From NCBI GenBank assembly GCA_964017185.1, contig OZ024871.1, positions 7,804,214 to 7,868,213 of the forward strand: DNA of 64,000 nt. The letters are read 5' to 3'. Of this stretch, positions 1-64,000 are shown in pieces. The stretch comes from Rugalucina vietnamica (Eukaryota > Mollusca > Bivalvia > Lucinida > Lucinidae). Every line of letters starts with the position of its first letter. Position 1 is the first letter of the stretch. A model generated the notes under the pieces. It was not told the DNA's origin. It did no database searches and saw only the letters and a list, made by a program, of their open reading frames with translations. Made by a program: the position numbers and the translations under genes.

Positions 1-132
1 CCACAGAAGATCACTAGAAGCTTGAAATTTCCGATTTAGGAAGAAGAGAAATTGTATTATCCGTGTAGAGAAAACAAAGGTGCCTTTGTGTTTGCATAGT
101 CAAAAATCCGGTTTTCTCATGGTGTGCCTCGT
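1..132 (+). mobile_element. MITE-A copy 1, cut by window edge
   Basis: This is the right part of a palindromic MITE that recurs more than 20 times in the window. A full copy is about 200-240 bp. Its ends are inverted (TGAGCCGCCTCGTGG type), an asymmetric segment contains GTCCGACACAAAC, and the centre is a near-perfect palindrome around GCTGATCAGC flanked by GCGAAAACAAAGGCG and its complement. The palindrome centre is shortened here. No protein is encoded. Confidence 0.8.
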
Positions 133-327
133 ATAATACACATGTAATACTATTCTTCTTCTTTACATATCCCAGATGGTAAGCCTCCAGTCATTTTCTG
201 TCCTGTACAATGTAGCTGGCATAAGGCCGTGATGAAAGACACCAAGGACAGGTTTAGTCATGATGTGGTTAATAGCTCACATCCATGAGTGACTAGTGAA
301 GACTTCCATGAGCCCAATCTAGTTATA
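133..327. other. Unique sequence, nothing recognised
   Basis: No repeat end, conserved coding segment or RNA signature was seen. A splice-donor-like GGTAAGC follows the MITE at about 177, but no exon supports it. Confidence 0.4.
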
Positions 328-623
328 GGCCGAGTTCGCTTGTAGTGATAGCCTGGGCTATGGCTGCTGTTCCATTATTTGATATTCTCCCTGAATAAAA
401 TTGACCAATCAAAAGGGTCGTATCAAATGCAGTCGTGGAAATCCGGAGATGTCATTTTGGCCTTTGATTGGTCAGTATTCTTCATCCGGGTATTTCTGGG
501 CTATAGCCGCGACCACGTTCTCAGGATAGTCAGTGTGGCCGCGGCTATAGCTCGGGCTATCGCCGTTCGGCTGAGGCTAATAGCCAGGGCAAATAGCTGG
601 TATAACCACAAGCGAACTCGGCC
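328..623. mobile_element. TIR MITE with GCTATAG-rich ends
   Basis: The ends are inverted 16-mers: GGCCGAGTTCGCTTGT at 328-343 and its complement at 608-623. Next to them are further inverted blocks rich in GGCTAT/ATAGCC. The inside holds a pair of TTGATTGGTCA/TGACCAATCAA-like blocks. No clear target duplication is visible, so the superfamily is not assigned. A 114-residue reading frame inside shows no domain and is probably chance. Confidence 0.65.
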
Positions 624-663
624 ACAGTCTTCTCTAATCATAAACATTGAAGATACACAAGTA

Positions 664-2200
664 AAACCAGAGGACCAATGGTCCTGTAAACGCTCACCTG
701 AGATCTACTGCATATACCAATAAACATGTTTGAATATTATGGTATTTAACTCCAGTGCAGGGGCAGATGAAGCCCTTGGGCCATTTTCTTTTTTCAGAAT
801 CTTCAATATTCTGTCCGTTTGCCAATTTCCTGCTGGCTTTTCCCTTCAAATGACATTTTAACAGTTTTCCCAATTCAAATGCATAGGCAACCCATGTTGA
901 CCTTGCCATAAACTTGGTCAAGGTCATCACAGGGTCATGATTTATATATACATTGGAGTACTTTAGCCATCGATGCTTCACGCCAAGTTTCCTTGAAATC
1001 AGTCCATTGGTTTCAGAGAAGAAGATTTTTGATGGGTTTTTACCATATATGGGCATGGCGGCCATCTTTGTCATGTGACCTAGATTATTTATATACACAT
1101 TGATTCCTCAATTCTATAGATGCTTCACATAAAATTTGGCTTTGATTGGCCAAGCGATTTCAGAGGAGAAGGGGTTTGAATATATATTATGGAAATATAC
1201 ATGTATATTGCCCCGGGGTGGGGGCACATGAGCCCCTGGGGTCCAATTTTTTTCAGAATCATTAATTTTCAGTCCTACTTCCCATTTCCTGCAAGACTTT
1301 CACTTTAAATTACATTTTAAAAGTTTTCCCCATTCAAATGCATTGGCGACCTATGTTGACCTTGCCGTAAAATAGGTCAAGGTCATGAAAAGGTCACGAA
1401 TTATATACACATTGTAGTGCTTGAGCCATCGATGCTTCATGCCAAGTTTTGTTGAAATCGGTCCACCGGTTCTGGAGAAGAAGATTTTTGAAGGGTTTTT
1501 ACCATATATGGGCATGGCAGCCATCTTGGTCATGTGACCTGGATTATTTATATATACATTGGTTCCCCCTTCCCATAGATGCTTCATGTAAAATTTGGCT
1601 TTGATTGGCCAAGCGGTTTCAGAGAAGAAGATGTTTGAATATTATGATAATATACATGTATATTGCCCCGGGGTGGGGGCGGATGTGCCCCTGGTGCCCA
1701 ATTTTTTTCAGAATCATTAATATTCAGTCCTACTGCTCATTTTCTGCAAGATTTTTCCTTTAAATGACAATTTAACAATTTTTCCCATTCAAATGCAAAG
1801 GCGACCTATGTTGACCTTGCCGTAAAATAGGTCAAGGTCACCGCAAGGTCATGATTTATATACACATTGTAGTACTTGAGTCATCGATGCTTCATGCCAA
1901 GTTTGGTTGAAATCGGTCCAGTGGTTCCGGAGAAGAAGATTTTTGAAGGGTTTTTACCATATATGGGCATGGCGGCCATCTTGGTCATGTGACCTGGATT
2001 ATTTATATACACATTGGTTCCCCCTTCCCATAGATGCTTCATGTAAAATTTGGCTTTGATTGGCCAAGCGGTTTCAGAGAAGAAGATCTTTGAAAATGGT
2101 GGACGACGGACGGACGACGGACGACGGACGGACGACGGACGGCGGATCATGGCCATCCTATAAGCTCACCTTGTGAGCCTGACGGCTCAGGTGAGCTAAA
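664..2200 (+). mobile_element. Helitron-like (pearl/HINE) element, family B copy 1
   Basis: The 5' end is AACCAGAGGACC followed by GCTCACCTGAG. The middle is about three diverged tandem units of roughly 460 bp, each with a CCCCGGGGTGGGGGC block and AATAGGTCAAGGTCA. A GGAC/GACG-type microsatellite follows at 2099-2147. The 3' end is a hairpin with GCTCACC and GGTGAGC arms, then TAAA. The 5' GCTCACCTGAG block reappears inside the 3' hairpin. Known family: Helentron-derived non-autonomous elements such as oyster pearl and fly DINE-1. No Rep/helicase is present. Minus-strand reading frames in it are repeat artefacts. Confidence 0.75.
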
Positions 2201-2980
2201 GATATTGCAGTAAAGATAATCAAAACTTGATGCTGTGAGTTCGGAAAAAATTGCAAGACCTTTTTTGTACACAGAACATATTTACAGCTTTGTTGGCTCA
2301 AATTCTCACTAATAAAGCCTTACTATACGGTAAGAATGCAAGTATACTCACTCACAAATACAGTAATTTGTGAATAATTTTGGATAAAAAATTTGTAAAC
2401 AAAAATTTCCGAACTTTCAGAAAGTAATTTCAAGCAAACAAGACACCAACAGACTAGATAAGCAATTACAAGCATGTTGATAATGTGTGAAACTGTTGTT
2501 TACAATAGTTATGCAGAGATAAATATTCAAATAAATACATGTACTTGTAGTAACATAATAAAGAATGTGAAAACCTAAACAAACAAAAATATCTGAAACT
2601 CTTTCCATATCATACAGTAGGTTTGTTGGCCAATCACTTAGATTTGTCAGCCAATCATACTTTTAAGAACTCTATTGGACCAAAAATCCAGCTTTTGGAC
2701 TTCATAACAATTAATTAACTGCACATGGAGGTAAAACAGGGAAAAATTTGTATTAAATGCTTGGGAAACATCAAATCTCTAACAATGTGCAGGGATCAAA
2801 CACTTGTCAAATATCTTTCTTTATGCATTATGGTTTCTTTCATCAAATCTACTTTCTTCTTTTTTTTTCAAAATCTAATCCTAGTGGCTGTTCAGAATCC
2901 ATGATACCACCTACACTGACAGGCCCTCTACCTGTTTCCTTCCAAACTGAGATAGTCTCAAATGAACGTTTCCTACTATA
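2201..2980. other. AT-rich sequence without recognised genes
   Basis: No repeat ends or conserved coding were found. On the minus strand at about 2865-2972 there is a short open stretch with mixed composition that could be an exon, but it lacks convincing splice signals and matches nothing I recognise. Confidence 0.4.
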
Positions 2981-3198
2981 CGAGCCGCGATGCAAGAAAA
3001 CCGGTCTTTGGGGTTTCAAACCAGGTCCTACACAAACCGACCTATACAGTCACAGAAAACGGCTAGAGGCTGAAAATTATGGGTTTAGAATTGTACTACC
3101 CGTGTAGCTAAAACAAAGGTGCTGATCAACTGTGCAAAGCAGATCTGTGTCTTTGTTTTCGCAGAGACAAAAATCCGGTTTTCTGATGTTGTGGCTCA
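2981..3198 (+). mobile_element. MITE-A copy 2 (diverged)
   Basis: Begins GAGCCGCGATGCAAG and ends TTGTGGCTCA, with the asymmetric block CAGGTCC...ACACAAACC near the left end. The central palindrome is degraded. Forward orientation (asymmetric block left). Confidence 0.75.
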
Positions 3199-3289
3199 TA
3201 TTATGCTGACCATATTTTATAGCACTTTTTGGACCATCTCAAATGTCTGCTACCACAACACATTTACAACAATGGTTTTCAACAACTAA

Positions 3290-4177
3290 GACTAATGCTA
3301 CATACACTACATGCTACTTGTTCAAACAACTAAAGTCCAATTCGCATGCACCAAAAATACACACGTGTAAATATACTCCGGTGTGCAAATTTTACTCGGG
3401 GTAAGTAAATGGCGCATGCGAACGCAAATACACACCGGAGTATATTTACATATGGGTAAATTTACTCCTGGTTCTGACCACATGCAAATTTTATTTTTAC
3501 AAATACACACGTGTAAATTTACTATCATGTCCCATGCGAACGCAAAGTAAAATTTACCCATGAGTATTTTTATTTCAAGTCGATATTCTGCTTTTAGATA
3601 ACAAATTTTCACATTTTTTGTTCCTAACTGATTATATGACAGTTGCTGAAACTGTGGACATTGTTGCTAAATAAGAGTTTATTGCCATTCATAACATTTT
3701 AGATCATATGGAGTGCAAACAGCCACACTATTTCTTCATCATTCTTGGTTAGTATTCTTGGGGCATTTCAACAGTAATTCCTTGTGAAAGGATGAAAAAA
3801 GGGAACTGTGTAACTGCTAAGGTTATGCCTGCCCATTACATGATTCCCCTCTGCTGCCAAAGTCTACATGAACACCTTGAAGCAGCCTGTTCTTGTTTTG
3901 CAAATACAGAAAACTTAAATGAACAGGTTTTAATCCAGAAATGATAAATTTACCTACAAAAATACTCCTGGCGATAAAACCCATGCGAACGCAATTTAAA
4001 TTTACTCTCAGGTTGATTTGCACACCGGAGTATAAATACACACCGGAGTATATTTACACGCGTGTATTTTTTGCGCATGCGAATTGGACTTAAGACTAAT
4101 GCTACATACACTACATGCTACTTGTTCAAACAACTAAGACTAATGCTACATACACTACATGCTACTTGTTCAAATGC
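3290..4177 (+). repeat. 44-bp minisatellite split by a transposon
   Basis: A 44-bp unit starting GACTAATGCTACATACACTA occurs once at 3290-3333 and about twice at 4094-4177. The TIR element at 3334-4090 separates the first unit from the others. The final TAA of the first unit is repeated after the element. Confidence 0.85.
3334..4090. mobile_element. TIR DNA transposon (non-autonomous), TAA target duplication
   Basis: The ends are AGTCCAATTCGCATGC and its complement, extending with mismatches to about 60 bp. They contain repeated palindromic blocks ACACGTGTAAAT and ACTCCGGTGTG. The 3-bp direct repeat TAA lies at 3331-3333 and 4091-4093. No transposase is visible. A TAA/TTA duplication fits PIF/Harbinger-type elements, but the ends alone do not prove it. 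Internal reading frames (minus 3322-3612 and 3823-4041) are low-complexity products of the repeats. Confidence 0.8.
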
Positions 4178-4211
4178 TAAACTATCAGCTACTATTGCTA
4201 CGATAATGAAA

Positions 4212-4434
4212 TGAGCCACCTCATGGAAAAAACAACAATGTGGTTTTCGAACAGGTCTGACACAAACCGGCCTGTACGGGCACAGAAGCAGGCTAGAAGC
4301 TTGAAATTTTGGATATATTGTACTATCCGTTTAGCGAAAACAAAGGCGCTGATCAGCTTCGCGGTTACCGCGAAGCTGATCTGCGCCTTTGTTTTCGCCT
4401 ATGCAGATTGTTGGTTTTCCCATGGGGCGGCTCA
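4212..4434 (+). mobile_element. MITE-A copy 3
   Basis: Full-length copy with both ends (TGAGCCACCTCATGG and GGGGCGGCTCA). The central palindrome is almost perfect: CTGATCAGCTTCGCGGTTAC joined to its inverted half. Flanks are AAA on the left and AAT on the right. Forward orientation. Confidence 0.85.
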
Positions 4435-4509
4435 AATAACTATAAACTAAGAGCCTCCGAGACACACAGTGCTTTTGTAATGATGTTCATTAACCAAATG
4501 GTATACTAG

Positions 4510-4628
4510 TCGTATTTACAATAGACATATAGCAAAATGATCAATTTGGGATCGAGCCATGTCATGGCTGGTTTATATTGAAAACTGCACTATATTGAGG
4601 TGCATTATAATGAGGTTGAACTGTATTT
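4510..4628. mobile_element. Pogo-like MITE remnant
   Basis: Shares TTTACAATAGACATATA, ATCAATTTGGGA and GCATTATAATGAGGTT with the complete copy at 26740-26932, but the left end is missing. A 5'-truncated or decayed copy. Confidence 0.65.
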
Positions 4629-4782
4629 GAAAAGTGCTGCACCTTGAAGTTTACAGCTCAAAGATCTATAATACTTCTTCACCCTTCAGTTGGTGAAGAA
4701 CTCTCAGAATAATGGGGGAAAATTTATCATTCATTTAACATGTATTCCACGAAACACAACAGAAGTATAATTTATACATATA

Positions 4783-5738
4783 CGAGGGGTGATCGGAAAG
4801 TATGTATAAAACTGTTGTCATTTCTTTCCCTTTTGTTATTTCGAGATGAAATTTCAGCAAATAATGCAGCAATATATATGCTGTTATTCCATTGCAATTA
4901 CACATGCATAATACGCACACGTGCGTTGCAGCTGTTGTTATGGAAACAGCACCTTACGTTATGCTGCGCAACGTAACGTCGAAGTTTTATTCTTATTTCA
5001 AAATACTTCTTTGTTCAAAGTAGTGTCACACCCATTTTGATAGTGTATGCCCACATTTTATTTAATACTCATTAACTGCAATGTACACGGCTTATGTTTG
5101 TAAAGTTATGAGGATGTTTATCGAATGGATTTGTCTCTAGAGTCTTGCAAATACCGACTCTGTCAAATAGAAAAAACTGTTAAAATTTTCAAAAATGTTG
5201 CAATTTCGGGAAGTCATTTTTTAAAAGTATACATTTACTGCAAGCTCGAAACATATATATTCTTGACATTGTCTCTAATAGTTATAGTTAATGCCATTCT
5301 TTTTATCATTTTGTTAAACATCGGCCAGAAAACAAGGTATTGAATTAAAGTTTACAAAATGAAATCTATGTTCTCGAATATTTTACGTTAACCTGTTGAA
5401 TTCAATTTCACCATATTAGTAGATAAAGCATCAAAATGCTGTATGTTTTCGAAAACTGGTCAATTAATGTTAGAAAATTATTTTTCATTTGAAAATGTCG
5501 ACCAACTTTCCCAACCCCACCCCGAATACACTCACAAAATCAACCCAGGGGTACAGGTGTGCCGGGTCACGTGAAGTGACGTCATTACGCTGTCTCGTGC
5601 ATGAACGTCTGACGTCAATGTTTTAAAATGACAATGGCATTCAAAAGGATCAATGTTTATTCGTACAAAATTTCATATCAATCTGTTGACGCAAACTTAT
5701 ATTACATTATTTTTTACGTACTTTCCGATCACCCCTCG
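4783..5738. mobile_element. Mariner-like TIR element, non-autonomous
   Basis: The ends CGAGGGGTGATCGGAAAGT and its exact complement ACTTTCCGATCACCCCTCG are flanked by TA on both sides, the Tc1/mariner target duplication. At 956 bp it is shorter than an autonomous mariner. Reading frames inside show no DD34D transposase motifs. Family placement rests on the TIR and TA. Confidence 0.75.
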
Positions 5739-6067
5739 TAAATGGTTTAAATTTGTATCTGAAAATCATTACAAATACATAAAATTGACTCTTCCTTGTT
5801 TTAGGATTAACTGGTGTGACCTATTCACCCATTATAGTATGTCAGTACTGATCAAAATTTATCTACCATTATTTACCTGTTCCAGTGAAAAATTGTATTG
5901 CCTTATTATTATGCCTCTTTGAATCAATTGTATATAAGAACAGAAACGATTTGAGAAAACAAACTATACAACCAATAGTAAAATGCTAAAGATTTTATCA
6001 ATTACAGCTTTAAAGCAAGCATTAATATATTTAAAAAGTATGGAAAACAGACAATCCATGAGTGTGC
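5739..6067. other. Unique AT-rich stretch
   Basis: Nothing recognised. Confidence 0.4.
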
Positions 6068-6280
6068 TTCAAATGATGCTACAAGTGCTGTTGTCCGAGT
6101 CATTTGTATACCATTACATGCAAAATCTTGCTGTCGTCAGAGTATATCATGTCTCAGACGACAGCAAAATCTCTAGAATCATATTTAAGACATTTTAACC
6201 ATATACTCAGACAACAGCATGGTTTTGCATGTGTTGGTATACAAATGACTTGGACGACAGCACGGGTAGCATCATTTGAA
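6068..6280. mobile_element. Foldback MITE with GACGACAGCA motif
   Basis: TTCAAATGATGCTAC at 6068-6082 is the complement of GTAGCATCATTTGAA at 6266-6280. Inverted matches continue inward through GAGTCATTTGTATACCA and its complement and through CAGACGACAGC-type blocks. The whole 213 bp can fold on itself. No coding potential. Confidence 0.75.
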
Positions 6281-6607
6281 TCACCCCTGTACTATCTAGC
6301 CTTTACAATTCATGCCATAAAATAGAAGAACAAAAATCTTGTAAGCATCATTAACAAGAAACTAAGAATAGACTAGCACTAGATCACAGTGTAATCTCTG
6401 CCTTTCTAATCTTCTACCTACTGTTCACTACATATAAATTTGTTCTCCTAAAGTCAATAACTTTTCTAATCTGAAGCTACATATATCTAGAATTCATGCA
6501 AAAAGCTGAACTATTTTGTAGAGAAATCATAGGTTCATTCAAAAACAATACAAAACTGAAGAAATAAGTCTAGATGAACAGGAACCAAGCAAACAAAATA
6601 CAGCCAA
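6281..6607. other. Sequence downstream of the RhoGAP gene stop
   Basis: AT-rich and without repeats. It would hold the 3' UTR of the minus-strand gene if the stop at 6608-6610 is used. No convincing AATAAA signal was pinned down. Confidence 0.3.
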
Positions 6608-7398
6608 TCAGCATTCAACAGGGGTAAACACCAACAGTCTTTCATACTGACCAGTACTCATTGACCTTTTTGTCCTTGGTTGACCTCCGCTGACCACTGC
6701 CCTATTTTCCATACTGTTTTTCTCGTTAATGTTTTCAGCTGAGCGATGCTGGAACTGATTATCCCAGATGGATCTAACCTTGTTGAGATAAGTAGGCCAA
6801 GTGCCATCACCAAGGGATTGAAGAGCAAACGCTGTACCGTACATGTCAGAGTGAACATTAGGGGGTGGGGGATGCTGAGATTCTAAGTGATGTTTAGGTG
6901 GCACCTCAGGTTTTGGTCCGAGTGCTGCTCTATATCTCTCTCTGTCTTGTGGATTAAAGGTGGTAATAGGTCTGGTGACTTTGTGAGTCTGAGAGGGTGT
7001 GTTAGTGGTCGCAGCCGGACAGGACAGCCGCTTGTCACCTTTCATTGTCGGGAAATTGTCCACTCTTTCCAGAGTGTCAGCTGTCTCATATGACTTAGAG
7101 TTGGGTATTGACATCTTATCTATGAGATTGTCACTGGAAGCTGAGGAAACCTCCGCAGATGACACCTGACCTGATATTGGGTAATATATGGCACCAAGTG
7201 CTGCACCACAGGCCTTTCCTGTAGGGGTTTTACCCCTGCCTAATGGTAGATGGTTGACAGGTTGTGTCGGTTGGTTGCTGGGCGTGGACTGCGACTTTGT
7301 TGCTATGGCAACCTTTGGAGATCTAGCTGGTGCTGAGCTGTGGTCAGACATTCTGTGTTCGGGAGCCATCCCTCGTTGTGTGGCACGAAAATCAATGT
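6608..7398 (-). CDS. RhoGAP gene exon 12 (C-terminal tail)
   Basis: Acceptor CACTCAG precedes 7398; the split codon G|AC joins exon 11. Encodes about 262 residues rich in Ser, Thr, Pro and Lys, with [27 protein letters not shown] and [13 protein letters not shown], then a stop. Such tails are poorly conserved in this family. A weak internal donor (CTG|GTCAGT, exon edge 6652) could splice to a further exon, so the exact C-terminus is uncertain. Confidence 0.8.
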
Positions 7399-10300
7399 CT
7401 GAGTGAAAGGAAGTAATACAAACTTAATGTTATTCAAAACTGACCATAATAGCAAGTGTGAACAAGATTCAACAATGAAAAAAGATGAAAATAATGAAAA
7501 TTGGAATGTGATTCTATAAAACTTAAACTTATCTGTGACATTTTTAATTTAGAAATCTTAATATAATAAAACCATTACTTAAACAATAACTCCACTGTGT
7601 AATACCTGATCAGACTGTAAACAGTGAAGTGTCTAAAACATGCACATTTCTTTCAACATTTACTGACAAATGCATCTGACAGCGAAAGGGTAAGAATGAC
7701 ATTGGAAATACGATTAGTCATATATGCAACTACGGTCTTGTAGAGGTGTAGTGTATGCCAATGACAATGACTTGCTGTAAAGATTCATTATTTCTTACAA
7801 AAATACATAACCTTTGTACATAAAAATCATATAAGTACATGTATTTTTTGCATATGAAGTGCCATTTTAAAAGAAATCATCTTCACTGCATTTATTTTAC
7901 TTTGAAGCACACAAAAGCATATCTAAAATCAACTAGAAATGCGTGTTTGTAAAACACTATGCCCCCAACTGTATGCTTGTCCCTAAAATGGCAGTTTGTA
8001 TGATTCATTTATTTCATTCGAATGCAGTCAAATTTAATTTCCTGAAGAAGCTGTTCGGTTGCGTCTGTTTTGACCTCGATCCAGAAACACAATGTAAGCT
8101 TTTTTGCAGGCGAGTTAGAAATGAAGTAAAAAATTAAAAATGGAGTAATTTTGTCAAAATTTGACAGAGAGTCCTCAAAAGTTAACCAGGTAATCTTCTT
8201 CTCAGCCCCAACCAGCATACCAAATATGAAGGCTCTAGCTAGCTAGCTCAAATATATTTTGAGATATCTTGCACACAAGATTTTCAAAATTTGTTTTCAA
8301 AGGGACATTATTCCAACAAGGGGCATAACACGTACATGAAAAAATACAGGCCAACTATTTTTTCATGAGGAATCTGTATATGTAATTTCAAAACCCTATC
8401 ATTCACCGTTCAAAAGTTTCAAATTTCACCGAAAAAGGAAAAAATCAATGAAAATTTCAAAATTCTGTGTTTTTGTAAAAATTTGACGGAAAATTCTCAA
8501 AAGTTAATCAGGTCATCTACTTCTCAGCCCCAACAAGTGTACCAAATATGAAGGCTCTAGCTTCAATACTTTTTGAGATATCTTGCACACAAGATTTTCA
8601 AATTTTGTTTTCAAAGGGACATAGCTCAAAAAAGGGGCATAACTTGGCCATACAAAAAAATACGGGTCAACTATTTTATCATGGGGAATGTGTATATGAA
8701 ATTTCAAAACCCTAGCATTCACCGTTCAAAAGTTTCCAATTTCACCGAAAAGTGGAAAAATCAATCAAAATTTCAAAATTCCGTATTTTTGTAAAAAATT
8801 GACGGAAAGTTCTCAAAAGTTAATCAGGTCATCTACTACTCAGCCCCAACAAGTGTACCAAATATGAAGGCTCTAGCTTCAATACTTTTTGAGATATCTT
8901 GCACACAAGATTTTCAAATTTTGTTTTCAAAGGGACATAACTCAAAAAAGGGGCATAACTTGGCCATACAAAAAAAATACGGGTCAACTATTTTATCATG
9001 AGGAATGTGTATATGAAATTTCAAAACCCTAGCATTCACCGTTCAAAAGTTTCAAATTTCACCGAAAAGCGGAAAAATCAATCAAAATTTCAAAATTCCG
9101 TATTTTTGTAAAAATTTGACGGAAAGTTCTCAAAAGTTAATCAGGTCATCTACTTCTCAGTCCCAACAAGTGTACCAAATATGAAGGCTCTAGCTAAAAT
9201 ACTTTTTGAGATATCTTGCACACAAGATTTTCAAATTTTGTTTTCAAAGGGACATAACTCAGAAAAGGGGTGTAACTCGGACATGAAAAAAAATACGGGT
9301 CAACTATTTTTTCATGAGGAATGTGCATATGAAATTTCAAAACCCTAGCATTCACCATTCAAAAGTTAACACACACACAGACAGACAGACAGACAGACAC
9401 ACAGACAGACAAGCCGAAAGCAATATGCCCTTCCAACTTTTTCAAAGTTGGGGGCATAAAAACACAAAATAGCAAAGAAACAATACCAGGTATATACAAG
9501 TCATAGGCAACTAGAAAAAAAAAAATAGTGCAGTAAAACATAAAAAAATCACTATATTCACAGGAAGTGAAACAACTACATGTATGTGACTACTAGCTTT
9601 TTCACTTCTATTCTTGAAACAAATCTTAGTTTACACTGACAAAAAATGCAAGGAGTTTATGTTTTGCTAACCTAAAGAAAGGAAAGTTTTTACTTTACTT
9701 TTGGTGTTGATCCAAGGCAAGCTCATAAGCAGTTAACAATTTTGTAAAACATTTACCTGACACAGATAGTCATTACCTTTGGCTATATAATTTAGCTACA
9801 CCTGAAGACATGTAGCTCTGATGTCCTGCAGCATCCAACCTATACTAGGTCTGACGTTTGTTTGATTTATTCCTATATGTTCATGAAAATAGCTCAGGTC
9901 AAGTCTGAATGAAATTACTTCAACATACTGTTCTTGACCTTGCCTTTCAGTACTGTGAATTCGGAAATATTTGTGTGACTTTTATTTTGCAAACTTTCTA
10001 TTTCCGAATTTTCGCAGTCTTGAATTCGCAAAACGAGTGTTCTTGTAGTCTTTATGGCATACAAAGATTCTTTATATGCATGGACCTTGAATTCGCATCA
10101 ACTTTGTGAATATTTGCGAAAATTAAGTTCTTGCGAACATCCGAATTTACCGTATACAACTTGCACATTCTTTATTCTTAAACAGATAACAGCTCTTGTA
10201 CCATCTGAAGGGGAAAAATGGGTGTCAATATTATATTTTCATGACCATATTTTCATAAAAGAAATTAGACAGCAATTGACCTTTTTGCAAATGAGCCGCA

Positions 10301-13300
10301 TCATTAGAAAACAAACATTTTGCATATGCAAAAACAAAGGCACAGATCAGCTCCGCAGTAATTGCGAAGATGATCAGCGCCTTTCTTTTCGTTACATGGA
10401 TAGTACAATCCCTGTACTTCTTAAATCCAAAATTTCCAACTTCTAGCCATCTTGTGTGCTTGTACAGCTCAGTTTGTGTCAGACCAGTTTGGAAATTTTC
10501 TCATTACGCGGCGTAACTGTCAGGTTTAATGCTGGAAAGTGATGTTGGACAATACAAACAACAGGGGATTGACCGATTTCAACTGTTTGACAATGAAAGC
10601 TGTAACAACAACAACAGAAATACACATAAATGAATTGAGCCTGTGCGTGAGAAAACCAACAATTTGGGTTGTGACCAGGTCCGACACAAACCAGGCTGTT
10701 CAGTCACAGAAGCAGGCTAGAAGCTTGAAATTTCAGATTTATGAAGAAGGATTGTACTATCTGTGCAGCGAAAACAAAGGCGCTGATCAGCTTCGTGGTT
10801 AATGCGAAGCTGATCTCGTCTTTGTTTTCGCATATGCAAATTGTTGGTTTTCCCATGCGGCAGCTCAATAAGAATATTCATGGTTTTGGTATTTGGTCAT
10901 GGCACTAATTCTTGAGGCTTAACTATAACGATGAGATGAGCAAAGTTCTGTTACTATCTAAAACTAAAATACAAGAATCAAAGCTAAACCCAGGAAGACA
11001 ATACAGATTGGGGAGGTGGGGAGCAGCAAATCATGGCATCTGTGTATTAAGGAAGATACCAAATGTAGTCTGTCTTCCATCGGTTTTAAGTTTATGATGC
11101 ACCAAACTTTGTTTTAAAAACTGCAAATATTGTGCTTTATACGTTCTAACGGAAAAAGTTATTCTACTTTTTGCCATCCTAATATAAACCTATGTTTCTG
11201 TGTTTGCAACCTATAAATAACATTGATTCTGTTATGAAGATTTTTCTTGCAAGAGTGTCAAAGGTTTTTCTTATTTTTTCTCTACAGAGGCCATGTTCAT
11301 TTTGATTTGCTGGTACCCATTTTCGATATATAAATATTTAAGTATCAGTTCACTTACCTCCCGGGAAGAACCAGTCAGCATGTGTTACTATAGATTCTAT
11401 TATCAGGCTCAGGATACCAGTGTTCATCATGTTTTGACTGAAACAACAATAGAAATATGAGCCTGTGCATGAGAAAACCAACAATTTGGGTTTCCGACCA
11501 GGTCCGACACAAACCAGTCTGTACAGTCACAGAATATGGCTAGAGGCTTGAAATTTCTGATTAAAGAAGAAGAGGAAGTGTACTATCCGTGCAGCGAAAA
11601 CAAAGGCGCTGATCAGCTTCCCTGATCTGCGCCTTTGTTTTCGCCTAGGCAGATTGTTGGATTTCCCATGTGGCGGCTCATATCATAGTTTTCCTTGCAT
11701 TTGCATAAACAGAAGGAGCAGATCCAATATTCAATTCTGATACGTAATAACTATTATTGATAATTTTAAACAAGCCAACGAAATCCACTTATAGTGACAA
11801 CAGGGTACCACTACAAGTTAATGGTCAGCTGAGATTAAGGATTATCACAATTGCTATGATGCCAGGAATCATTTTAATCATGTGACCAGCTTTGACCAAT
11901 AGGGGCGAGTATAAAAAATAGCTTACCCAGCATCTCCCTCTGGCCAGATGAGATTAGGACCTATCACAATTGCTATATTGCCAGGAGTCATCTTATTCAC
12001 CTCTGACTTTTCAACTAGTTTGGCTAAAAATTTTATTAAATATCTGAAATAAAAAGTACCCCATTATTACTGGGCAATGAATACTAATAATTTGAAAAAA
12101 TATATTTGTCTACAAAACATTGGTACAAACATTTGCAAGCCACTGTAAGTGAATAGTTTTAAGATCTATACTTTTATCCACAGTAAAATGGCTTCTGCAT
12201 GCAACGAAAAAAAAAAAAAAGTTGAAAAGTTATCATTTTTGTTCACCTCTTTAAAAAATTTTAACACCACAAATTACATAATATTATATAACATACTCTT
12301 TATTGTAAGCTCACAGCATGCATATGACAAATAAGATTTCTAAATAACAGCAACATGTTTAAACATATTGTAACAAAAATACAGATTCTCTTTAAGCTTG
12401 GAAACATATGAGCCGCCTCGTGGGAAAACCAACAATGTGGTTTCCGAACAGGTCAGACACACACCGGCCTGTTCAATCACAGAAGATGGCTAGAGACTGG
12501 AAATTTTGGATTTAGAAAGTAGAGGAATTGTACTATCCGTGTAGCGAAAACAAAGGCGCTGATCAGCTTCGCAGTTACTGCATAGCTGATCTGCGCCTTT
12601 GTTTTCGCATATGCAAATTGTTGGTTCTCCCATGAGGCGGCTCATATATCAAAATCTATAACCTACCTAAAATTATCATAGTTTGGCTTTGGTAATCTAT
12701 CAACTACACACCATAACGCTTGTAATCTATCGTCATCATTTTGTCTGTAAGAAAGAAATCCAAATTTACAATATGGGAGAAAGCCATTCAATTCGATAGA
12801 TTCTGACTTGGAAAACAAACAACATTTAGGCTCAAAACGTGCATAGCTAAAACGTAAAATGCTTCCTAGTATGGCTTTACCTGATATAAAATCTTAATGC
12901 ACATTTCAAGGCCTAAATACACCAGCAAACTAGGCTGGAATATTTAGCAAGATATAAGTTAATACTTTTCAATTTCATTTTAACATCATTGATTTTGCAA
13001 ATTTACAAATCAGGTTCTCTCCCACCAAGGCTCATTCAAAAATAACTGAGCCACCACTAAAGAAAATCAACAACATGCATAGGCAAAAAACAAAGGCGCA
13101 GGTCAGCTGTGCAGTAACTGCATAGATGATCAGCATTTTTGATTTTGCTACATAGATAGTATGATGCCTCTTCTTTCTAAATCTGAAATTTCAAGCTCCT
13201 AACTGTATTTTCCTGTGGCACTACAGCCTGGTTTGTGTCGGACTTCGTCGGAAACCTAAATTATTGGTTTTCTCATGCGAATGCTCAACTTACTTCTGCA

Positions 13301-16300
13301 CAGCAGCAATAAAATCAGGATATAGTTTAAACGTTAACAGTGGTTCTGGAAGCTCTCGGAGATACTGCTTCAAAGCTCCGGCTACTGTGTGCTGATCTAG
13401 GTCTCCTGTGTCATCATCCAGATCTACACCAGCATCAAACGATGCCTGAAGATATAGGAAGAGTTTAATTTGGTTAGGTTTAACAGCCTAGTCAACAATT
13501 TTTTGTGATGTTGGGACAAAGTGTCTTTCTCTAGGACAATACATAGCCAAGGTTTGTTTGAAACCCAAGACCTCTCACTCTGAAGTCCTGTACTCTTCCA
13601 CTGTGCCACCGCGCTCCATTGCAAATACAAGATCTTGCCCCAAGTTTATAAAACTTTTTTCATGCTCAACTCAGCTGAGACTAAAATTTATCCTGCTCAT
13701 AAATGTTAAAATGCCAACAATTGTTGGCATTTTAACATTTATGAGCAGGATAAATTACCAGTTTTTGAGGTTTGAACCTGAATTTGCCACTAATTTTGAC
13801 TATTTCAGCATTTACATTTATGAGCCATTGAAATTTTAGGCTCAGCTGTGCTGAGCTTGAAAAAAGTTTTATAACCATGGTACCTTATATTGTTATATTT
13901 TGCATTAATTGAAACCAGGAACTGAGGCTATGTGTATAAGAGACATAAATACATCAACAAATATGAGCTGTGCGTGAGAAAACCAACAATTTGGGTTCCG
14001 ACCAGGTCCGACACAAACTGGGCTGTATAGTCACAGAAGATGGTTAGAGGCTGGAAATTTTGGATTTCGAATGAAGCAATATTGTACTATCCCTGTAGCA
14101 AAAACAAAGGCACTTATCAGCTTTGCGTTTACCGCGAAGCTGATCTGCGTCTTTGTTTTCGCATATGCAGATTGTTGGTTTTCCCATGCGGCGGCTCAAT
14201 TATCTATTATATATATATATATTGCTCAGTGTGTATACAGTGTACATATGTTCTTAGTTAGTCGCAATAAAAGCTCTACAGAGCTTATGTTGATTGTTGA
14301 AACATGACAATTTATAATAATCAGGCCAGTATAATTACCTTGAGTTTCTTAACTTTGGAAGCCATGCCTGCTATTCTGAACAGCCCCTCCTCGTCTAGCC
14401 CAGTCTCCAGCAGGTAACATATACATGCCTCTAGGACCTGGGCTATATCACGGTTGGTAACCCGTAGGTGCTCCTCCAGGGATATACCGTACACAGGTTT
14501 GGCAGGGTTACAGTGTAATGTTTCCTGCATCTTTGGGATAACTTTCTCAATCTCCTCGAGAGCCTGACGATGATACTTTGCTTGAGCTTCTAGAAGCTGA
14601 AAATAAACATAAAGGGATGATCAAGTTTTAGCATTTGAGCCATGACGTGAGAAAATCGAGCTTCTGTGTTTCTGACCAGGTCAGACACAAACAAGCCTGT
14701 ACAGTCACAGAGGAAGGCTAGAAAGTTGAAATTTGCAATTAAGAAGAAGATGAATTGTACTTTCTGTGATGTGAAAACAAAGTTGTTGCTCAGCTGTGCA
14801 TTTACTGCATGGCTGATCTGCAATTTTGTTTTTTTGTATACTAAAATAGATTTTTGCTCATGAATGGGCTCATATAAGACATGCATAAAGGCAGTTTTCA
14901 CTAAACCTTACTGAAAAATGAAAACATGTCTGTCTGTTCCTCTTTGATGATGAAGTCTAGCCTGGGTTCCAGCCTGATCATTTTTTCTCTTTTATTTTTT
15001 CGTTTCTTGGTCAAAAATGACAGCCTGGGGAACTTCGATTTCATTTGCCAGCGCCACCTGGATTATCCCTCAGATTCAGAGGAGAGACCAAGAAAGACAA
15101 CTCGTTCAGATAACTCTCATGTACTATAAATAGTAACCGCAGTCCCAATAGCCTCGTTCGGATTTACTGATTCAGATGCCATTTGCAACTTGTTTTTCAT
15201 TTATTTGTTAAAAATTTACAAATCTCACACTTGCTGTGAATACGGAAGACAGAAACAAGGACGCTGACGCGTTCTTTGGACATATGGAGCTAAATTCATT
15301 CCAGTGTAATGTCCAGCCTCCATGTTGATAATAGCTGATAACACAGCCTCTTTCTCGCTATCTCGCCTCGTTATCAATTTCATTACGCCACAGTAGGCTA
15401 TTATTAGATTATCGGCTTATCAAAGGAAATCACTGTCAGAGTCCCCAGGCGTCAATATCTACGGAAATCAATAACGGCTACCGATACATTAATTTTAAGT
15501 GTAATTTTTATAACGTAAGCATTGTCGAAAAAAAGAAGAAAAACTAGAATTGTCAGAGAATCTGACTATAGCCCTGCTTCTCAGCTTTTTTGCAGGGTGA
15601 AAAAAACAATGACAGGTAACTATCACAAGCTAGATCTCGTCAATATTGATGCGCATACAAAATTTGGTCTGATTATGTCAATTCGTTCTCAAGATATTGA
15701 ACGGAAACGAAAGTCTGACCTCAATAAAGGGCCATAACTCTGTCATAATTTTGCGATAAATGATGGGTAACAATCCCAAGCTAGATCTTGTCAATGATGA
15801 TGTGCATACAAAATCTGGACGGATTCTGTCAATTCAATCTCAAGATATTGAGCGGAAACAAAATTCTGAAGTCAATCAAGGGCCGTAAGTCCGTCAAAAT
15901 TTTGCGAAAAATGACGGGTAACAATCCCAAGCTAGATCTTGTCAATGTTGATGTACATACAAAATTTGGTCGGATTCTGTCAATTTGTTCTCAAGATATG
16001 GAGCGGAAATGAAATTCTGACATCAATCAGGGGCCATAGCTCCGTCAAAATTTTGCGAAAAATGACGGGTAACAATCCCAATCTAGATCTTGTCAATGAT
16101 GACGTGCATACAAAATTTGGTTGGATTCTGTCAATTTGTTCTCAAGATATTGAGCGGAAACGAAATTCTGACGTCAATCAAGGGCCATAACTCCGTCAAA
16201 ATTTTGCGAAAAATGATGGGTAACAATCCCAAGCTCGATCTTGTCAATGTTGATGTGGGCACAAAATTAGGTCGGATTCTGTCAATTCGTTCTCAAGATA

Positions 16301-19300
16301 TTGAGCTGAAACGAAATTCTGATGTAAATCAAGGGCCGTAACTCCGTCAAAATTTTGCGAAAAATGATGGGTAACAATCCCAAGCTAGATCTTGTCAATG
16401 ATTACGTGCATACAAAATTTGGTCGGATTCTGTCAATTTGTTCTCAAGATATTGAGCGGAAACGAAATTCTGACGTCAATCAAGGGCCGTAACTCCGTCA
16501 AAATTTTGCGAAAAATGATGGGTAACAATCCCAAGCTAGATCTTGTCAATATTGATGTGCATACAAAATTTGGTCGGATTCTGTCAATTCGTTCTCAAGA
16601 TATTGAGCGGAAACGAAATTCTAACGTCAATCAAGGGCCGTATCTCCGTCAAATTTTTGCGAAAAATGACGGGTAACATTCCCAAGCTAGATCTTGTCAA
16701 TGATGACGTGCATACAAAATTTGGTTGGATTCTGTCAATTAGTTCTCAAGATATTGAGCGGAAACAAAATTCTGACGTCAATCAAGGGCCATAACTCCGT
16801 CAAAATTTTGCGAAAAATGATGGGTAACAATCCCAAGCTCGATCTTGTCAATGTTGATGTGGGCACAAAATTAGGTCGGATTCTGTCAATTCGTTCTCAA
16901 GATATTGAGCTGAAACGAAATTCTGATGTAAATCAAGGGCCGTAACTCCGTCAAAATTTTGCGAAAAATGATGGGTAACTATCCCAAGCTAGATCTTGTC
17001 AATGATGACGTGCATACAAAATTTGGTCGGATTCTGTCAATTTGTTCTCAAGATATTGAGCGGAAACGAAATTCTGACATCAATCAAGGGCTGTAACTCC
17101 GTCAAATTTTGCGAAAAATGATGGGTAACAATCCCAAGCTAGATCTTGTCAATGTTGATGTGCATACAAAATTTGGTCGGATTCTGTCAATTAGTTCTCA
17201 AGATATTGAGCGGAAACGAAATTCTAACGTCAATCAAGGGCCGTAACTCCGTCAAAATTTTGCGAAAAATGACGGGTAACATTCCCAAGCTAGATCTTGT
17301 CAATGATGACGTGCATACAAAATTTGGTTGGATTCTGTCGATTAGTTCTCAAGATATTGAGCGGAAACGAAATTCTGACGTCAATCAAGGGCCGTTAACT
17401 CGGTCAAAATTTTGCGAAAAATGACGGGTAACAATCCCAAGCTTGATCTTGTCAATGTTGATGTGCGCACAAAATTTGGTCGGATTCTGTCAATTCGTTC
17501 TCAAGATATTGAGCGGAAACGAAATTCTGACGTCAATCAAGGGCCGTTACTCCGTCAAAATTTTGCAAAAAATGACGGTCAACAATCCCAAGCTAGATCT
17601 TGTCGATGATGATGTGCATACAAAATTTGGTCGGATTCTGCCAATTCGTTCTCAAGATATTGAGCGGAAACGAAATTCTGACATCAATCAAGGGCCGTAA
17701 CTCCGTCAAAATTTTGCGAAAAATGACGGGTAACAATCCCAAGCTAGATCTTGACAATGTTGATGTGCACACAAAATTTGGTCGGATTCTGTCAATTCAT
17801 TCTCAAGATATTGAGCGGAAACGAAATTCTGACGTCAATCAAGGGCCGTAACTCCGTCAAAATTTTGCGAAAAATGACGGCCAACAATCCCAAGCTAGAT
17901 CTTGTCAATGTTAATGTACATACAAAATTTGGTCAGATTCTGTCAATTGATTCTCAAGATATAGAGCGGAAACGAAATTCTGACGTCAATCAAGGGCTGT
18001 AACTCTGTCAAAATTTTGCGAAAAATGACGGGCAACAATCCCAAGCTAGATGTTGTCAATGTTGATGCATGTACAAAATTTGGTCAGATTCTGTCAATTT
18101 GTTCTTGAGATATTGAGCAGAAACAAAATGTAAAAATGCTCACGGAATGACGGAACCACGGAATGACGGAACCACGGAATCACGGAACCACGGAAGGACA
18201 GGGTGAATCCAGTATAGCCCCACTTTTCCAAAGCGGGGCTATAAAAAATATATTGACAATTGGACCCAGGCTAGATGAAGTCATAAACAGATCTTTATAT
18301 CAAACAACAATGTAAAGCATACTCACACTGAGTAGATTTTGAGTATGTTCAGCCTCTTTGGACATAAAGTGGAATATTTCTGTAGTCAAAGCGTCCTGAA
18401 ACATTGCATTTGCATTGGTTTGTCAAGGGTTAAAAATTATTCCATTAAATGAGCTGCCTCATGAGAAAACCAACAATGTGGTTTCCAAACAGGTCCGACA
18501 CAAACCAGCCTGTACACTTACGGAAGATGGCTAGAAGCTTGAAATTTTGGATTTAGAAAGTAGAGGCATTGTACTGTGTAGCAAAAACAAAGGCCCTGAT
18601 CTGCGTCTTTGTTTTCCCATATGCAGACTGTTGGTTTTCTCATCTTGTGGCACAAATTCATTTTTCATAGTGTTACAGATAAAAATTTTCTTTAAAACGT
18701 AATACATGTATGTAAGAAAAACACACAGCAAGAAATTGTAATGAGCACCAAATGAAGAAAGTCACCAAACACCATGATTAATATACTTTGAACTTGGAAC
18801 ATGTTGACATGATTTTAATTATTAAGATGGTTTATGCCATTTTGATTAACTGAGTACACACAAAATACAGTTTTCGCAATGACAAGGGGCCAGTTGTTCA
18901 AAACTTTGTGAGCTTAACGTCACCGTTAAGACCACAACTCGTTAAGTAAATGCCGACTACATAAGCAAATACACTCTTATTTTTTGTTGATGAAATGTGA
19001 TGAATTGCAAAGGATTCTCACATTTTATTAATAAGAGCTGTCGCAGGACAGCGTGCTCGACTGCTTCTGACCTTTGTCAAGCATAAGGCCAAAACCGACC
19101 AGTAACCCAAAGCATTATGCTCACATCTTTTTGCCTTGATGCAATAAGGCAAAATCACAACCATGAAAGTTAACTATAACTACCTTAGATTTAAAGGTCT
19201 CACTCATATTGTGAAAGAAGTGTGTTCATATACCAACTGAGTGCCAAGACACAAGGCAAAATCACTGAACCGTGAAAAAAGGTCACACTGACCTATAAGT

Positions 19301-22300
19301 ATTGCAGGGTCAAAGGTCTAGTGATACTTACTCATAATGTGAAAGAAAAATGATCATATACCCATTCAGTGTTGAGATATAAAGCAAAATCACTGAACCA
19401 TGAAATTAGGTCATATTGACCTATAAGTATGTTTGGGTTAAAGGTGTGGTCATACTCATTCATAATCAGAAAGAAGTATGAAAAAATACCAACTGAGTGT
19501 TGAGATATAAGGCAAAAATCACTGAACCATGAAATTAGGTCACAGTGACCCAGGACTACTTTATGGTCAAAGGTCTTGTCATACTCATACATATCGTGAA
19601 AGAAGTATGTTCATATACCAATTGAGTGCCGAGATATAAAGGAAAATCACTGAACCATGAAATTAGGTCATATTGACCTAGGACTACTTTAGGGTCAAAG
19701 GTCTTGTCATACGCAAACATAGTGTGAAAGAAGTTTGTTCATAAACCACTTGAGTGCCGAGATATAAGGCAAAGTCACTGAACCGTGAAATTAGGTCACA
19801 GTGACCTATAAGTATATTGGGGTCAAAGGTCTGGTCATACTCACTCATAATCTGAAAAAAGTATGAAAATATACTAATTGAGTGTCATGATATAAGGCAA
19901 AATCACTGAACCGTGAAATTAGGTCACAGTGACCTAGGACTACTTCAGGGTCAAAGGTCTTGTCATACGCATTCATACTTTGAAAGAAGTTTGTTCATAA
20001 ACCATTTGAGTACCGAGATATAAGGCAAAAATCACTGAAGCATGAAATTAGGTCACAGTGACCTGTAAGTATATTGGGGTCAAAGGTCTGGTCATACTCA
20101 CTCATAATCTGAAAAAAGTATGAAAATATACTAATCGAGTGTCAAGATATAAGGCAAAATCACTGAACCGTGAAATTAGGTCACAGTGACCTAGGACTAC
20201 TTCAGGGTCAAAGGTCTTGTCATACGCAAACATACTTTGATAGAAGTTTGTTCATAAACCATTTGAGTACCGAGATATAAGGCAAAATCACTGAACCGTG
20301 AAATTAGGTCACAGTGACCTATAAGTATATTGGGGTCAAAGGTCTGGTCATACTCACTCATAATCTGAAAAAAGTATGAAAATATACTAATTGAGTGTCA
20401 AGATATAAGGCAAAATCACTGAACCGTGAAATTAGGTCACAGTGACCTATAATTATATTGGGGTCAAAGGCCTGGTCGTACTAACTCATAATCTGAAAGA
20501 AGTAAGAAAATATACTAATTGAGTGTCAAGATATAAGGCAAAATCACTGAACCATGGAAAGTAGGTCAACCGACCCTTACCGTCATGACACACAAGTCAG
20601 TGTCACAAAGTCAAAAGATGAATGACCAACCATCCTCCTATGTTGTTTCTATTAAGAAATAAAAAGAAAAAAAAATCGAGGAGTTCTAGATTTTGACCTC
20701 TAGCCCCGCCCCCTGACTCCGACCCAGAGGTCCGATGTCATGGAACCTAAAGTGTATGAAGTATGAATGCTTTATGATAAGTTGTTGTCAAGATATGCCT
20801 CTTTGTAAAAGTTACACAGCAGTACATCTATTTTTTAGTGTTCTAGTTTTTAACCTCCAGCCCCACCCCACAGGCATGGACCCAGGGGCCCGATGCCATG
20901 GAATGAAACTCAACCCTACAGGGTACCTATGGTCCGAGTATGAAAGCCCTCTGATAAAAAGTTTTCAAGATATAGACTTCTAGAATACTATATCACAGAA
21001 AAGCCATTATTATTAATGGTGTTCTAGATTTTAACCTCTAGCCCCACCCCCTGGCATGGACCCAGGGATCTGATGCCATGGAATGAAAGCCGACCCTACA
21101 GGGTGTCAATGGCCCAAGTATCAATGCTTTCTGATGAGTGGTTGTCAAGATATGGACTTCTAGAAAACTTTAACATAAGAATTGCCATTTTTGAAGGTGT
21201 TCTAGATTTTAACCTCCAGCCCCACCCCCTGGCCTGGACCCAGGGGCCCGATGCCATGGAATGAAAGCTAACCCTACAGGGTATCTATGGTCCAAGTATG
21301 AATGCTTTCTAATGAGTGGTTGTCAAGATATGGACTTCTAGAAAACTTTAACGCAAGTGTGACGCGCACGCGCACGGGAACGCGCACGGGAACGGGAACG
21401 TGGATGACCGGGGTGACTGCAATAGCTCTATGCACTTCGTGCAGTCGAGCTAACAAAAATAAGAGTGTATTTGTAATATTCATGATTGAAATTTTGAAGA
21501 TCGTTAATTACAAACAATGTCGTTAATTTTGAACAACCTGGCCAAGTTATTTACCCTGGCCTGATCAACTCTGTTTTGGGCCTCTTCCAATTCTTCTTTC
21601 ACCACATCTGCCTTAGCTGATGCTGATGCCATGTTGACACCGGGGACCTGGGTCTGGCGCACAGCCTGATTCCATCTGGAGAGAGATGAGCCTTCGCATG
21701 AGAAAACCAACAATTTGCATTTGCGAAAACAAAGGTGCCTTTGTTTTTGCCACACAGATAGTACAATTCCTCTTCTACCTATATCCAAAGTTTCAAGCTT
21801 CTAGCTGTATGATGTGACTGTACAGCCTAGTTTGTGTCAGACCTGGTCGGAAACCCAAATTGTTGGTTTTCTCATGCACAGGCTAAGATTATAGAAGCTG
21901 TATCAGGGGTTGCTGACCAGTCCAATGTTACAAAAATTTTTGTCATGCTCAACTCAGCTGAGCATGTATTTAAACTGCTCAGAATTAATAAGTATTAAAT
22001 CAAAATCGATAGAACATTCAAGTTTAGATTACCAAAGCAAATAATTTATCCTGCTAACAAAAGCTAAAATGCCAACAATAATTTTTGGCACTGTAACATT
22101 TACGAACAGAGTAAATTTATTGAGCATGAAAAATATTCAGAGAGAAAGGTTTGATATAAACTGGCTTGTACAGCCCATGAAAATAGCTGTTGGCCATGTT
22201 GGTGTCCACTTTTTGATAAAGAAAGAAGGGAAAATATACCATCTAAATGAGCATGTCACAATCAATGAATGTAAACTAAACTGTTAGATACAACTAAGGC

Positions 22301-25300
22301 AGGTTTTGGATGTCATTCTTTTTTTTACTACTGTACAATGTGGAGCCGTTAATTTGCCTTCTGTGGGCTGGGTACACTCCCATTCTAAAAAATGAGCCGC
22401 AACGCTAGAAAACCGGTCTTCAGGATTTCCGACCAGGTCCGTTACAGACTGGCCTTTACACCCACAGAAGAAAGCTAGTCTTGAAATTTATGTAGAGGAG
22501 GAACAGTACTATCAAGTGTAGCGAAAACAAAGGCACTGATCAGCTTCGCAGCTGATCTGCACCTTTGTTTTCGCAAAGGCAAAAATCTGGTTTCCTCATG
22601 ACGCAGCTCAAATAGTACTAAAAGTTGTCAAAGAAACCATGCATTTTTATGTCGATGAAAAAAAGTTCCTGACATTTATAGAATCCAAAAAAACAATTTG
22701 GCAAACCATCATAAGATATATAACAGGCTATTTTGTAGCGAGGTGCAAGTAGGCCAAATTAGATCCTATGGTACTACTGAAGCAACAGCTGCAAGTCACA
22801 TGATCAAAAGACAAAACGTTATTGCTCACCTGGACTTGGCTGAGTCCATATCTAGAGTAACTTTGTTGAGAGCTTTCTTCAACTTGGTAATCTGGGGGAT
22901 CTCAACCTGTATCATAAATTATGAAGAATCCATTTAATAAAACTGAGTTATTCTGAGTTCAGCTTCACAGATAAATTAATAACTAGAAACTTCACGTATG
23001 AAGTTAGATGTTCAACATTCTTTGCAAAGGTCAAAACAGGATTGATCATCAATACAGTAGTAAAACCAGAGGACCAATGGTCCTGTAAACTCTCACCTGA
23101 GATCAGCTGCATATACCAATAAACATGTTTGAATATTATGGTATTTAACTCCAGTGCAGGGGCAGATAAGCCCTTGGGCCATTTTCTTTTTTCAGAATCT
23201 TCAACATTCTGTCCATTTGCCAATTTCCTGTTGGCTTTTTCCTTCAAATGACATTTTAACAGTTTTCCCAATTCAGATGCACAGGCAACCCATGTTGACC
23301 TTGCCATAAACTTGGTCAAGGTCATCACAGGGTCATGATTTATATATACATTGGAGTACTTTAGCCACCGATGCCTCACGCCAAGTTTCCTTGAAATCAG
23401 TCTATTGGTTTCAGAGAAGATGATTTTTGATGGGTTTTTACCATATATGGGCATGGCGGCCATCTTGGTCATGTGACCTAGATTATTTATATACACATTG
23501 ATTCCCCCATTCTATAGATGCTTCACTTAAAATTTGGCTTTGTTTGGCCAAGCGGTTTCAGAGGAGAAGACGTTTGAATATTATGGAAATATACATGTAT
23601 ATTGCCCCGGGGTGGGGGCACATGAGCCCCTGGGGTCCAATTTTTTTCAGAATCATTAATATCCAGTCCTACTGCCCATTTCCTGCAAGACTTTCACTTT
23701 AAATGACATTTTAAAAGTTTTCCCCATTCAAATGCATTGGTGACCTATGTTGACCTTCCCGTAAAATAGGTCAAGGTCATCACAGGGTCATGATTTATAT
23801 ACAAATTGTAGTGCTTGAGCCATCGATGCTTCATGCCAAGTTTCGTTGAAATCGGTCAACCGGTTCTGGAGAAGAAGATTTTTGAACGGTTTTTACCATA
23901 TATGGGCATGGCGGCCATCTTGGTCATGTGACCTGGATTTTTTATATACATATTTGTTACCCCTTCCTATTGATGCTTCACATAAAATTTCGCTTTGATT
24001 GGCCAAGCGGTTTCAGAGGAGAAGATGTTTGAATATTATGGAGATATACATGTATATTGCCCCGGGGTGGGGGCGGATGAGCCCCTGGTGCCCAATTTTT
24101 TTCAGAATCATTAATATTCAGTCCTACTGCTCATTTTCTGCAAGATTTTTCCTTTAAATGACAATTTAACAATTTTTCCCATTCAAATGCATTCGCGACC
24201 TATGTTGACCTTGCCGTAAAATAGGTCAAGGTCATCATAGGGTCATGATTTATATATACATTGTAGTGCTTGAGCCATTAATGCTTCATGCCAAGTTTGC
24301 TTGAAATCGGTCCAGTGGTTCCGGAGAAGAAGATTTTTGAAGGGTTTTTACCATATATGGGCATGGCGGCCATCTTGGTCATGTGACCTGGATTATTTAT
24401 ATACACATTGGTTCCCCCTTCCCATAGATGCTTCATGTAAAATTTGGCTTTGATTGGCCTAGCGGTTTCAGAGGAGAAGATCTTTGAAAATGGTGGGCGA
24501 CGGACGACGGACGGACGGACGACGGAGCATGGGTATACTATAAGCTCACCTTGTGAGCCTGACGGCTCAGGTGAGCTAAAAAGCTTTGTCCTACTGTTGC
24601 TTGCATTTAGGAAAAAAAGCATTTAAAGAATGTTTTCCTTTAACTCAGATATGTATTGTCTCATTAACTGACCTAAATAGATATACTCTGCAAATGTAGC
24701 AGTACAGTATAATTTAAAGTCTCATTAATGTCCAGGCATCTCTTCACTTTAATGCTTAAGCCATGTCTCTATATACACTTGGTGCTCCATACCGCCCTAG
24801 AGCCTGCAAGCTTTGGTACTGACTGGAGATGAGACCTTTTTAAAATCTCATTTTAGCCTGTGTGTGAGAAAACCAACAATTTGTGTTCCAACCAGATCCG
24901 ACACAAACCTGTCTGTACAGTCACAGAAGATGGTTAGAGGCTGGAAATTTTGGATTTAGAAAGTAGAGGAATTGTATCCGAGTAGCAAAAACAAAGGAGC
25001 TGATCAGCTTCGCAGTTACTGCGAAGCTGATCTGCGCCTTTGTTTTTGCCTAAGCAGATTGTTGGTTTTCACATGCAGTGGCTCATTTGAAATACTGCAG
25101 AAGCCTGTGATCTAACTCACCACCCCTAGATTACAAGGCCAGCGGCTTTACCACTATGCCATGGAGGCTGCTGCTTTGATATTGACGAACAGTGAGGATC
25201 TATACCATGCTGAGGGCAATATCAGACTGAACAATGTCACAAGAGACACAGATTTTTGAACATGCAAAAACACAAGCGCAGATCAGCTGGTTAGTCACTG

Positions 25301-27905
25301 TACCACTGATCAGCCACTTTTTACACTTTATGGATAGGACAATTCATGTTAAATCTGAAATTTCAAGCTTCTAGCCTTTATTCCGTGACTGTACAGGCCT
25401 GTTTGTGTCAGACTTGGTAAGAAAACCTCGTAGACCATTTTCTAGCGTCATGGCTCAGACTTACATCAAGGATTTCTTGCATCGGTTGTACCACATCTTT
25501 TTCTACGTCAAGCTCATATTGCAGATGTTTCCTGGCCAGTTCACTCTGACATTTACCGCAGGTCTCAAACATTTGACTGCAAAATAGAAGAGAACTTGTT
25601 AGGCAAGAGCTACATATAACTTTGGTAGTCATTAAAACAAAACAAATGAGCCATCTTGTGAGAAAACCAACAATGTGGTTTCCAAACAGGTCCAACACAA
25701 ATCAGGCTGTACACTCACAGAAGCAGGCTATAAGCTTGAAATTTCGGATTTAAGAAGAGGAAGTGCACTATCCGAGAAGCAAAATTTGCCGAAAACAAAG
25801 GCGCTGAACAGCTTCGTGGTTAAAAAGCTGATCTGCATCTTTGTTTTCGCATATACAGATTGTTGGTTTCACATGAGGCGGCTCAAATATTATCGCTCCT
25901 TGCTTGTTAAGTTATACATATTTTTAAACTTATTGCAAACATAAATTGCTGCTTTAATCAAAGAAAAATAATATTATTAAATATATCACCTATATAACAA
26001 AAAATAAAACTGATGCTTTTCAACATCTTCAACCTTGGTCAGGGCCAAGCAGCAAGCTTCTGTTCTGATCCTTTTTGTTGATAACATGAGCATCATGGGA
26101 AAACCAACAATCTGCATATGTGAAAACAAAGACGCAGATCAGCTTCGTGGTAACCGCGAAGCTGATCAGCACCTTTGTTTTCGCTATACCAATAGTACAA
26201 TTCCTCTTCTACTTAAATCCAAAATTTCAAGCTTCTAGCTCTTTTCTATGCTTGTACAGGTCGGTTTGTGTCTGACCTGTTGTTGGTTTTCCCACGAGGC
26301 GGCTCAGTTATGTTTGTACTGTTTCTGTACAAATGCTTAAAATAAGTATTTTAAACCAAATCTAAATCTGTATAAGCTCTGCCAGATACCTACCCCATAA
26401 CAGTATCATTGCCTAGCAATCCTGCAGATTCTATCATACTGTAACCAACTGCATGCTCGGGAATCTTTTTCTGCAAGAAAACAAACAGTTAGAAGATCTT
26501 AATTATGCAGGTTCTGAACATTTGCATGAATTTAACTCTGCAATTTTCTACATCTATTTGCCAAACAATTGGCAGGTTCTTGAATGTGCAAGAAAATACT
26601 CATGCAGTCTATAAAGATGATACTCAGTCTTTCATTGAATTCCCAAGACAAGAAATTTGTTCATATAAGCAAAAATAAGTTTCCATGAACATTTTCAATC
26701 TTATGATATACACAGTACAACTTATACAGTTATCAAATACAGGTGAACCTCATTATAACGCTATCTTTGGGGTCCATGGAAACAGACCGTATTATAAGTG
26801 AACCGTGTTATAATGAGGTTATTTACAATAGACATATATGTATAGCAAAATAATCAATTTGGGAGCCATGACATGGTCGCATTATACTGAAAACCGCACT
26901 ATAGTGAGGCGCATTATAATGAGGTTCACCTGTACATGTAATGGCTTATATATATATTACATGAAAATCTATCAAGATTGATCAGACTGATACAATCTAA
27001 GCATTGCATATACAGTCAGGGACAAAACCTAAACAGGTTATAAAAAATAACTTCATCACATTATTTTTCTTTTCTCACAAATCGGTCAAAATCGGCTACA
27101 TTTTCCTCTATTTATTTGAAATCCGCGCGGTTTTGTGTCATCAAAACGTTCTCGCGAAATACCCCAAGACGTGATACTTATTTTAACATGGTCGATATTG
27201 TGTGCAAACAATTCTACAGTAGGTCAGTAAGTTTTGACTTTATTGTGCGATTTTTGGTGAAAGGGTAAAATTCACAATTTTAAAACATGTCTCCCTATCT
27301 TAGCAGAATTTTGCCAGACGTCTCAACAATTTTCCTGGGAAGATCTGACTTTAATTCCGTGATTTCAATCAACTTATTCACTAGGCATCGTCTAAAAAGT
27401 AATACGCACATGGTTTAAAGGCGAGTGGGGTAGCGAAAAAAAATAGCTCATTCAAGTTGATACAAGTATTGTCTTATTTTGTAATACTTTCAAATTTTAG
27501 AAATAACTTAAATGAGTTAGAGAAAGAAAAGTTAACTCTAACAACCAAGAAAGGGAGATAATTCTTGATTAAGTTATTCTTTTTATAACCTGTTTAGGTT
27601 TTGTCCCTGACTGATAAAGTCTATATGATTTCATTAGAATGTATAATATGCAGAAACTACAAGACAAATTTTAGGTACAAAAAAAAAGGGGCTACTCACA
27701 AACGAGACTGCAAAGGTTGTTCGAGATTACCACCTCAAACTTAGTTTCCAACAAACTTACAGTTCTTTTATCAATATCAGTAGTCCCGGAGCTGAGTAGA
27801 CTGGCACTGACTTTCTTACACGTTGTTGTATAGACATGTTTGGCTGTGTCAACTTTCTTCTCGGACTCCTGCAGGTCATCGGACAGAACCTCAGACTTCT
27901 CAGCT
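6608..27905 (-). CDS. BAR-RhoGAP protein, ARHGAP17/ARHGAP44/SH3BP1 family (12 exons, N-terminus missing)
   Basis: Exons (high to low coordinate): 27905-27761, 26470-26394, 25576-25465, 22906-22830, 21675-21555, 18395-18327, 14596-14339, 13445-13294, 12744-12667, 12043-11927, 11437-11358, 7398-6608. Every intron has GT-AG ends and phases agree at all junctions. Joined exons read 691 codons plus stop. The first ~235 residues match the BAR coiled coil of RICH1-type proteins ([19 protein letters not shown]). Residues ~237-430 are the RhoGAP domain: GLFRIAG with the arginine finger at about 274, [40 protein letters not shown]. The tail is Ser/Thr/Pro-rich with PPPP, a possible SH3 ligand. Known family role: membrane-binding GAP for Rac/Cdc42 at junctions and endocytic membranes. 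The phase of the first exon (third codon base) implies an upstream exon coding ~17 residues, not found. Confidence 0.9.
7399..7935 (-). other. Intron 11, first part
   Basis: AT-rich intron sequence without a recognised repeat before the Helitron-like element. Confidence 0.5.
7936..9460 (+). mobile_element. Helitron-like element, family D
   Basis: The 5' end contains AAAACACTATGCCCCCAACT. The core is about four tandem units of ~315-320 bp, each with TCAAAAGTTAATCAGGTCAT, CCAAATATGAAGGCTCTAGC and GAGATATCTTGCACACAAGA. An ACAC/GACA microsatellite (9368-9412) follows. The 3' hairpin has TATGCCC...GTTGGGGGCATA arms and ends AAAA. The 5' ATGCCCCCAAC is the complement of the 3' hairpin arm, the Helentron terminal pattern. 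It sits in intron 11 of the RhoGAP gene. No protein is encoded. Confidence 0.75.
9461..9952. other. Intron 11, quiet segment
   Basis: No feature recognised. Confidence 0.4.
9953..10152. mobile_element. 200-bp MITE with TA duplication
   Basis: The imperfect inverted ends are CTGTGAATTCGGA and the complement TCCGAATTTACCG. TA lies on both sides (9951-9952, 10153-10154), suggesting a Tc1/mariner-type MITE. Internally TTGAATTCGCA recurs at 10022 and 10089. Confidence 0.6.
10292..10517 (-). mobile_element. MITE-A copy 4 (reverse)
   Basis: Reverse orientation. Left end TGAGCCGCATCATTAG; the right end is degraded (ACGCGGCGTAA). The central palindrome has point changes in one arm. In intron 11. Confidence 0.75.
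10636..10867 (+). mobile_element. MITE-A copy 5
   Basis: Full copy, forward, in intron 11. Ends TGAGCCTGTGCGTGAG and CATGCGGCAGCTCA; the central palindrome around GCTGATCAGC is well kept. Confidence 0.85.
11358..11437 (-). CDS. RhoGAP gene exon 11
   Basis: 80 bp, codons split at both ends (phase 2 in, phase 1 out). Encodes the last helix of the RhoGAP fold, [13 protein letters not shown]. Acceptor TTGTTTCAG and donor GTAAGT. MITE-A copy 6 begins 21 bases upstream of the exon, 17 bases beyond the acceptor AG. Confidence 0.9.
11458..11680 (+). mobile_element. MITE-A copy 6, close to an acceptor
   Basis: Full copy, forward: TGAGCCTGTGCATGAG to TGGCGGCTCA. One half of the central palindrome is shortened. 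It lies immediately upstream (in gene sense) of exon 11, so it occupies the usual branch-point zone. Confidence 0.85.
11824..11884 (-). pseudogene. Decayed duplicate of RhoGAP exon 10
   Basis: About 60 bp match the start of exon 10's plus-strand sequence (around 11943-12000): GAGATTA.G, TATCACAATTGCTAT and GCCAGGA are shared in order. Read on the minus strand it gives an IAIV-containing peptide like the exon's [11 protein letters not shown] but ends in a stop (TGA). It is a partial tandem duplication in the intron just downstream of exon 10. Confidence 0.75.
11927..12043 (-). CDS. RhoGAP gene exon 10
   Basis: 117 bp, phase 2 at both ends. Encodes [17 protein letters not shown] and [17 protein letters not shown], the conserved RhoGAP core with the Asn of GPNL. 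Acceptor TTTATTTCAG, donor GTAAGC. Confidence 0.92.
12409..12634 (+). mobile_element. MITE-A copy 7
   Basis: Full, forward copy (TGAGCCGCCTCGTGGG to CATGAGGCGGCTCA) flanked by TA on both sides. It ends 32 bp from exon 9 on the donor side. Confidence 0.88.
12667..12744 (-). CDS. RhoGAP gene exon 9
   Basis: 78 bp, phase 2 at both ends. Encodes [20 protein letters not shown] and NYDNF, matching the 'LQDLW..C..LP..N..NFRYL' stretch of the family. Acceptor TTTCTTACAG, donor GTAGGT. Confidence 0.88.
12745..13046 (-). other. Intron 8, quiet part
   Basis: Nothing recognised between exon 9 and the next MITE. Confidence 0.5.
13047..13287 (-). mobile_element. MITE-A copy 8 (reverse), abutting a donor
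   Basis: Reverse copy from TGAGCCACCACTAAAG to ATGCGAATGCTCA. Its right end is the base next to the GTAAGT of exon 8's donor, so the intron begins GTAAGT and then the MITE terminus. Confidence 0.85.
13294..13445 (-). CDS. RhoGAP gene exon 8
   Basis: 152 bp, phase 0 in and phase 2 out. Encodes [20 protein letters not shown], the most conserved RhoGAP block after the arginine finger. Acceptor ATATCTTCAG. The exon is sandwiched between a SINE (acceptor side) and MITE-A copy 8 (donor side). Confidence 0.93.
13466..13617 (-). mobile_element. tRNA-derived SINE (minus strand)
   Basis: Minus-strand sequence starts GGAGCGCGGTGGCACAGTGG (A-box-like). GGTCTTGGGTTTCAAAC (B-box-like) follows, then GAGAAAGACACTTTGTCCC and a tail with GTTAAACCTAACCAAATT. 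This is the layout of tRNA SINEs with a shared central block. Its 3' end is about 20 bp from the exon 8 boundary. An in-frame minus-strand open stretch running through it is not coding. Confidence 0.7.
13648..13876. mobile_element. Palindromic MITE (family P) with a perfect 72-bp palindrome
   Basis: Outer inverted ends are ATAAAACTTTTTTCATGCTC and its approximate complement; next are CTCAGCTGAG-type blocks. Positions 13685-13756 form an exact palindrome with no spacer, centred on AACAA|TTGTT. A diverged relative is at about 21935-22135. Confidence 0.75.
13964..14198 (+). mobile_element. MITE-A copy 9
   Basis: Full copy, forward, in intron 7 (TGAGCTGTGCGTGAG to ATGCGGCGGCTCA). Confidence 0.85.
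14202..14222. repeat. Short (TA)n
   Basis: A dinucleotide run next to the MITE end. Confidence 0.8.
14339..14596 (-). CDS. RhoGAP gene exon 7 (BAR end and arginine finger)
   Basis: 258 bp, phase 0 at both ends, 86 codons. It starts [18 protein letters not shown] (end of BAR) and continues through [12 protein letters not shown] to [20 protein letters not shown]. The catalytic arginine codon AGA is at 14377-14375. Acceptor TTATTTTCAG, donor GTAATT. MITE-A copy 10 starts 39 bp from the exon. Confidence 0.95.
14636..14872 (+). mobile_element. MITE-A copy 10 (diverged)
   Basis: Forward copy (TGAGCCATGACGTGAG to GAATGGGCTCA) in intron 6. Many changes in the central palindrome mark it as an old copy. 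Confidence 0.78.
14873..15559 (-). other. Intron 6, unassigned
   Basis: Mixed-composition sequence with no recognised repeat ends or conserved exon. A plus-strand frame at 14926-15129 has no recognisable domain. Confidence 0.4.
15560..18248 (+). mobile_element. Helitron-like element, family E, with a 17-unit satellite core
   Basis: The 5' end has CTATAGCCCTGCTTCTCAGC. Seventeen tandem ~151-bp units run from about 15600 to 18130, each with CTAGATCTTGTCAATG, CAAGATATTGAGCGGAAACG and AATCAAGGGCCGTAACTCCG. A decayed ACGGAA microsatellite follows (18140-18200). The 3' hairpin TATAGCCCCACTTTTCC/AAAGCGGGGCTATA ends in AAAA. The 5' CTATAGCCC matches the hairpin arm. Periodic ~83-codon frames arise from the 151-bp repeat and are not genes. 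Located in intron 6. Confidence 0.78.
18327..18395 (-). CDS. RhoGAP gene exon 6
   Basis: 69 bp, 23 codons, phase 0 at both ends: [20 protein letters not shown] and LLS, a BAR helix matching 'DQLAADMYNFMAKEGEY' of human ARHGAP17. Acceptor AATGTTTCAG, donor GTGAGT. Confidence 0.88.
18450..18654 (+). mobile_element. MITE-A copy 11
   Basis: Forward copy (TGAGCTGCCTCATGAG to CATCTTGTGGCACA) in intron 5, 54 bp from exon 6. One half of the central palindrome is deleted. Confidence 0.8.
18655..19022 (-). other. Intron 5, with a possible TIR half
   Basis: AT-rich. GGGGCCAGTTGTTCAAAACT at 18889 resembles a common transposon end but no partner end was found. Confidence 0.35.
19023..21455 (+). mobile_element. 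Helitron-like element, family F, with two different core arrays
   Basis: The 5' end is AAGAGCTGTCGCAGGACAGC followed by GTGCTCGACTG. The first array has about 11 units of ~126-131 bp (19260-20580), with ACTGAACCGTGAAATTAGG and GGTCAAAGGTCT. The second has about four units of ~180 bp (20685-21360), with CCCCACCCCCTGGCATGGAC and GTTGTCAAGATATG. Then comes an ACGGGA/ACGCGC-rich stretch and the 3' hairpin ATAGCTC...GTGCAGTCGAGCTA plus AACAAAA. GCTCGACTG at the 5' end is the complement of the 3' arm. In intron 5. Two nested elements instead of one cannot be excluded. Confidence 0.7.
21555..21675 (-). CDS. RhoGAP gene exon 5
   Basis: 121 bp, phase 2 in and phase 0 out. Encodes [15 protein letters not shown] and [15 protein letters not shown] of the BAR domain. 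Acceptor TCTCTCTCCAG, donor GTAAAT. Only the 11-base pyrimidine tract plus AG separates the exon from MITE-A copy 12. Confidence 0.88.
21687..21886 (-). mobile_element. MITE-A copy 12, abutting an acceptor
   Basis: Reverse copy (TGAGCCTTCGCATGAG to CATGCACAGGCTAA) with a shortened palindrome centre. Its left end touches the pyrimidine tract of exon 5. Confidence 0.85.
21935..22135. mobile_element. Palindromic MITE family P, diverged copy
   Basis: Shares TCATGCTCAACTCAGCTGAG and ATGCCAACAAT with the copy at 13648-13876, but the central palindrome is no longer exact. Ends near GAGCATGAAAAAT. Confidence 0.65.
22393..22610 (+). mobile_element. MITE-A copy 13
   Basis: Forward copy (TGAGCCGCAACGCTAG to CATGACGCAGCTCA), intron 4. 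Part of the central palindrome is missing. Confidence 0.8.
22830..22906 (-). CDS. RhoGAP gene exon 4
   Basis: 77 bp, phase 0 in and phase 2 out: [20 protein letters not shown] then DSAKS, matching 'VEIPNIQKQRKQLARLVLDWDS' of ARHGAP17. Acceptor GATACAG, donor GTGAGC. Confidence 0.9.
23063..24580 (+). mobile_element. Helitron-like family B copy 2
   Basis: Same ends and ~460-bp core as copy 1 (664-2200), clearly closely related. Microsatellite of GACG units near 24500; 3' hairpin GCTCACC...GGTGAGC then TAAA. In intron 3. Minus-strand frames inside are artefacts. Confidence 0.78.
24581..24853 (-). other. Intron 3, unassigned
   Basis: Nothing recognised. Confidence 0.4.
24854..25085 (+). mobile_element. 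MITE-A copy 14
   Basis: Forward copy (TAGCCTGTGTGTGAG to CATGCAGTGGCTCA), intron 3, well-preserved centre. Confidence 0.83.
25100..25168 (-). mobile_element. tRNA-like SINE head fragment
   Basis: Minus strand GCCTCCATGGCATAGTGGTA is A-box-like. GGTGAGTTAGATCAC sits in the B-box position but is diverged. Resembles the head of the SINE at 31039-31199. No tail was found. Confidence 0.5.
25250..25457 (-). mobile_element. MITE-A copy 15 (reverse), next to a donor
   Basis: Decayed copy lacking a clear left end. The right end (CTAGCGTCATGGCTCA) stops 7 bases from exon 3, just outside the GTAAGT of its donor. Confidence 0.7.
25465..25576 (-). CDS. RhoGAP gene exon 3
   Basis: 112 bp, phase 2 in and phase 0 out: [20 protein letters not shown] then [17 protein letters not shown], matching 'MLETCGDAENQLALELSQHE' of human ARHGAP17. 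Acceptor ATTTTGCAG, donor GTAAGT. Confidence 0.92.
25647..25885 (+). mobile_element. MITE-A copy 16
   Basis: Forward copy (TGAGCCATCTTGTGAG to CATGAGGCGGCTCA), 70 bp from exon 3, intron 2. Confidence 0.83.
26087..26306 (-). mobile_element. MITE-A copy 17 (reverse)
   Basis: Reverse copy (TGAGCATCATGGGAAAACC to CCACGAGGCGGCTCA), intron 2, with a nearly perfect centre around GGTAACC. Confidence 0.85.
26394..26470 (-). CDS. RhoGAP gene exon 2
   Basis: 77 bp, phase 0 in and phase 2 out: [20 protein letters not shown] then NDTVM. Matches 'KKLPLTALAQNMQEAS' in position and length. Acceptor TTTCTTGCAG, donor GTAGGT. Confidence 0.85.
26740..26932. mobile_element. Pogo/Tigger-like MITE, 193 bp
   Basis: The ends CAGGTGAACCTCATTATAA and TTATAATGAGGTTCACCTG are exact inverted repeats flanked by TA. 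The CA..AACCTC.TTATAACG motif is typical of pogo-type elements. Internal inverted blocks (ACCGTATTATAAGTG and ACCGCACTATAGTGA) make it fold. A remnant is at 4510-4628. Confidence 0.82.
27013..27613. mobile_element. 601-bp TIR element
   Basis: The ends CAGTCAGGGACAAAACCTAA and the exact complement extend to about 35 bp (through CAGGTTATAAAAA). Flanks are ATA on both sides. No transposase. Tc1/mariner-like by terminal CAGT and TA, but unproven. In intron 1. Confidence 0.78.
27761..27905 (-). CDS. RhoGAP gene exon 1 of those visible (BAR start)
   Basis: 145 bp: one base completing a codon, then 48 codons [20 protein letters not shown]...DIDKRT. This matches ARHGAP17 from its residue ~18 (AEKTEVLSEDL) in exact length. 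Acceptor GTTTCAG, donor GTAAGT. The missing upstream exon should code for an MKKQF-type start. Confidence 0.92.
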
Positions 27906-27984
27906 CTGAAACATAAAATGCATTACTTATCTGAGTGTTTTCAAAATAGCATTTCAGCCAACAACTATGCAAGTACAAGAACTC

Positions 27985-28623
27985 CGCGGAGGTCGATATC
28001 GCACCTGCATCGGGCAAAGTCAATAGGCCATGAAATATAGTTCAAGGGCACCGGGTCAAGGTGCGTGCTTGAAGGGCATGTCAAGGACAATTACTATGCA
28101 AGGTTTCAGACTCGCAGCTATCTCTGATGTCGAGAAAACCAAACTTTGACGTAAAAATTTTCAAAGTCAGTGGACCGTGAAATATAGGTCAAGGGCACCG
28201 GGTTAAGGTGTGTGCTTGAAGGGTATGTCAAGGACAATTACTATGCAAGGTTTCAGACTCGCAGCTATCTCTGATGTCGAGAAAACCAAACTTCGACATA
28301 AAAATTTTCAAAGTCAGTGGACCGTGAAATATAGGTCAAGGGCACTGGGTGAAGGTGCGTGCTTGAAGGGTATGTCAAGGACAATTACTATGCAAGGTTT
28401 CAGACTCGCAGCTATCTCTGATGTCGAGAAAACCAAACTTCGACATACATGTTGACAAAACTTCGACGTAAAAATTTTCAAAGTCAGTGGACCGTGAAAT
28501 ATAGGTCAAGTGCACCAGGTTAAGGTGCGTGCTTGAAGGGTATGTCAGGGACAATTACTATGCATGGTTTCAGACTCGCAGCTATCTCTGATGTCGAGAA
28601 AACTAAACTTCGACGTAAATGTT

Positions 28624-28654
<31 letters not shown>

Positions 28655-28726
28655 GAACGAACGTACGGACGGACGGAAATTTGAACTCCTATATCGCACC
28701 CTGCTATAAGCAGGTGCGATAAAAAC
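27985..28726 (+). mobile_element. Helitron-like element, family H
   Basis: The 5' end has GGTCGATATCGCACCTGCAT. About four ~147-bp units follow, with CAAGGACAATTACTATGCAA and GCAGCTATCTCTGATGTCGA. A GACGGACGAACG microsatellite spans 28624-28678. The 3' hairpin TATCGCACCCTGC/GCAGGTGCGATA ends in AAAAA. The 5' TATCGCACCTGC reappears in the hairpin. Confidence 0.78.
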
Positions 28727-28820
28727 CTGAATAGGTTTTGTTTCTTTTATACAAATGTACCCCGAGACTGGGCTGTAACCTTAGCTGAACCAAATATTAA
28801 TATATTTTACTTAAGAACTG

Positions 28821-28959
28821 AAATTCAGATTTTTAGCTTTCCCTGGATGATGAAAAACATTAGGATGTTTTAATGTCTGTGAAGTGTGAAGGGCTTCTCA
28901 TTTACATTAAAACTGCTAATGTTTTTCATCATCCAGTGAAAGTTAAAAATCTGAATTTA
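28821..28959. mobile_element. Short foldback MITE
   Basis: AAATTCAGATTTTTAGCTTT at the left is inverted at the right; the next block GGATGATGAAAAACATTAG pairs with CTAATGTTTTTCATCATCC. About 140 bp with a 50-base loop. Confidence 0.75.
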
Positions 28960-29518
28960 GATTTCATATTATCAATAAAGTACATGTATCAGTCTTTTAT
29001 AACCTAATACTTTTGCTAATTTTCATGTTATTTGACATTAAATTGACTTAACCGAAATTCGGGACAGACAAAATGCCAAAATTTTGTGCTTTACGTCATG
29101 GCAAAACACGACCGATGTCAAGCCAACATGAGTAAACAAATAATGTCACAGGCTGGCATTGATGTTGTTCTGCCCATGGGCGTGGCTTACGGTCATGTGA
29201 CTTCTCAATGTTTTCATCGGGAAAGAATGACACTTTCATCTAAAGCGATTTCAATGAAAATGTAAATATAAAGGAGTATAGGTACAATACTCTGACCTTG
29301 CCGCATAACCTCTGACACAGGTATGCATTTGTTGATCAGACTGCTTAAATAACTATGTTCTCAATAATGTGACTTGATCTATGACGGTAAACAATATATG
29401 GCCACATGCTTTACATGGCACTGGAAAAATGTGTAAAACAAATAGGTTCCCCTTTTACCATGTTTACAAAACTGCATCATGTGAGTTCAAGCGACACAGT
29501 CAAAGTATTTCACCTATA
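28960..29518. other. Gene-free stretch with promoter-like motifs
   Basis: No repeat recognised. It contains TTACGTCAT (CRE-like, ~29091) and GGTCATGTGACTT (E-box/USF-like, ~29192). It could be the upstream region of the RhoGAP gene, but no first exon was found. Confidence 0.25.
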
Positions 29519-29522
29519 TTAA

Positions 29523-29743
29523 CTCATTTAAGCCTGGCGTCCCTTTTGTGGGACATAGGCAAACAGTATAGCCCCAGATGTGACGCCGCAAAACGCGGCG
29601 TCCCATCTGGGGATATTCTGTTTGCGTAGAGAATTTTCATAGAAAAATTGAATAAAATTTAAAAATCACTCCTGACGCCCCTAAAAATGAAAATGGGCTC
29701 ACCCTAATGATAATGATTGGAAAATCCATTCGTCACATATGGG
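29523..29743. mobile_element. MITE with TTAA target duplication
   Basis: TTAA flanks both ends (29519-29522, 29744-29747), as in piggyBac and Kolobok elements. The ends CTCATTTAAGCC and CCCATATGTGAC (complement) are only loosely inverted. Inside is a strong hairpin: CCCCAGATGTGACGCCGC, AAAA, then GCGGCGTCCCATCTGGGG. Confidence 0.65.
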
Positions 29744-29747
29744 TTAA

Positions 29748-30191
29748 AACAATACTTACATAAAATTTGCTAAAACACCCTGAATCCATCTATTCATTTT
29801 GAATTTTTGAGGCAAAGATACTGAAAGCCTAAGAATGTGTGTTCGTGATTAGCCAACATTTCTGCAATCTCAATAAGTGAATTCTACTATGCAATCAAAA
29901 TACATGATTTAACCAAGATCAAATTTGCCCTCTAACTAAATCCATGTCATCCCTTAAATGTAATACAAATCTTCCCTGTTTTCAATCAACTTTAAGACAC
30001 TTAGAAAGCTAACTGGCTTTTCAACTCTTATTTCCTGCTTATATAAGTTTCCTGTTATATACCATTTTTTTCTGAAAAGCTTATCAGAATTCAGATAGTG
30101 ATTGATTCATTTGTTTGTCAATAAAATTATTTTTTTCAGTCATGTCAGGACGGAGACCCTGCTTTCTTGGTATTCGATCAGTGCTATGAAA
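29748..30191. other. AT-rich stretch, nothing recognised
   Basis: No feature supported. Confidence 0.4.
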
Positions 30192-30427
30192 TGTGCCGCC
30201 TCATGGGAAAACCAACAATTTGCATAGGCGAAAACAAAGGCGCAGATCAGCTTCGCAGTAACTGCGAAGCTGATCAGCGCCTTTGTTTTCGCTACGCAGA
30301 TAGTACAGTCCCTCTACTTCCTAAATACGAATTTTCATGTTTCTAGCTGTCTTCTGTGACTGTACAGGCCAGTTTGTGTTGGACCTGTTCAGAAACCATA
30401 TTGTTGGTTTTCCCACGAGGCGGCTCA
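30192..30427 (-). mobile_element. MITE-A copy 18 (reverse)
   Basis: Reverse copy, young-looking: the centre is an exact palindrome GCGCAGATCAGCTTCGCAGT with its inverted half apart from the orientation-specific base. Confidence 0.87.
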
Positions 30428-30540
30428 AAATTAATGTCTTCTATAAGGACACAATATGGGGGCAGTGGGTTTCCACTCATCAACCTCACTCTCTCAAGTC
30501 TGCTGCTGAGATCTACTAATAGGTCACCAACACTGATAAT

Positions 30541-30776
30541 TGAGCCACCTCGTGAGAAAACCAACAATCTGCATATGCGAAAACAAAGACGCAGATCAGC
30601 TTCGCGGTAACCGTGAAGCTGATCAGCGCCTTTGTTTTCGCTACTCGGATAGTACAGTTCCTCTTCTACTAAAATCCGAAATTTCAAGCTTCTAGCTCTT
30701 TTCTGTAACTGTACAGGTCAGTTTATGTCGGACCTGGTCGGAAACCACATTGTTGGTTTTCCCACGAGGCGGCTCA
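30541..30776 (-). mobile_element. MITE-A copy 19 (reverse)
   Basis: Reverse copy (TGAGCCACCTCGTGAG to CCACGAGGCGGCTCA) only 113 bp from copy 18 and in the same orientation, flanked by AAT. Confidence 0.87.
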
Positions 30777-30907
30777 ATTAATGAGGGGCAGTCATTAATG
30801 AGTCTCAATTCTGTGTACAGCTATGATTAACAAAACAGAAGACCCACAATAAAATCTAACCAGCATACATAATATCTAATCACTATTTCCCTAGCAAAGA
30901 CATAATA

Positions 30908-31009
30908 CAGCCACGTCATGAGTAAACCAGATTTTTGCCCATGCAAATACAAGTTTGTGCTTGACTTGGTTGGATATCCTGAAGACCGGTTTTCTCGCGT
31001 CATGGCTCA
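30908..31009 (-). mobile_element. MITE-A copy 20, internally deleted
   Basis: Only the two ends remain (CAGCCACGTCATGAG and TCGCGTCATGGCTCA); the central palindrome is gone. Confidence 0.65.
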
Positions 31010-31038
31010 TAGGTTCTTGATCAGGCAGGCAGAAGTTG

Positions 31039-31199
31039 GTTGGTTGATTGGGGTTTAACGTCCCACCAACAGCTAAGGTCATATGGAGACGGGACCTCGG
31101 TTTATAGTCCCATCCGAAGGACTGGAGAAGCCCGGGATCGAACCTGCGACCCCTGGTTTACAAGGCGAGTGACATAACCACTGCACCACGGAGGCTTCT
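31039..31199 (-). mobile_element. tRNA-derived SINE with 12-bp target duplication
   Basis: On the minus strand it starts GCCTCCGTGGTGCAGTGGTT (A box 31188-31175). It carries GGTTCGATCCC (B box 31144-31134) and a central block (AAGCCCGG..., GGACTATAAACC), and ends GACGTTAAACCCCAATCAAC followed by CAAC repeats. AGGCAGAAGTTG lies at 31027-31038 and again at 31200-31211. Such duplications are made by LINE-assisted insertion. Confidence 0.88.
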
Positions 31200-31269
31200 A
31201 GGCAGAAGTTGATTAACATGGACTGAACAAACAATTTAACACATTTTCTCCTGTCTGTTTTGTTGCAAG

Positions 31270-31449
31270 CGTGTAACCGTGAAGCTGATCAGCGCCTTTG
31301 TTTTCGCTACACGGATAGTACAATTTCTCTACTTTCTACATTGTAAATCCAAAATTTCCAGTCTCTAGCCATCTTCTGTACTTGTAAAGCTTGGTTTGTG
31401 TCGGACCTGTTCGGAAACCACATTGTTGGTTTTCTCACGAGGCGGCTCA
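31270..31449 (-). mobile_element. MITE-A copy 21, left-truncated
   Basis: Begins inside the central palindrome (ACCGTGAAGCTGATCAGCG) and keeps the right end (CTCACGAGGCGGCTCA). Confidence 0.8.
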
Positions 31450-31689
31450 AATCTTCCCTGACCTCAATCTAAATTTTCCTCATGATCATACTTCCTGAAA
31501 TACCAAACTATTGTTGTTTGTTTTTATAATTGATGATACTGAAGAAAAAAATATTCTAATTGCATGATAATGCTACATAGTTGAGTGTTGTCACAATATG
31601 AGGATAAATGACCTGTGAGTGTTGTTGGAAACATACTTTATGCATATGCCTTTGCTTCTGAACAATGTTTAAAACTTTTAGCTATCTAT

Positions 31690-32645
31690 GAGAGGCATGC
31701 ATATCCCCGGCTGGTAGCCCCCGCCTCCACCCCCAAGCCCACTGCCCGACCCGCACATACTCATCCCTGACACATTGATCCTCAATTCCCAAATCAAAAA
31801 GAGCATCCTCAACAAGTATATCTTATAATAGAATGTTAATCTTCAATAATAATAGTACAAAAAAAAAGAAGAAAAAAAAAAGATAAGATGTCCTAGATCT
31901 TGACCTCCAGCCCCACCCTGTGCATGGACCCAAGAGTCGAATGTCATAAGGAACAATGCAAACCTTATAGAGTACCTATGGTCCAAGTATGAACTATTTC
32001 TAAACATGGTTGTAAAGGAAAGTACAGAAAATACAATTTTTAGAGAAGTTCTAGATTTTGACCTCTAGCCCTACCCCCACACATGGACCCTAGAGTCTGA
32101 ACCTGACAGGGTACCTATGGTCTAAGTATGAATGCTCTCTGACAAGACTTTGGGGATGTCAAGATATAGACTGACAGAAAATTTATCATGGTATCTATCA
32201 TATTATGTGTCCTAGCTTTTGACCTTTAGCCCCACCCCCGGGGATGGTACCCAGGATTTGGTGCCACAGAATGAAGGTATACCCTACAGGGTATCTATGA
32301 ACTAAATATGAACACACCACTATGATTGTTTGTTAAGATACAGACTTAGAGAAGAAACATTAACATTGTAAACAGCACATTTTAAAGGTGACCTAGATTT
32401 TGACCTCTAGCCCCACCCCCGGGCATGGACCCTGGGTTCTGAACTCATGGAAACAAAGCAAACCCTGGACCCTATAGGGTACCTATGGTCCAAATATGAA
32501 GGGTTTCTGATCATTGGCTCATGAGATATACTCCACTAGAGAAACTTTAACCAAAACTTTGACATAAATTCGGAACGAATGAACGAATGGAAAAGCGAAA
32601 ACTAAATACACGTTGGCATAAATGCGGGGGGGTATAATTATACCT
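31690..32645 (+). mobile_element. Helitron-like element, family G
   Basis: The 5' end has GGCATGCATATCCCCGGCTG. The core is about four ~170-180-bp units with GACCTCTAGCCCCACCCCC, CATGGACCC and GGGTACCTATGGTC. A decayed GAACGAATG microsatellite and AAATGCGGGGGGGTATAATT end it. The core matches the second array of family F (20685-21360) although the ends differ. The 3' hairpin is not clear, so the family call is weaker. Confidence 0.55.
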
Positions 32646-33263
32646 GTCAATGCTATATACAATTATACATATACCTCCATATATCTTAAGGGGCTTGAAG
32701 AATTTAAATTTAAAAAAAGAAAAGATGACTGTTTGAAAAAAAGAAACACTTGCAGAATTATTTCACCAGTGCCTAAAAGACTGAAGCAAACCTTGTCATA
32801 AAGTTGGGGTGTATAATTTAAAAAAAAAAAAAAAAAAAACAAACTTTTTTCAGGGTTCCCATTTACCCTCTATTGAGTTTTTTTTACCCCACTATTAGGG
32901 ATGCAAGCAGCATTGGTTGTTCGCTTTTGATTAGTTGCCTAAATATATTCGAGCTAAATCTAGTCTGGTTCATATTATAAATATTTTACATAGATAGATC
33001 AGATATTTTGCGACATTGACAACCAGTCAAAATGAAACCAAAAATGAACTGAAACGGTCAGTTTCGGGACGTTACGCTTCAAACAAATTGCGACCAAAAA
33101 ATGACATCGGTAACAGTGCCCTACGTTCAGAAATTATTTGTCGGCCCAGAGCATTTTTTATAGATCATGTCCGCTGGTCAGACGAGATTTGGCGAACACT
33201 GATCTTTCACCAGGGTGAATCTGCCTGACACAGAATATTGGCGTGAAAAGCTGCATGGAATTC
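32646..33263. other. Gene-free stretch with a poly(A) run
   Basis: Contains A20 at 32820-32839 directly after GTTGGGGTGTATAATTT, which resembles the family G 3' end. Otherwise unassigned. Confidence 0.4.
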
Positions 33264-33792
33264 TAGTGTTTCCCCCAGTCCCCAAAAAGGGCATGGTAAG
33301 GTTGCTAAAAAGGGCACTTTTTAACGCGCTGCAACATGTCAAAAGGGCACTATCAGCGCGCGACAACAAGCAAAAGGACACTTTTAATTGGCCCATGGCA
33401 TGCTAGGAGGGCACATTAAATTTAACACCTACATGTACTATATTTTCTTTATGATTTCAAATTTTCTTTTGAGCTTAAAATTTCCATATTAATTCTCAGG
33501 ATTCACTTTTACCAGAGACAACTTAGAAAGTTTCTTTTCCCTCTGTCTCACATTATGCAGACAGAGTTCTCCACAAGCAATCAACAACTGTGGAAGTCAT
33601 GATCATATATTTTGCAAAATTTGTTTCTGCAGACTTCAAGCAAAAAGTCTTGTAACTTCCTTATTTTTGTCCGATTTTGACAAACTTTTTACCAAAATGT
33701 AGGGCACAGAATGTAGATTCAGAAAAAGGGTATGACGCTGGAGAAAAAGGGCATGGTGCAGCACCATAGTAAAAAGGCTAGGGGAAACACTA
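33264..33792. mobile_element. hAT-like TIR element, 529 bp
   Basis: The ends TAGTGTTTCCCC and GGGGAAACACTA are inverted, typical of hAT transposons. AATTC is repeated on both sides (33259-33263, 33793-33797). Inside, AAAAAGGGCA and AAAAGGGCAC recur. hAT usually makes 8-bp duplications; 5-6 bp variants are known. No transposase. Confidence 0.7.
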
Positions 33793-33797
33793 AATTC

Positions 33798-34427
33798 TCA
33801 TGCGCCGGAGATTGTGTGCCGAGAGGTGGAGCGTGTTATGAAGTGGTGTGGTTGCTGAATGCTACAGAAATGTGACATATTATGGGACCAACCATACCTT
33901 AGGACGTTTTGGTAAGTTATCCGGACCCCTGAAAACACTATACTTTTAGGGCCAGTATAGGAAACTTAAAACGAGTGAAAATTCAGAAAAATGCCCCACC
34001 TTCCAAGGTTTTGGTCAACAGTTTGCTTGACACGCAACAAGTTCTTGCGAATATTTTCTCTCTTAAACATATTTTAAAACTCTCCTTGTATCATTTTCTT
34101 TTTGTATCATTTGATGAATTAACACAGATTAGCCGCTTGATCAATAATTTTCGATCATAGACATGGTGACTGATCGATGCGTCTAAACCCCGGAAGTGAA
34201 ATTAACCTTTAGCCGGAAAAGGGATCTGCTTGTTTGGTTGTCTACGGTTTTTTAGTCGATTGTTGTTGTTGTTTGTAATTTCCTCCAATGTTTGGAGAAC
34301 TTCACGTAAGTGAATAATGTCCTTATTTTAAACTTTTACTTTTTTAATTTTTAATTTGCACCCCACCGATATTCAGAAATGTTTATTTCAAGAATCTAGT
34401 CCGTTTACAATGTAGAGCATAGCATAC
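33798..34427 (+). promoter_or_regulatory. Possible promoter with ETS-like sites (low confidence)
   Basis: CCCCGGAAGTGAAA (~34190) and AGCCGGAAAAG (~34212) resemble GABP/ETS sites. A consensus donor CAC|GTAAGT lies at 34305/34306. Together they would fit a non-coding first exon on the plus strand, but no downstream exon could be linked. The rest of the stretch is unassigned. Confidence 0.25.
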
Positions 34428-34439
34428 TTACTTACTGTC

Positions 34440-37400
34440 TTACTGTCTTTGAGGCCTTGTATAGTCTCTCGACTCTTGGGCCCTTTCACGTCTTCTTTCA
34501 TATAACTGGTGATGTCTAGCATGCGCAAGTGGATATGAATAACAGTCTGGCTCAAATTTGGTGTTTTTGTTTTTCCAGAACGTGTTTAGTCTATTTTTAA
34601 ACTGATTGATGTTTTCTGAAGATACCACATCCTCTGGCAAACTGTTCCAGTCGTCTATTACCCTTTGTGAAAAGGAATGCTTTCTTAAATCCAATCTGAA
34701 TTGCCTTTTAAACAGTTTTTGTGTATGGCCCCTTGTCCTTTGATTTGTTTTCACGCGAAATAACTGATCCTTGTCGCATTTGTCTATACCATTAAGAATC
34801 TTAAAAACTTCAATTAGGTCGGCTCTGGATCTTCTGTATTGTAACGAGGGTAGCCCTAGTTCTTTCATTCTGTCTGTATAATTTAGGTGTCTTATGTTTT
34901 GTACCAGTCTTGTTGCTCTTCTCTGCACGTTTTCAATGGAAATGCTGTCTTTTTTATATATGACTGACCAGACGGTTGACGCGTATTCTAAATTTGGTCT
35001 TACAATGCTTTTGTACAGATTTAAGAATATTGTTTTATCTAGGTAGCTGAAGGTACGTTTTATTATCCCTAAATTTCTATTGGCCTTTTTAACCATAGCT
35101 TGGATATGTGGTACAAATTTTAGTTGTCGTCTATTATAACACCAAGATCTTTTTGCTCTGGTACTTGATTTATTTCTGTTAGTTCCCCATTTACAGACAT
35201 GAAATATTTGCTGAAGTTTTGATGTTTGCCTAAGTGCATGTGATTGCATTTTTTATAGTTGAACTTAATTTGCCATACGTCAGACCATTTGTCCACTCTT
35301 GTCAAGTCTTGCTGAACTATACTAGCATCATTGGCTGTATTAACCACAGCGTATAGTTTGGCATCATCAGCAAAGAGCTTGACAAAACTGTGGACAACAT
35401 CGGGGAGGTCATTGATGTAAATTAAAAACAGGGTTGGCCCTAAAACGCTACCTTGTGGAATACCGCTGGTCACATCTGCCCAGTCTGATGACGCACCATC
35501 CACTTGTACCCTTTGTTTTCTATCTTTTAGAAAGTTTTCTATCCATTTTAGCAATCTACCTTGGATTCCATATCCCTCGAGTTTTAACAACAGTCTCTGA
35601 TGTGGGACGTTATCGAAAGCTTTCTGAAAATCCAGGTAGATTGCATCAATGCTATTCTTATTGTCAAGTTCCTCAGACCATTTGTCACATACATCTATTA
35701 ACTGTGTTACACATGAGTAACCCTTTCTGAAGCCATGCTGGTGTTTGGTAAATAGACCATTTCCTTCCATGTGCCCCATGATTTTATCCCTTACAAGTTT
35801 TTCCATGATCTTTGATACCACCGAGGTTAAACTGATGGGCCTGTAATTTTCAGGTGATGATTTGGAGCCCTTTTTGTGTAATGGTATTATGTTTGCTAGT
35901 TTCCAGTCTGTGGGTACTTGCCCCTCTTGCAATGATTTTCTAAATATTTCTGTTAATGGTACTTTTATTTCATCAAAAGTTTCTAACAGTAGTTTGGGAT
36001 GAAGATTGTCCGGCCCTTGAGACTTAGATGCATTTAGTTTCTTAATGTATTTTTCTACCATTTCGATGTTAATGTCAAAAAATTCTAAAGATTTCCCCAA
36101 ACTTCTATCCGCAAATATTGGCATTTCGGAGTTTTTTTCTTTGGTGAAGACACTGGTGAAGAACTCATTAAGTACAGTCGCTTTTCTTGCTCCTTCTGTG
36201 ACTGTTAAACTCCGCTATTGTCGACAAAGTTTCCTACCGATTCTCTTGTTTTAGTTTTCGACTGGACATAGTTCCAAAATGCTTTGTTGTTTGTTTTAAT
36301 ATTTTCAGATATCTGTTTTTCATAATCCATTTTGGCTGCTTTTGTTTCTTTACTTGCTTCTTTTTTAGCTTTATCGTATGCTTCCTTGTTTGTTTGTGAT
36401 TTGCAATATTGATATTTTTTCCATTTGGTATGTTTTTTCTTGATGGCTTTGAGGCTTGTTCTTGTGATCCAAGGGGTGTCATGTTTCATTTTGAAAGCTT
36501 TACACACCGGTATGTTTTCTCTTACTTCATGGTTGATTTTGTCGGTAAAGCTCTCCCACGACTCCTTTAGATTCATCGCCTCCGTTATTGCTTCATCCCA
36601 TGCAATATTTCTTAGGTTCGTACGCAGCTGGTCGTAGTTCCTTTTAAAAGTTCAATTTTTCAGTTTGTGTACGGAATCTGTTTATATACGTTATTAGGCT
36701 GAACTGGATAACTAAATGGTCACTCTTTCCAAGGGGAGGTAAATACCTGATGTTATCAATCATATTTTCTTCATTTGTAAGTATCAAGTCTAATAACGAG
36801 TCTTGTTGGTTCTCTCTGGTTCTTGTCACTTGCTTCACATGTTGAAACAGATAATTATCTCTAACTGCTTCTAAAAATTTTGTATCTATATGGTTTTCAT
36901 TCACATTTGAAGTTTCTGTGACCCAGTTTATCCCCCTAAGGTTAAAATCCCCCAGAATTACTCTATGGCTGGCTCTACATGGACCTTCTTTGTCGTAACT
37001 AAGTATCTGTTCCACTTCCACTAGACAGTCCTCATGACAGTTTGGACTCCTATACACTGCTATGAGAAAGAGCCAGTCACTATTCCTCAATTTTATTTTG
37101 ATGCCAGTGGCCTCTATGTGTTGAAGCTCGAATAGCTTTAATGCCGTTGCATTTATGTCGTTCTTCACATAGATTATGATTCCACGACCTATGTTATTAC
37201 CCAACATTGTGTTATACATGTTGTACCCACTTATGTGGAACTCAACGTCACTTATATCAGAACTGGTTCTATTTTTAGGAAGCACCTCAGTTACTACCAC
37301 AATGTCATATTTATTTGTTGATATGAGCAATGCTAATTCATCTCTCTTATTTAGTAAGGAGTCTGCATTTGTATAAAAATTGATGATTCATTCTCTGACC

Positions 37401-37704
37401 AAACATATTGCAAACTGGATTGGTTCTCTGTGTGAGACGAATCGTTATTGCTGGTAGTGTTTATTCCTATAGAAGTACCAATGCTGGAAAACTCTTCTGT
37501 ACTGTCTCTCGAGAGGTTTGAGTTCTCTTCCTCTGTCACTGATAGAATTTCAGTTCTGCTTATATCGACATTATCTGAATTTCGACTACTTTCTTCTAGA
37601 TCCCGCATTTGCAAGTTGCTATCATTTATGCTTTCCACTATGTTTTGGGTTTGCTCATTGGGGGGAAAGTTATTTACATTTAAAATCACCCTACTTCTTA
37701 ACAA
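34440..37704 (-). pseudogene. LINE ORF2 (endonuclease + reverse transcriptase), frameshifted
   Basis: The endonuclease segment (about 37380-36650) shows VILGDFNLRGINW and SLLDLILT, then GKSDH. The RT segment (36124-35120) shows PENYRPISLTSVVSKIMEKL, QHGFRKGYSC, YLDFQKAFDNVPH, SGIPQGSVLGP and the catalytic FADD box. The thumb/C-terminal part (35249-34440) has NLEYASTVW. The reading frame shifts near 37370, 36645, 36225 and 35123, each explainable by a single inserted or lost base. Function when intact: target-primed reverse transcription of the element's RNA in the nucleus. No repaired sequence is given here. Confidence 0.85.
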
Positions 37705-37746
37705 ATCGCTATTTACAGTGGGCTCTAAAACATTAAAACACTTGTC

Positions 37747-38853
37747 CTATACAGGAGATTCCCCTTTCTGGGTGTGATACAGTGTTCTTGGCCCCCCGGC
37801 TATATAACTTTGGGACAGACCTCCTATTACTGTGTCATCAGTGTGTACCATAGTATTATTGATAACGGTTTCATTATCGTACATATTGGTATTACTGCTA
37901 CCTTGGTAGTCCATAGGTTGGCCTCTGTTGCTTTTATCTTGTGAAAGCCTAGAAAGATCATGTCTTTGTGCCTCATGACTAGGTTTTTTTGCCTGTCTCC
38001 TCTTTTTATTTTCCTCTCTTTGTCTTGGAGTCAAGTCCTTGACTATGATAACCTTATCAAACTGTTTTTGTGCTTTGGTTTTTATGTCCCTTGCACTATC
38101 TAAGATGGCTTTTCTAAGTTGCCTGTTGCCCATAATCACTTTTAGTGGCCTATTTCTACCTGGTATTCTATTTCCCAGTCTAAACGCAGATGGAACTTCA
38201 TCCACTTCTACTCCTATAGATGAACAAATGCTTTTGAAATTCTGGATATCTTCCCTCTGCCTATCCTCACTGTTTGTGAGGTCTGATTCTTGGAGATTGA
38301 AAACGATAAGGTTTAATATCCTCGCTTTTTGGCTCTCTATTTCCCTCACTTCTGCCCTCACTTCTTGCCTTAAATTTTCTTTAATACTATCCGATACCTC
38401 TTCTATTACGTTTATTTTTAAGTCTGCAATACCTTCATTTATCTTTTTGTTAATTGTTCCATCGAGATTGTCAATCTTATTTTCCAAATGTGTCAATCTT
38501 TTATCGTTTTTCTTATCGATAGTCTGCAGTGATTCACTTACTTTATTTATTGTAGGGAAGTTTTGTTTGCATCCCTTGCAAGACCACATGAAGCAGTCCT
38601 CTCCAAGTTCTTGCATGGATGTATAGATTTCATGGGAAATCCCTGTGCATTGCAGACATACGTCTAGACCACAAACAGAGCAGGTATAGAATAGATCTGT
38701 CTCCAAGTTGATAGACTTGTCACATCTCAAACACTGCACACTACCAGTTCTTTTACGTTTCCCCGTAGGGCTTCTTGAGACGGAATTTCTGCCGTGTACT
38801 GGAGTTGAAGTAATGTGGTCTAATTTACTGGGCAAAATAAGTGATTGCTCCAT
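37747..38853 (-). CDS. LINE ORF1 protein with PHD finger, intact 368 codons
   Basis: Starts ATG at 38853. Residues ~38-97 form a PHD-type zinc finger: VQCLRCDKSI, YTCSVCGLDVCLQC, CFMWSCKGC. Residues ~105-180 are a charged heptad-rich region (likely coiled coil, trimer forming). Residues ~185-275 resemble the RNA-recognition-type domain of LINE ORF1 proteins (ILNLIVFNLQE, AFRLGNR, RPLKVIMGN, VIIVKDLTPRQREEN). The tail is Asn/Ser/Thr-rich. Role in the family: nucleic-acid chaperone coating the element RNA. It is uninterrupted although ORF2 is broken. Confidence 0.85.
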   Translation of the reverse strand: MEQSLILPSKLDHITSTPVHGRNSVSRSPTGKRKRTGSVQCLRCDKSINLETDLFYTCSVCGLDVCLQCTGISHEIYTSMQELGEDCFMWSCKGCKQNFPTINKVSESLQTIDKKNDKRLTHLENKIDNLDGTINKKINEGIADLKINVIEEVSDSIKENLRQEVRAEVREIESQKARILNLIVFNLQESDLTNSEDRQREDIQNFKSICSSIGVEVDEVPSAFRLGNRIPGRNRPLKVIMGNRQLRKAILDSARDIKTKAQKQFDKVIIVKDLTPRQREENKKRRQAKKPSHEAQRHDLSRLSQDKSNRGQPMDYQGSSNTNMYDNETVINNTMVHTDDTVIGGLSQSYIAGGPRTLYHTQKGESPV

Positions 38854-38883
38854 CTCTATTTACTTCCTTGCTTCTTGTATTAT

Positions 38884-39596
38884 GAGTAAGGCTATCCTTA
38901 ATCACGTTTTCCTTTATATTAACTAGTAATAAAGAGAATACTTTGAGCCTCAATGAACAAGGCTATCCTTATTCATTGCCCTAAGATATAGTATATTTGA
39001 GCATTCTGGTAGCAGGCCAACCCTTTTCTGGTCAATTTATTATCAATGTTTTACAGTATAAACAGTTATGCCTTTTAACTGTTAAAGAAAAGCAAACAAG
39101 GCTGTCCTTATTCAGATTTGTATACTTTTTTGCCTATGGGGGGAACCCTATCACTTATTAATATTTAAGTATCTGAACAAGGCTATCCTTATTCCGTAGT
39201 AGTATTTTGTATGGTTGTATGATGTGTAATATTATATTTAATTTACTTTAATATTTTATTGTCTGAACAAGGATATCCTTATTCAGTAGTAGTATTTTTG
39301 TGTGGTTGTATGATGTGTGATATATATTTAATTTACTTAAATTCAATATATCAGCTTGTTGTTGATGTCGAACAAGGCGATCCTTATTCGCTTATTAAAA
39401 AAAGTTTAAAAATTGACATGTATAAAAATCTGATCGAACAGTAGTGATAGTGGGGAACACATTTAAATTGTATTAAATTCCCACCTCGGTTTTTGGAGTG
39501 GGAATCTTTTTCTGATTGCGCCTTTTCCTGATCTTTGCCTACTTGTACCTTTTTATAATCTAATATGACATTTTTTGAACAAGGCTATCCTTATTC
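38884..39596 (-). promoter_or_regulatory. Seven dyad motifs upstream of LINE ORF1
   Basis: A 20-bp imperfect palindrome, plus-strand consensus GAACAAGGCTATCCTTATTC, occurs at 38884, 38955, 39094, 39175, 39265, 39370 and 39577. The intervening sequence is AT-rich and partly duplicated with a ~90-bp period (39175-39350 contains two GTAGTAGTATTTT...GGTTGTATGATGTGT units). Its position before ORF1 suggests a promoter or 5' UTR array, as with promoter monomers of some LINEs. Function is inference. Confidence 0.6.
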
Positions 39597-39639
39597 AATT
39601 CAAATATTTTAGAAGATTACAACAGTATTTGAGATAAGC

Positions 39640-42600
39640 TTTTCTTAATTTATTGATCAGCTATCTTTCTAATAAATTTGTAAAATCTCAGTAACCATAG
39701 TTCCGCCAGTTTGTCTTCAGGATGTATACCATCAAATAACAGGGTGCGGCTGAAAAAATATTTCACACGTTGTTGCGTAATCCCCTGGCAACTGATTCAA
39801 ATTTAGACAGAAAGTCCTCCCTTTGAGTTTCTCTCAGATTTAATTCAACTGGCGTCGCGGCAAATACACTGCTGGCAGCTGCTTCTCATCTCCAAGACAT
39901 TGTGACAAAACAGATTTAATCGTCTTGATAAAAGGATCACGGCTCTCCGTAAGCGAACGACACCACAGCAGGAAATGTTCATGGTCCTCTGGATTCTCAC
40001 CACACAGCAAATACGCTGGGTCAACACTGTACTGATTGAACTTAGCACGAACAGACTGAAGAACATATGTGCCTGTCATGAGCCTTGCCTTTATGCCAGC
40101 TTTCTTAATTGCCATAGGATTGAAACCTGCATTTTCCAGACACAATGTACTTCACCAATTTTGTATTTTTCAGTATTCAAAAACCTGAGTGATGATTTAT
40201 CACTCGCCTTAAGTTTTATCTTATTAACCCAATATGTATTGATATGCTTATCAATTGTATGTTTCCATTAAGCCTTAGTCAATTCACTATTCAAAAGATC
40301 TAAGGTACTAGGTAGGCTGTATTGAGACAAAATTGAGTTGACATAGACAAACCAGCTTTTGGGTTTATGGTCTTTAATCAAAATTTGCCTTTCTGCAATT
40401 TCTCTCTCAGTTGAGCTGCTGCGTAACACACTACCCAACGTACCCAAGACTCGCTTGTGTAGATCCACCACCAGAGGAAATTGGCCAGATAACAGATACA
40501 TCACCGAGTCAGCCGTTCTCTCCTGAAGATGCCTAATTTGTTTAAGGTATTTTTTTGTGAAATTGGTTAAGTTTTTGAATTTCAGATTTTGACAGCTTCA
40601 GCACGTCAAGACCATAAATAAGACAAGGTTAAACATATGCCGACCAGAGAGACAATGAAATCCTGGGATTATCCCCATTTTCACCATGTAACCAGCCCCA
40701 TTAAGGAGTATGCACAACCCCGCGCGGAAGCAATTCTATCATCTACAGTTGTTGAGCGACATGACCTAGATATTGAGTCCCTTTTCATCCCCAAGTGTGT
40801 ACATTAATTTACCACCTCAATGGGATTTCCATTGATAGAAAATAAATCTGACTTTGGTTCCAAGTGACTGCGTCCACCGGGCTATTGACAATAAAACCTT
40901 AGTTTTAGAATCACCTAAGTATCCCTGTGTAGACAACATTGCTTGAAGGTCAATGATTGAACAAGATAAAAACAGAAGGTCATCCGCAACTGTTGGAACA
41001 CCACAATACACATTTCCTATGGAAAAACCAATCTTGCTATTCTGCATAAGATCCAAGAGAGGATTAATATGAATCTTGTAGCAAGTTGGTGAAATAATTC
41101 CTCCTTGTCTGACTCCCTGTTCTTCAACAAACGGCATTGAGGGTCTGTCACACCAGTTGACTACTGAAGACATGGCATGATAACTGTCCTGAAGAATATT
41201 CCAACTGGTTCCTGTTATTCCTGAAGTGTACAACTTTCGCAATAGTGACTTGTGCCATACTACTTCGAAAACCTTAGTAGCATCAATACAGGCAGTATAC
41301 AGCGGAGTATATGTATCACTGGCTTCAGCGATGGCCTGTGTGAACAGAAGTGCCGCAACAGTAGCCAATGTACCCTTGGTAAAGCCCTTCAGTAGTGGAT
41401 TCTGGAGAGCCTCAAGTTCTGCAAACGCGGTGTCTAGTAGATATTTTTCCAGAACCTTCCCTATGATACTAGTTATGGTTATTCTCCTGTACGAATTTGG
41501 GTCATATAGAGGTTTCCATTGCTTCTTGTAAATAGGTGTTATATATCCCATCTTGAACATCTCTAGTACTTTTCCATACCGGAACACACTGTTCAGTACC
41601 TCAGCAATGAAGAAACTCACTGACCTTCCACCATACTTTAAGTGCTCAGCTGATATACCTGTACCATCATATGCCTTGTTATTTTTCAACGTCTTGATAA
41701 TAGTAATACCACTAACAGTCTCACAAGAAATCTCCGGTAAGCTGTCTAGTAGTTTGGAACAAATGTCACAGATAAGGCTAAAACCAAGGTCAACTTGCTG
41801 TTTGAAATTATCATCATATGTATGATTGTCTGCTAGAGTAGCTAGCTTCTCAAAATAAGAGGCCCATCCTTCTCGAATTGCCTCCTCAGTTGTGAGGTGC
41901 CTGTCATCAACATAGAGCTGGCTTAAGGCTTGTCGTCCTTCTTTTCTCTGTCTGTTGACTAGGGAGAAGAACAGCTTCTTATCCGAGGAGTCAGCTTTCA
42001 TTATATCCTGATAGGTTGTGGTTCAGTATGTAGCTTGTTGCCGTCTCTGGATGGTTCTTAGCTGCTTCTTAGCTACCTTGCATTGCATGGAAAGAGAATG
42101 CTGCTGATCAGGTCTTCCAGCTTTCTTCTACTGAAAGAACAATTCCTTACTAGAAACTGAAGCATTCTTCAATTCTTCAGACCAGTATCGTTTATTCTTT
42201 CCACTTCTAGAACAATGCACGTTTTTTTTTTCTCACCGGCAGCCACAAGAATATCACAGAAAGACTGTAAAATAACATCCAAATCAGAGGGCGATGCTGT
42301 ATTCAATGAAATACTCCCAATTTCTCTTTCAATTTGTTTTCTATACACAACTTGATCCAGTTTTTCCCATCGAATTTTCCTTCTACTAATGGTTTGGTGA
42401 TCATCCCCTATCTTCTTAGTAACAACAGGGAGGTTACATATAAAATAGAACATGCGTCGAGGTATTCATCGGATCCCAGGTAAAGATCTCCACATCTTGT
42501 ATCAGGTTATCTGCATCACACCCAGAGCACAGTATGTAGTCTATTTGTGAACTGGAATTGCCACTAAAATGCTGGAAAGTGTTCTTTTTAAGATAGTTCT

Positions 42601-43020
42601 CTCCTATGGAAAGGTAGTGTGACTCACAGAATTTCCTAAGTACTGTGTCCCTGGCTGTAGGCACTTCTCTAACAAGGGAGGCATTCATATCGCCAACCAG
42701 GATGAACCGAGCACGATGCATATGTATTCATGATCTCACTGACCTGCATAAGAACATCCTTATAATTCTCCTCTGAATCCCGAGAGCCTCTACAGGGCAT
42801 GTAAACATTGATAATGCACAGCTCACCACAGGAAGTATGCAACAGCAAGCCCTAAATTCTGTTACCACCATCCAACACTGGGGAGACCATAGAGTCGATG
42901 TCTTTTTTCCAAAAAATTGGAACACCCCCTACCCCGTGGTCTACATTGCGGGGTTAACGGATCAGCATCGTCAACATTCGCGAGCTTTCTTTAGACCGTT
43001 TCACTGCGCAGCTGTCTTCA
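39640..43020 (-). pseudogene. Second LINE (jockey/I-like), degenerate
   Basis: Minus-strand fragments in order: endonuclease N-part around 42960-42720 (FWKKDIDSM, CIINVYMPCRG, in frame pieces), 42721-42434 (RFILVGDMNAS, SSQIDYILCSGCD), 42453-42169 linker, 42001-40817 RT (KNNKAYDGTGISAEHLKYGG, YRRITITSIIGKVLEKYL, GVRQGGIISP and the ADD of PTVADDLLFLS), then 40504-40268 and 40145-39840 C-terminal parts with YLLCGENPEDHEHFLLWC. Stops and shifts separate the pieces. The longest piece, 394 codons, is still open. A different lineage from the CR1-like neighbour. Confidence 0.8.
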
Positions 43021-43739
43021 TTTAGCCCCCTCCCCCACCCTCCCCCTCCAAATAAATAAATAAATAAATAAATAAATACATAAATAAATAAATAAATAAA
43101 TAAATAAAGCTAAAAAAACGTGTTCACTAAGAATCATAAAGTTTGTGCACTTTACAGTTTTGTGTTAACTCCTTAACCAGTGTAAGCATAATATGACCAT
43201 GACTGAAAACGTACCAGAACCGAAAAGAGCCGGGACAGAAATGCCCGGGGCCAGAAACGACCCGGTGCCGAAATGAGCCGGGACAGAAATGCCCAATGTT
43301 CCGTTAAGGCTACCCACCGTGATGTTCTAGAACATATTGTCTGCTAAAATATCATGGGTCATCTTGACCAATAGGGGACAAACAGCATGCATTCAGGAAA
43401 TGGCATAGTTGTGATTACAGTATTTAAATGACCGGGCAAAAATATTGGACAAAAAGGATCAGGTTGACACTTTCATTTTGGACTTTGAAAAACTTTTGAC
43501 ACCCCTCCACACTTCTACTTCTAATTCTATACTCCCAACAATTAATTGCTGATTATTTCTGGGAGGCGCTGTCGGGAACAGCTGGAAAATGATGGAAATG
43601 GGCAATGTTAAGGCATTGATGAAATGAATGATTATGAAACTAAAATAGCTTCATTTAAAATCATAAAATGGTGTGAATTTTAGAATGTGACAGTGGCCAG
43701 CCCAGAAGTGAAATCACTTAGGCTTGAACTGGCCTTTTA
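43021..43739. other. Gap between LINEs: (AAAT)n and short module repeats
   Basis: (AAAT)n occupies 43048-43109. At 43215-43305 GAGCCGGGACAGAAATGCCC occurs twice about 60 bp apart with related CCGAAA/CCAGAA blocks between. The rest is unassigned. Confidence 0.5.
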
Positions 43740-45235
43740 TACTGTGTGGGACTATTCCAGAGTCTGACTGTTCTAGGAAAATATGAGTTCATATTGTACA
43801 AAGTCCGGGTATATGGTACAAAGATTTTTTTTTGTTTCAGTTAGATGATGATGATGATGTACGGCAACTAGATAGTGTTTGATTTTATATAATACGACAA
43901 GTGAATTTTGTATTCTTCTGTTTTCAAGTGTTTGCCAGTTTAGAACTTTAAGCATTTCAGCGACACTGCTAGTGAAGTCGTTATCATTTAGACAGTATCT
44001 AGCTGCTGCTCTCTGAACTCTATCTACCTAATAATAAGTAAGTTTTTCCTACCATGGATGCCGTACTGGAGCGCAGTACTCGAGCAGAGGACGAACATAA
44101 GTGTTGTTTGATGTTTCTTTAATTTTCTGATTATTTGTCTGTACATTTCTTTTAATGAATTTCAGAGTGTTAAAAGCTTTGGAGGCCATATTTTCAATGT
44201 GGTGTTCCAGGAGAATTCTTCATTAATTGTGATTCCGAGATACTTTGCATTTTCAGTGGCTTTCAGTTCGATGTTGTGAAGCGTATATGGAAAGATGATT
44301 GGTTTTTGCTTCTTTCTTTTTGGTTACACGAACCCCTTAACATTTTTTCCGGATTAAATTCCATAGACCAGTCTGATTCCCATTGTTCCAGTTTAAGCAA
44401 GTCATCCTGCAAGGTTTGAGCATCTGATTCGGAAGTTATTGTTAAATATACTATTGTGTCGTCAGCAAATAGTCTAGCTCTGCTTTTTAGGGAGTCAGGT
44501 AAGTCATTTATATGAGCCAGAAATAGACAGGGCCTCAGGACAGAGTCCTTGGGGACACCTGACATGACAGGTGCTGTAGAGGATTAATTGCCTTCAACAA
44601 CAACAGATTATGATCTATTTTGGAGGAATGATTTGATCCATGAAACTGTATTGAGATTTACACATAGGTTAAATAGTTTATATATAATTTAGTTATGTTC
44701 TACTTTGTCAAATGCTTTGCTAAAATCCATTATAATAAGGTCAATTTGTTTGTAATTTTCAAGGTTGTCAAAAATATCCTGAGTAAAACTTACAAGTTGA
44801 GTTTCACAGCTATGTTTAGAGTGAAAACCGTGTTGAAAAGAATTTAGGAGGTTGTTTGAATCAAAGTGAGTCATGATGTTAGAAACAAGAATGTGTTCTA
44901 TCAATTTGGAGGCTATACAGGTCAACGAAATAGGCCTATAATTACTGGGTTTGCATTACGGGCCTTTTTGTAGACAGGGGCTAAGAGAGCAGTTTTCCAA
45001 TCATCAGGTACAATACCTGTGGATAGAGAGCTTCTGAAGATTTTGGTGAGAATAGGTGCTATTTCAGCATGTAGCTCTTTCAGGAGTCTATGTGATATTT
45101 CATCGGGACCGGAAGCTTTATTTGGATTGAGGCCTTTGAGGAGGCCTTCAACTCCTTTGTCAGTTATGGTGATTTCAGGCATACTGTTATCATTTTTGGG
45201 TTTTTGAACTTGAAACCAGAGTGCTAGCTCAGCCA
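43740..45235 (-). pseudogene. Third LINE remnant (minus), CR1/jockey-like RT
   Basis: Pieces in order: 45182-44922 (GLLKGLNPNKASGPDEIS), 44925-44689 (NSFQHGFHSKHSCETQLVSF, IIMDFSKAFDKVEHN), 44565-44263 (GVPKDSVLRPCLFLAHINDL, LFADDTIVYLTI), and a C-terminal end near 44000-43773 (MLKVLNWQTLENRR). Frameshifts and stops throughout. A distinct copy from the element at 34-39 kb. Confidence 0.78.
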
Positions 45236-45309
45236 GAAACTTAAGTCTTAGAGTTTTTGGTCTTGAAAGACAGACTCAAACTTCTTTAAAGCAAATTATT
45301 TAGTTATGG

Positions 45310-46032
45310 TATAGGTGGAAAGACATTGGAATGGATAATGTTTTTTGTGTGCTTTAGGCAGCAAAGGGTAGTAGTTAATAATGATGTTAAATTTGACTGG
45401 GTCCCTCTTGTTTCTGGTGTCAAACAGGGCACCGTTCTCAATCCATTGTTGTTCTCCTTGTACATAAATGACAAACTCGTTGGCATTGACTCTCAAATCA
45501 GGCTTTTTGCTGAATACTGTGTTTGTTACCGTGAAATTAGAACAGTTGAAGATACATTGAAACTTCAGAAAGACATTGACCTTTTAGGAGCTGGGCCCGA
45601 AAATGGGGCATGGGATTTCAACCTGTCAAATGCAACATGATGCAGCTGACAAATAAGCGGATAAATAAAACTGAGGCCTCCTACACCCTCGTGGGTACAC
45701 TATTGGAAAATGTTGATAGCATTAAATATCTAGATGTAACAATTACAAATGACTTGAAGTGGAATACCCATATCACCAATATCTGTACTAAAGCCAATAG
45801 AACGCTTGGATTCTGAAGGAAAAAACCTATTTTCTTGTCCCCAAGATGTTAAAGAAGCAGATTATAAAGGACTGGTGCGCCCAGCCCTGGAATATGGACG
45901 TTCTGTTTGGGTTCCTTATACTAAAGGCCTCCAGGAGGAATTGGAGAAGGTATAGAATCGTGCCGCTAGGTTTGTAACTAGGAATAAGGAAGTATGACTG
46001 GCATTCTTGAACAACTCAAATGGGAATCTCTC
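45310..46032 (+). pseudogene. Fourth LINE remnant (plus), RT 3' half, part 1
   Basis: Plus-strand RT from VPLVSGVKQGTVLNPLLFSL through a changed active site (LFAEYCVCY where FADD is expected) to NVDSIKYLDVTITNDLKWN and, after a shift, LVRPALEYG. The sequence stops abruptly at 46032 where a Helitron-like element is inserted and resumes at about 48119. Confidence 0.75.
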
Positions 46033-48118
46033 AAACCAGAGGACCATTGGTCCTGAGAACGCTCACCTGAAGCCTGATCTTGGAGTATTAAGTCATAATG
46101 AAATGACCTTGACCTTGAATACTCACACACCTTTATTGACTTCATAAGTTGTCTGCATCTGCAAAGTTTCAGGTCTCAGGCTGCAATAGTTTCCAAACCC
46201 AGTGATTTCTGAGAAAACCATAATTTTAATTTTGATATTTAAATGACCTTGGGCCAAGGTCAAGACATGACCTTGGCCTTCATTAATTACTTACCTTCAT
46301 TGACTCCATTAGTTGTCTGCATCTAGCAACTTTCAGGTCTCAGGCTGCAACAGTTTGTTTTCGCCTTTTCCCATATGAAAGCCTATGTTTCCAAAATTGA
46401 CCTTGCAGTAAAATAGGTCAAGGTCATCATAGGGTCATCATTTCAACAAACTATGATGGGCTGGAGTCCCAAATGCTACATACCAAATTTCATGAAAATT
46501 GGCCTGCCGGTTCTGGAGAAGAAGATTTTTGAAAGGTTTTTACCATATATGGGCGTGGCGGCCATCTTGGTCATGTGACATGGATTTCGCGATCAAACTT
46601 TCGTCTCCCCTACCCATGGATGCTCCACATAAAATTTCACTTTGATTTGCCAAGCAGTTTCAGAGAAGAAGATCTTTGAAAAGTGTGTATGGACAACAGA
46701 CTGGCCAAGGTCAAGAGATGGCCTTGACCTATATTAATCACATACCTTCATCTACTCCATTAGTTGTTTGCATCAACCACTTTTCAGGCCTCAGGCTGCA
46801 ATAGTTTTCAAAAAATCCATAGTTTTCACTTCTTCCTATGTAAAAGCCTATGTTTCCAAATTTGACCTTGCCATAAAATAGGTCAAGGTCATCCAAGGTT
46901 CATCATTTTATCAAACTGTGATGGGCTGAGGTCCCCGATGCTACATACAAAGTTTCGTGGAAATCGGCCCACCGATTCTGGAGAAGAAGATTTTTGAGTG
47001 GTTTTCACCATATATGGGCGTGGCGGCCATCTTGGTCATGTGACCTGGATTTCGCTATCAAACTTTCGTCTCCCCTACCCATGGATGCTCCACAAAAAAT
47101 TTCACTTTGATTGGCCGTGCAGTTTCAGAGAAGAAGATCTTTGAAAAGTGTGTATGGACAACAGACTGGCCAAGGTCAAGAGATGACCTTGACCTATATT
47201 AATCACATACCTTCATCTACTCCATTAGTTGTTTGCATCTACCACTTTTCAGGCCTCAGGCTGCAATAGTTTTCAAAAAATCCATAGTTTTCACTACTTC
47301 CTATGTAAAAGCCTATGTTTCCAAATTTGACCTTGCCGTAAAATAGGTCAAGGTCATTATAGGGTCATCATTTTATCAAACTATGATGGGCTGAGGTCCT
47401 TGATGCTACATACCAAGTTTCGTGGAAATCGGCCCACCGGTTCTGGAGAAGAAGATTTTTGAAAGGTTTTTACCATATATGAGCGTGCTCCACATAAAAT
47501 TTCACTTTGATTGGCCAAGCAGTTTCAGAGAAGAAGATCTTTGAAAAGTGTGTATGGACAACATACTGGCCAAGGTCAAGAGATGACCTTGACCTATATT
47601 AATCACATACCTTCATCTACTCCATTAGTTGTTTGCATCTACCACTTTTCAGGCCTCAGGCTGCAATAGTTTTCAAAAAATCCATAGTTTTCACTTTTTC
47701 CCATGTAAAAGCCTATGTTTCCAAATTTGACCTTGCCGTAAAATAGGTCAAGGTCATCCAAGGGTCATCATTTTATCAAACTATGATGGGCTGAATTCCC
47801 CGATGCTACATACCAAGTTTCGTGGAAATCGGCCCACCGGTTCTGGAGAAGAAGATTTTTGAGTGGTTTTTACCATATATGGGCGTGGCGGCCATCTTGG
47901 TCATGTGACCTGGATTTCGCGATCAAACTTGAAATGCCACTACCCAAGGAGGCTCCACATAAAATTTCAACAAGATCGGCCAAGCGGTTTCAGAGAAGAA
48001 GATCTTTGAAATTGTGGACGACGGACGACGGACGGACGACGGACGACGGACGGACGGACGCCGGATCATGGCCATCCTATAAGCTCACCTTGTGAGCCTT
48101 CGGCTCAGGTGAGCTAAA
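46033..48118 (+). mobile_element. Helitron-like family B copy 3, inserted in a LINE
   Basis: Same ends as copies 1 and 2 (AACCAGAGGACC, GCTCACCTGA; 3' hairpin GCTCACC...GGTGAGC, TAAAA) with a GACG microsatellite at ~48010-48060. The core units are related but differ in detail from copies 1 and 2, with CTCAGGCTGCAATAGTTTTC and GTTGTTTGCATC blocks. One unit is shortened (~47480). There is no obvious target duplication, as expected for Helitrons. Confidence 0.8.
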
Positions 48119-48534
48119 AAGGAGAATGAATAATCGACTTATCTTGCTATACAAAGGTCTGAAGGGTAAAGTCAGAATACCTACAGATGACCTTATCGCA
48201 AAAACTAGGCGTTGTAACCTCCCTGACTCTCTGTTTTCTACTGCTGACATGTCAGATAATTGTGCGTCCAAGTTCGCTTCACTTGTGCGTTCTATGGACT
48301 AATTTCTCCACCATCCGAACCCCTGATGAAATAGTCATTTTTACCTCTCCAACATGAGAGTACATGTATTTCTGATTTTAAAACAAGTGTAAAGAGTCAC
48401 TTCTCAGAACTGTTACCATAATGATTTTATAGCTGTCTAATGCATTATATATTTTCAATATTCCCGTGCTCATGTTCAATGGTTTCTGAAAGCATTAGCG
48501 GTTTACTCGTTGATAATAATAATACAGGGTGTTA
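48119..48534 (+). pseudogene. Fourth LINE remnant, part 2 (C-terminus, 3' UTR)
   Basis: Directly after the Helitron-like element the plus strand reads RLILLYKGLKGKVRIPTDDL then TRRCNLPDSLF and a stop near 48301, the expected end of the RT protein interrupted at 46032. The 3' UTR ends in GATAATAATAATA, the start of an ATA-type tail. Confidence 0.75.
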
Positions 48535-49900
48535 AGAAAGTTCGAAGACATCAGTTAAAAGGACACTAAGTGTTTAATAAAGCATACAGATATCATAATA
48601 TACTGTACTTTTAATTTTGAAAATATGGCAAACAAGAAATAACGGACAAAAACCTTGTTTTATATCAAACTGATAAGAAAATTATATGTGGCAATAAGCT
48701 ACCCGTCTTCTGAAATGACATTCACAAAATGCAAAATGTGGGTTTAAACAGTGCTTGCCTGAGAAACTGTTAAAATTTCCAATACCAGTGAATTCATATT
48801 GAATACGTTGATCACAAATATCATCAGGAATGTTTTATGCTAATTTGAGTCATAATTTCCTATTGCCTTGTAAACTTTCTGGAATTGTTGAGCAAAATCT
48901 TAGGGTACCCCCATTCTTGAAAAAAGGCCACAAATACTAGGGGGTATAGGTAAATATTTTATAGGCATTTGAAACTGCCTGGTTATTGTCATTTCTTTTT
49001 CTAATATAATACTATTTAATATGTTGTTGCATAACAAAAACTCACTTTTGATGATGTCATTTCCTTATCTTTGAAGAAAACTTAACGAACAATACGTTAT
49101 ACCTTACCCTGTCCCTCTAATTCATCAAAATGCAATTTTGTGTTAAAAACTTCAAAATCGTGAGCATAACATACACATACAGTAGTTTATTCAGACTGGC
49201 GTGGTAATATTTGATACAGGGGTGTGTATTATTGTGATTTACGGTGCCCATACCAGTAAAAATGTTATATTGTTCACGAAAATCTCGATTTTCCGTCATT
49301 TAACCTAATTTTGGTACTTTTTTGGGGGTCAAAACTAATGTATGATAAATTTTAACCACACAATCTATAAAATTGACATTTTAACAATTCTGTTCACTTA
49401 ACAGACACTTAATTCATCTTATGAAATATTTTATGTAAGTTATTTGTTCCACATTGTGTCTATGTTAAGTCTTGATTACCCCTACCCCCTATCAAAACAC
49501 CCACAGCTTTTCTGTTCGTAAACTATGTGTTTTCATCTGATGAAAATTCATATGTTGTGAACTATCTTATAATAACTATTATGTTCATGTTAAAGTTAAG
49601 GACAATGACTATCACTTTAAGTTATTTTATGTTCCCCAATTTATATTGTGGATGTTTTAAATTATGTTTAATATGCCACCCCCTTTTACACAATATCTCA
49701 TAGAGAATACGGCAAGCTGTGGCACCCTGACATAGAAATTGTTATATAAACTAGTAAAAACAGAAGTTGTAGAAGTTCTATGATATTGTGCAAACTGATA
49801 TTAAAATGGGTTTTAAGTGTGTAGATTTTTTGGATTGTATGGTTATTCATTGTGAAGTTATAAGGATTATTGCAATGTCTTCGAACTTTCTTAACACCCT

Positions 49901-49901
<1 letters not shown>
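48535..49901. mobile_element. 1.37-kb TIR element in the LINE tail
   Basis: The ends CAGGGTGTTAAGAAAGTTCG (continuing AAGACAT) and the exact complement are flanked by TA (48533-48534, 49902-49903). It sits inside the TAA repeat of the LINE tail. No transposase reading frame. Probably a non-autonomous Tc1/mariner relative. Confidence 0.78.
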
Positions 49902-49956
<55 letters not shown>

Positions 49957-49957
49957 T
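49902..49957 (+). repeat. (TAA)n, rest of the LINE 3' tail
   Basis: About 18 TAA units continuing the GATAATAATAATA found at 48521-48534 on the other side of the TIR element. Confidence 0.85.
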
Positions 49958-50351
49958 TTATTTAATGTCGCTTTATACTTCAACAATCAACATTTTCAAA
50001 GTTTTCATTATACCTCGTACATGTACTGAATCCAAACTTAAGGTATGTATTTAGAAATATACTACCTAACTTTGCATAAGGGACCAGTCATTTATAACCA
50101 GGTGGGGGGGGGGGGGGCTGGTTATTTTCAGGGGGGGGGGGTCAAGAAAAAAAAAAAGAACTTCTCTGGGGGGGTCGGCGGAAAAAACATGAACATATAG
50201 GGGGGGGTCAGAATTTTTTCATATATTTTGGGGGGGTCATATATTTTTCAGTTGATATTAAGGAAAGTAACTAGTTGATCATTGATGACATGAAAATGCT
50301 TTAATATCTAGGTGATTTTCTTACTTTTAAATAATTGGTTTTCAGAAACAT

Positions 50352-50592
50352 ATGAGCCACCTCGTGGAAAAACCAACAATGTGGTTTCCGAACAGGTCCG
50401 ACACAAATCAGGCTGTACAATCACAGAAGCAGGCTAGAAGCTTGAAATTTCAGATTTAGGAAGAAGAGGAAGTGTACTATCCGTGTAGCGAAAACAAAGG
50501 CGTTGATCAGCTTCGCAGTACCGCGAAACTGATCTGCTGCACCTTTGTTTTCGCATATGCAGATTGTTGGTTTTCTCGTAACGAGGCTCATA
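50352..50592 (+). mobile_element. MITE-A copy 22 inside TIR element 1
   Basis: Forward full copy (TGAGCCACCTCGTGG to TCGTAACGAGGCTCA) nested in the larger element, so it inserted later. Confidence 0.85.
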
Positions 50593-50743
50593 TATATGTA
50601 TGATGCATCTTTTCTGTATATTTATATTGCAGCAAAATACTATACAGTTCATTTTTGACCTAATGGGCAGACTTTTTAAGAGTCTGCTTTTTCAAAAACT
50701 TGTCAGCCACACCAGCAAAGTTTATATCACATTTCAGATCATT

Positions 50744-51351
50744 TCAGTCATCTCCAAAAAACTTTCTAGTTTGCCAGTGCCCTTGTCGTCTCCCAACCCT
50801 GCTTGTGGTATTGGGAAGATTCACTGTGTGTGCATCATCTTCCGAAAAATCATGTTCGGATGTTTCCAGTTCATCTAACCGTATTTCCAACTCTCCATCA
50901 TTACCCACATCATCATCCGAGTCATTCTCTGAGTCACTCAAAACAACTTCTTGCTTTCTCTCCTTCTTTTTGATTTTCTTGCTCATACAAACTGTGGCTG
51001 CTATTTGTTTTTAGCTATATGGGCCTCTATTTGAAAAATCTTATCTTTTTTCTTCAGATTTACGTCCAATTTAATATTATTTTCCTTTATATATCTGTCA
51101 AGGTGACATAGTTTAAGTTTGTTTAATTTCCTTTCTCTGTATACATTTTCCCAGTCAATATTAAGATACTCATCATCTGAATTTGTTGCCTTTCTTGCTG
51201 AACGTTTTCTTTTCTTAAATTCTAGTAATTCCATATGGTGTATTTCATTTAAAATCAATTTTTCTTCAGTACAGTATGTTTTTGCAAACTTGGCCACCTC
51301 TTCCTTGGCTTTTGAGGAAATCTGGTTCGCATGAAATAACTGCATGTGCAT
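50744..51351 (-). pseudogene. Acidic/basic protein remnant in TIR element 1
   Basis: Two minus-strand frames. The first is 116 codons (51351-51001): a Lys-rich segment with ELLEFKKRKRSARK and a C-terminal SAP-like stretch LCHLDRYIKENNIKLD. It ends in a stop. The second is 80 codons (50986-50744), in another frame, with SDSENDSDDDVGNDGELE and an end GRRQGHWQTRKFFGDD. They probably formed one transposon-borne protein or two exons. I do not recognise the family; a DNA-binding accessory role is only inference. Confidence 0.45.
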
Positions 51352-51652
51352 GAGCAGTGTAGTTTTTTTCTTTCAATAATGTTCATGCCTAAAATAAACT
51401 AACATGAATATATCTACATAAACATAGCAGTGTTCATTAATTTGCATGCAGCCAAGTCAGCAGTACATACAGCAAAATTGGGCCAATATTGTTTGGGGGG
51501 GGGGGGGTCAAAAAAATCCAAAGCTTTTGCCTGGGGGGGGGGGGGGCTAAAATTATTTACGGCAGATATCTGGAGGGTCATGTTTACTTTCTGTACTTTA
51601 ACGAAAATATAACCAGCCCCCCCCCCCCACCTGATAATAAATGACTGGTCCC

Positions 51653-52257
51653 TAATTTTTCAAATTTTTACGAAGCTTCACTTTTTCTGCAATCTATTGG
51701 ATAAAATATCAAATTTCAGCCGCCAGCCACACGGGTGTAAAAATTCCTTTCACATCCATGTTATATTTACCGCACATTATATTTTGAAGTATTTATAGAC
51801 TACAGGGTAAGCAGATAATAATAGCTCACATCGTAAACATCGACATCTGATATACAGTCTTGCATTAGAAACCTTACAGTTTCGCTAATAATTCTCATCA
51901 AGTTGCAGAACGATTAATTAACGTATCTTATATTTCCAACTCATTGAAATAGTTTTCTGAATGCATCGCATCTTGTGTAGTGCAAAAAAGGATAAGAAGA
52001 GGCTTTTATCTCAATGTATACTGATACTGAAAACAATGCAATTATAACTTGTAACTTGAAGTTATCAGTTGTATTTCGTATGCTGGCGACATACCTAGCC
52101 TATTTTGGCACACGATAGCCACGAATACGAAATTTTGAATTTCGCGCGATTTTCGTCACGAATTTGATAAAAAAAAATGAGCCAATTAAAGCATGTACGA
52201 AGCCAACCGATGGTCACACGATGGACACACGAATACCACACGAATACCACACGATTA
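51653..52257. other. Spacer between the two GGGACC elements
   Basis: AT-rich. CACACGAATAC repeats at 52215-52252 form a short imperfect tandem array directly before the next element. Confidence 0.45.
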
Positions 52258-52531
52258 GGGACTGGTCATTATTTATGCCCAGGGGGGGAGTGGAGGAAAT
52301 CTCACCATTTTGCATTTTTTTCTGGGGACCCCCTCCTTTGTACTGGTATTTTTTTCAAGACCCCCCCTCATGTCTTTATGTTTTTTTAAAAGTCCCCCCC
52401 CCTTTGACAATGCCCCACATTGTATTTTAAAGCCCCCCCCCCCCCATAATGTCCACTCCATATAAAACACACACTCTCTCTCCATAAAACAGCTCTCTTA
52501 ATATGAGGTTTTAAAAGCAAGACAAAACACC

Positions 52532-54005
52532 AAACCAGAGGACCATTGGTCCTGAAATCGCTCACCTGAGATTCGGTCTTGCATGACCTTTAGCTAAGGT
52601 CATGTTGGTCAATGTACAAAGTAAACTTGACCTCTAATTCTCAAATAATTAATGAAAATTTACCTTTTTTTGGGCCCCAGCAACCAATCAAAATAAGGTA
52701 TTAGGGCAAAAGTAATATAAAACATAGAGGACTACTAAATAAACATTTCTGCAAAATCTCCAATGAGACTGCAGAAATAGCAAATTTTCGCTTTTCCCCA
52801 TTATAAGTCTATGGAAACTGAAAGTAGCCATAGCAACCATAGTGCTTATCTGACTGGAACAAAAAAAAACAACATTTTTTGTAGAGGCTAATGCCAGGAA
52901 CATGTATGCAATATCAGCTTCATAAAGCAAACAGTTTCTGAGAAGAAGATTTTTAAAGATTTTTTTCGAAAATTTGCCCTTTTTGGGGCCCCAGCAACCA
53001 ATCAAAATAAGCGATCAGGATGAAGGTCATCTGAAACGTAGTGCATTACTCAATAAACATTTCTCTAAAAACAAAAATGAGACTGCAGAAATAGCAAATT
53101 TTCACTTTTCCCATTATAAGTCTATGGAAACTGAAAGTTGCCATAGCAACCAGAGTTCTTATCTGACTGGAACAAAAAACAACCTTTTTGTAGAGGCTAA
53201 ATGCCAGGAACATGTATGCAAAGTATCAGCTTCATAAAGCAAACAGTTTCTGAGAAGAAGATTTTTAAAGAATTTTTTTCTCAAAAATTTGCCCTTTTTG
53301 GGGCCCCAGCAACCAATCAAAATAAGCGATCAGGATGAAGGTCATCTGAAACATAGTGCATTATACTCAATAAACATTTCTCTAAAAATAAAATTCAAAT
53401 ATCTCCAATGACTGAGACTGCAGAAATAGCAAATTTTCACTTTTCCCATTATAAGTCTATGGAAACTGAAAGTTGCCATAGCAACCAGAGTTCTTTTCTG
53501 ACTGGAACAAAAAACAACTTTTTTGTAGAGGCTAATGCCAGGAACATGTATGCAAAGTATCAGCTTCATAAAGCAAACAGTTTCTGAGGAGAAGATTTTT
53601 AAAGATTTTTTTCGAAAATTTGTCCTTTTTGGGGCCCCAGCAACCAATCAAAATAAGCGATCAGGATGAAGATCATCTGAAACGTAGAGCACTACTCAAT
53701 AAATATTTCTCAAAAAATAAAACTCAAATATCTCCAATGAGAAAGCAAAAATTTGCAATTTCCCCTTTTTTCCAGTATAAGTCTATGGGACGTATAAGTT
53801 GCCATGGCAACCAGAGTTCTTATCAGATCTGAACAAAAAACAACATTTTTGGTCCCCCCTCCTGTGGATGCTTTATGCCAAATATCAAAAGTTTTGGCCA
53901 CACAGCTTCAGAGGAGATGTCATTTGAAATTGTGGACGACGGACGGACGACGGATACCTATCTATCCAATAAGCTCACCTGAGCCTTCTGCTCAGGTGAG
54001 CTAAA
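52532..54005 (+). mobile_element. Helitron-like family B copy 4 with a different core
   Basis: The 5' end AAACCAGAGGACCATTGGTC, GCTCACCTGAG and the 3' hairpin AGCTCACCTGAGCC/GCTCAGGTGAGCT with TAAAA match copies 1-3. The core, however, is four ~310-350-bp units with GGGGCCCCAGCAACCAATCA, TTATAAGTCTATGG and GCCATAGCAACC. The microsatellite is short (GGACGACGGACGG). It is nested in TIR element 2. Confidence 0.78.
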
Positions 54006-54059
54006 AAGACAGAGTGGTTCGCAAGAAAATTAAGACTGAAAATACCAGTGTTCTTTAAT

Positions 54060-54212
54060 ATTTTAAACCGATACAAAGTACGTCTGCAGTAAATGAGGAA
54101 GAAGAAGAAAAGGAAGAAGACGACGAAGAAGAGGAAGACTAAGAAGAGTTTGAGAGTGAAAAGAGTGAAAGCTCAAATCAAGTCAGTGACGAAGAGATTG
54201 ATTTAAAATGAA
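54060..54212 (+). pseudogene. Acidic tail remnant
   Basis: Plus strand reads a run of Glu/Asp (EEEEEKEEDDEEEED), a stop, then FESEKSESSNQVSDEEIDL and K before a second stop. It looks like the C-terminus of a decayed gene, perhaps the counterpart of the acidic remnant in TIR element 1. The composition alone does not identify it. Confidence 0.3.
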
Positions 54213-54307
54213 GTAAAATATAGTGATTGATGGAGTATCAAGTTAGATGTTTGGACAATATCCTCACATTAAAGTTTTATAATGGTTCAATATCTAGGGT
54301 CATGTTA

Positions 54308-54437
54308 TGATTGTACAATGTCTCTACTTTCAAAATTAAAAAATTCAAGCCTCTTCTTATCTTCTGTAGCTGTAAAGCCTGGTTTGTCGGACCGGCTTAG
54401 AAGCTCCGAGGGCAGATTATTTTGTAATGAGGGTCAA
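54308..54437 (-). mobile_element. MITE-A right-half remnant
   Basis: Blocks TGTCTCTACTTTCAAAATT, TCTTCTGTAGCTGTAAAGCC and TGGTTTGTCGGACC match the right half of a reversed MITE-A copy, with many changes. Confidence 0.5.
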
Positions 54438-54737
54438 ATGAAAAAAAAAAAAAACCCAGAAAATAATAGAATCAAAGTTTTAATAAAGATTAAAGTTTTG
54501 ATTTATGTCTACTATCCTGTTTTTGTTTTGTTTTTTTTTTTTTTTTTCCAACTGACAATTTTCAGGGCCCCCAAACGACTTTCATCATTATTTTTCTAAA
54601 GCCCCCCCCCCCCTCAATCAAACTAAAATTATTGGATGCCCCCCTTGCCGAGTGAAAAAATTTTCAAATCCCCCCTTCATTTCCTCCACTCCCCACCTGG
54701 CTATAAATAATGACCGGTCCCTTATACCGGCTGTGTA

Positions 54738-54830
54738 TAAAACCTGTAACCGAACCAAACCGAACCGAACCTACGGAAATTACCGAACATATCCGGCCGA
54801 ACCTACGGAAATTATCGAACATCCGGACCG
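54738..54830. repeat. CCGAACCTACGGAAATTA repeat
   Basis: CCGAACCTACGGAAATTA occurs twice ~33 bp apart, next to AACCGAACCAAACCGAACCG. The AACCG vocabulary is shared with the foldback array at 55876-56455. Confidence 0.6.
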
Positions 54831-55109
54831 GACATATGGCAATTATGATCTTTCGATACCGGGAATTAATTGCATTACCTGTTAAAATGACCAAAATTTT
54901 GAAGTTCAAGCACTTATTTCACTATTTACAAAGGGTTTTATGTAATTTTACCGCTAAGTTAAGCTTAATGAAGGATCATAAAGGTTGTTTGTTTATTTAT
55001 TTATTTGTTTTTTAAGTATCTAAATTATAATACCACTTTCGTACGGGTTCGCGCCCCACTATGGGCCAAATGTTTTTCCGACTAGAAATAAATTAACCCA
55101 TCGAAATGT
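54831..55109. other. Unassigned spacer
   Basis: Nothing recognised. Confidence 0.4.
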
Positions 55110-55373
55110 ATGTGGTCTGGCTGTCGCCAGGCGGACGCGGTGGTTTCACAGGCATATCCCGGATGTGCCGAGATATGTCCTGGCTTTCCTCTACCTCAGG
55201 CAGCTCGCGTCACTGTTGCATCTGGGGAAAAGGGGCTTTGGGTAGTATGGTACAACAGTGACGTGGTTAAGGTTAAGGTGCAAGGGAGGGAAATCCGCAT
55301 TGACAAGATTCAAATATGTGTTAGGGATATTGTACTGGTGGTGGGCATTAATCCTGTCACTGCGGAGTGGTGA
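55110..55373 (+). other. GC-richer open stretch, unidentified
   Basis: An 87-codon plus-strand frame in a region less AT-rich than its surroundings, with GRRQADAVVSQA-like and VRDIVLVVGINPVTAEW segments. It may be a fragment of an unknown mobile-element gene. No domain recognised and no splice context. Confidence 0.2.
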
Positions 55374-55875
55374 TGGCCCGTACTCGTGGGTTAAAACGAG
55401 GTGTGTCTATGAAGGCAGAATCTCAAATACAGAATACAGAATGGCGTATTTTCTTTTCCTTTCCTATTGTAATGGTGCGGTTGTATTTAATACTTCAAAA
55501 ATTACTTAGAGCAAAGTCTTTCTATACACAGTGAACCCCTGCTGTGATGCATGACCACCTTCACTGAATAGCTGATGATAATCCTTCTGTATCCAATTAC
55601 TGTCAATAAACGCAGGTGTCACTTTCATAATCATGTCTTTATCACGATAAAGACTGTCTTTCACGCCCTCGTAAAACATAGCTAATTATCGGATTGATAT
55701 CGCGATTATTATTCTTTTAATTGATTCTATATGTCAATTAAGTTTAATAAACAATCCAAATAACAAAATCATACAAATTTTGATATAAAAAAATAATAAT
55801 AATGTTTATGAAACACTATGCCCCCAACAGATACGTCACTTTCAAGATGTAACCGAAAAATGAAAAATTATAATT
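55374..55875. other. AT-rich gap with a Helitron-like family D 5' fragment
   Basis: At 55803-55828 GTTTATGAAACACTATGCCC and CCAAC match the 5' end of the family D element (7946-7970). The core and 3' end are absent. The rest is unassigned. Confidence 0.55.
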
Positions 55876-56455
55876 CATATAACCTGTTAACCGAACTGGG
55901 TCCGAACTTGTTAGCCGAGCTGTGTCCGAAATGTAAACCAAACTGAGGCCGAACATGTTTACCTAACTGGGGCCGAACCTGTAAACCGAACAGGGGCCGA
56001 ACCTGTTGACAGGTTCGGTCCCAGTTCGGTAAACATGTTCGGCCCAAGTTCGGTTAACAGGTTCGGTCCCAGTTCGGCCTCAGTTCGGCTAATACTTTCG
56101 GTTTACACGTTCGGACCCAGTTCGGCTAACCGGTTTGGTTAGCAGGTTCGGCCACAGTTCGGTTAGCAGGTTCGGCCACGGTTCGGTAAGCAGGTTCGGC
56201 CACAGTTCGGTTAGCAGGTTCGGCCACAGTTCGGTTAGCAGGTTCTGTCATAGTTAGGTCAGCAGGTTCGGCTAGTTCGGCCACAGTTCGGTTAGCAGGT
56301 TCGGCCACAGTTCGGTTAGCAGGTTCGGTCACAGTTCTGTAAGCAGGTTCGGCCACAGTTCGGTTAGCAGGTTCGGCCACAGTTCGGTTAGCAGGTTCGG
56401 CCACAGTTCGGTTAGCAGGTTCGGCCACAGTTCGGTTGGCAGGTTCGGCCCCGAA
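55876..56455. repeat. Foldback array of CCGAAC units / 24-bp minisatellite
   Basis: The left arm (55876-56003) repeats AACCGAACTGGGGCCGAACC-type units. The right arm (56009-56455) repeats the complement GGTTCGGCCACAGTTCGGTT at a 24-bp period, about 14-18 times. The arms meet at the palindrome CCGAACCTGTTGACAGGTTC with a 2-6 base centre. The 24-bp period keeps a minus-strand frame open (EPANRTVA repeated), which is not evidence of a gene. Confidence 0.8.
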
Positions 56456-57117
56456 GCAATCACGAACCATATACGAAGTGATCATCGGTGATGAATAAGG
56501 GCTATAGTTTTCTGTCAGTCGGTCAATATGGTCATAGTTGCTTACCTGCTGGTCAATTAGTCCATGGTTATCCATCGTTGAAGAACTCTGACAATGTGGA
56601 TCTGGCGGTTGGTCTGCTTGGCCGTAGTCATGTACCGTTTCTTAAATTTAGACCTAGTTTCCTGGCGGTTAGCACTGATCTTAGAACTGATACTTTGATT
56701 TTTGACATGAAAGAACATTTTTCTCTAATCTAGATCACGGTTTTACGGCTTTCGGCTTCTCTGAAAACGCAAACCTATTCCCGAGGGAGAGTTAGGTTAT
56801 GGCTGGCACAACACCGTCCAATAACAATTAAACTTATACCTTGTTTCTATTTTACTGTGTACTCGTTCCATATTTCTAACCACTACCACAGGAGCTGTGG
56901 AATGATCACTTTCTCAGTGTCACAACAAACGGCACCATTGCTGCGACTGGAACCTCCAAGGCCGAAACATCGAAAATTTGCCGAAACGGCCCAGATTCCC
57001 CGAAAAACGACGTGTAATAAAATCAAAGAAACGAAAAAGACATATGTCTCTCGCGTTTTCATTGGATATCCTGATATTTTATGTCCAATCAAAATCAACG
57101 ACACTAAATAAACAAAA
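56456..57117 (+). promoter_or_regulatory. Upstream region of the RRS1-like gene
   Basis: Immediately before the start codon is a CG-containing stretch with CATTGGATAT and GTCCAATCAA (two CCAAT-box-like sites, opposite strands) within ~70 bp. CCCGAAAAACGACGTG lies farther up. No TATA box at a usual distance. Farther left nothing is recognised. Promoter role inferred from position. Confidence 0.35.
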
Positions 57118-57269
57118 ATGGTTGACATTGTAGAAAACGTGTTGAGGGAAACAGCTGAAAAAGAATCAAAATACAAAACAACAGACGTTTACAAAGACAT
57201 AGACCTAGAAATAGACGAAGGCAATTTACTAGCAATTGATTCAAATCCAACAGATTCGAAGAAATACAG
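57118..57269 (+). CDS. RRS1: RRS1-like ribosome biogenesis protein, first coding exon
   Basis: ATG at 57118 in AAAATGG context; 50 codons plus two bases, then donor CAG|GTAAAT. The peptide holds YKDIDLEIDEGNLLAIDSNP, matching the conserved N-terminal block of RRS1 (human HKELELQFDLGNLLASDRNP). Known role: RRS1 with RPF2 delivers the 5S RNP to the pre-60S ribosome in the nucleolus. The downstream exons, including the TQLLINQLW-type core, were not found before 64000, so intron 1 exceeds 6.7 kb. The human gene is intronless, so a split here is notable. A decayed copy cannot be ruled out from one exon. Confidence 0.75.
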
Positions 57270-57360
57270 GTAAATTTATCTTAGAATGATAAACTCATGC
57301 TAGATTACTATGACAAGTAAAGCTTTCACAAAATGCTTAAGCTAGTATCTCACTGGCGGC

Positions 57361-58178
57361 TGAGGCTATCCGCACGACTGTTGTGCCGATAGGCTGAGGC
57401 TATCCGCACGACGGTCGTGCCGATAAACGGCGTTATCCGCACGACGGTCGTGCCGATAAGCGGCGTTATCGGCCCGACCGTCGTGCGGATAGCCAATGCT
57501 ACAGGTATTGGCTATCGGCACGACGGGAGTATAAGATTTTCTTTCAAGCTTACGAATGCATTAAACTATTAATTTGTCATTAAATAAATAAATTGTGGTT
57601 TTAGCTATATAGAAATACATGGGAAATTAACATTTTCGATAATTTTGACTAAGAAAACTAGTTTGATTTGATTTATCCAGCTGATGTAAACTGAATCACA
57701 GCAGACGGAGAAAAATATAAGTATTGCAATTATTTTAATTGTGTAACTGAAATGTTTCCATACTTCATTGTTAAAATCAAAGGCTGTTTATTCTTTTGGA
57801 TTACCACATTTTTTACCACATTTTTTTTTAATATTTAGGTTACGATAATTACTTTCTCATTTACGCATACGCATGACTGATTTTTGATCATTTTTACAGG
57901 TAAATTCACAGGTAAGCCAATTTCAGCAAAATTACAATTTTGTTAATTAAAAAGTAAAAAGTTCCTGCATGTGTAATATTCTGTTTCAGTTTTGAAGCCA
58001 GTGTAATATATTTATCAACTTAAAATGTATCCATTTCTAGACATTTTTAACATTTGGATATCGATTTCCCTGTCGTGCGGATAACGCCGCTTATCCGCAC
58101 AACGGTCGTGCCGATAAGCGGTGTTATCGGCACGACCGTCGTGCGGATAGCCAGTGTCGTGCCGATAAGCGGCGTTAT
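57361..58178. mobile_element. Foldback element with GCACGACGGTCGTGC arms
   Basis: The left arm (57361-57530) and right arm (58070-58178) are each made of several copies of TTATCCGCACGACGGTCGTG and CCGATAAGCGGCG, themselves palindromic. The arms are inverted relative to each other around a ~540-bp AT-rich middle. No reading frame. In intron 1 of the RRS1-like gene. Confidence 0.75.
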
Positions 58179-58295
58179 TTAACACATTGAAATTTCAGAG
58201 AGACATTGATCGTTTAGGCAGTTGGGCTAGGAAATGGGGAAAGAGATTTCAACCCGTCAAATGCAACATGATGCACAGATGCAGCTGACAAATAA
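58179..58295 (+). pseudogene. Small LINE RT fragment
   Basis: AACCCGTCAAATGCAACATG and TGCAGCTGACAAATAAG match the LINE remnant at 45560-45660. The stretch is short and interrupted. Confidence 0.65.
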
Positions 58296-58504
58296 GAGGT
58301 CTAATAAGATACAGTGGGAATGTGGGAAGGGATTCAACACTGTGCCACGTTTTTTTTTCATCATTATATAAATTTGTTATGAAAGGTCGTGCATGCACAT
58401 GGGTGAGTTACAACCTGCAAAATAAATAGGTCATTTTAATAGTTGTTTGAGTTAAATTTTTAAGATTTATCTTTTAGTATATATTTTAATTTTTATTACA
58501 TGTA

Positions 58505-59690
58505 CACTTCAGACCCGTTATAACGCGCTGGTCGGGGTCCACAAGTCGCATGCGCGTTATAGGTGAGGCGCGTAATGCAAATCTACTGAGTCGGACCAGG
58601 CTGATCGCAGTTTCTGTAGTGTATTGGTGGGTGGGGAACCTATACGACGTGTGTATTGGCTTTACCGAGCTTTGCGGTTTATCGCAGAGTCCTTGTAAAA
58701 TGGAATAAACAAAAGTGAAGTATTGCGTGTTCCACAGTTTTATCAATTAAAAACTATCTACAATGATAAAATTTGTTATTTACAACTGATTTTATGTGAA
58801 AAGAGCGTCCATGACACCGGGCTTATGTTGCTGTTGTATTGTAGAGTTCCGCCTTTGACTTATTGGCGCACCCGGATATTTAACGCGGACAAGAGTCTTT
58901 TGCCGATACCGTATTTACAGTTATTTTAATTCGCCTTTCTTAATTGAATTTTCTGATCGTATAGAATTATACAAGATATAGGTGTCCCAATAATTAGACA
59001 ATCTTTGGTTTGTGTCGCCATCGAAAATGAGCAACGTTGCGTAACAGGTGTCATAATAGCCTACAGCAACCTGTGTTTACGGTCTCGTTACGGTCTATCG
59101 ATAATCCCCTAGCTCATTGGGCTTATTTTCACAACTTTTATGGCTTATCTTAAGAAAACAATGTGTCATCCACGCTTCGCGAACGGTGGATTGTGTAAGT
59201 CTAAAAATTACTGACATGGCAATTATCACTCTTGAATATACACGCAGCCGACATGGTTCGTAAACACATTATGCTTTCTATAAGAAAACCTGTTCTTTCA
59301 GTTTTAAATATGCAAAAGATAATTAACATTAATTGTTCTCAATGTATAATATAGAGAAACTGTTAGAAAATAGCACCTTGGCAAACGCCTGACAACTGCT
59401 TTTATTTTTTTTGTCTCGAGTACCATAAAGAGAAACTGTAAGAAAACTGAACCTTGTTGAATTCCCTGCAAACGATCTTTTTAACAGTAAATTCATCCGC
59501 ACGTAAACGCCTTAAACTGTAATACAATAAAGGAATATATAAGGGTAAAACAGCGCCTTCGCGTCGCCACGATTTTTTTTTTTTTTTTTTTTTCTCAAAA
59601 GTGGGTGGGCGAAATTTTGGGATCCAAGGTGCCCTCGCATTATATCCAACACCGCGTTAATTCAAGGCGCGGTATAGCGGGTCTGTCCTG
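58505..59690. mobile_element. Pogo/Tigger-like TIR element, 1.19 kb
   Basis: The ends CACTTCAGACCCGTTATAAC and GCGGGTCTGTCCTG are imperfect inverted repeats flanked by TA. The CAGACCCGTTATAACGCG motif resembles pogo-type ends and the smaller MITE at 26740. No DDE transposase frame was found. Confidence 0.65.
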
Positions 59691-59731
59691 TATATATTGT
59701 CTGCATGTCGACATTAAATACATGTGTTGTG

Positions 59732-59821
59732 TGTTCAAAAAGCTGCCAAAGACCACAGCAGGTCCTGAGTTGTGATTCGTGTGGGGGATGGCAACACCGT
59801 GGATGTGGGAATACGGGTATG
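59732..59821 (+). pseudogene. Zinc-finger (PHD-like) fragment
   Basis: Reads CSKSCQRPQQVLSCDSCGGW then QHRGCGNTGM: four Cys pairs with His, a PHD-like half-finger often seen in transposon-associated invertebrate proteins. A G-run follows at 59847-59860. No donor or continuation identified. Confidence 0.4.
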
Positions 59822-60736
59822 CTCTATATTCACTTTCGACTTAGGGGGGGGGGGGGGGTGGGCGTCGAACCTGCTGGGTAACCGTGTTGTGTCTTTGAGC
59901 ATGCAAATGCTGACTGGGATATTACACAAGCAAACAAATTAGTCGACGTTAGTAGTGATTCAATGCTTTCATTTGACGTTAAATGTCATAATGTGAGCTT
60001 TAAGTGACTTACGTATGTAATTAAATTATTGGCATCATTAAAAAATAAACATTTCGGATGTTTGATGTTCTGTTCGTTAAATTAAATTGTTTTGCTCAGA
60101 GATCTCGAGGACGCCAGATTCGGCGTCCCGGGACGAGAAAACTTGTACTCGGACGCATAATTCTGCCAAGAGATGATTCCCGGGATGCAAGATTTTTTCG
60201 ACGTGACACGTCCCAAAATTCCCATCTTTACCTTGGCTTTGTTGTTTATTAGCTCCAAGAACCAATTATCTCCAATCAAGATAGGGATTACTCAAATTAA
60301 CGGTGTTGTCCCAATGCAAATTAGACATATTCACGCCTCCGGCGTCTGATCGCGTTCAAAACACATGTCTTTGTCTAAACATGTTACGGTTGATCGGTCA
60401 GCTACAATAAAGCAATTTACTTCTTAAACAGTCATAAAATCTTGTGAAAACCTAGTGATTTTTATTTAAAGATCAATTGAATTACATAAGCAATTAAAAA
60501 AAGCAAAAATTTTATACTTTTTGACCGATTTTTGAAATGTCATTAGTTTTCGCGACTTTAGAATTAATGGAAAAATCGTGATTATTTGTTTGTTCTTGTT
60601 GCCTCTAAATCATATTTTGTTGGTAAAACTTTGTTTAAAGTGTTCAAAAGAGGTTTAGTGTCCATATTCTTGTAATGAAGCAAGCAAGCAAATCTTATCA
60701 TTCTTACCAAATTGACAGTAGGAAATCCGGGTGCAG
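59822..60736. other. Unassigned AT-rich stretch
   Basis: Frames on both strands at 60058-60279 overlap a CG-rich 80-bp patch (CGTCCCGGGACGAG) and show no domain. Confidence 0.35.
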
Positions 60737-61539
60737 GACATTTCGTCTAAAACCATTTCGTCTAAAAGCCATTTCGTCTAAAGGACATTTTGTCTAAAAG
60801 CCATTTCGTCTAAAGGACATTTCGTCTAAAGGACATTTCGTCTAATGGACATTTCGTCTAAAGAACATTTCGTCTAATGGACAATTCGTCTAAAAAATCT
60901 AGTGGGTGCGACATTTGGTCTAAAAAAAGTTAAGAAAAAATAAGAATTTTTAGACCAAATGTCGCACCTTACTGGAAATCAATTTCAGATATGTGACTTG
61001 AAATATTTATTTATCATTTCTGTTCATCAGCAAGCTAATGGTGACAATACATGTATATTGATCTATCTTAACTGGTCATTAGAAGCAGTTATCAAACGGG
61101 TAGCTATAATGCAGCGTTTAGGATTAGTTTTGGACCATTGTTGTCTGTTGCAATTGTTGATTGGAAAATAATAAAAGCATTATACATATTTTTTTAAATA
61201 AAGATGCTGCTGCAACACCGCTGGAGGGATTGGCTACAATTTTTCATATTAAATAACAAAATTGATATCCAATAAAATATTGTTCAAAAATATTTTCCTT
61301 ATCATTTATGTTTTAGACGAGTTTTAGACGAATTTTAGACGAATTTAGACATTTTTAGACGAATTTTAGACGAAATGTCGTATTCGACGAAATGTCTATT
61401 AGACGAAATGTCCATTAGACGAAATGTCCTTTAGACGAAATGTCATTTAGACCAAATGTCTTTTAGACGAAATGTCCTTTAGACGAAATGTCCTTTAGAC
61501 GAAATGGCTTTTAGACGAAATGGTTTTAGACGAAATGTC
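60737..61539. mobile_element. Foldback element with GACATTTCGTCTAAA tandem arms
   Basis: The left arm (60737-60895) has about nine tandem copies of a 13-18-bp unit, GACATTTCGTCTAAAG. The right arm (61312-61539) has about twelve copies of the complement CTTTAGACGAAATGTC. The outermost ~45 bases of the two arms match exactly, including the order of unit variants. Between them is a second hairpin (60905-60968) and ~340 bp of AT-rich DNA. Resembles FB/Galileo-type foldback elements in layout. No clear target duplication. Confidence 0.78.
60905..60968. repeat. Perfect 22-bp inverted repeat
   Basis: GGTGCGACATTTGGTCTAAA (plus AA) pairs exactly with its complement, with a 20-base loop. The arms are a variant of the unit repeated in the foldback arms around it (TTTGGTCTAAA against TTTCGTCTAAA). 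Confidence 0.85.
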
Positions 61540-62944
61540 ATGGAGCCTTTGAGGGGTCACCCCTCATTGACCCCAATTTCATTAATACTGAACAGGCGAA
61601 AGTAAATGATATACACCTAACATTATATGACAGACAGATGTCACAGAAAGGCTTTGTCTACAAAAGGAGCCAATTTTGAAGTGCATTATACACATTTCTT
61701 GGTCTTACCTAGTAGAGTAACCCCCCCTCCACCCATGTACCTAACCAGTGTAACCACACTACTTACTATGAATGTTTAATGTAACCAATTCTACAATTGA
61801 TAGCATGTCATTTTATACCATCAGGCGAGAGTATGGTTTTGACAAGTGCCATGGTCAATATTATTGTCTTAAGAAACAGAAGCCCCAAACCCTGTTTATA
61901 AAGAGGTAAAATAATTATGATTTTTTTCGGTCGAAAAAATTAGGATTGTAATTGAGTTTCTATAGTGGGACTCCTAAATTTTGTCTGGGACTCCTACTTT
62001 TTCTTTTGGAGGAGTCCCGGACTCCTGTTTTCAAAATCCTAGTGAGATCCCTGTTGCTCATTATGGTGATATGCGTTAACATCTTATTTTGTTAACTCGT
62101 TTTATCACAAAGCAACCTCAGTGGCCACTTCAAAATTAACGATGTTATAATTACTGCAATCATTGTCATTACACCCATTTTTAACAAATATTTATTTATC
62201 ATATTCTTTTATCCAGGAATCACAAACTACAGATATCAAAAAATGAAAGAAAAAAAAAAGAAGAAAAAAACAAAACAGTTTGTGTGTGATTTAAGCACAT
62301 TAATAAAAGATAAATCTTTTAATGATAATGCCTTTTTATTCCTTCCTTTTTAAGAAACTTTTGAAATTATCACCGAAAAATACATTAGCGCGAACAGTCC
62401 TGTGGGTGAATCAACCTCTTAATTATTGAAAAAAAAAATAAAAACAAAACATATTGCTCAGAAAAATCAAAGATAAAAAAATATATTTCCAATAAGTTCA
62501 TTAGTTTTACATACACATTGCATTTAATTGATAAATAAAACCTTGAAATCATTTTTTTTTTGTTTGGAAGAATGTGTGAACCGTCACGGGAGGAAATGTC
62601 CCGTTCGAAATTTTTTTTTCACGAACCGTCCCAGGAGGAACTGTTTTTTACGCAGAGCGTCCTGGAGCCCAATTTGTGTACTGCTAGATTTGTATTTTAA
62701 ATGTGCTAATTGAGTGCTATTAAGGTAATTTTACTGAAACACCTTTATAGTCTGTCTGTACTAAAATGGTTGTTTTTCTGAAGTCAAACTGTTAAGTGCT
62801 TGTTTGTCTGAACTCTGATTAAAATGATTTGAAATATGTTGTGTTAATTGCTGTTTTGTAAAAGCCCATATAAACGATACCGCAACCAGATCTGCCTGCA
62901 ACTCAATATTCAGTAAAAAGTTTAAATCATAAATTTATAAGTTC
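61540..62944. other. AT-rich stretch without recognised features
   Basis: A short frame at 62528-62713 has no domain. CCGTC.CGGGAGGAA.TGT occurs twice, imperfectly, near 62580 and 62627. Confidence 0.4.
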
Positions 62945-63235
62945 ATGATGCAGCTTTCATTAACTTTGATAAAGAAATATATATAAATTTGGCTCTGGTT
63001 TCATGTCCAAGTCATCAATTTCCTGTCACATTATATGGGAAGCTAAACATAAGACATTTTTATTAAAATCAAATTTGGCTAAGGTTTCTTGTCCAAGTCG
63101 TTAGTTTTCAGTCATGTCATATGGGGTGAGCTACATGTATGAGACATTCATATTAACTTTGATAAAGAAATACATAAGATTTGGTTATGGCTAAATATTC
63201 CAGCCATCAATTTTCAGTCATGTCATATGGGCAAT
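62945..63235. repeat. About three diverged ~100-bp tandem units
   Basis: TTAACTTTGATAAAGAAAT, GTCCAAGTC(A/G)T and CAGTCATGTCATATGGG recur in the same order at ~100-115-bp spacing. It resembles a decayed Helitron-like core, but no ends were found. Confidence 0.55.
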
Positions 63236-63604
63236 TAAGAAAAACATGAGGGCGGTTTTGTCCTAATTTAAAAATCTTCGTGGGGTGTTTTGGCCGCCTT
63301 ACAATATTTGGCGTGTTATGTCCAAGTTAAAAAAAAAAACATGTGGGTTTTCATGTCCACATATACCAAAATGGATGCGGGGGTTATATCTGTAGGGCGT
63401 TTTGTCCGTATACTGATAAATCAGGGTTGGGACGAGTATTGTCCAGCCGGCAAATGCCAGTGGCAAATGCCGGAAGATGACGGCGTGGCAAATTACTTCG
63501 AAAATCACTTATGTGGCGAATACTGGCATTTATGGATAAAAGAATGCTTAAAAACTAAAAAGTACAAAATTGTAATCAAAACATTTGCTTATATCAATAG
63601 TTCT
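63236..63604 (+). other. Open stretch with GTTTTGTCC modules, unidentified
   Basis: A 118-codon plus-strand frame (63290-63646) is open, but it overlaps repeated GG.GTTTT.TGTCC modules (63243, 63279, 63311, 63346, 63396) and shows no domain. Probably not a gene. Confidence 0.25.
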
Positions 63605-63765
63605 ACTTGCATATATAGCTATATACAAGACAAACTATGTGATTAGACACAAACAAAGCATTACAAGCAAGAAAAGCAGTATAGCTATATACAACACGAA
63701 CTACATGTATGTGATTAGACACAAACAAAACATTACAAGCAAGAAAAGCAGTAAAATATATTTCT
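63605..63765. repeat. Tandem duplication of ~75 bp
   Basis: AGCTATATACAA, then TGTGATTAGACACAAACAAA and CATTACAAGCAAGAAAAGCA, occur twice in a row with few differences. Confidence 0.8.
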
Positions 63766-63861
63766 TGACAGTCAATATCAAGATAAAGTGACATCACTTT
63801 TTTCATTTCTTAAGTTCTTTGCATGATCTGAAAACTTAATAACATTCTGTAACACTATATT

Positions 63862-64000
63862 TGAGCCGCCCCATGGAAAAACCAACAATCTGCATAGGCG
63901 AAAACAAAGACACAGATCAGCTTCGCGGTAACCGCGAAGCTGAACAGCGTCTTTGTTTTCGCTACACGGATAGTACAATCCCTCCTCTACTTAACTACAA
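63862..64000 (-). mobile_element. MITE-A copy 23, cut by window end
   Basis: Reverse copy starting TGAGCCGCCCCATGG, with an intact central palindrome (CTTCGCGGTAACCGCGAAG). Confidence 0.85.

Follow-up and report, generated by a model that had tools for sequence, protein, structure and literature searches.

MITE-A, an abundant miniature transposon of a lucinid clam, appears enriched beside splice donors

Across the genome, copies of MITE-A, a miniature inverted-repeat transposable element of the clam Rugalucina vietnamica, that lie immediately beside splice donors are no rarity, and they appear to be enriched there. The placement is described here for one gene encoding BAR and RhoGAP domains, which lies in a stretch of 64 kb (the window, by which we mean the whole of the DNA that was analysed), and for matches to a donor motif across the 1.09-Gb genome.

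Results

MITE-A is about 237 bp long, with terminal inverted repeats (TIRs) of about 31 bp and an inner palindrome, and its full copies run TGAGCC...GGCTCA. A profile built from 14 copies (nhmmer) has 23 non-overlapping matches across the window at an E-value of 1e-5, part of them fragments, and the TIR-end pattern has 120,406 exact matches (60,302 + 60,104) in the genome and 0 when reversed, which we take to mean that there are probably tens of thousands of copies. The counts for genome and window pool subfamilies, one of which, differing in the inner part of the TIR (AAAACCGG), was recognised by eye at 30915-31009, 22393-22610 and 2981-3198. Among 72 full copies from the window and 20 fetched stretches, 57 are flanked by an exact 2-bp target site duplication (TSD) and the other 15 are without an exact repeat; the duplicated bases are TA in 20 cases, AA in 16, TT in 14, AT in three and others in four, consisting of A and T only in 53 of the 57. 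The target is A[WW]T: of 114 symmetrised half-sites, 107 conform to A[..]T. MITE-A is short, has TIRs and a target site duplication and is present in high copy number, as MITEs are, and judged by length alone it would be too short to encode its own transposase; we classify it as a very abundant MITE of the DNA-transposon type that makes a 2-bp duplication at A[WW]T. Tc1/mariner elements are known to duplicate TA in every case, a rule from which MITE-A departs, its TSD being TA in just 20 of 57 copies. Two viral contigs share an 18-base word of the TIR, and a profile search of the stretches of them that were examined found no MITE. MITEs take up a considerable share of bivalve genomes, and one survey left them unclassified (PMC10294476).

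When the window was scanned against Rfam, no family reached its gathering score, the weaker microRNA matches lying far below the cut-offs. The inner palindrome of MITE-A (24983-25051, 30226-30294) weakly matches mir-5595 in this way, and small RNAs are conceivable; a separate palindrome at 13677-13765, with similar sequence by eye near 21940-22140, likewise has weak microRNA matches far below cut-off. Long open frames on the minus strand at 34443-45275 look LINE-like by eye, and two 120-aa pieces of them had no Pfam match at 0.001.

The gene that carries the insertions lies on the minus strand from 27905 to 11358 and was traced as 11 exons, all with concordant phases, whose splice product of 428 aa matches the Pfam families BAR (2.8e-33) and RhoGAP (5.2e-49), in that order. 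The majority of its 51 matches to solved structures are RhoGAP proteins, and those to BAR are SH3-containing GRB2-like proteins; domain order together with the sequence suggests that this is presumably a member of the ARHGAP17/44 (RICH) family. In-phase splicing places the first traced exon (BAR domain) at 27761-27905, exon 2 at 26394-26470, exon 3 (BAR, also supported by Pfam) at 25465-25576, exon 4 at 22830-22906, exon 5 (BAR, also Pfam) at 21555-21675, exon 6 at 18327-18395, exon 7 at 14339-14596, exon 8 (RhoGAP, also Pfam) at 13294-13445 with its donor GTAAGT at 13293-13288, exon 9 at 12667-12744, exon 10 at 11927-12043 and exon 11 at 11358-11437, all on the minus strand. These exons are the traced part of the gene, its 5' and C-terminal exons lying outside the set; a 271-aa frame at 6611-7423 on the minus strand, downstream of exon 11, is perhaps its C-terminal part. 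The ten traced introns measure 489-3730 bp and also hold sequence other than MITEs, some of them with two MITEs, and repeats make up 57-63% of their non-MITE bases. There are tandem arrays in intron 3 (23238-24488, 455-bp unit), intron 5 (19199-20568, 128-bp unit, and 20759-21352, 178-bp unit) and intron 6 (15608-18129, 16.7 copies of a 151-bp unit).

The ten introns contain 12 MITE-A copies, at 6 to 379 bp from the nearest exon. The closest, copy 8 (13047-13287, minus strand, placed by nhmmer and its flanks), is 6 bp from the donor of exon 8 with GTAAGT alone between them, and the degenerate copy 15 (25224-25457, minus strand, aligned over 25253-25456 with its left end placed by eye) is 7 bp from the donor of exon 3. 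Copy 12 (21687-21885, minus strand, nhmmer) is 11 bp from the acceptor of exon 5, the gap being TCTCTCTCCAG, and copy 6 (11458-11680, plus strand, TSD TA) is 20 bp from the acceptor of exon 11. Copy 7 (12409-12644, plus strand, TSD TA) follows at 22 bp from the donor of exon 9, copy 10 (14636-14872, plus strand) at 39 bp from the acceptor of exon 7 and copy 11 (18450-18654, plus strand) at 54 bp from the acceptor of exon 6. An earlier note on this DNA had described these seven placements, and our measurements bear it out for copies 8 (directly after GTAAGT), 15 and 12 and agree within a base or so for copy 6, which it put at 21 bases; the range of 32-54 bases that it gave for exons 9, 7 and 6 holds for the last two, the copy at exon 9 being nearer. 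Absent from its list are five copies in the same introns: copy 16 (25647-25885, plus strand) at 70 bp from the acceptor of exon 3, and copies at 26087-26306 (minus strand, 87 bp from the donor of exon 2), 13964-14198 (plus strand, 140 bp from the donor of exon 7), 22393-22610 (plus strand, 219 bp from the donor of exon 4) and 24854-25085 (plus strand, 379 bp from the donor of exon 3, with copy 15 in between). Copies 15 and 16 are opposite in orientation and form an inverted pair around exon 3 (25224-25885, at 7 and 70 bp) that might promote the formation of circular RNA or the skipping of that exon.

In this gene MITE-A copies are nearer to exons than chance under every null tried. The tests used MITE-collapsed coordinates (by which 379 bp becomes 145 bp) with 13048 as the start of copy 8, and excluded a weak fragment in intron 4 (22147-22244, E-value 7e-4) that is more than 450 bp from both exons. 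Seven copies lie within 54 bp of an exon, where the null predicts 1.04 if all intron positions are allowed (P 2e-5) and 2.25 if the tandem arrays are masked (P 0.0025); when the null is restricted to A[WW]T sites the expectations are 1.07 (P 1.5e-5) and, with arrays masked, 2.30 (P 0.003). Shuffling each copy inside its own intron with arrays masked gives 2.86 (P 0.009), and masking all detectable repeats at two thresholds gives 2.28 (P 0.003) and 2.10 (P 0.002). These P values concern one gene and are post hoc, and they are not clean tests because the gene was chosen for its striking look.

For the genome as a whole we used as a proxy for donors the strict 8-mer AGGTRAGT outside the TIR end, and as a control its reverse complement, which has identical composition, in the same place. 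At 0-30 bp outside the TIR end there are 168 matches to the motif (84 + 84) and 66 to the reverse complement (31 + 35; binomial P 2e-11), whereas in a far bin at 300-330 bp the numbers are 90 (40 + 50) and 92 (38 + 54), giving a Fisher odds ratio of 2.6 for the two-by-two table (P 4e-6). The near control of 66 can be taken as the chance level because a true donor in that orientation so close to the TIR end would imply a MITE within an exon; the far control of 92 does not measure chance alone, since many of its sequences look like opposite-strand exons with true donors. The excess over background is then about 102 near and about 24 far, a ratio of 4.3 (95% interval 1.9 to 172); the probability that there is no far excess at all is 3%. 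Only one of the 11 donors of the BAR and RhoGAP gene matches AGGTRAGT, and since the three donors that have a MITE 22 bp away or less all differ from it, the genome-wide count is independent of the cases in the window; it agrees in direction with the excess within the gene.

The matches themselves are of several kinds. By eye, the flanks of the near matches listed (100 of the 168) differ from one another, with at least one match inside another repeat, and in the far bin at least 17 of the 90 are other repeats, of three families, with six more beginning with degenerate MITE-A about 45 bp or less from the motif, which makes the far bin a noisy baseline. A gap of 6-15 bp is found for 46 of the 100 near donors listed and 24 of the 66 controls, a difference on which we do not rely as support. 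From the 100 listed of the 168 we fetched 20 near sites, comprising all 19 at gaps of 0-7 bp and one of four at a gap of 8 bp; frames from ten of them, scanned against Pfam, gave ASF1 (2e-14, gap 2) and Sec7 (3.1e-6, gap 0), together with a ZER1-like match below the cut-off (2.6e-4, gap 6), and the other seven of the ten had no Pfam match. In the Sec7 gene the MITE starts directly after GTAAGT, and in the ASF1 gene two bases later. At two of the 20 fetched sites (L042 and L043) the motif appears to the eye to follow another MITE rather than an exon, so that not all matches are splice donors.

Random insertion too would give an excess on the exon side, because the first bases of an intron cannot already be transposon. 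In simulations of random insertion, with transposon lengths of our own choosing, the near/far ratio was 1.24, 1.54 and 1.88 at repeat fractions of 0.3, 0.45 and 0.6, and introns that end before 330 bp could raise it further. Bases common to other stretches, a lower bound for repeats, make up 6-55% of each fetched stretch, 30% of the window as a whole and 48% of the segment that holds the gene. The suggestion of the earlier note that MITE-A could target sequences at exon edges survives the donor-side part of a comparison with random placement, the donor motif being commoner at 0-30 bp than in the mirror orientation (168 against 66) or the far bin (90), with part of this excess, possibly all, perhaps a statistical effect and the random prediction reaching the low end of the interval. 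Overall the data lean towards a real donor-side enrichment for one motif, AGGTRAGT, and are compatible as well with the simpler effect of random insertion; targeting of MITE-A near donors is likely rather than proven.

Discussion

The best explanation overall, and one that we consider probable, is that a MITE inserting at A[WW]T landed in introns that already existed, became enriched near donors through a preference for linker DNA, and is neutral there. The clearest single case for the order of events is copy 8, whose flanks are AC/AC (GT/GT on the gene strand), so that its 2-bp TSD is positions +5/+6 of the exon 8 donor; AC occurs only this once among the 57 TSDs. Because the duplicated bases are the GT of the donor itself, and GTAAGT is left intact, the donor predates the insertion. 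Copy 15 at exon 3 may share the +5/+6 bases as its TSD, to judge from an alignment made uncertain by its degenerate far end. MITE-A would thus have inserted into introns already present, and, by analogy, the most likely mechanism would be a transposase that prefers the accessible, AT-rich nucleosome-linker DNA just outside exons. A self-folding element would leave the adjacent splice site usable, and selection would then not remove it. It is tempting to go further and to suppose that exon edges, especially the first ~20 intron bases past donors, attract the transposition machinery, with repeated insertion at splice-site bases and occasional duplication of them while splicing stays intact. MITE-A would then be a transposon of animals that is a single step short of an introner; this we put forward only tentatively.

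Possible as well, although we rather doubt it, is that a high-copy MITE simply inserted at random in repeat-saturated introns, was not purged near exons, and looks remarkable in a gene picked by a reader for its appearance. With 120,406 TIR-end matches close placements are inevitable, repeats already fill more than half of the non-MITE intron bases of this gene, and the lower bound of the observed genome-wide ratio (1.9) touches the prediction of the simulations; against this, the repeat-masked tests within the gene still give P 0.002-0.009, and the ratio of 4.3 itself is above the simulated range, with an interval that extends down to 1.9.

It appears highly unlikely that the MITEs act in splicing, whether through a hairpin that hides or presents splice sites or through a TIR end (GGCTCA followed by T) that serves as a branch point. 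The hairpin is certainly stable, the copy at 12409-12644 folding at -127.1 kcal/mol compared with -63.9 +/- 4.7 for shuffles (z -13.3), and GGCTCAT, found 21 nt upstream of exon 11 and 12 nt upstream of exon 5, fits a loose branch-point consensus, a likeness that chance may account for. We folded RNAs of about 650-700 bases, with 15 shuffles for each of three donors and, with shorter flanks, 10 shuffles for each of four acceptors. The unpaired probabilities with the MITE, without it and with it shuffled were 0.27, 0.24 and 0.37 for the exon 8 donor, 0.61, 0.44 and 0.39 for the exon 3 donor, 0.39, 0.33 and 0.31 for the exon 9 donor, 0.51, 0.27 and 0.30 for the exon 5 acceptor, 0.31, 0.28 and 0.30 for the exon 11 acceptor, 0.43, 0.24 and 0.38 for the exon 7 acceptor, and 0.36, 0.29 and 0.35 for the exon 6 acceptor. 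The ranges are 0.27-0.61 with the MITE, 0.24-0.44 without it and 0.30-0.39 for the shuffled means, and five of the seven sites differ from their shuffles by no more than about one standard deviation, the sites at exons 3 and 5 being more open by ~1.7 and ~2.6. The suggestion in the earlier note that the MITE hides or presents splice sites is accordingly left without support: hiding is rejected, as none of the seven sites is more buried when the MITE is present, all being slightly more open, and presentation of the exon 3 donor and the exon 5 acceptor is possible in these models, in which the shuffles were few.

Introners are mostly of the DNA-transposon type, some with TIRs and TSDs, are found at splice sites and mostly in aquatic hosts, and are predicted to prefer nucleosome linkers (PMC9860276). 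That MITE-A is itself an introner, having made these introns and either provided their splice sites or duplicated them, is the least credible reading despite this resemblance in TIR, TSD and proximity to splice sites, because copy 8 duplicated bases of a pre-existing donor inside the intron, rather than joining exon to exon, and because the introns, at 489-3730 bp, are too large, hold other sequence and in some cases two MITEs, with each copy near one splice site only. An introner is the whole intron (PMC9860276) and carries or recruits both splice sites, whereas MITE-A sits near one end, inside larger introns.

The closest described element that we found is 'repeat 1' of the haemoglobin genes of another clam, Lucina pectinata, a MITE-like sequence of 210 bp with 30-bp imperfect TIRs and a 77-bp palindromic segment (PMC4732748), which by its description has the same build as MITE-A. 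In the section describing repeat 1, its authors found no TSD, in contrast to the 2-bp TSD of MITE-A, and remark in passing that repeats lie nearer to one end, 3' or 5', of several introns of these genes; that section gives no splice-site statistics, unlike the present analysis (PMC4732748). A literature search for MITEs crowding splice sites in molluscs found none besides this report, where the positions are given in passing. The same question of transposon density against distance from exons has been asked of human and mouse introns, in which transposable elements, SINEs and all DNA elements alike, are underrepresented up to 50-100 bp from exons, a scarcity that its authors put down to selection against the disruption of splicing (PMC3088655). 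The donor-side excess of MITE-A is in the opposite direction from this mammalian depletion (PMC3088655), and the AGGTRAGT counts speak against an avoidance of donors of the human and mouse kind, for that motif. If MITE-A does crowd donors, its copies would provide many natural tests of how far the intron sequence beside a donor can be dispensed with, and may point to a possible route from MITE to introner in animals.
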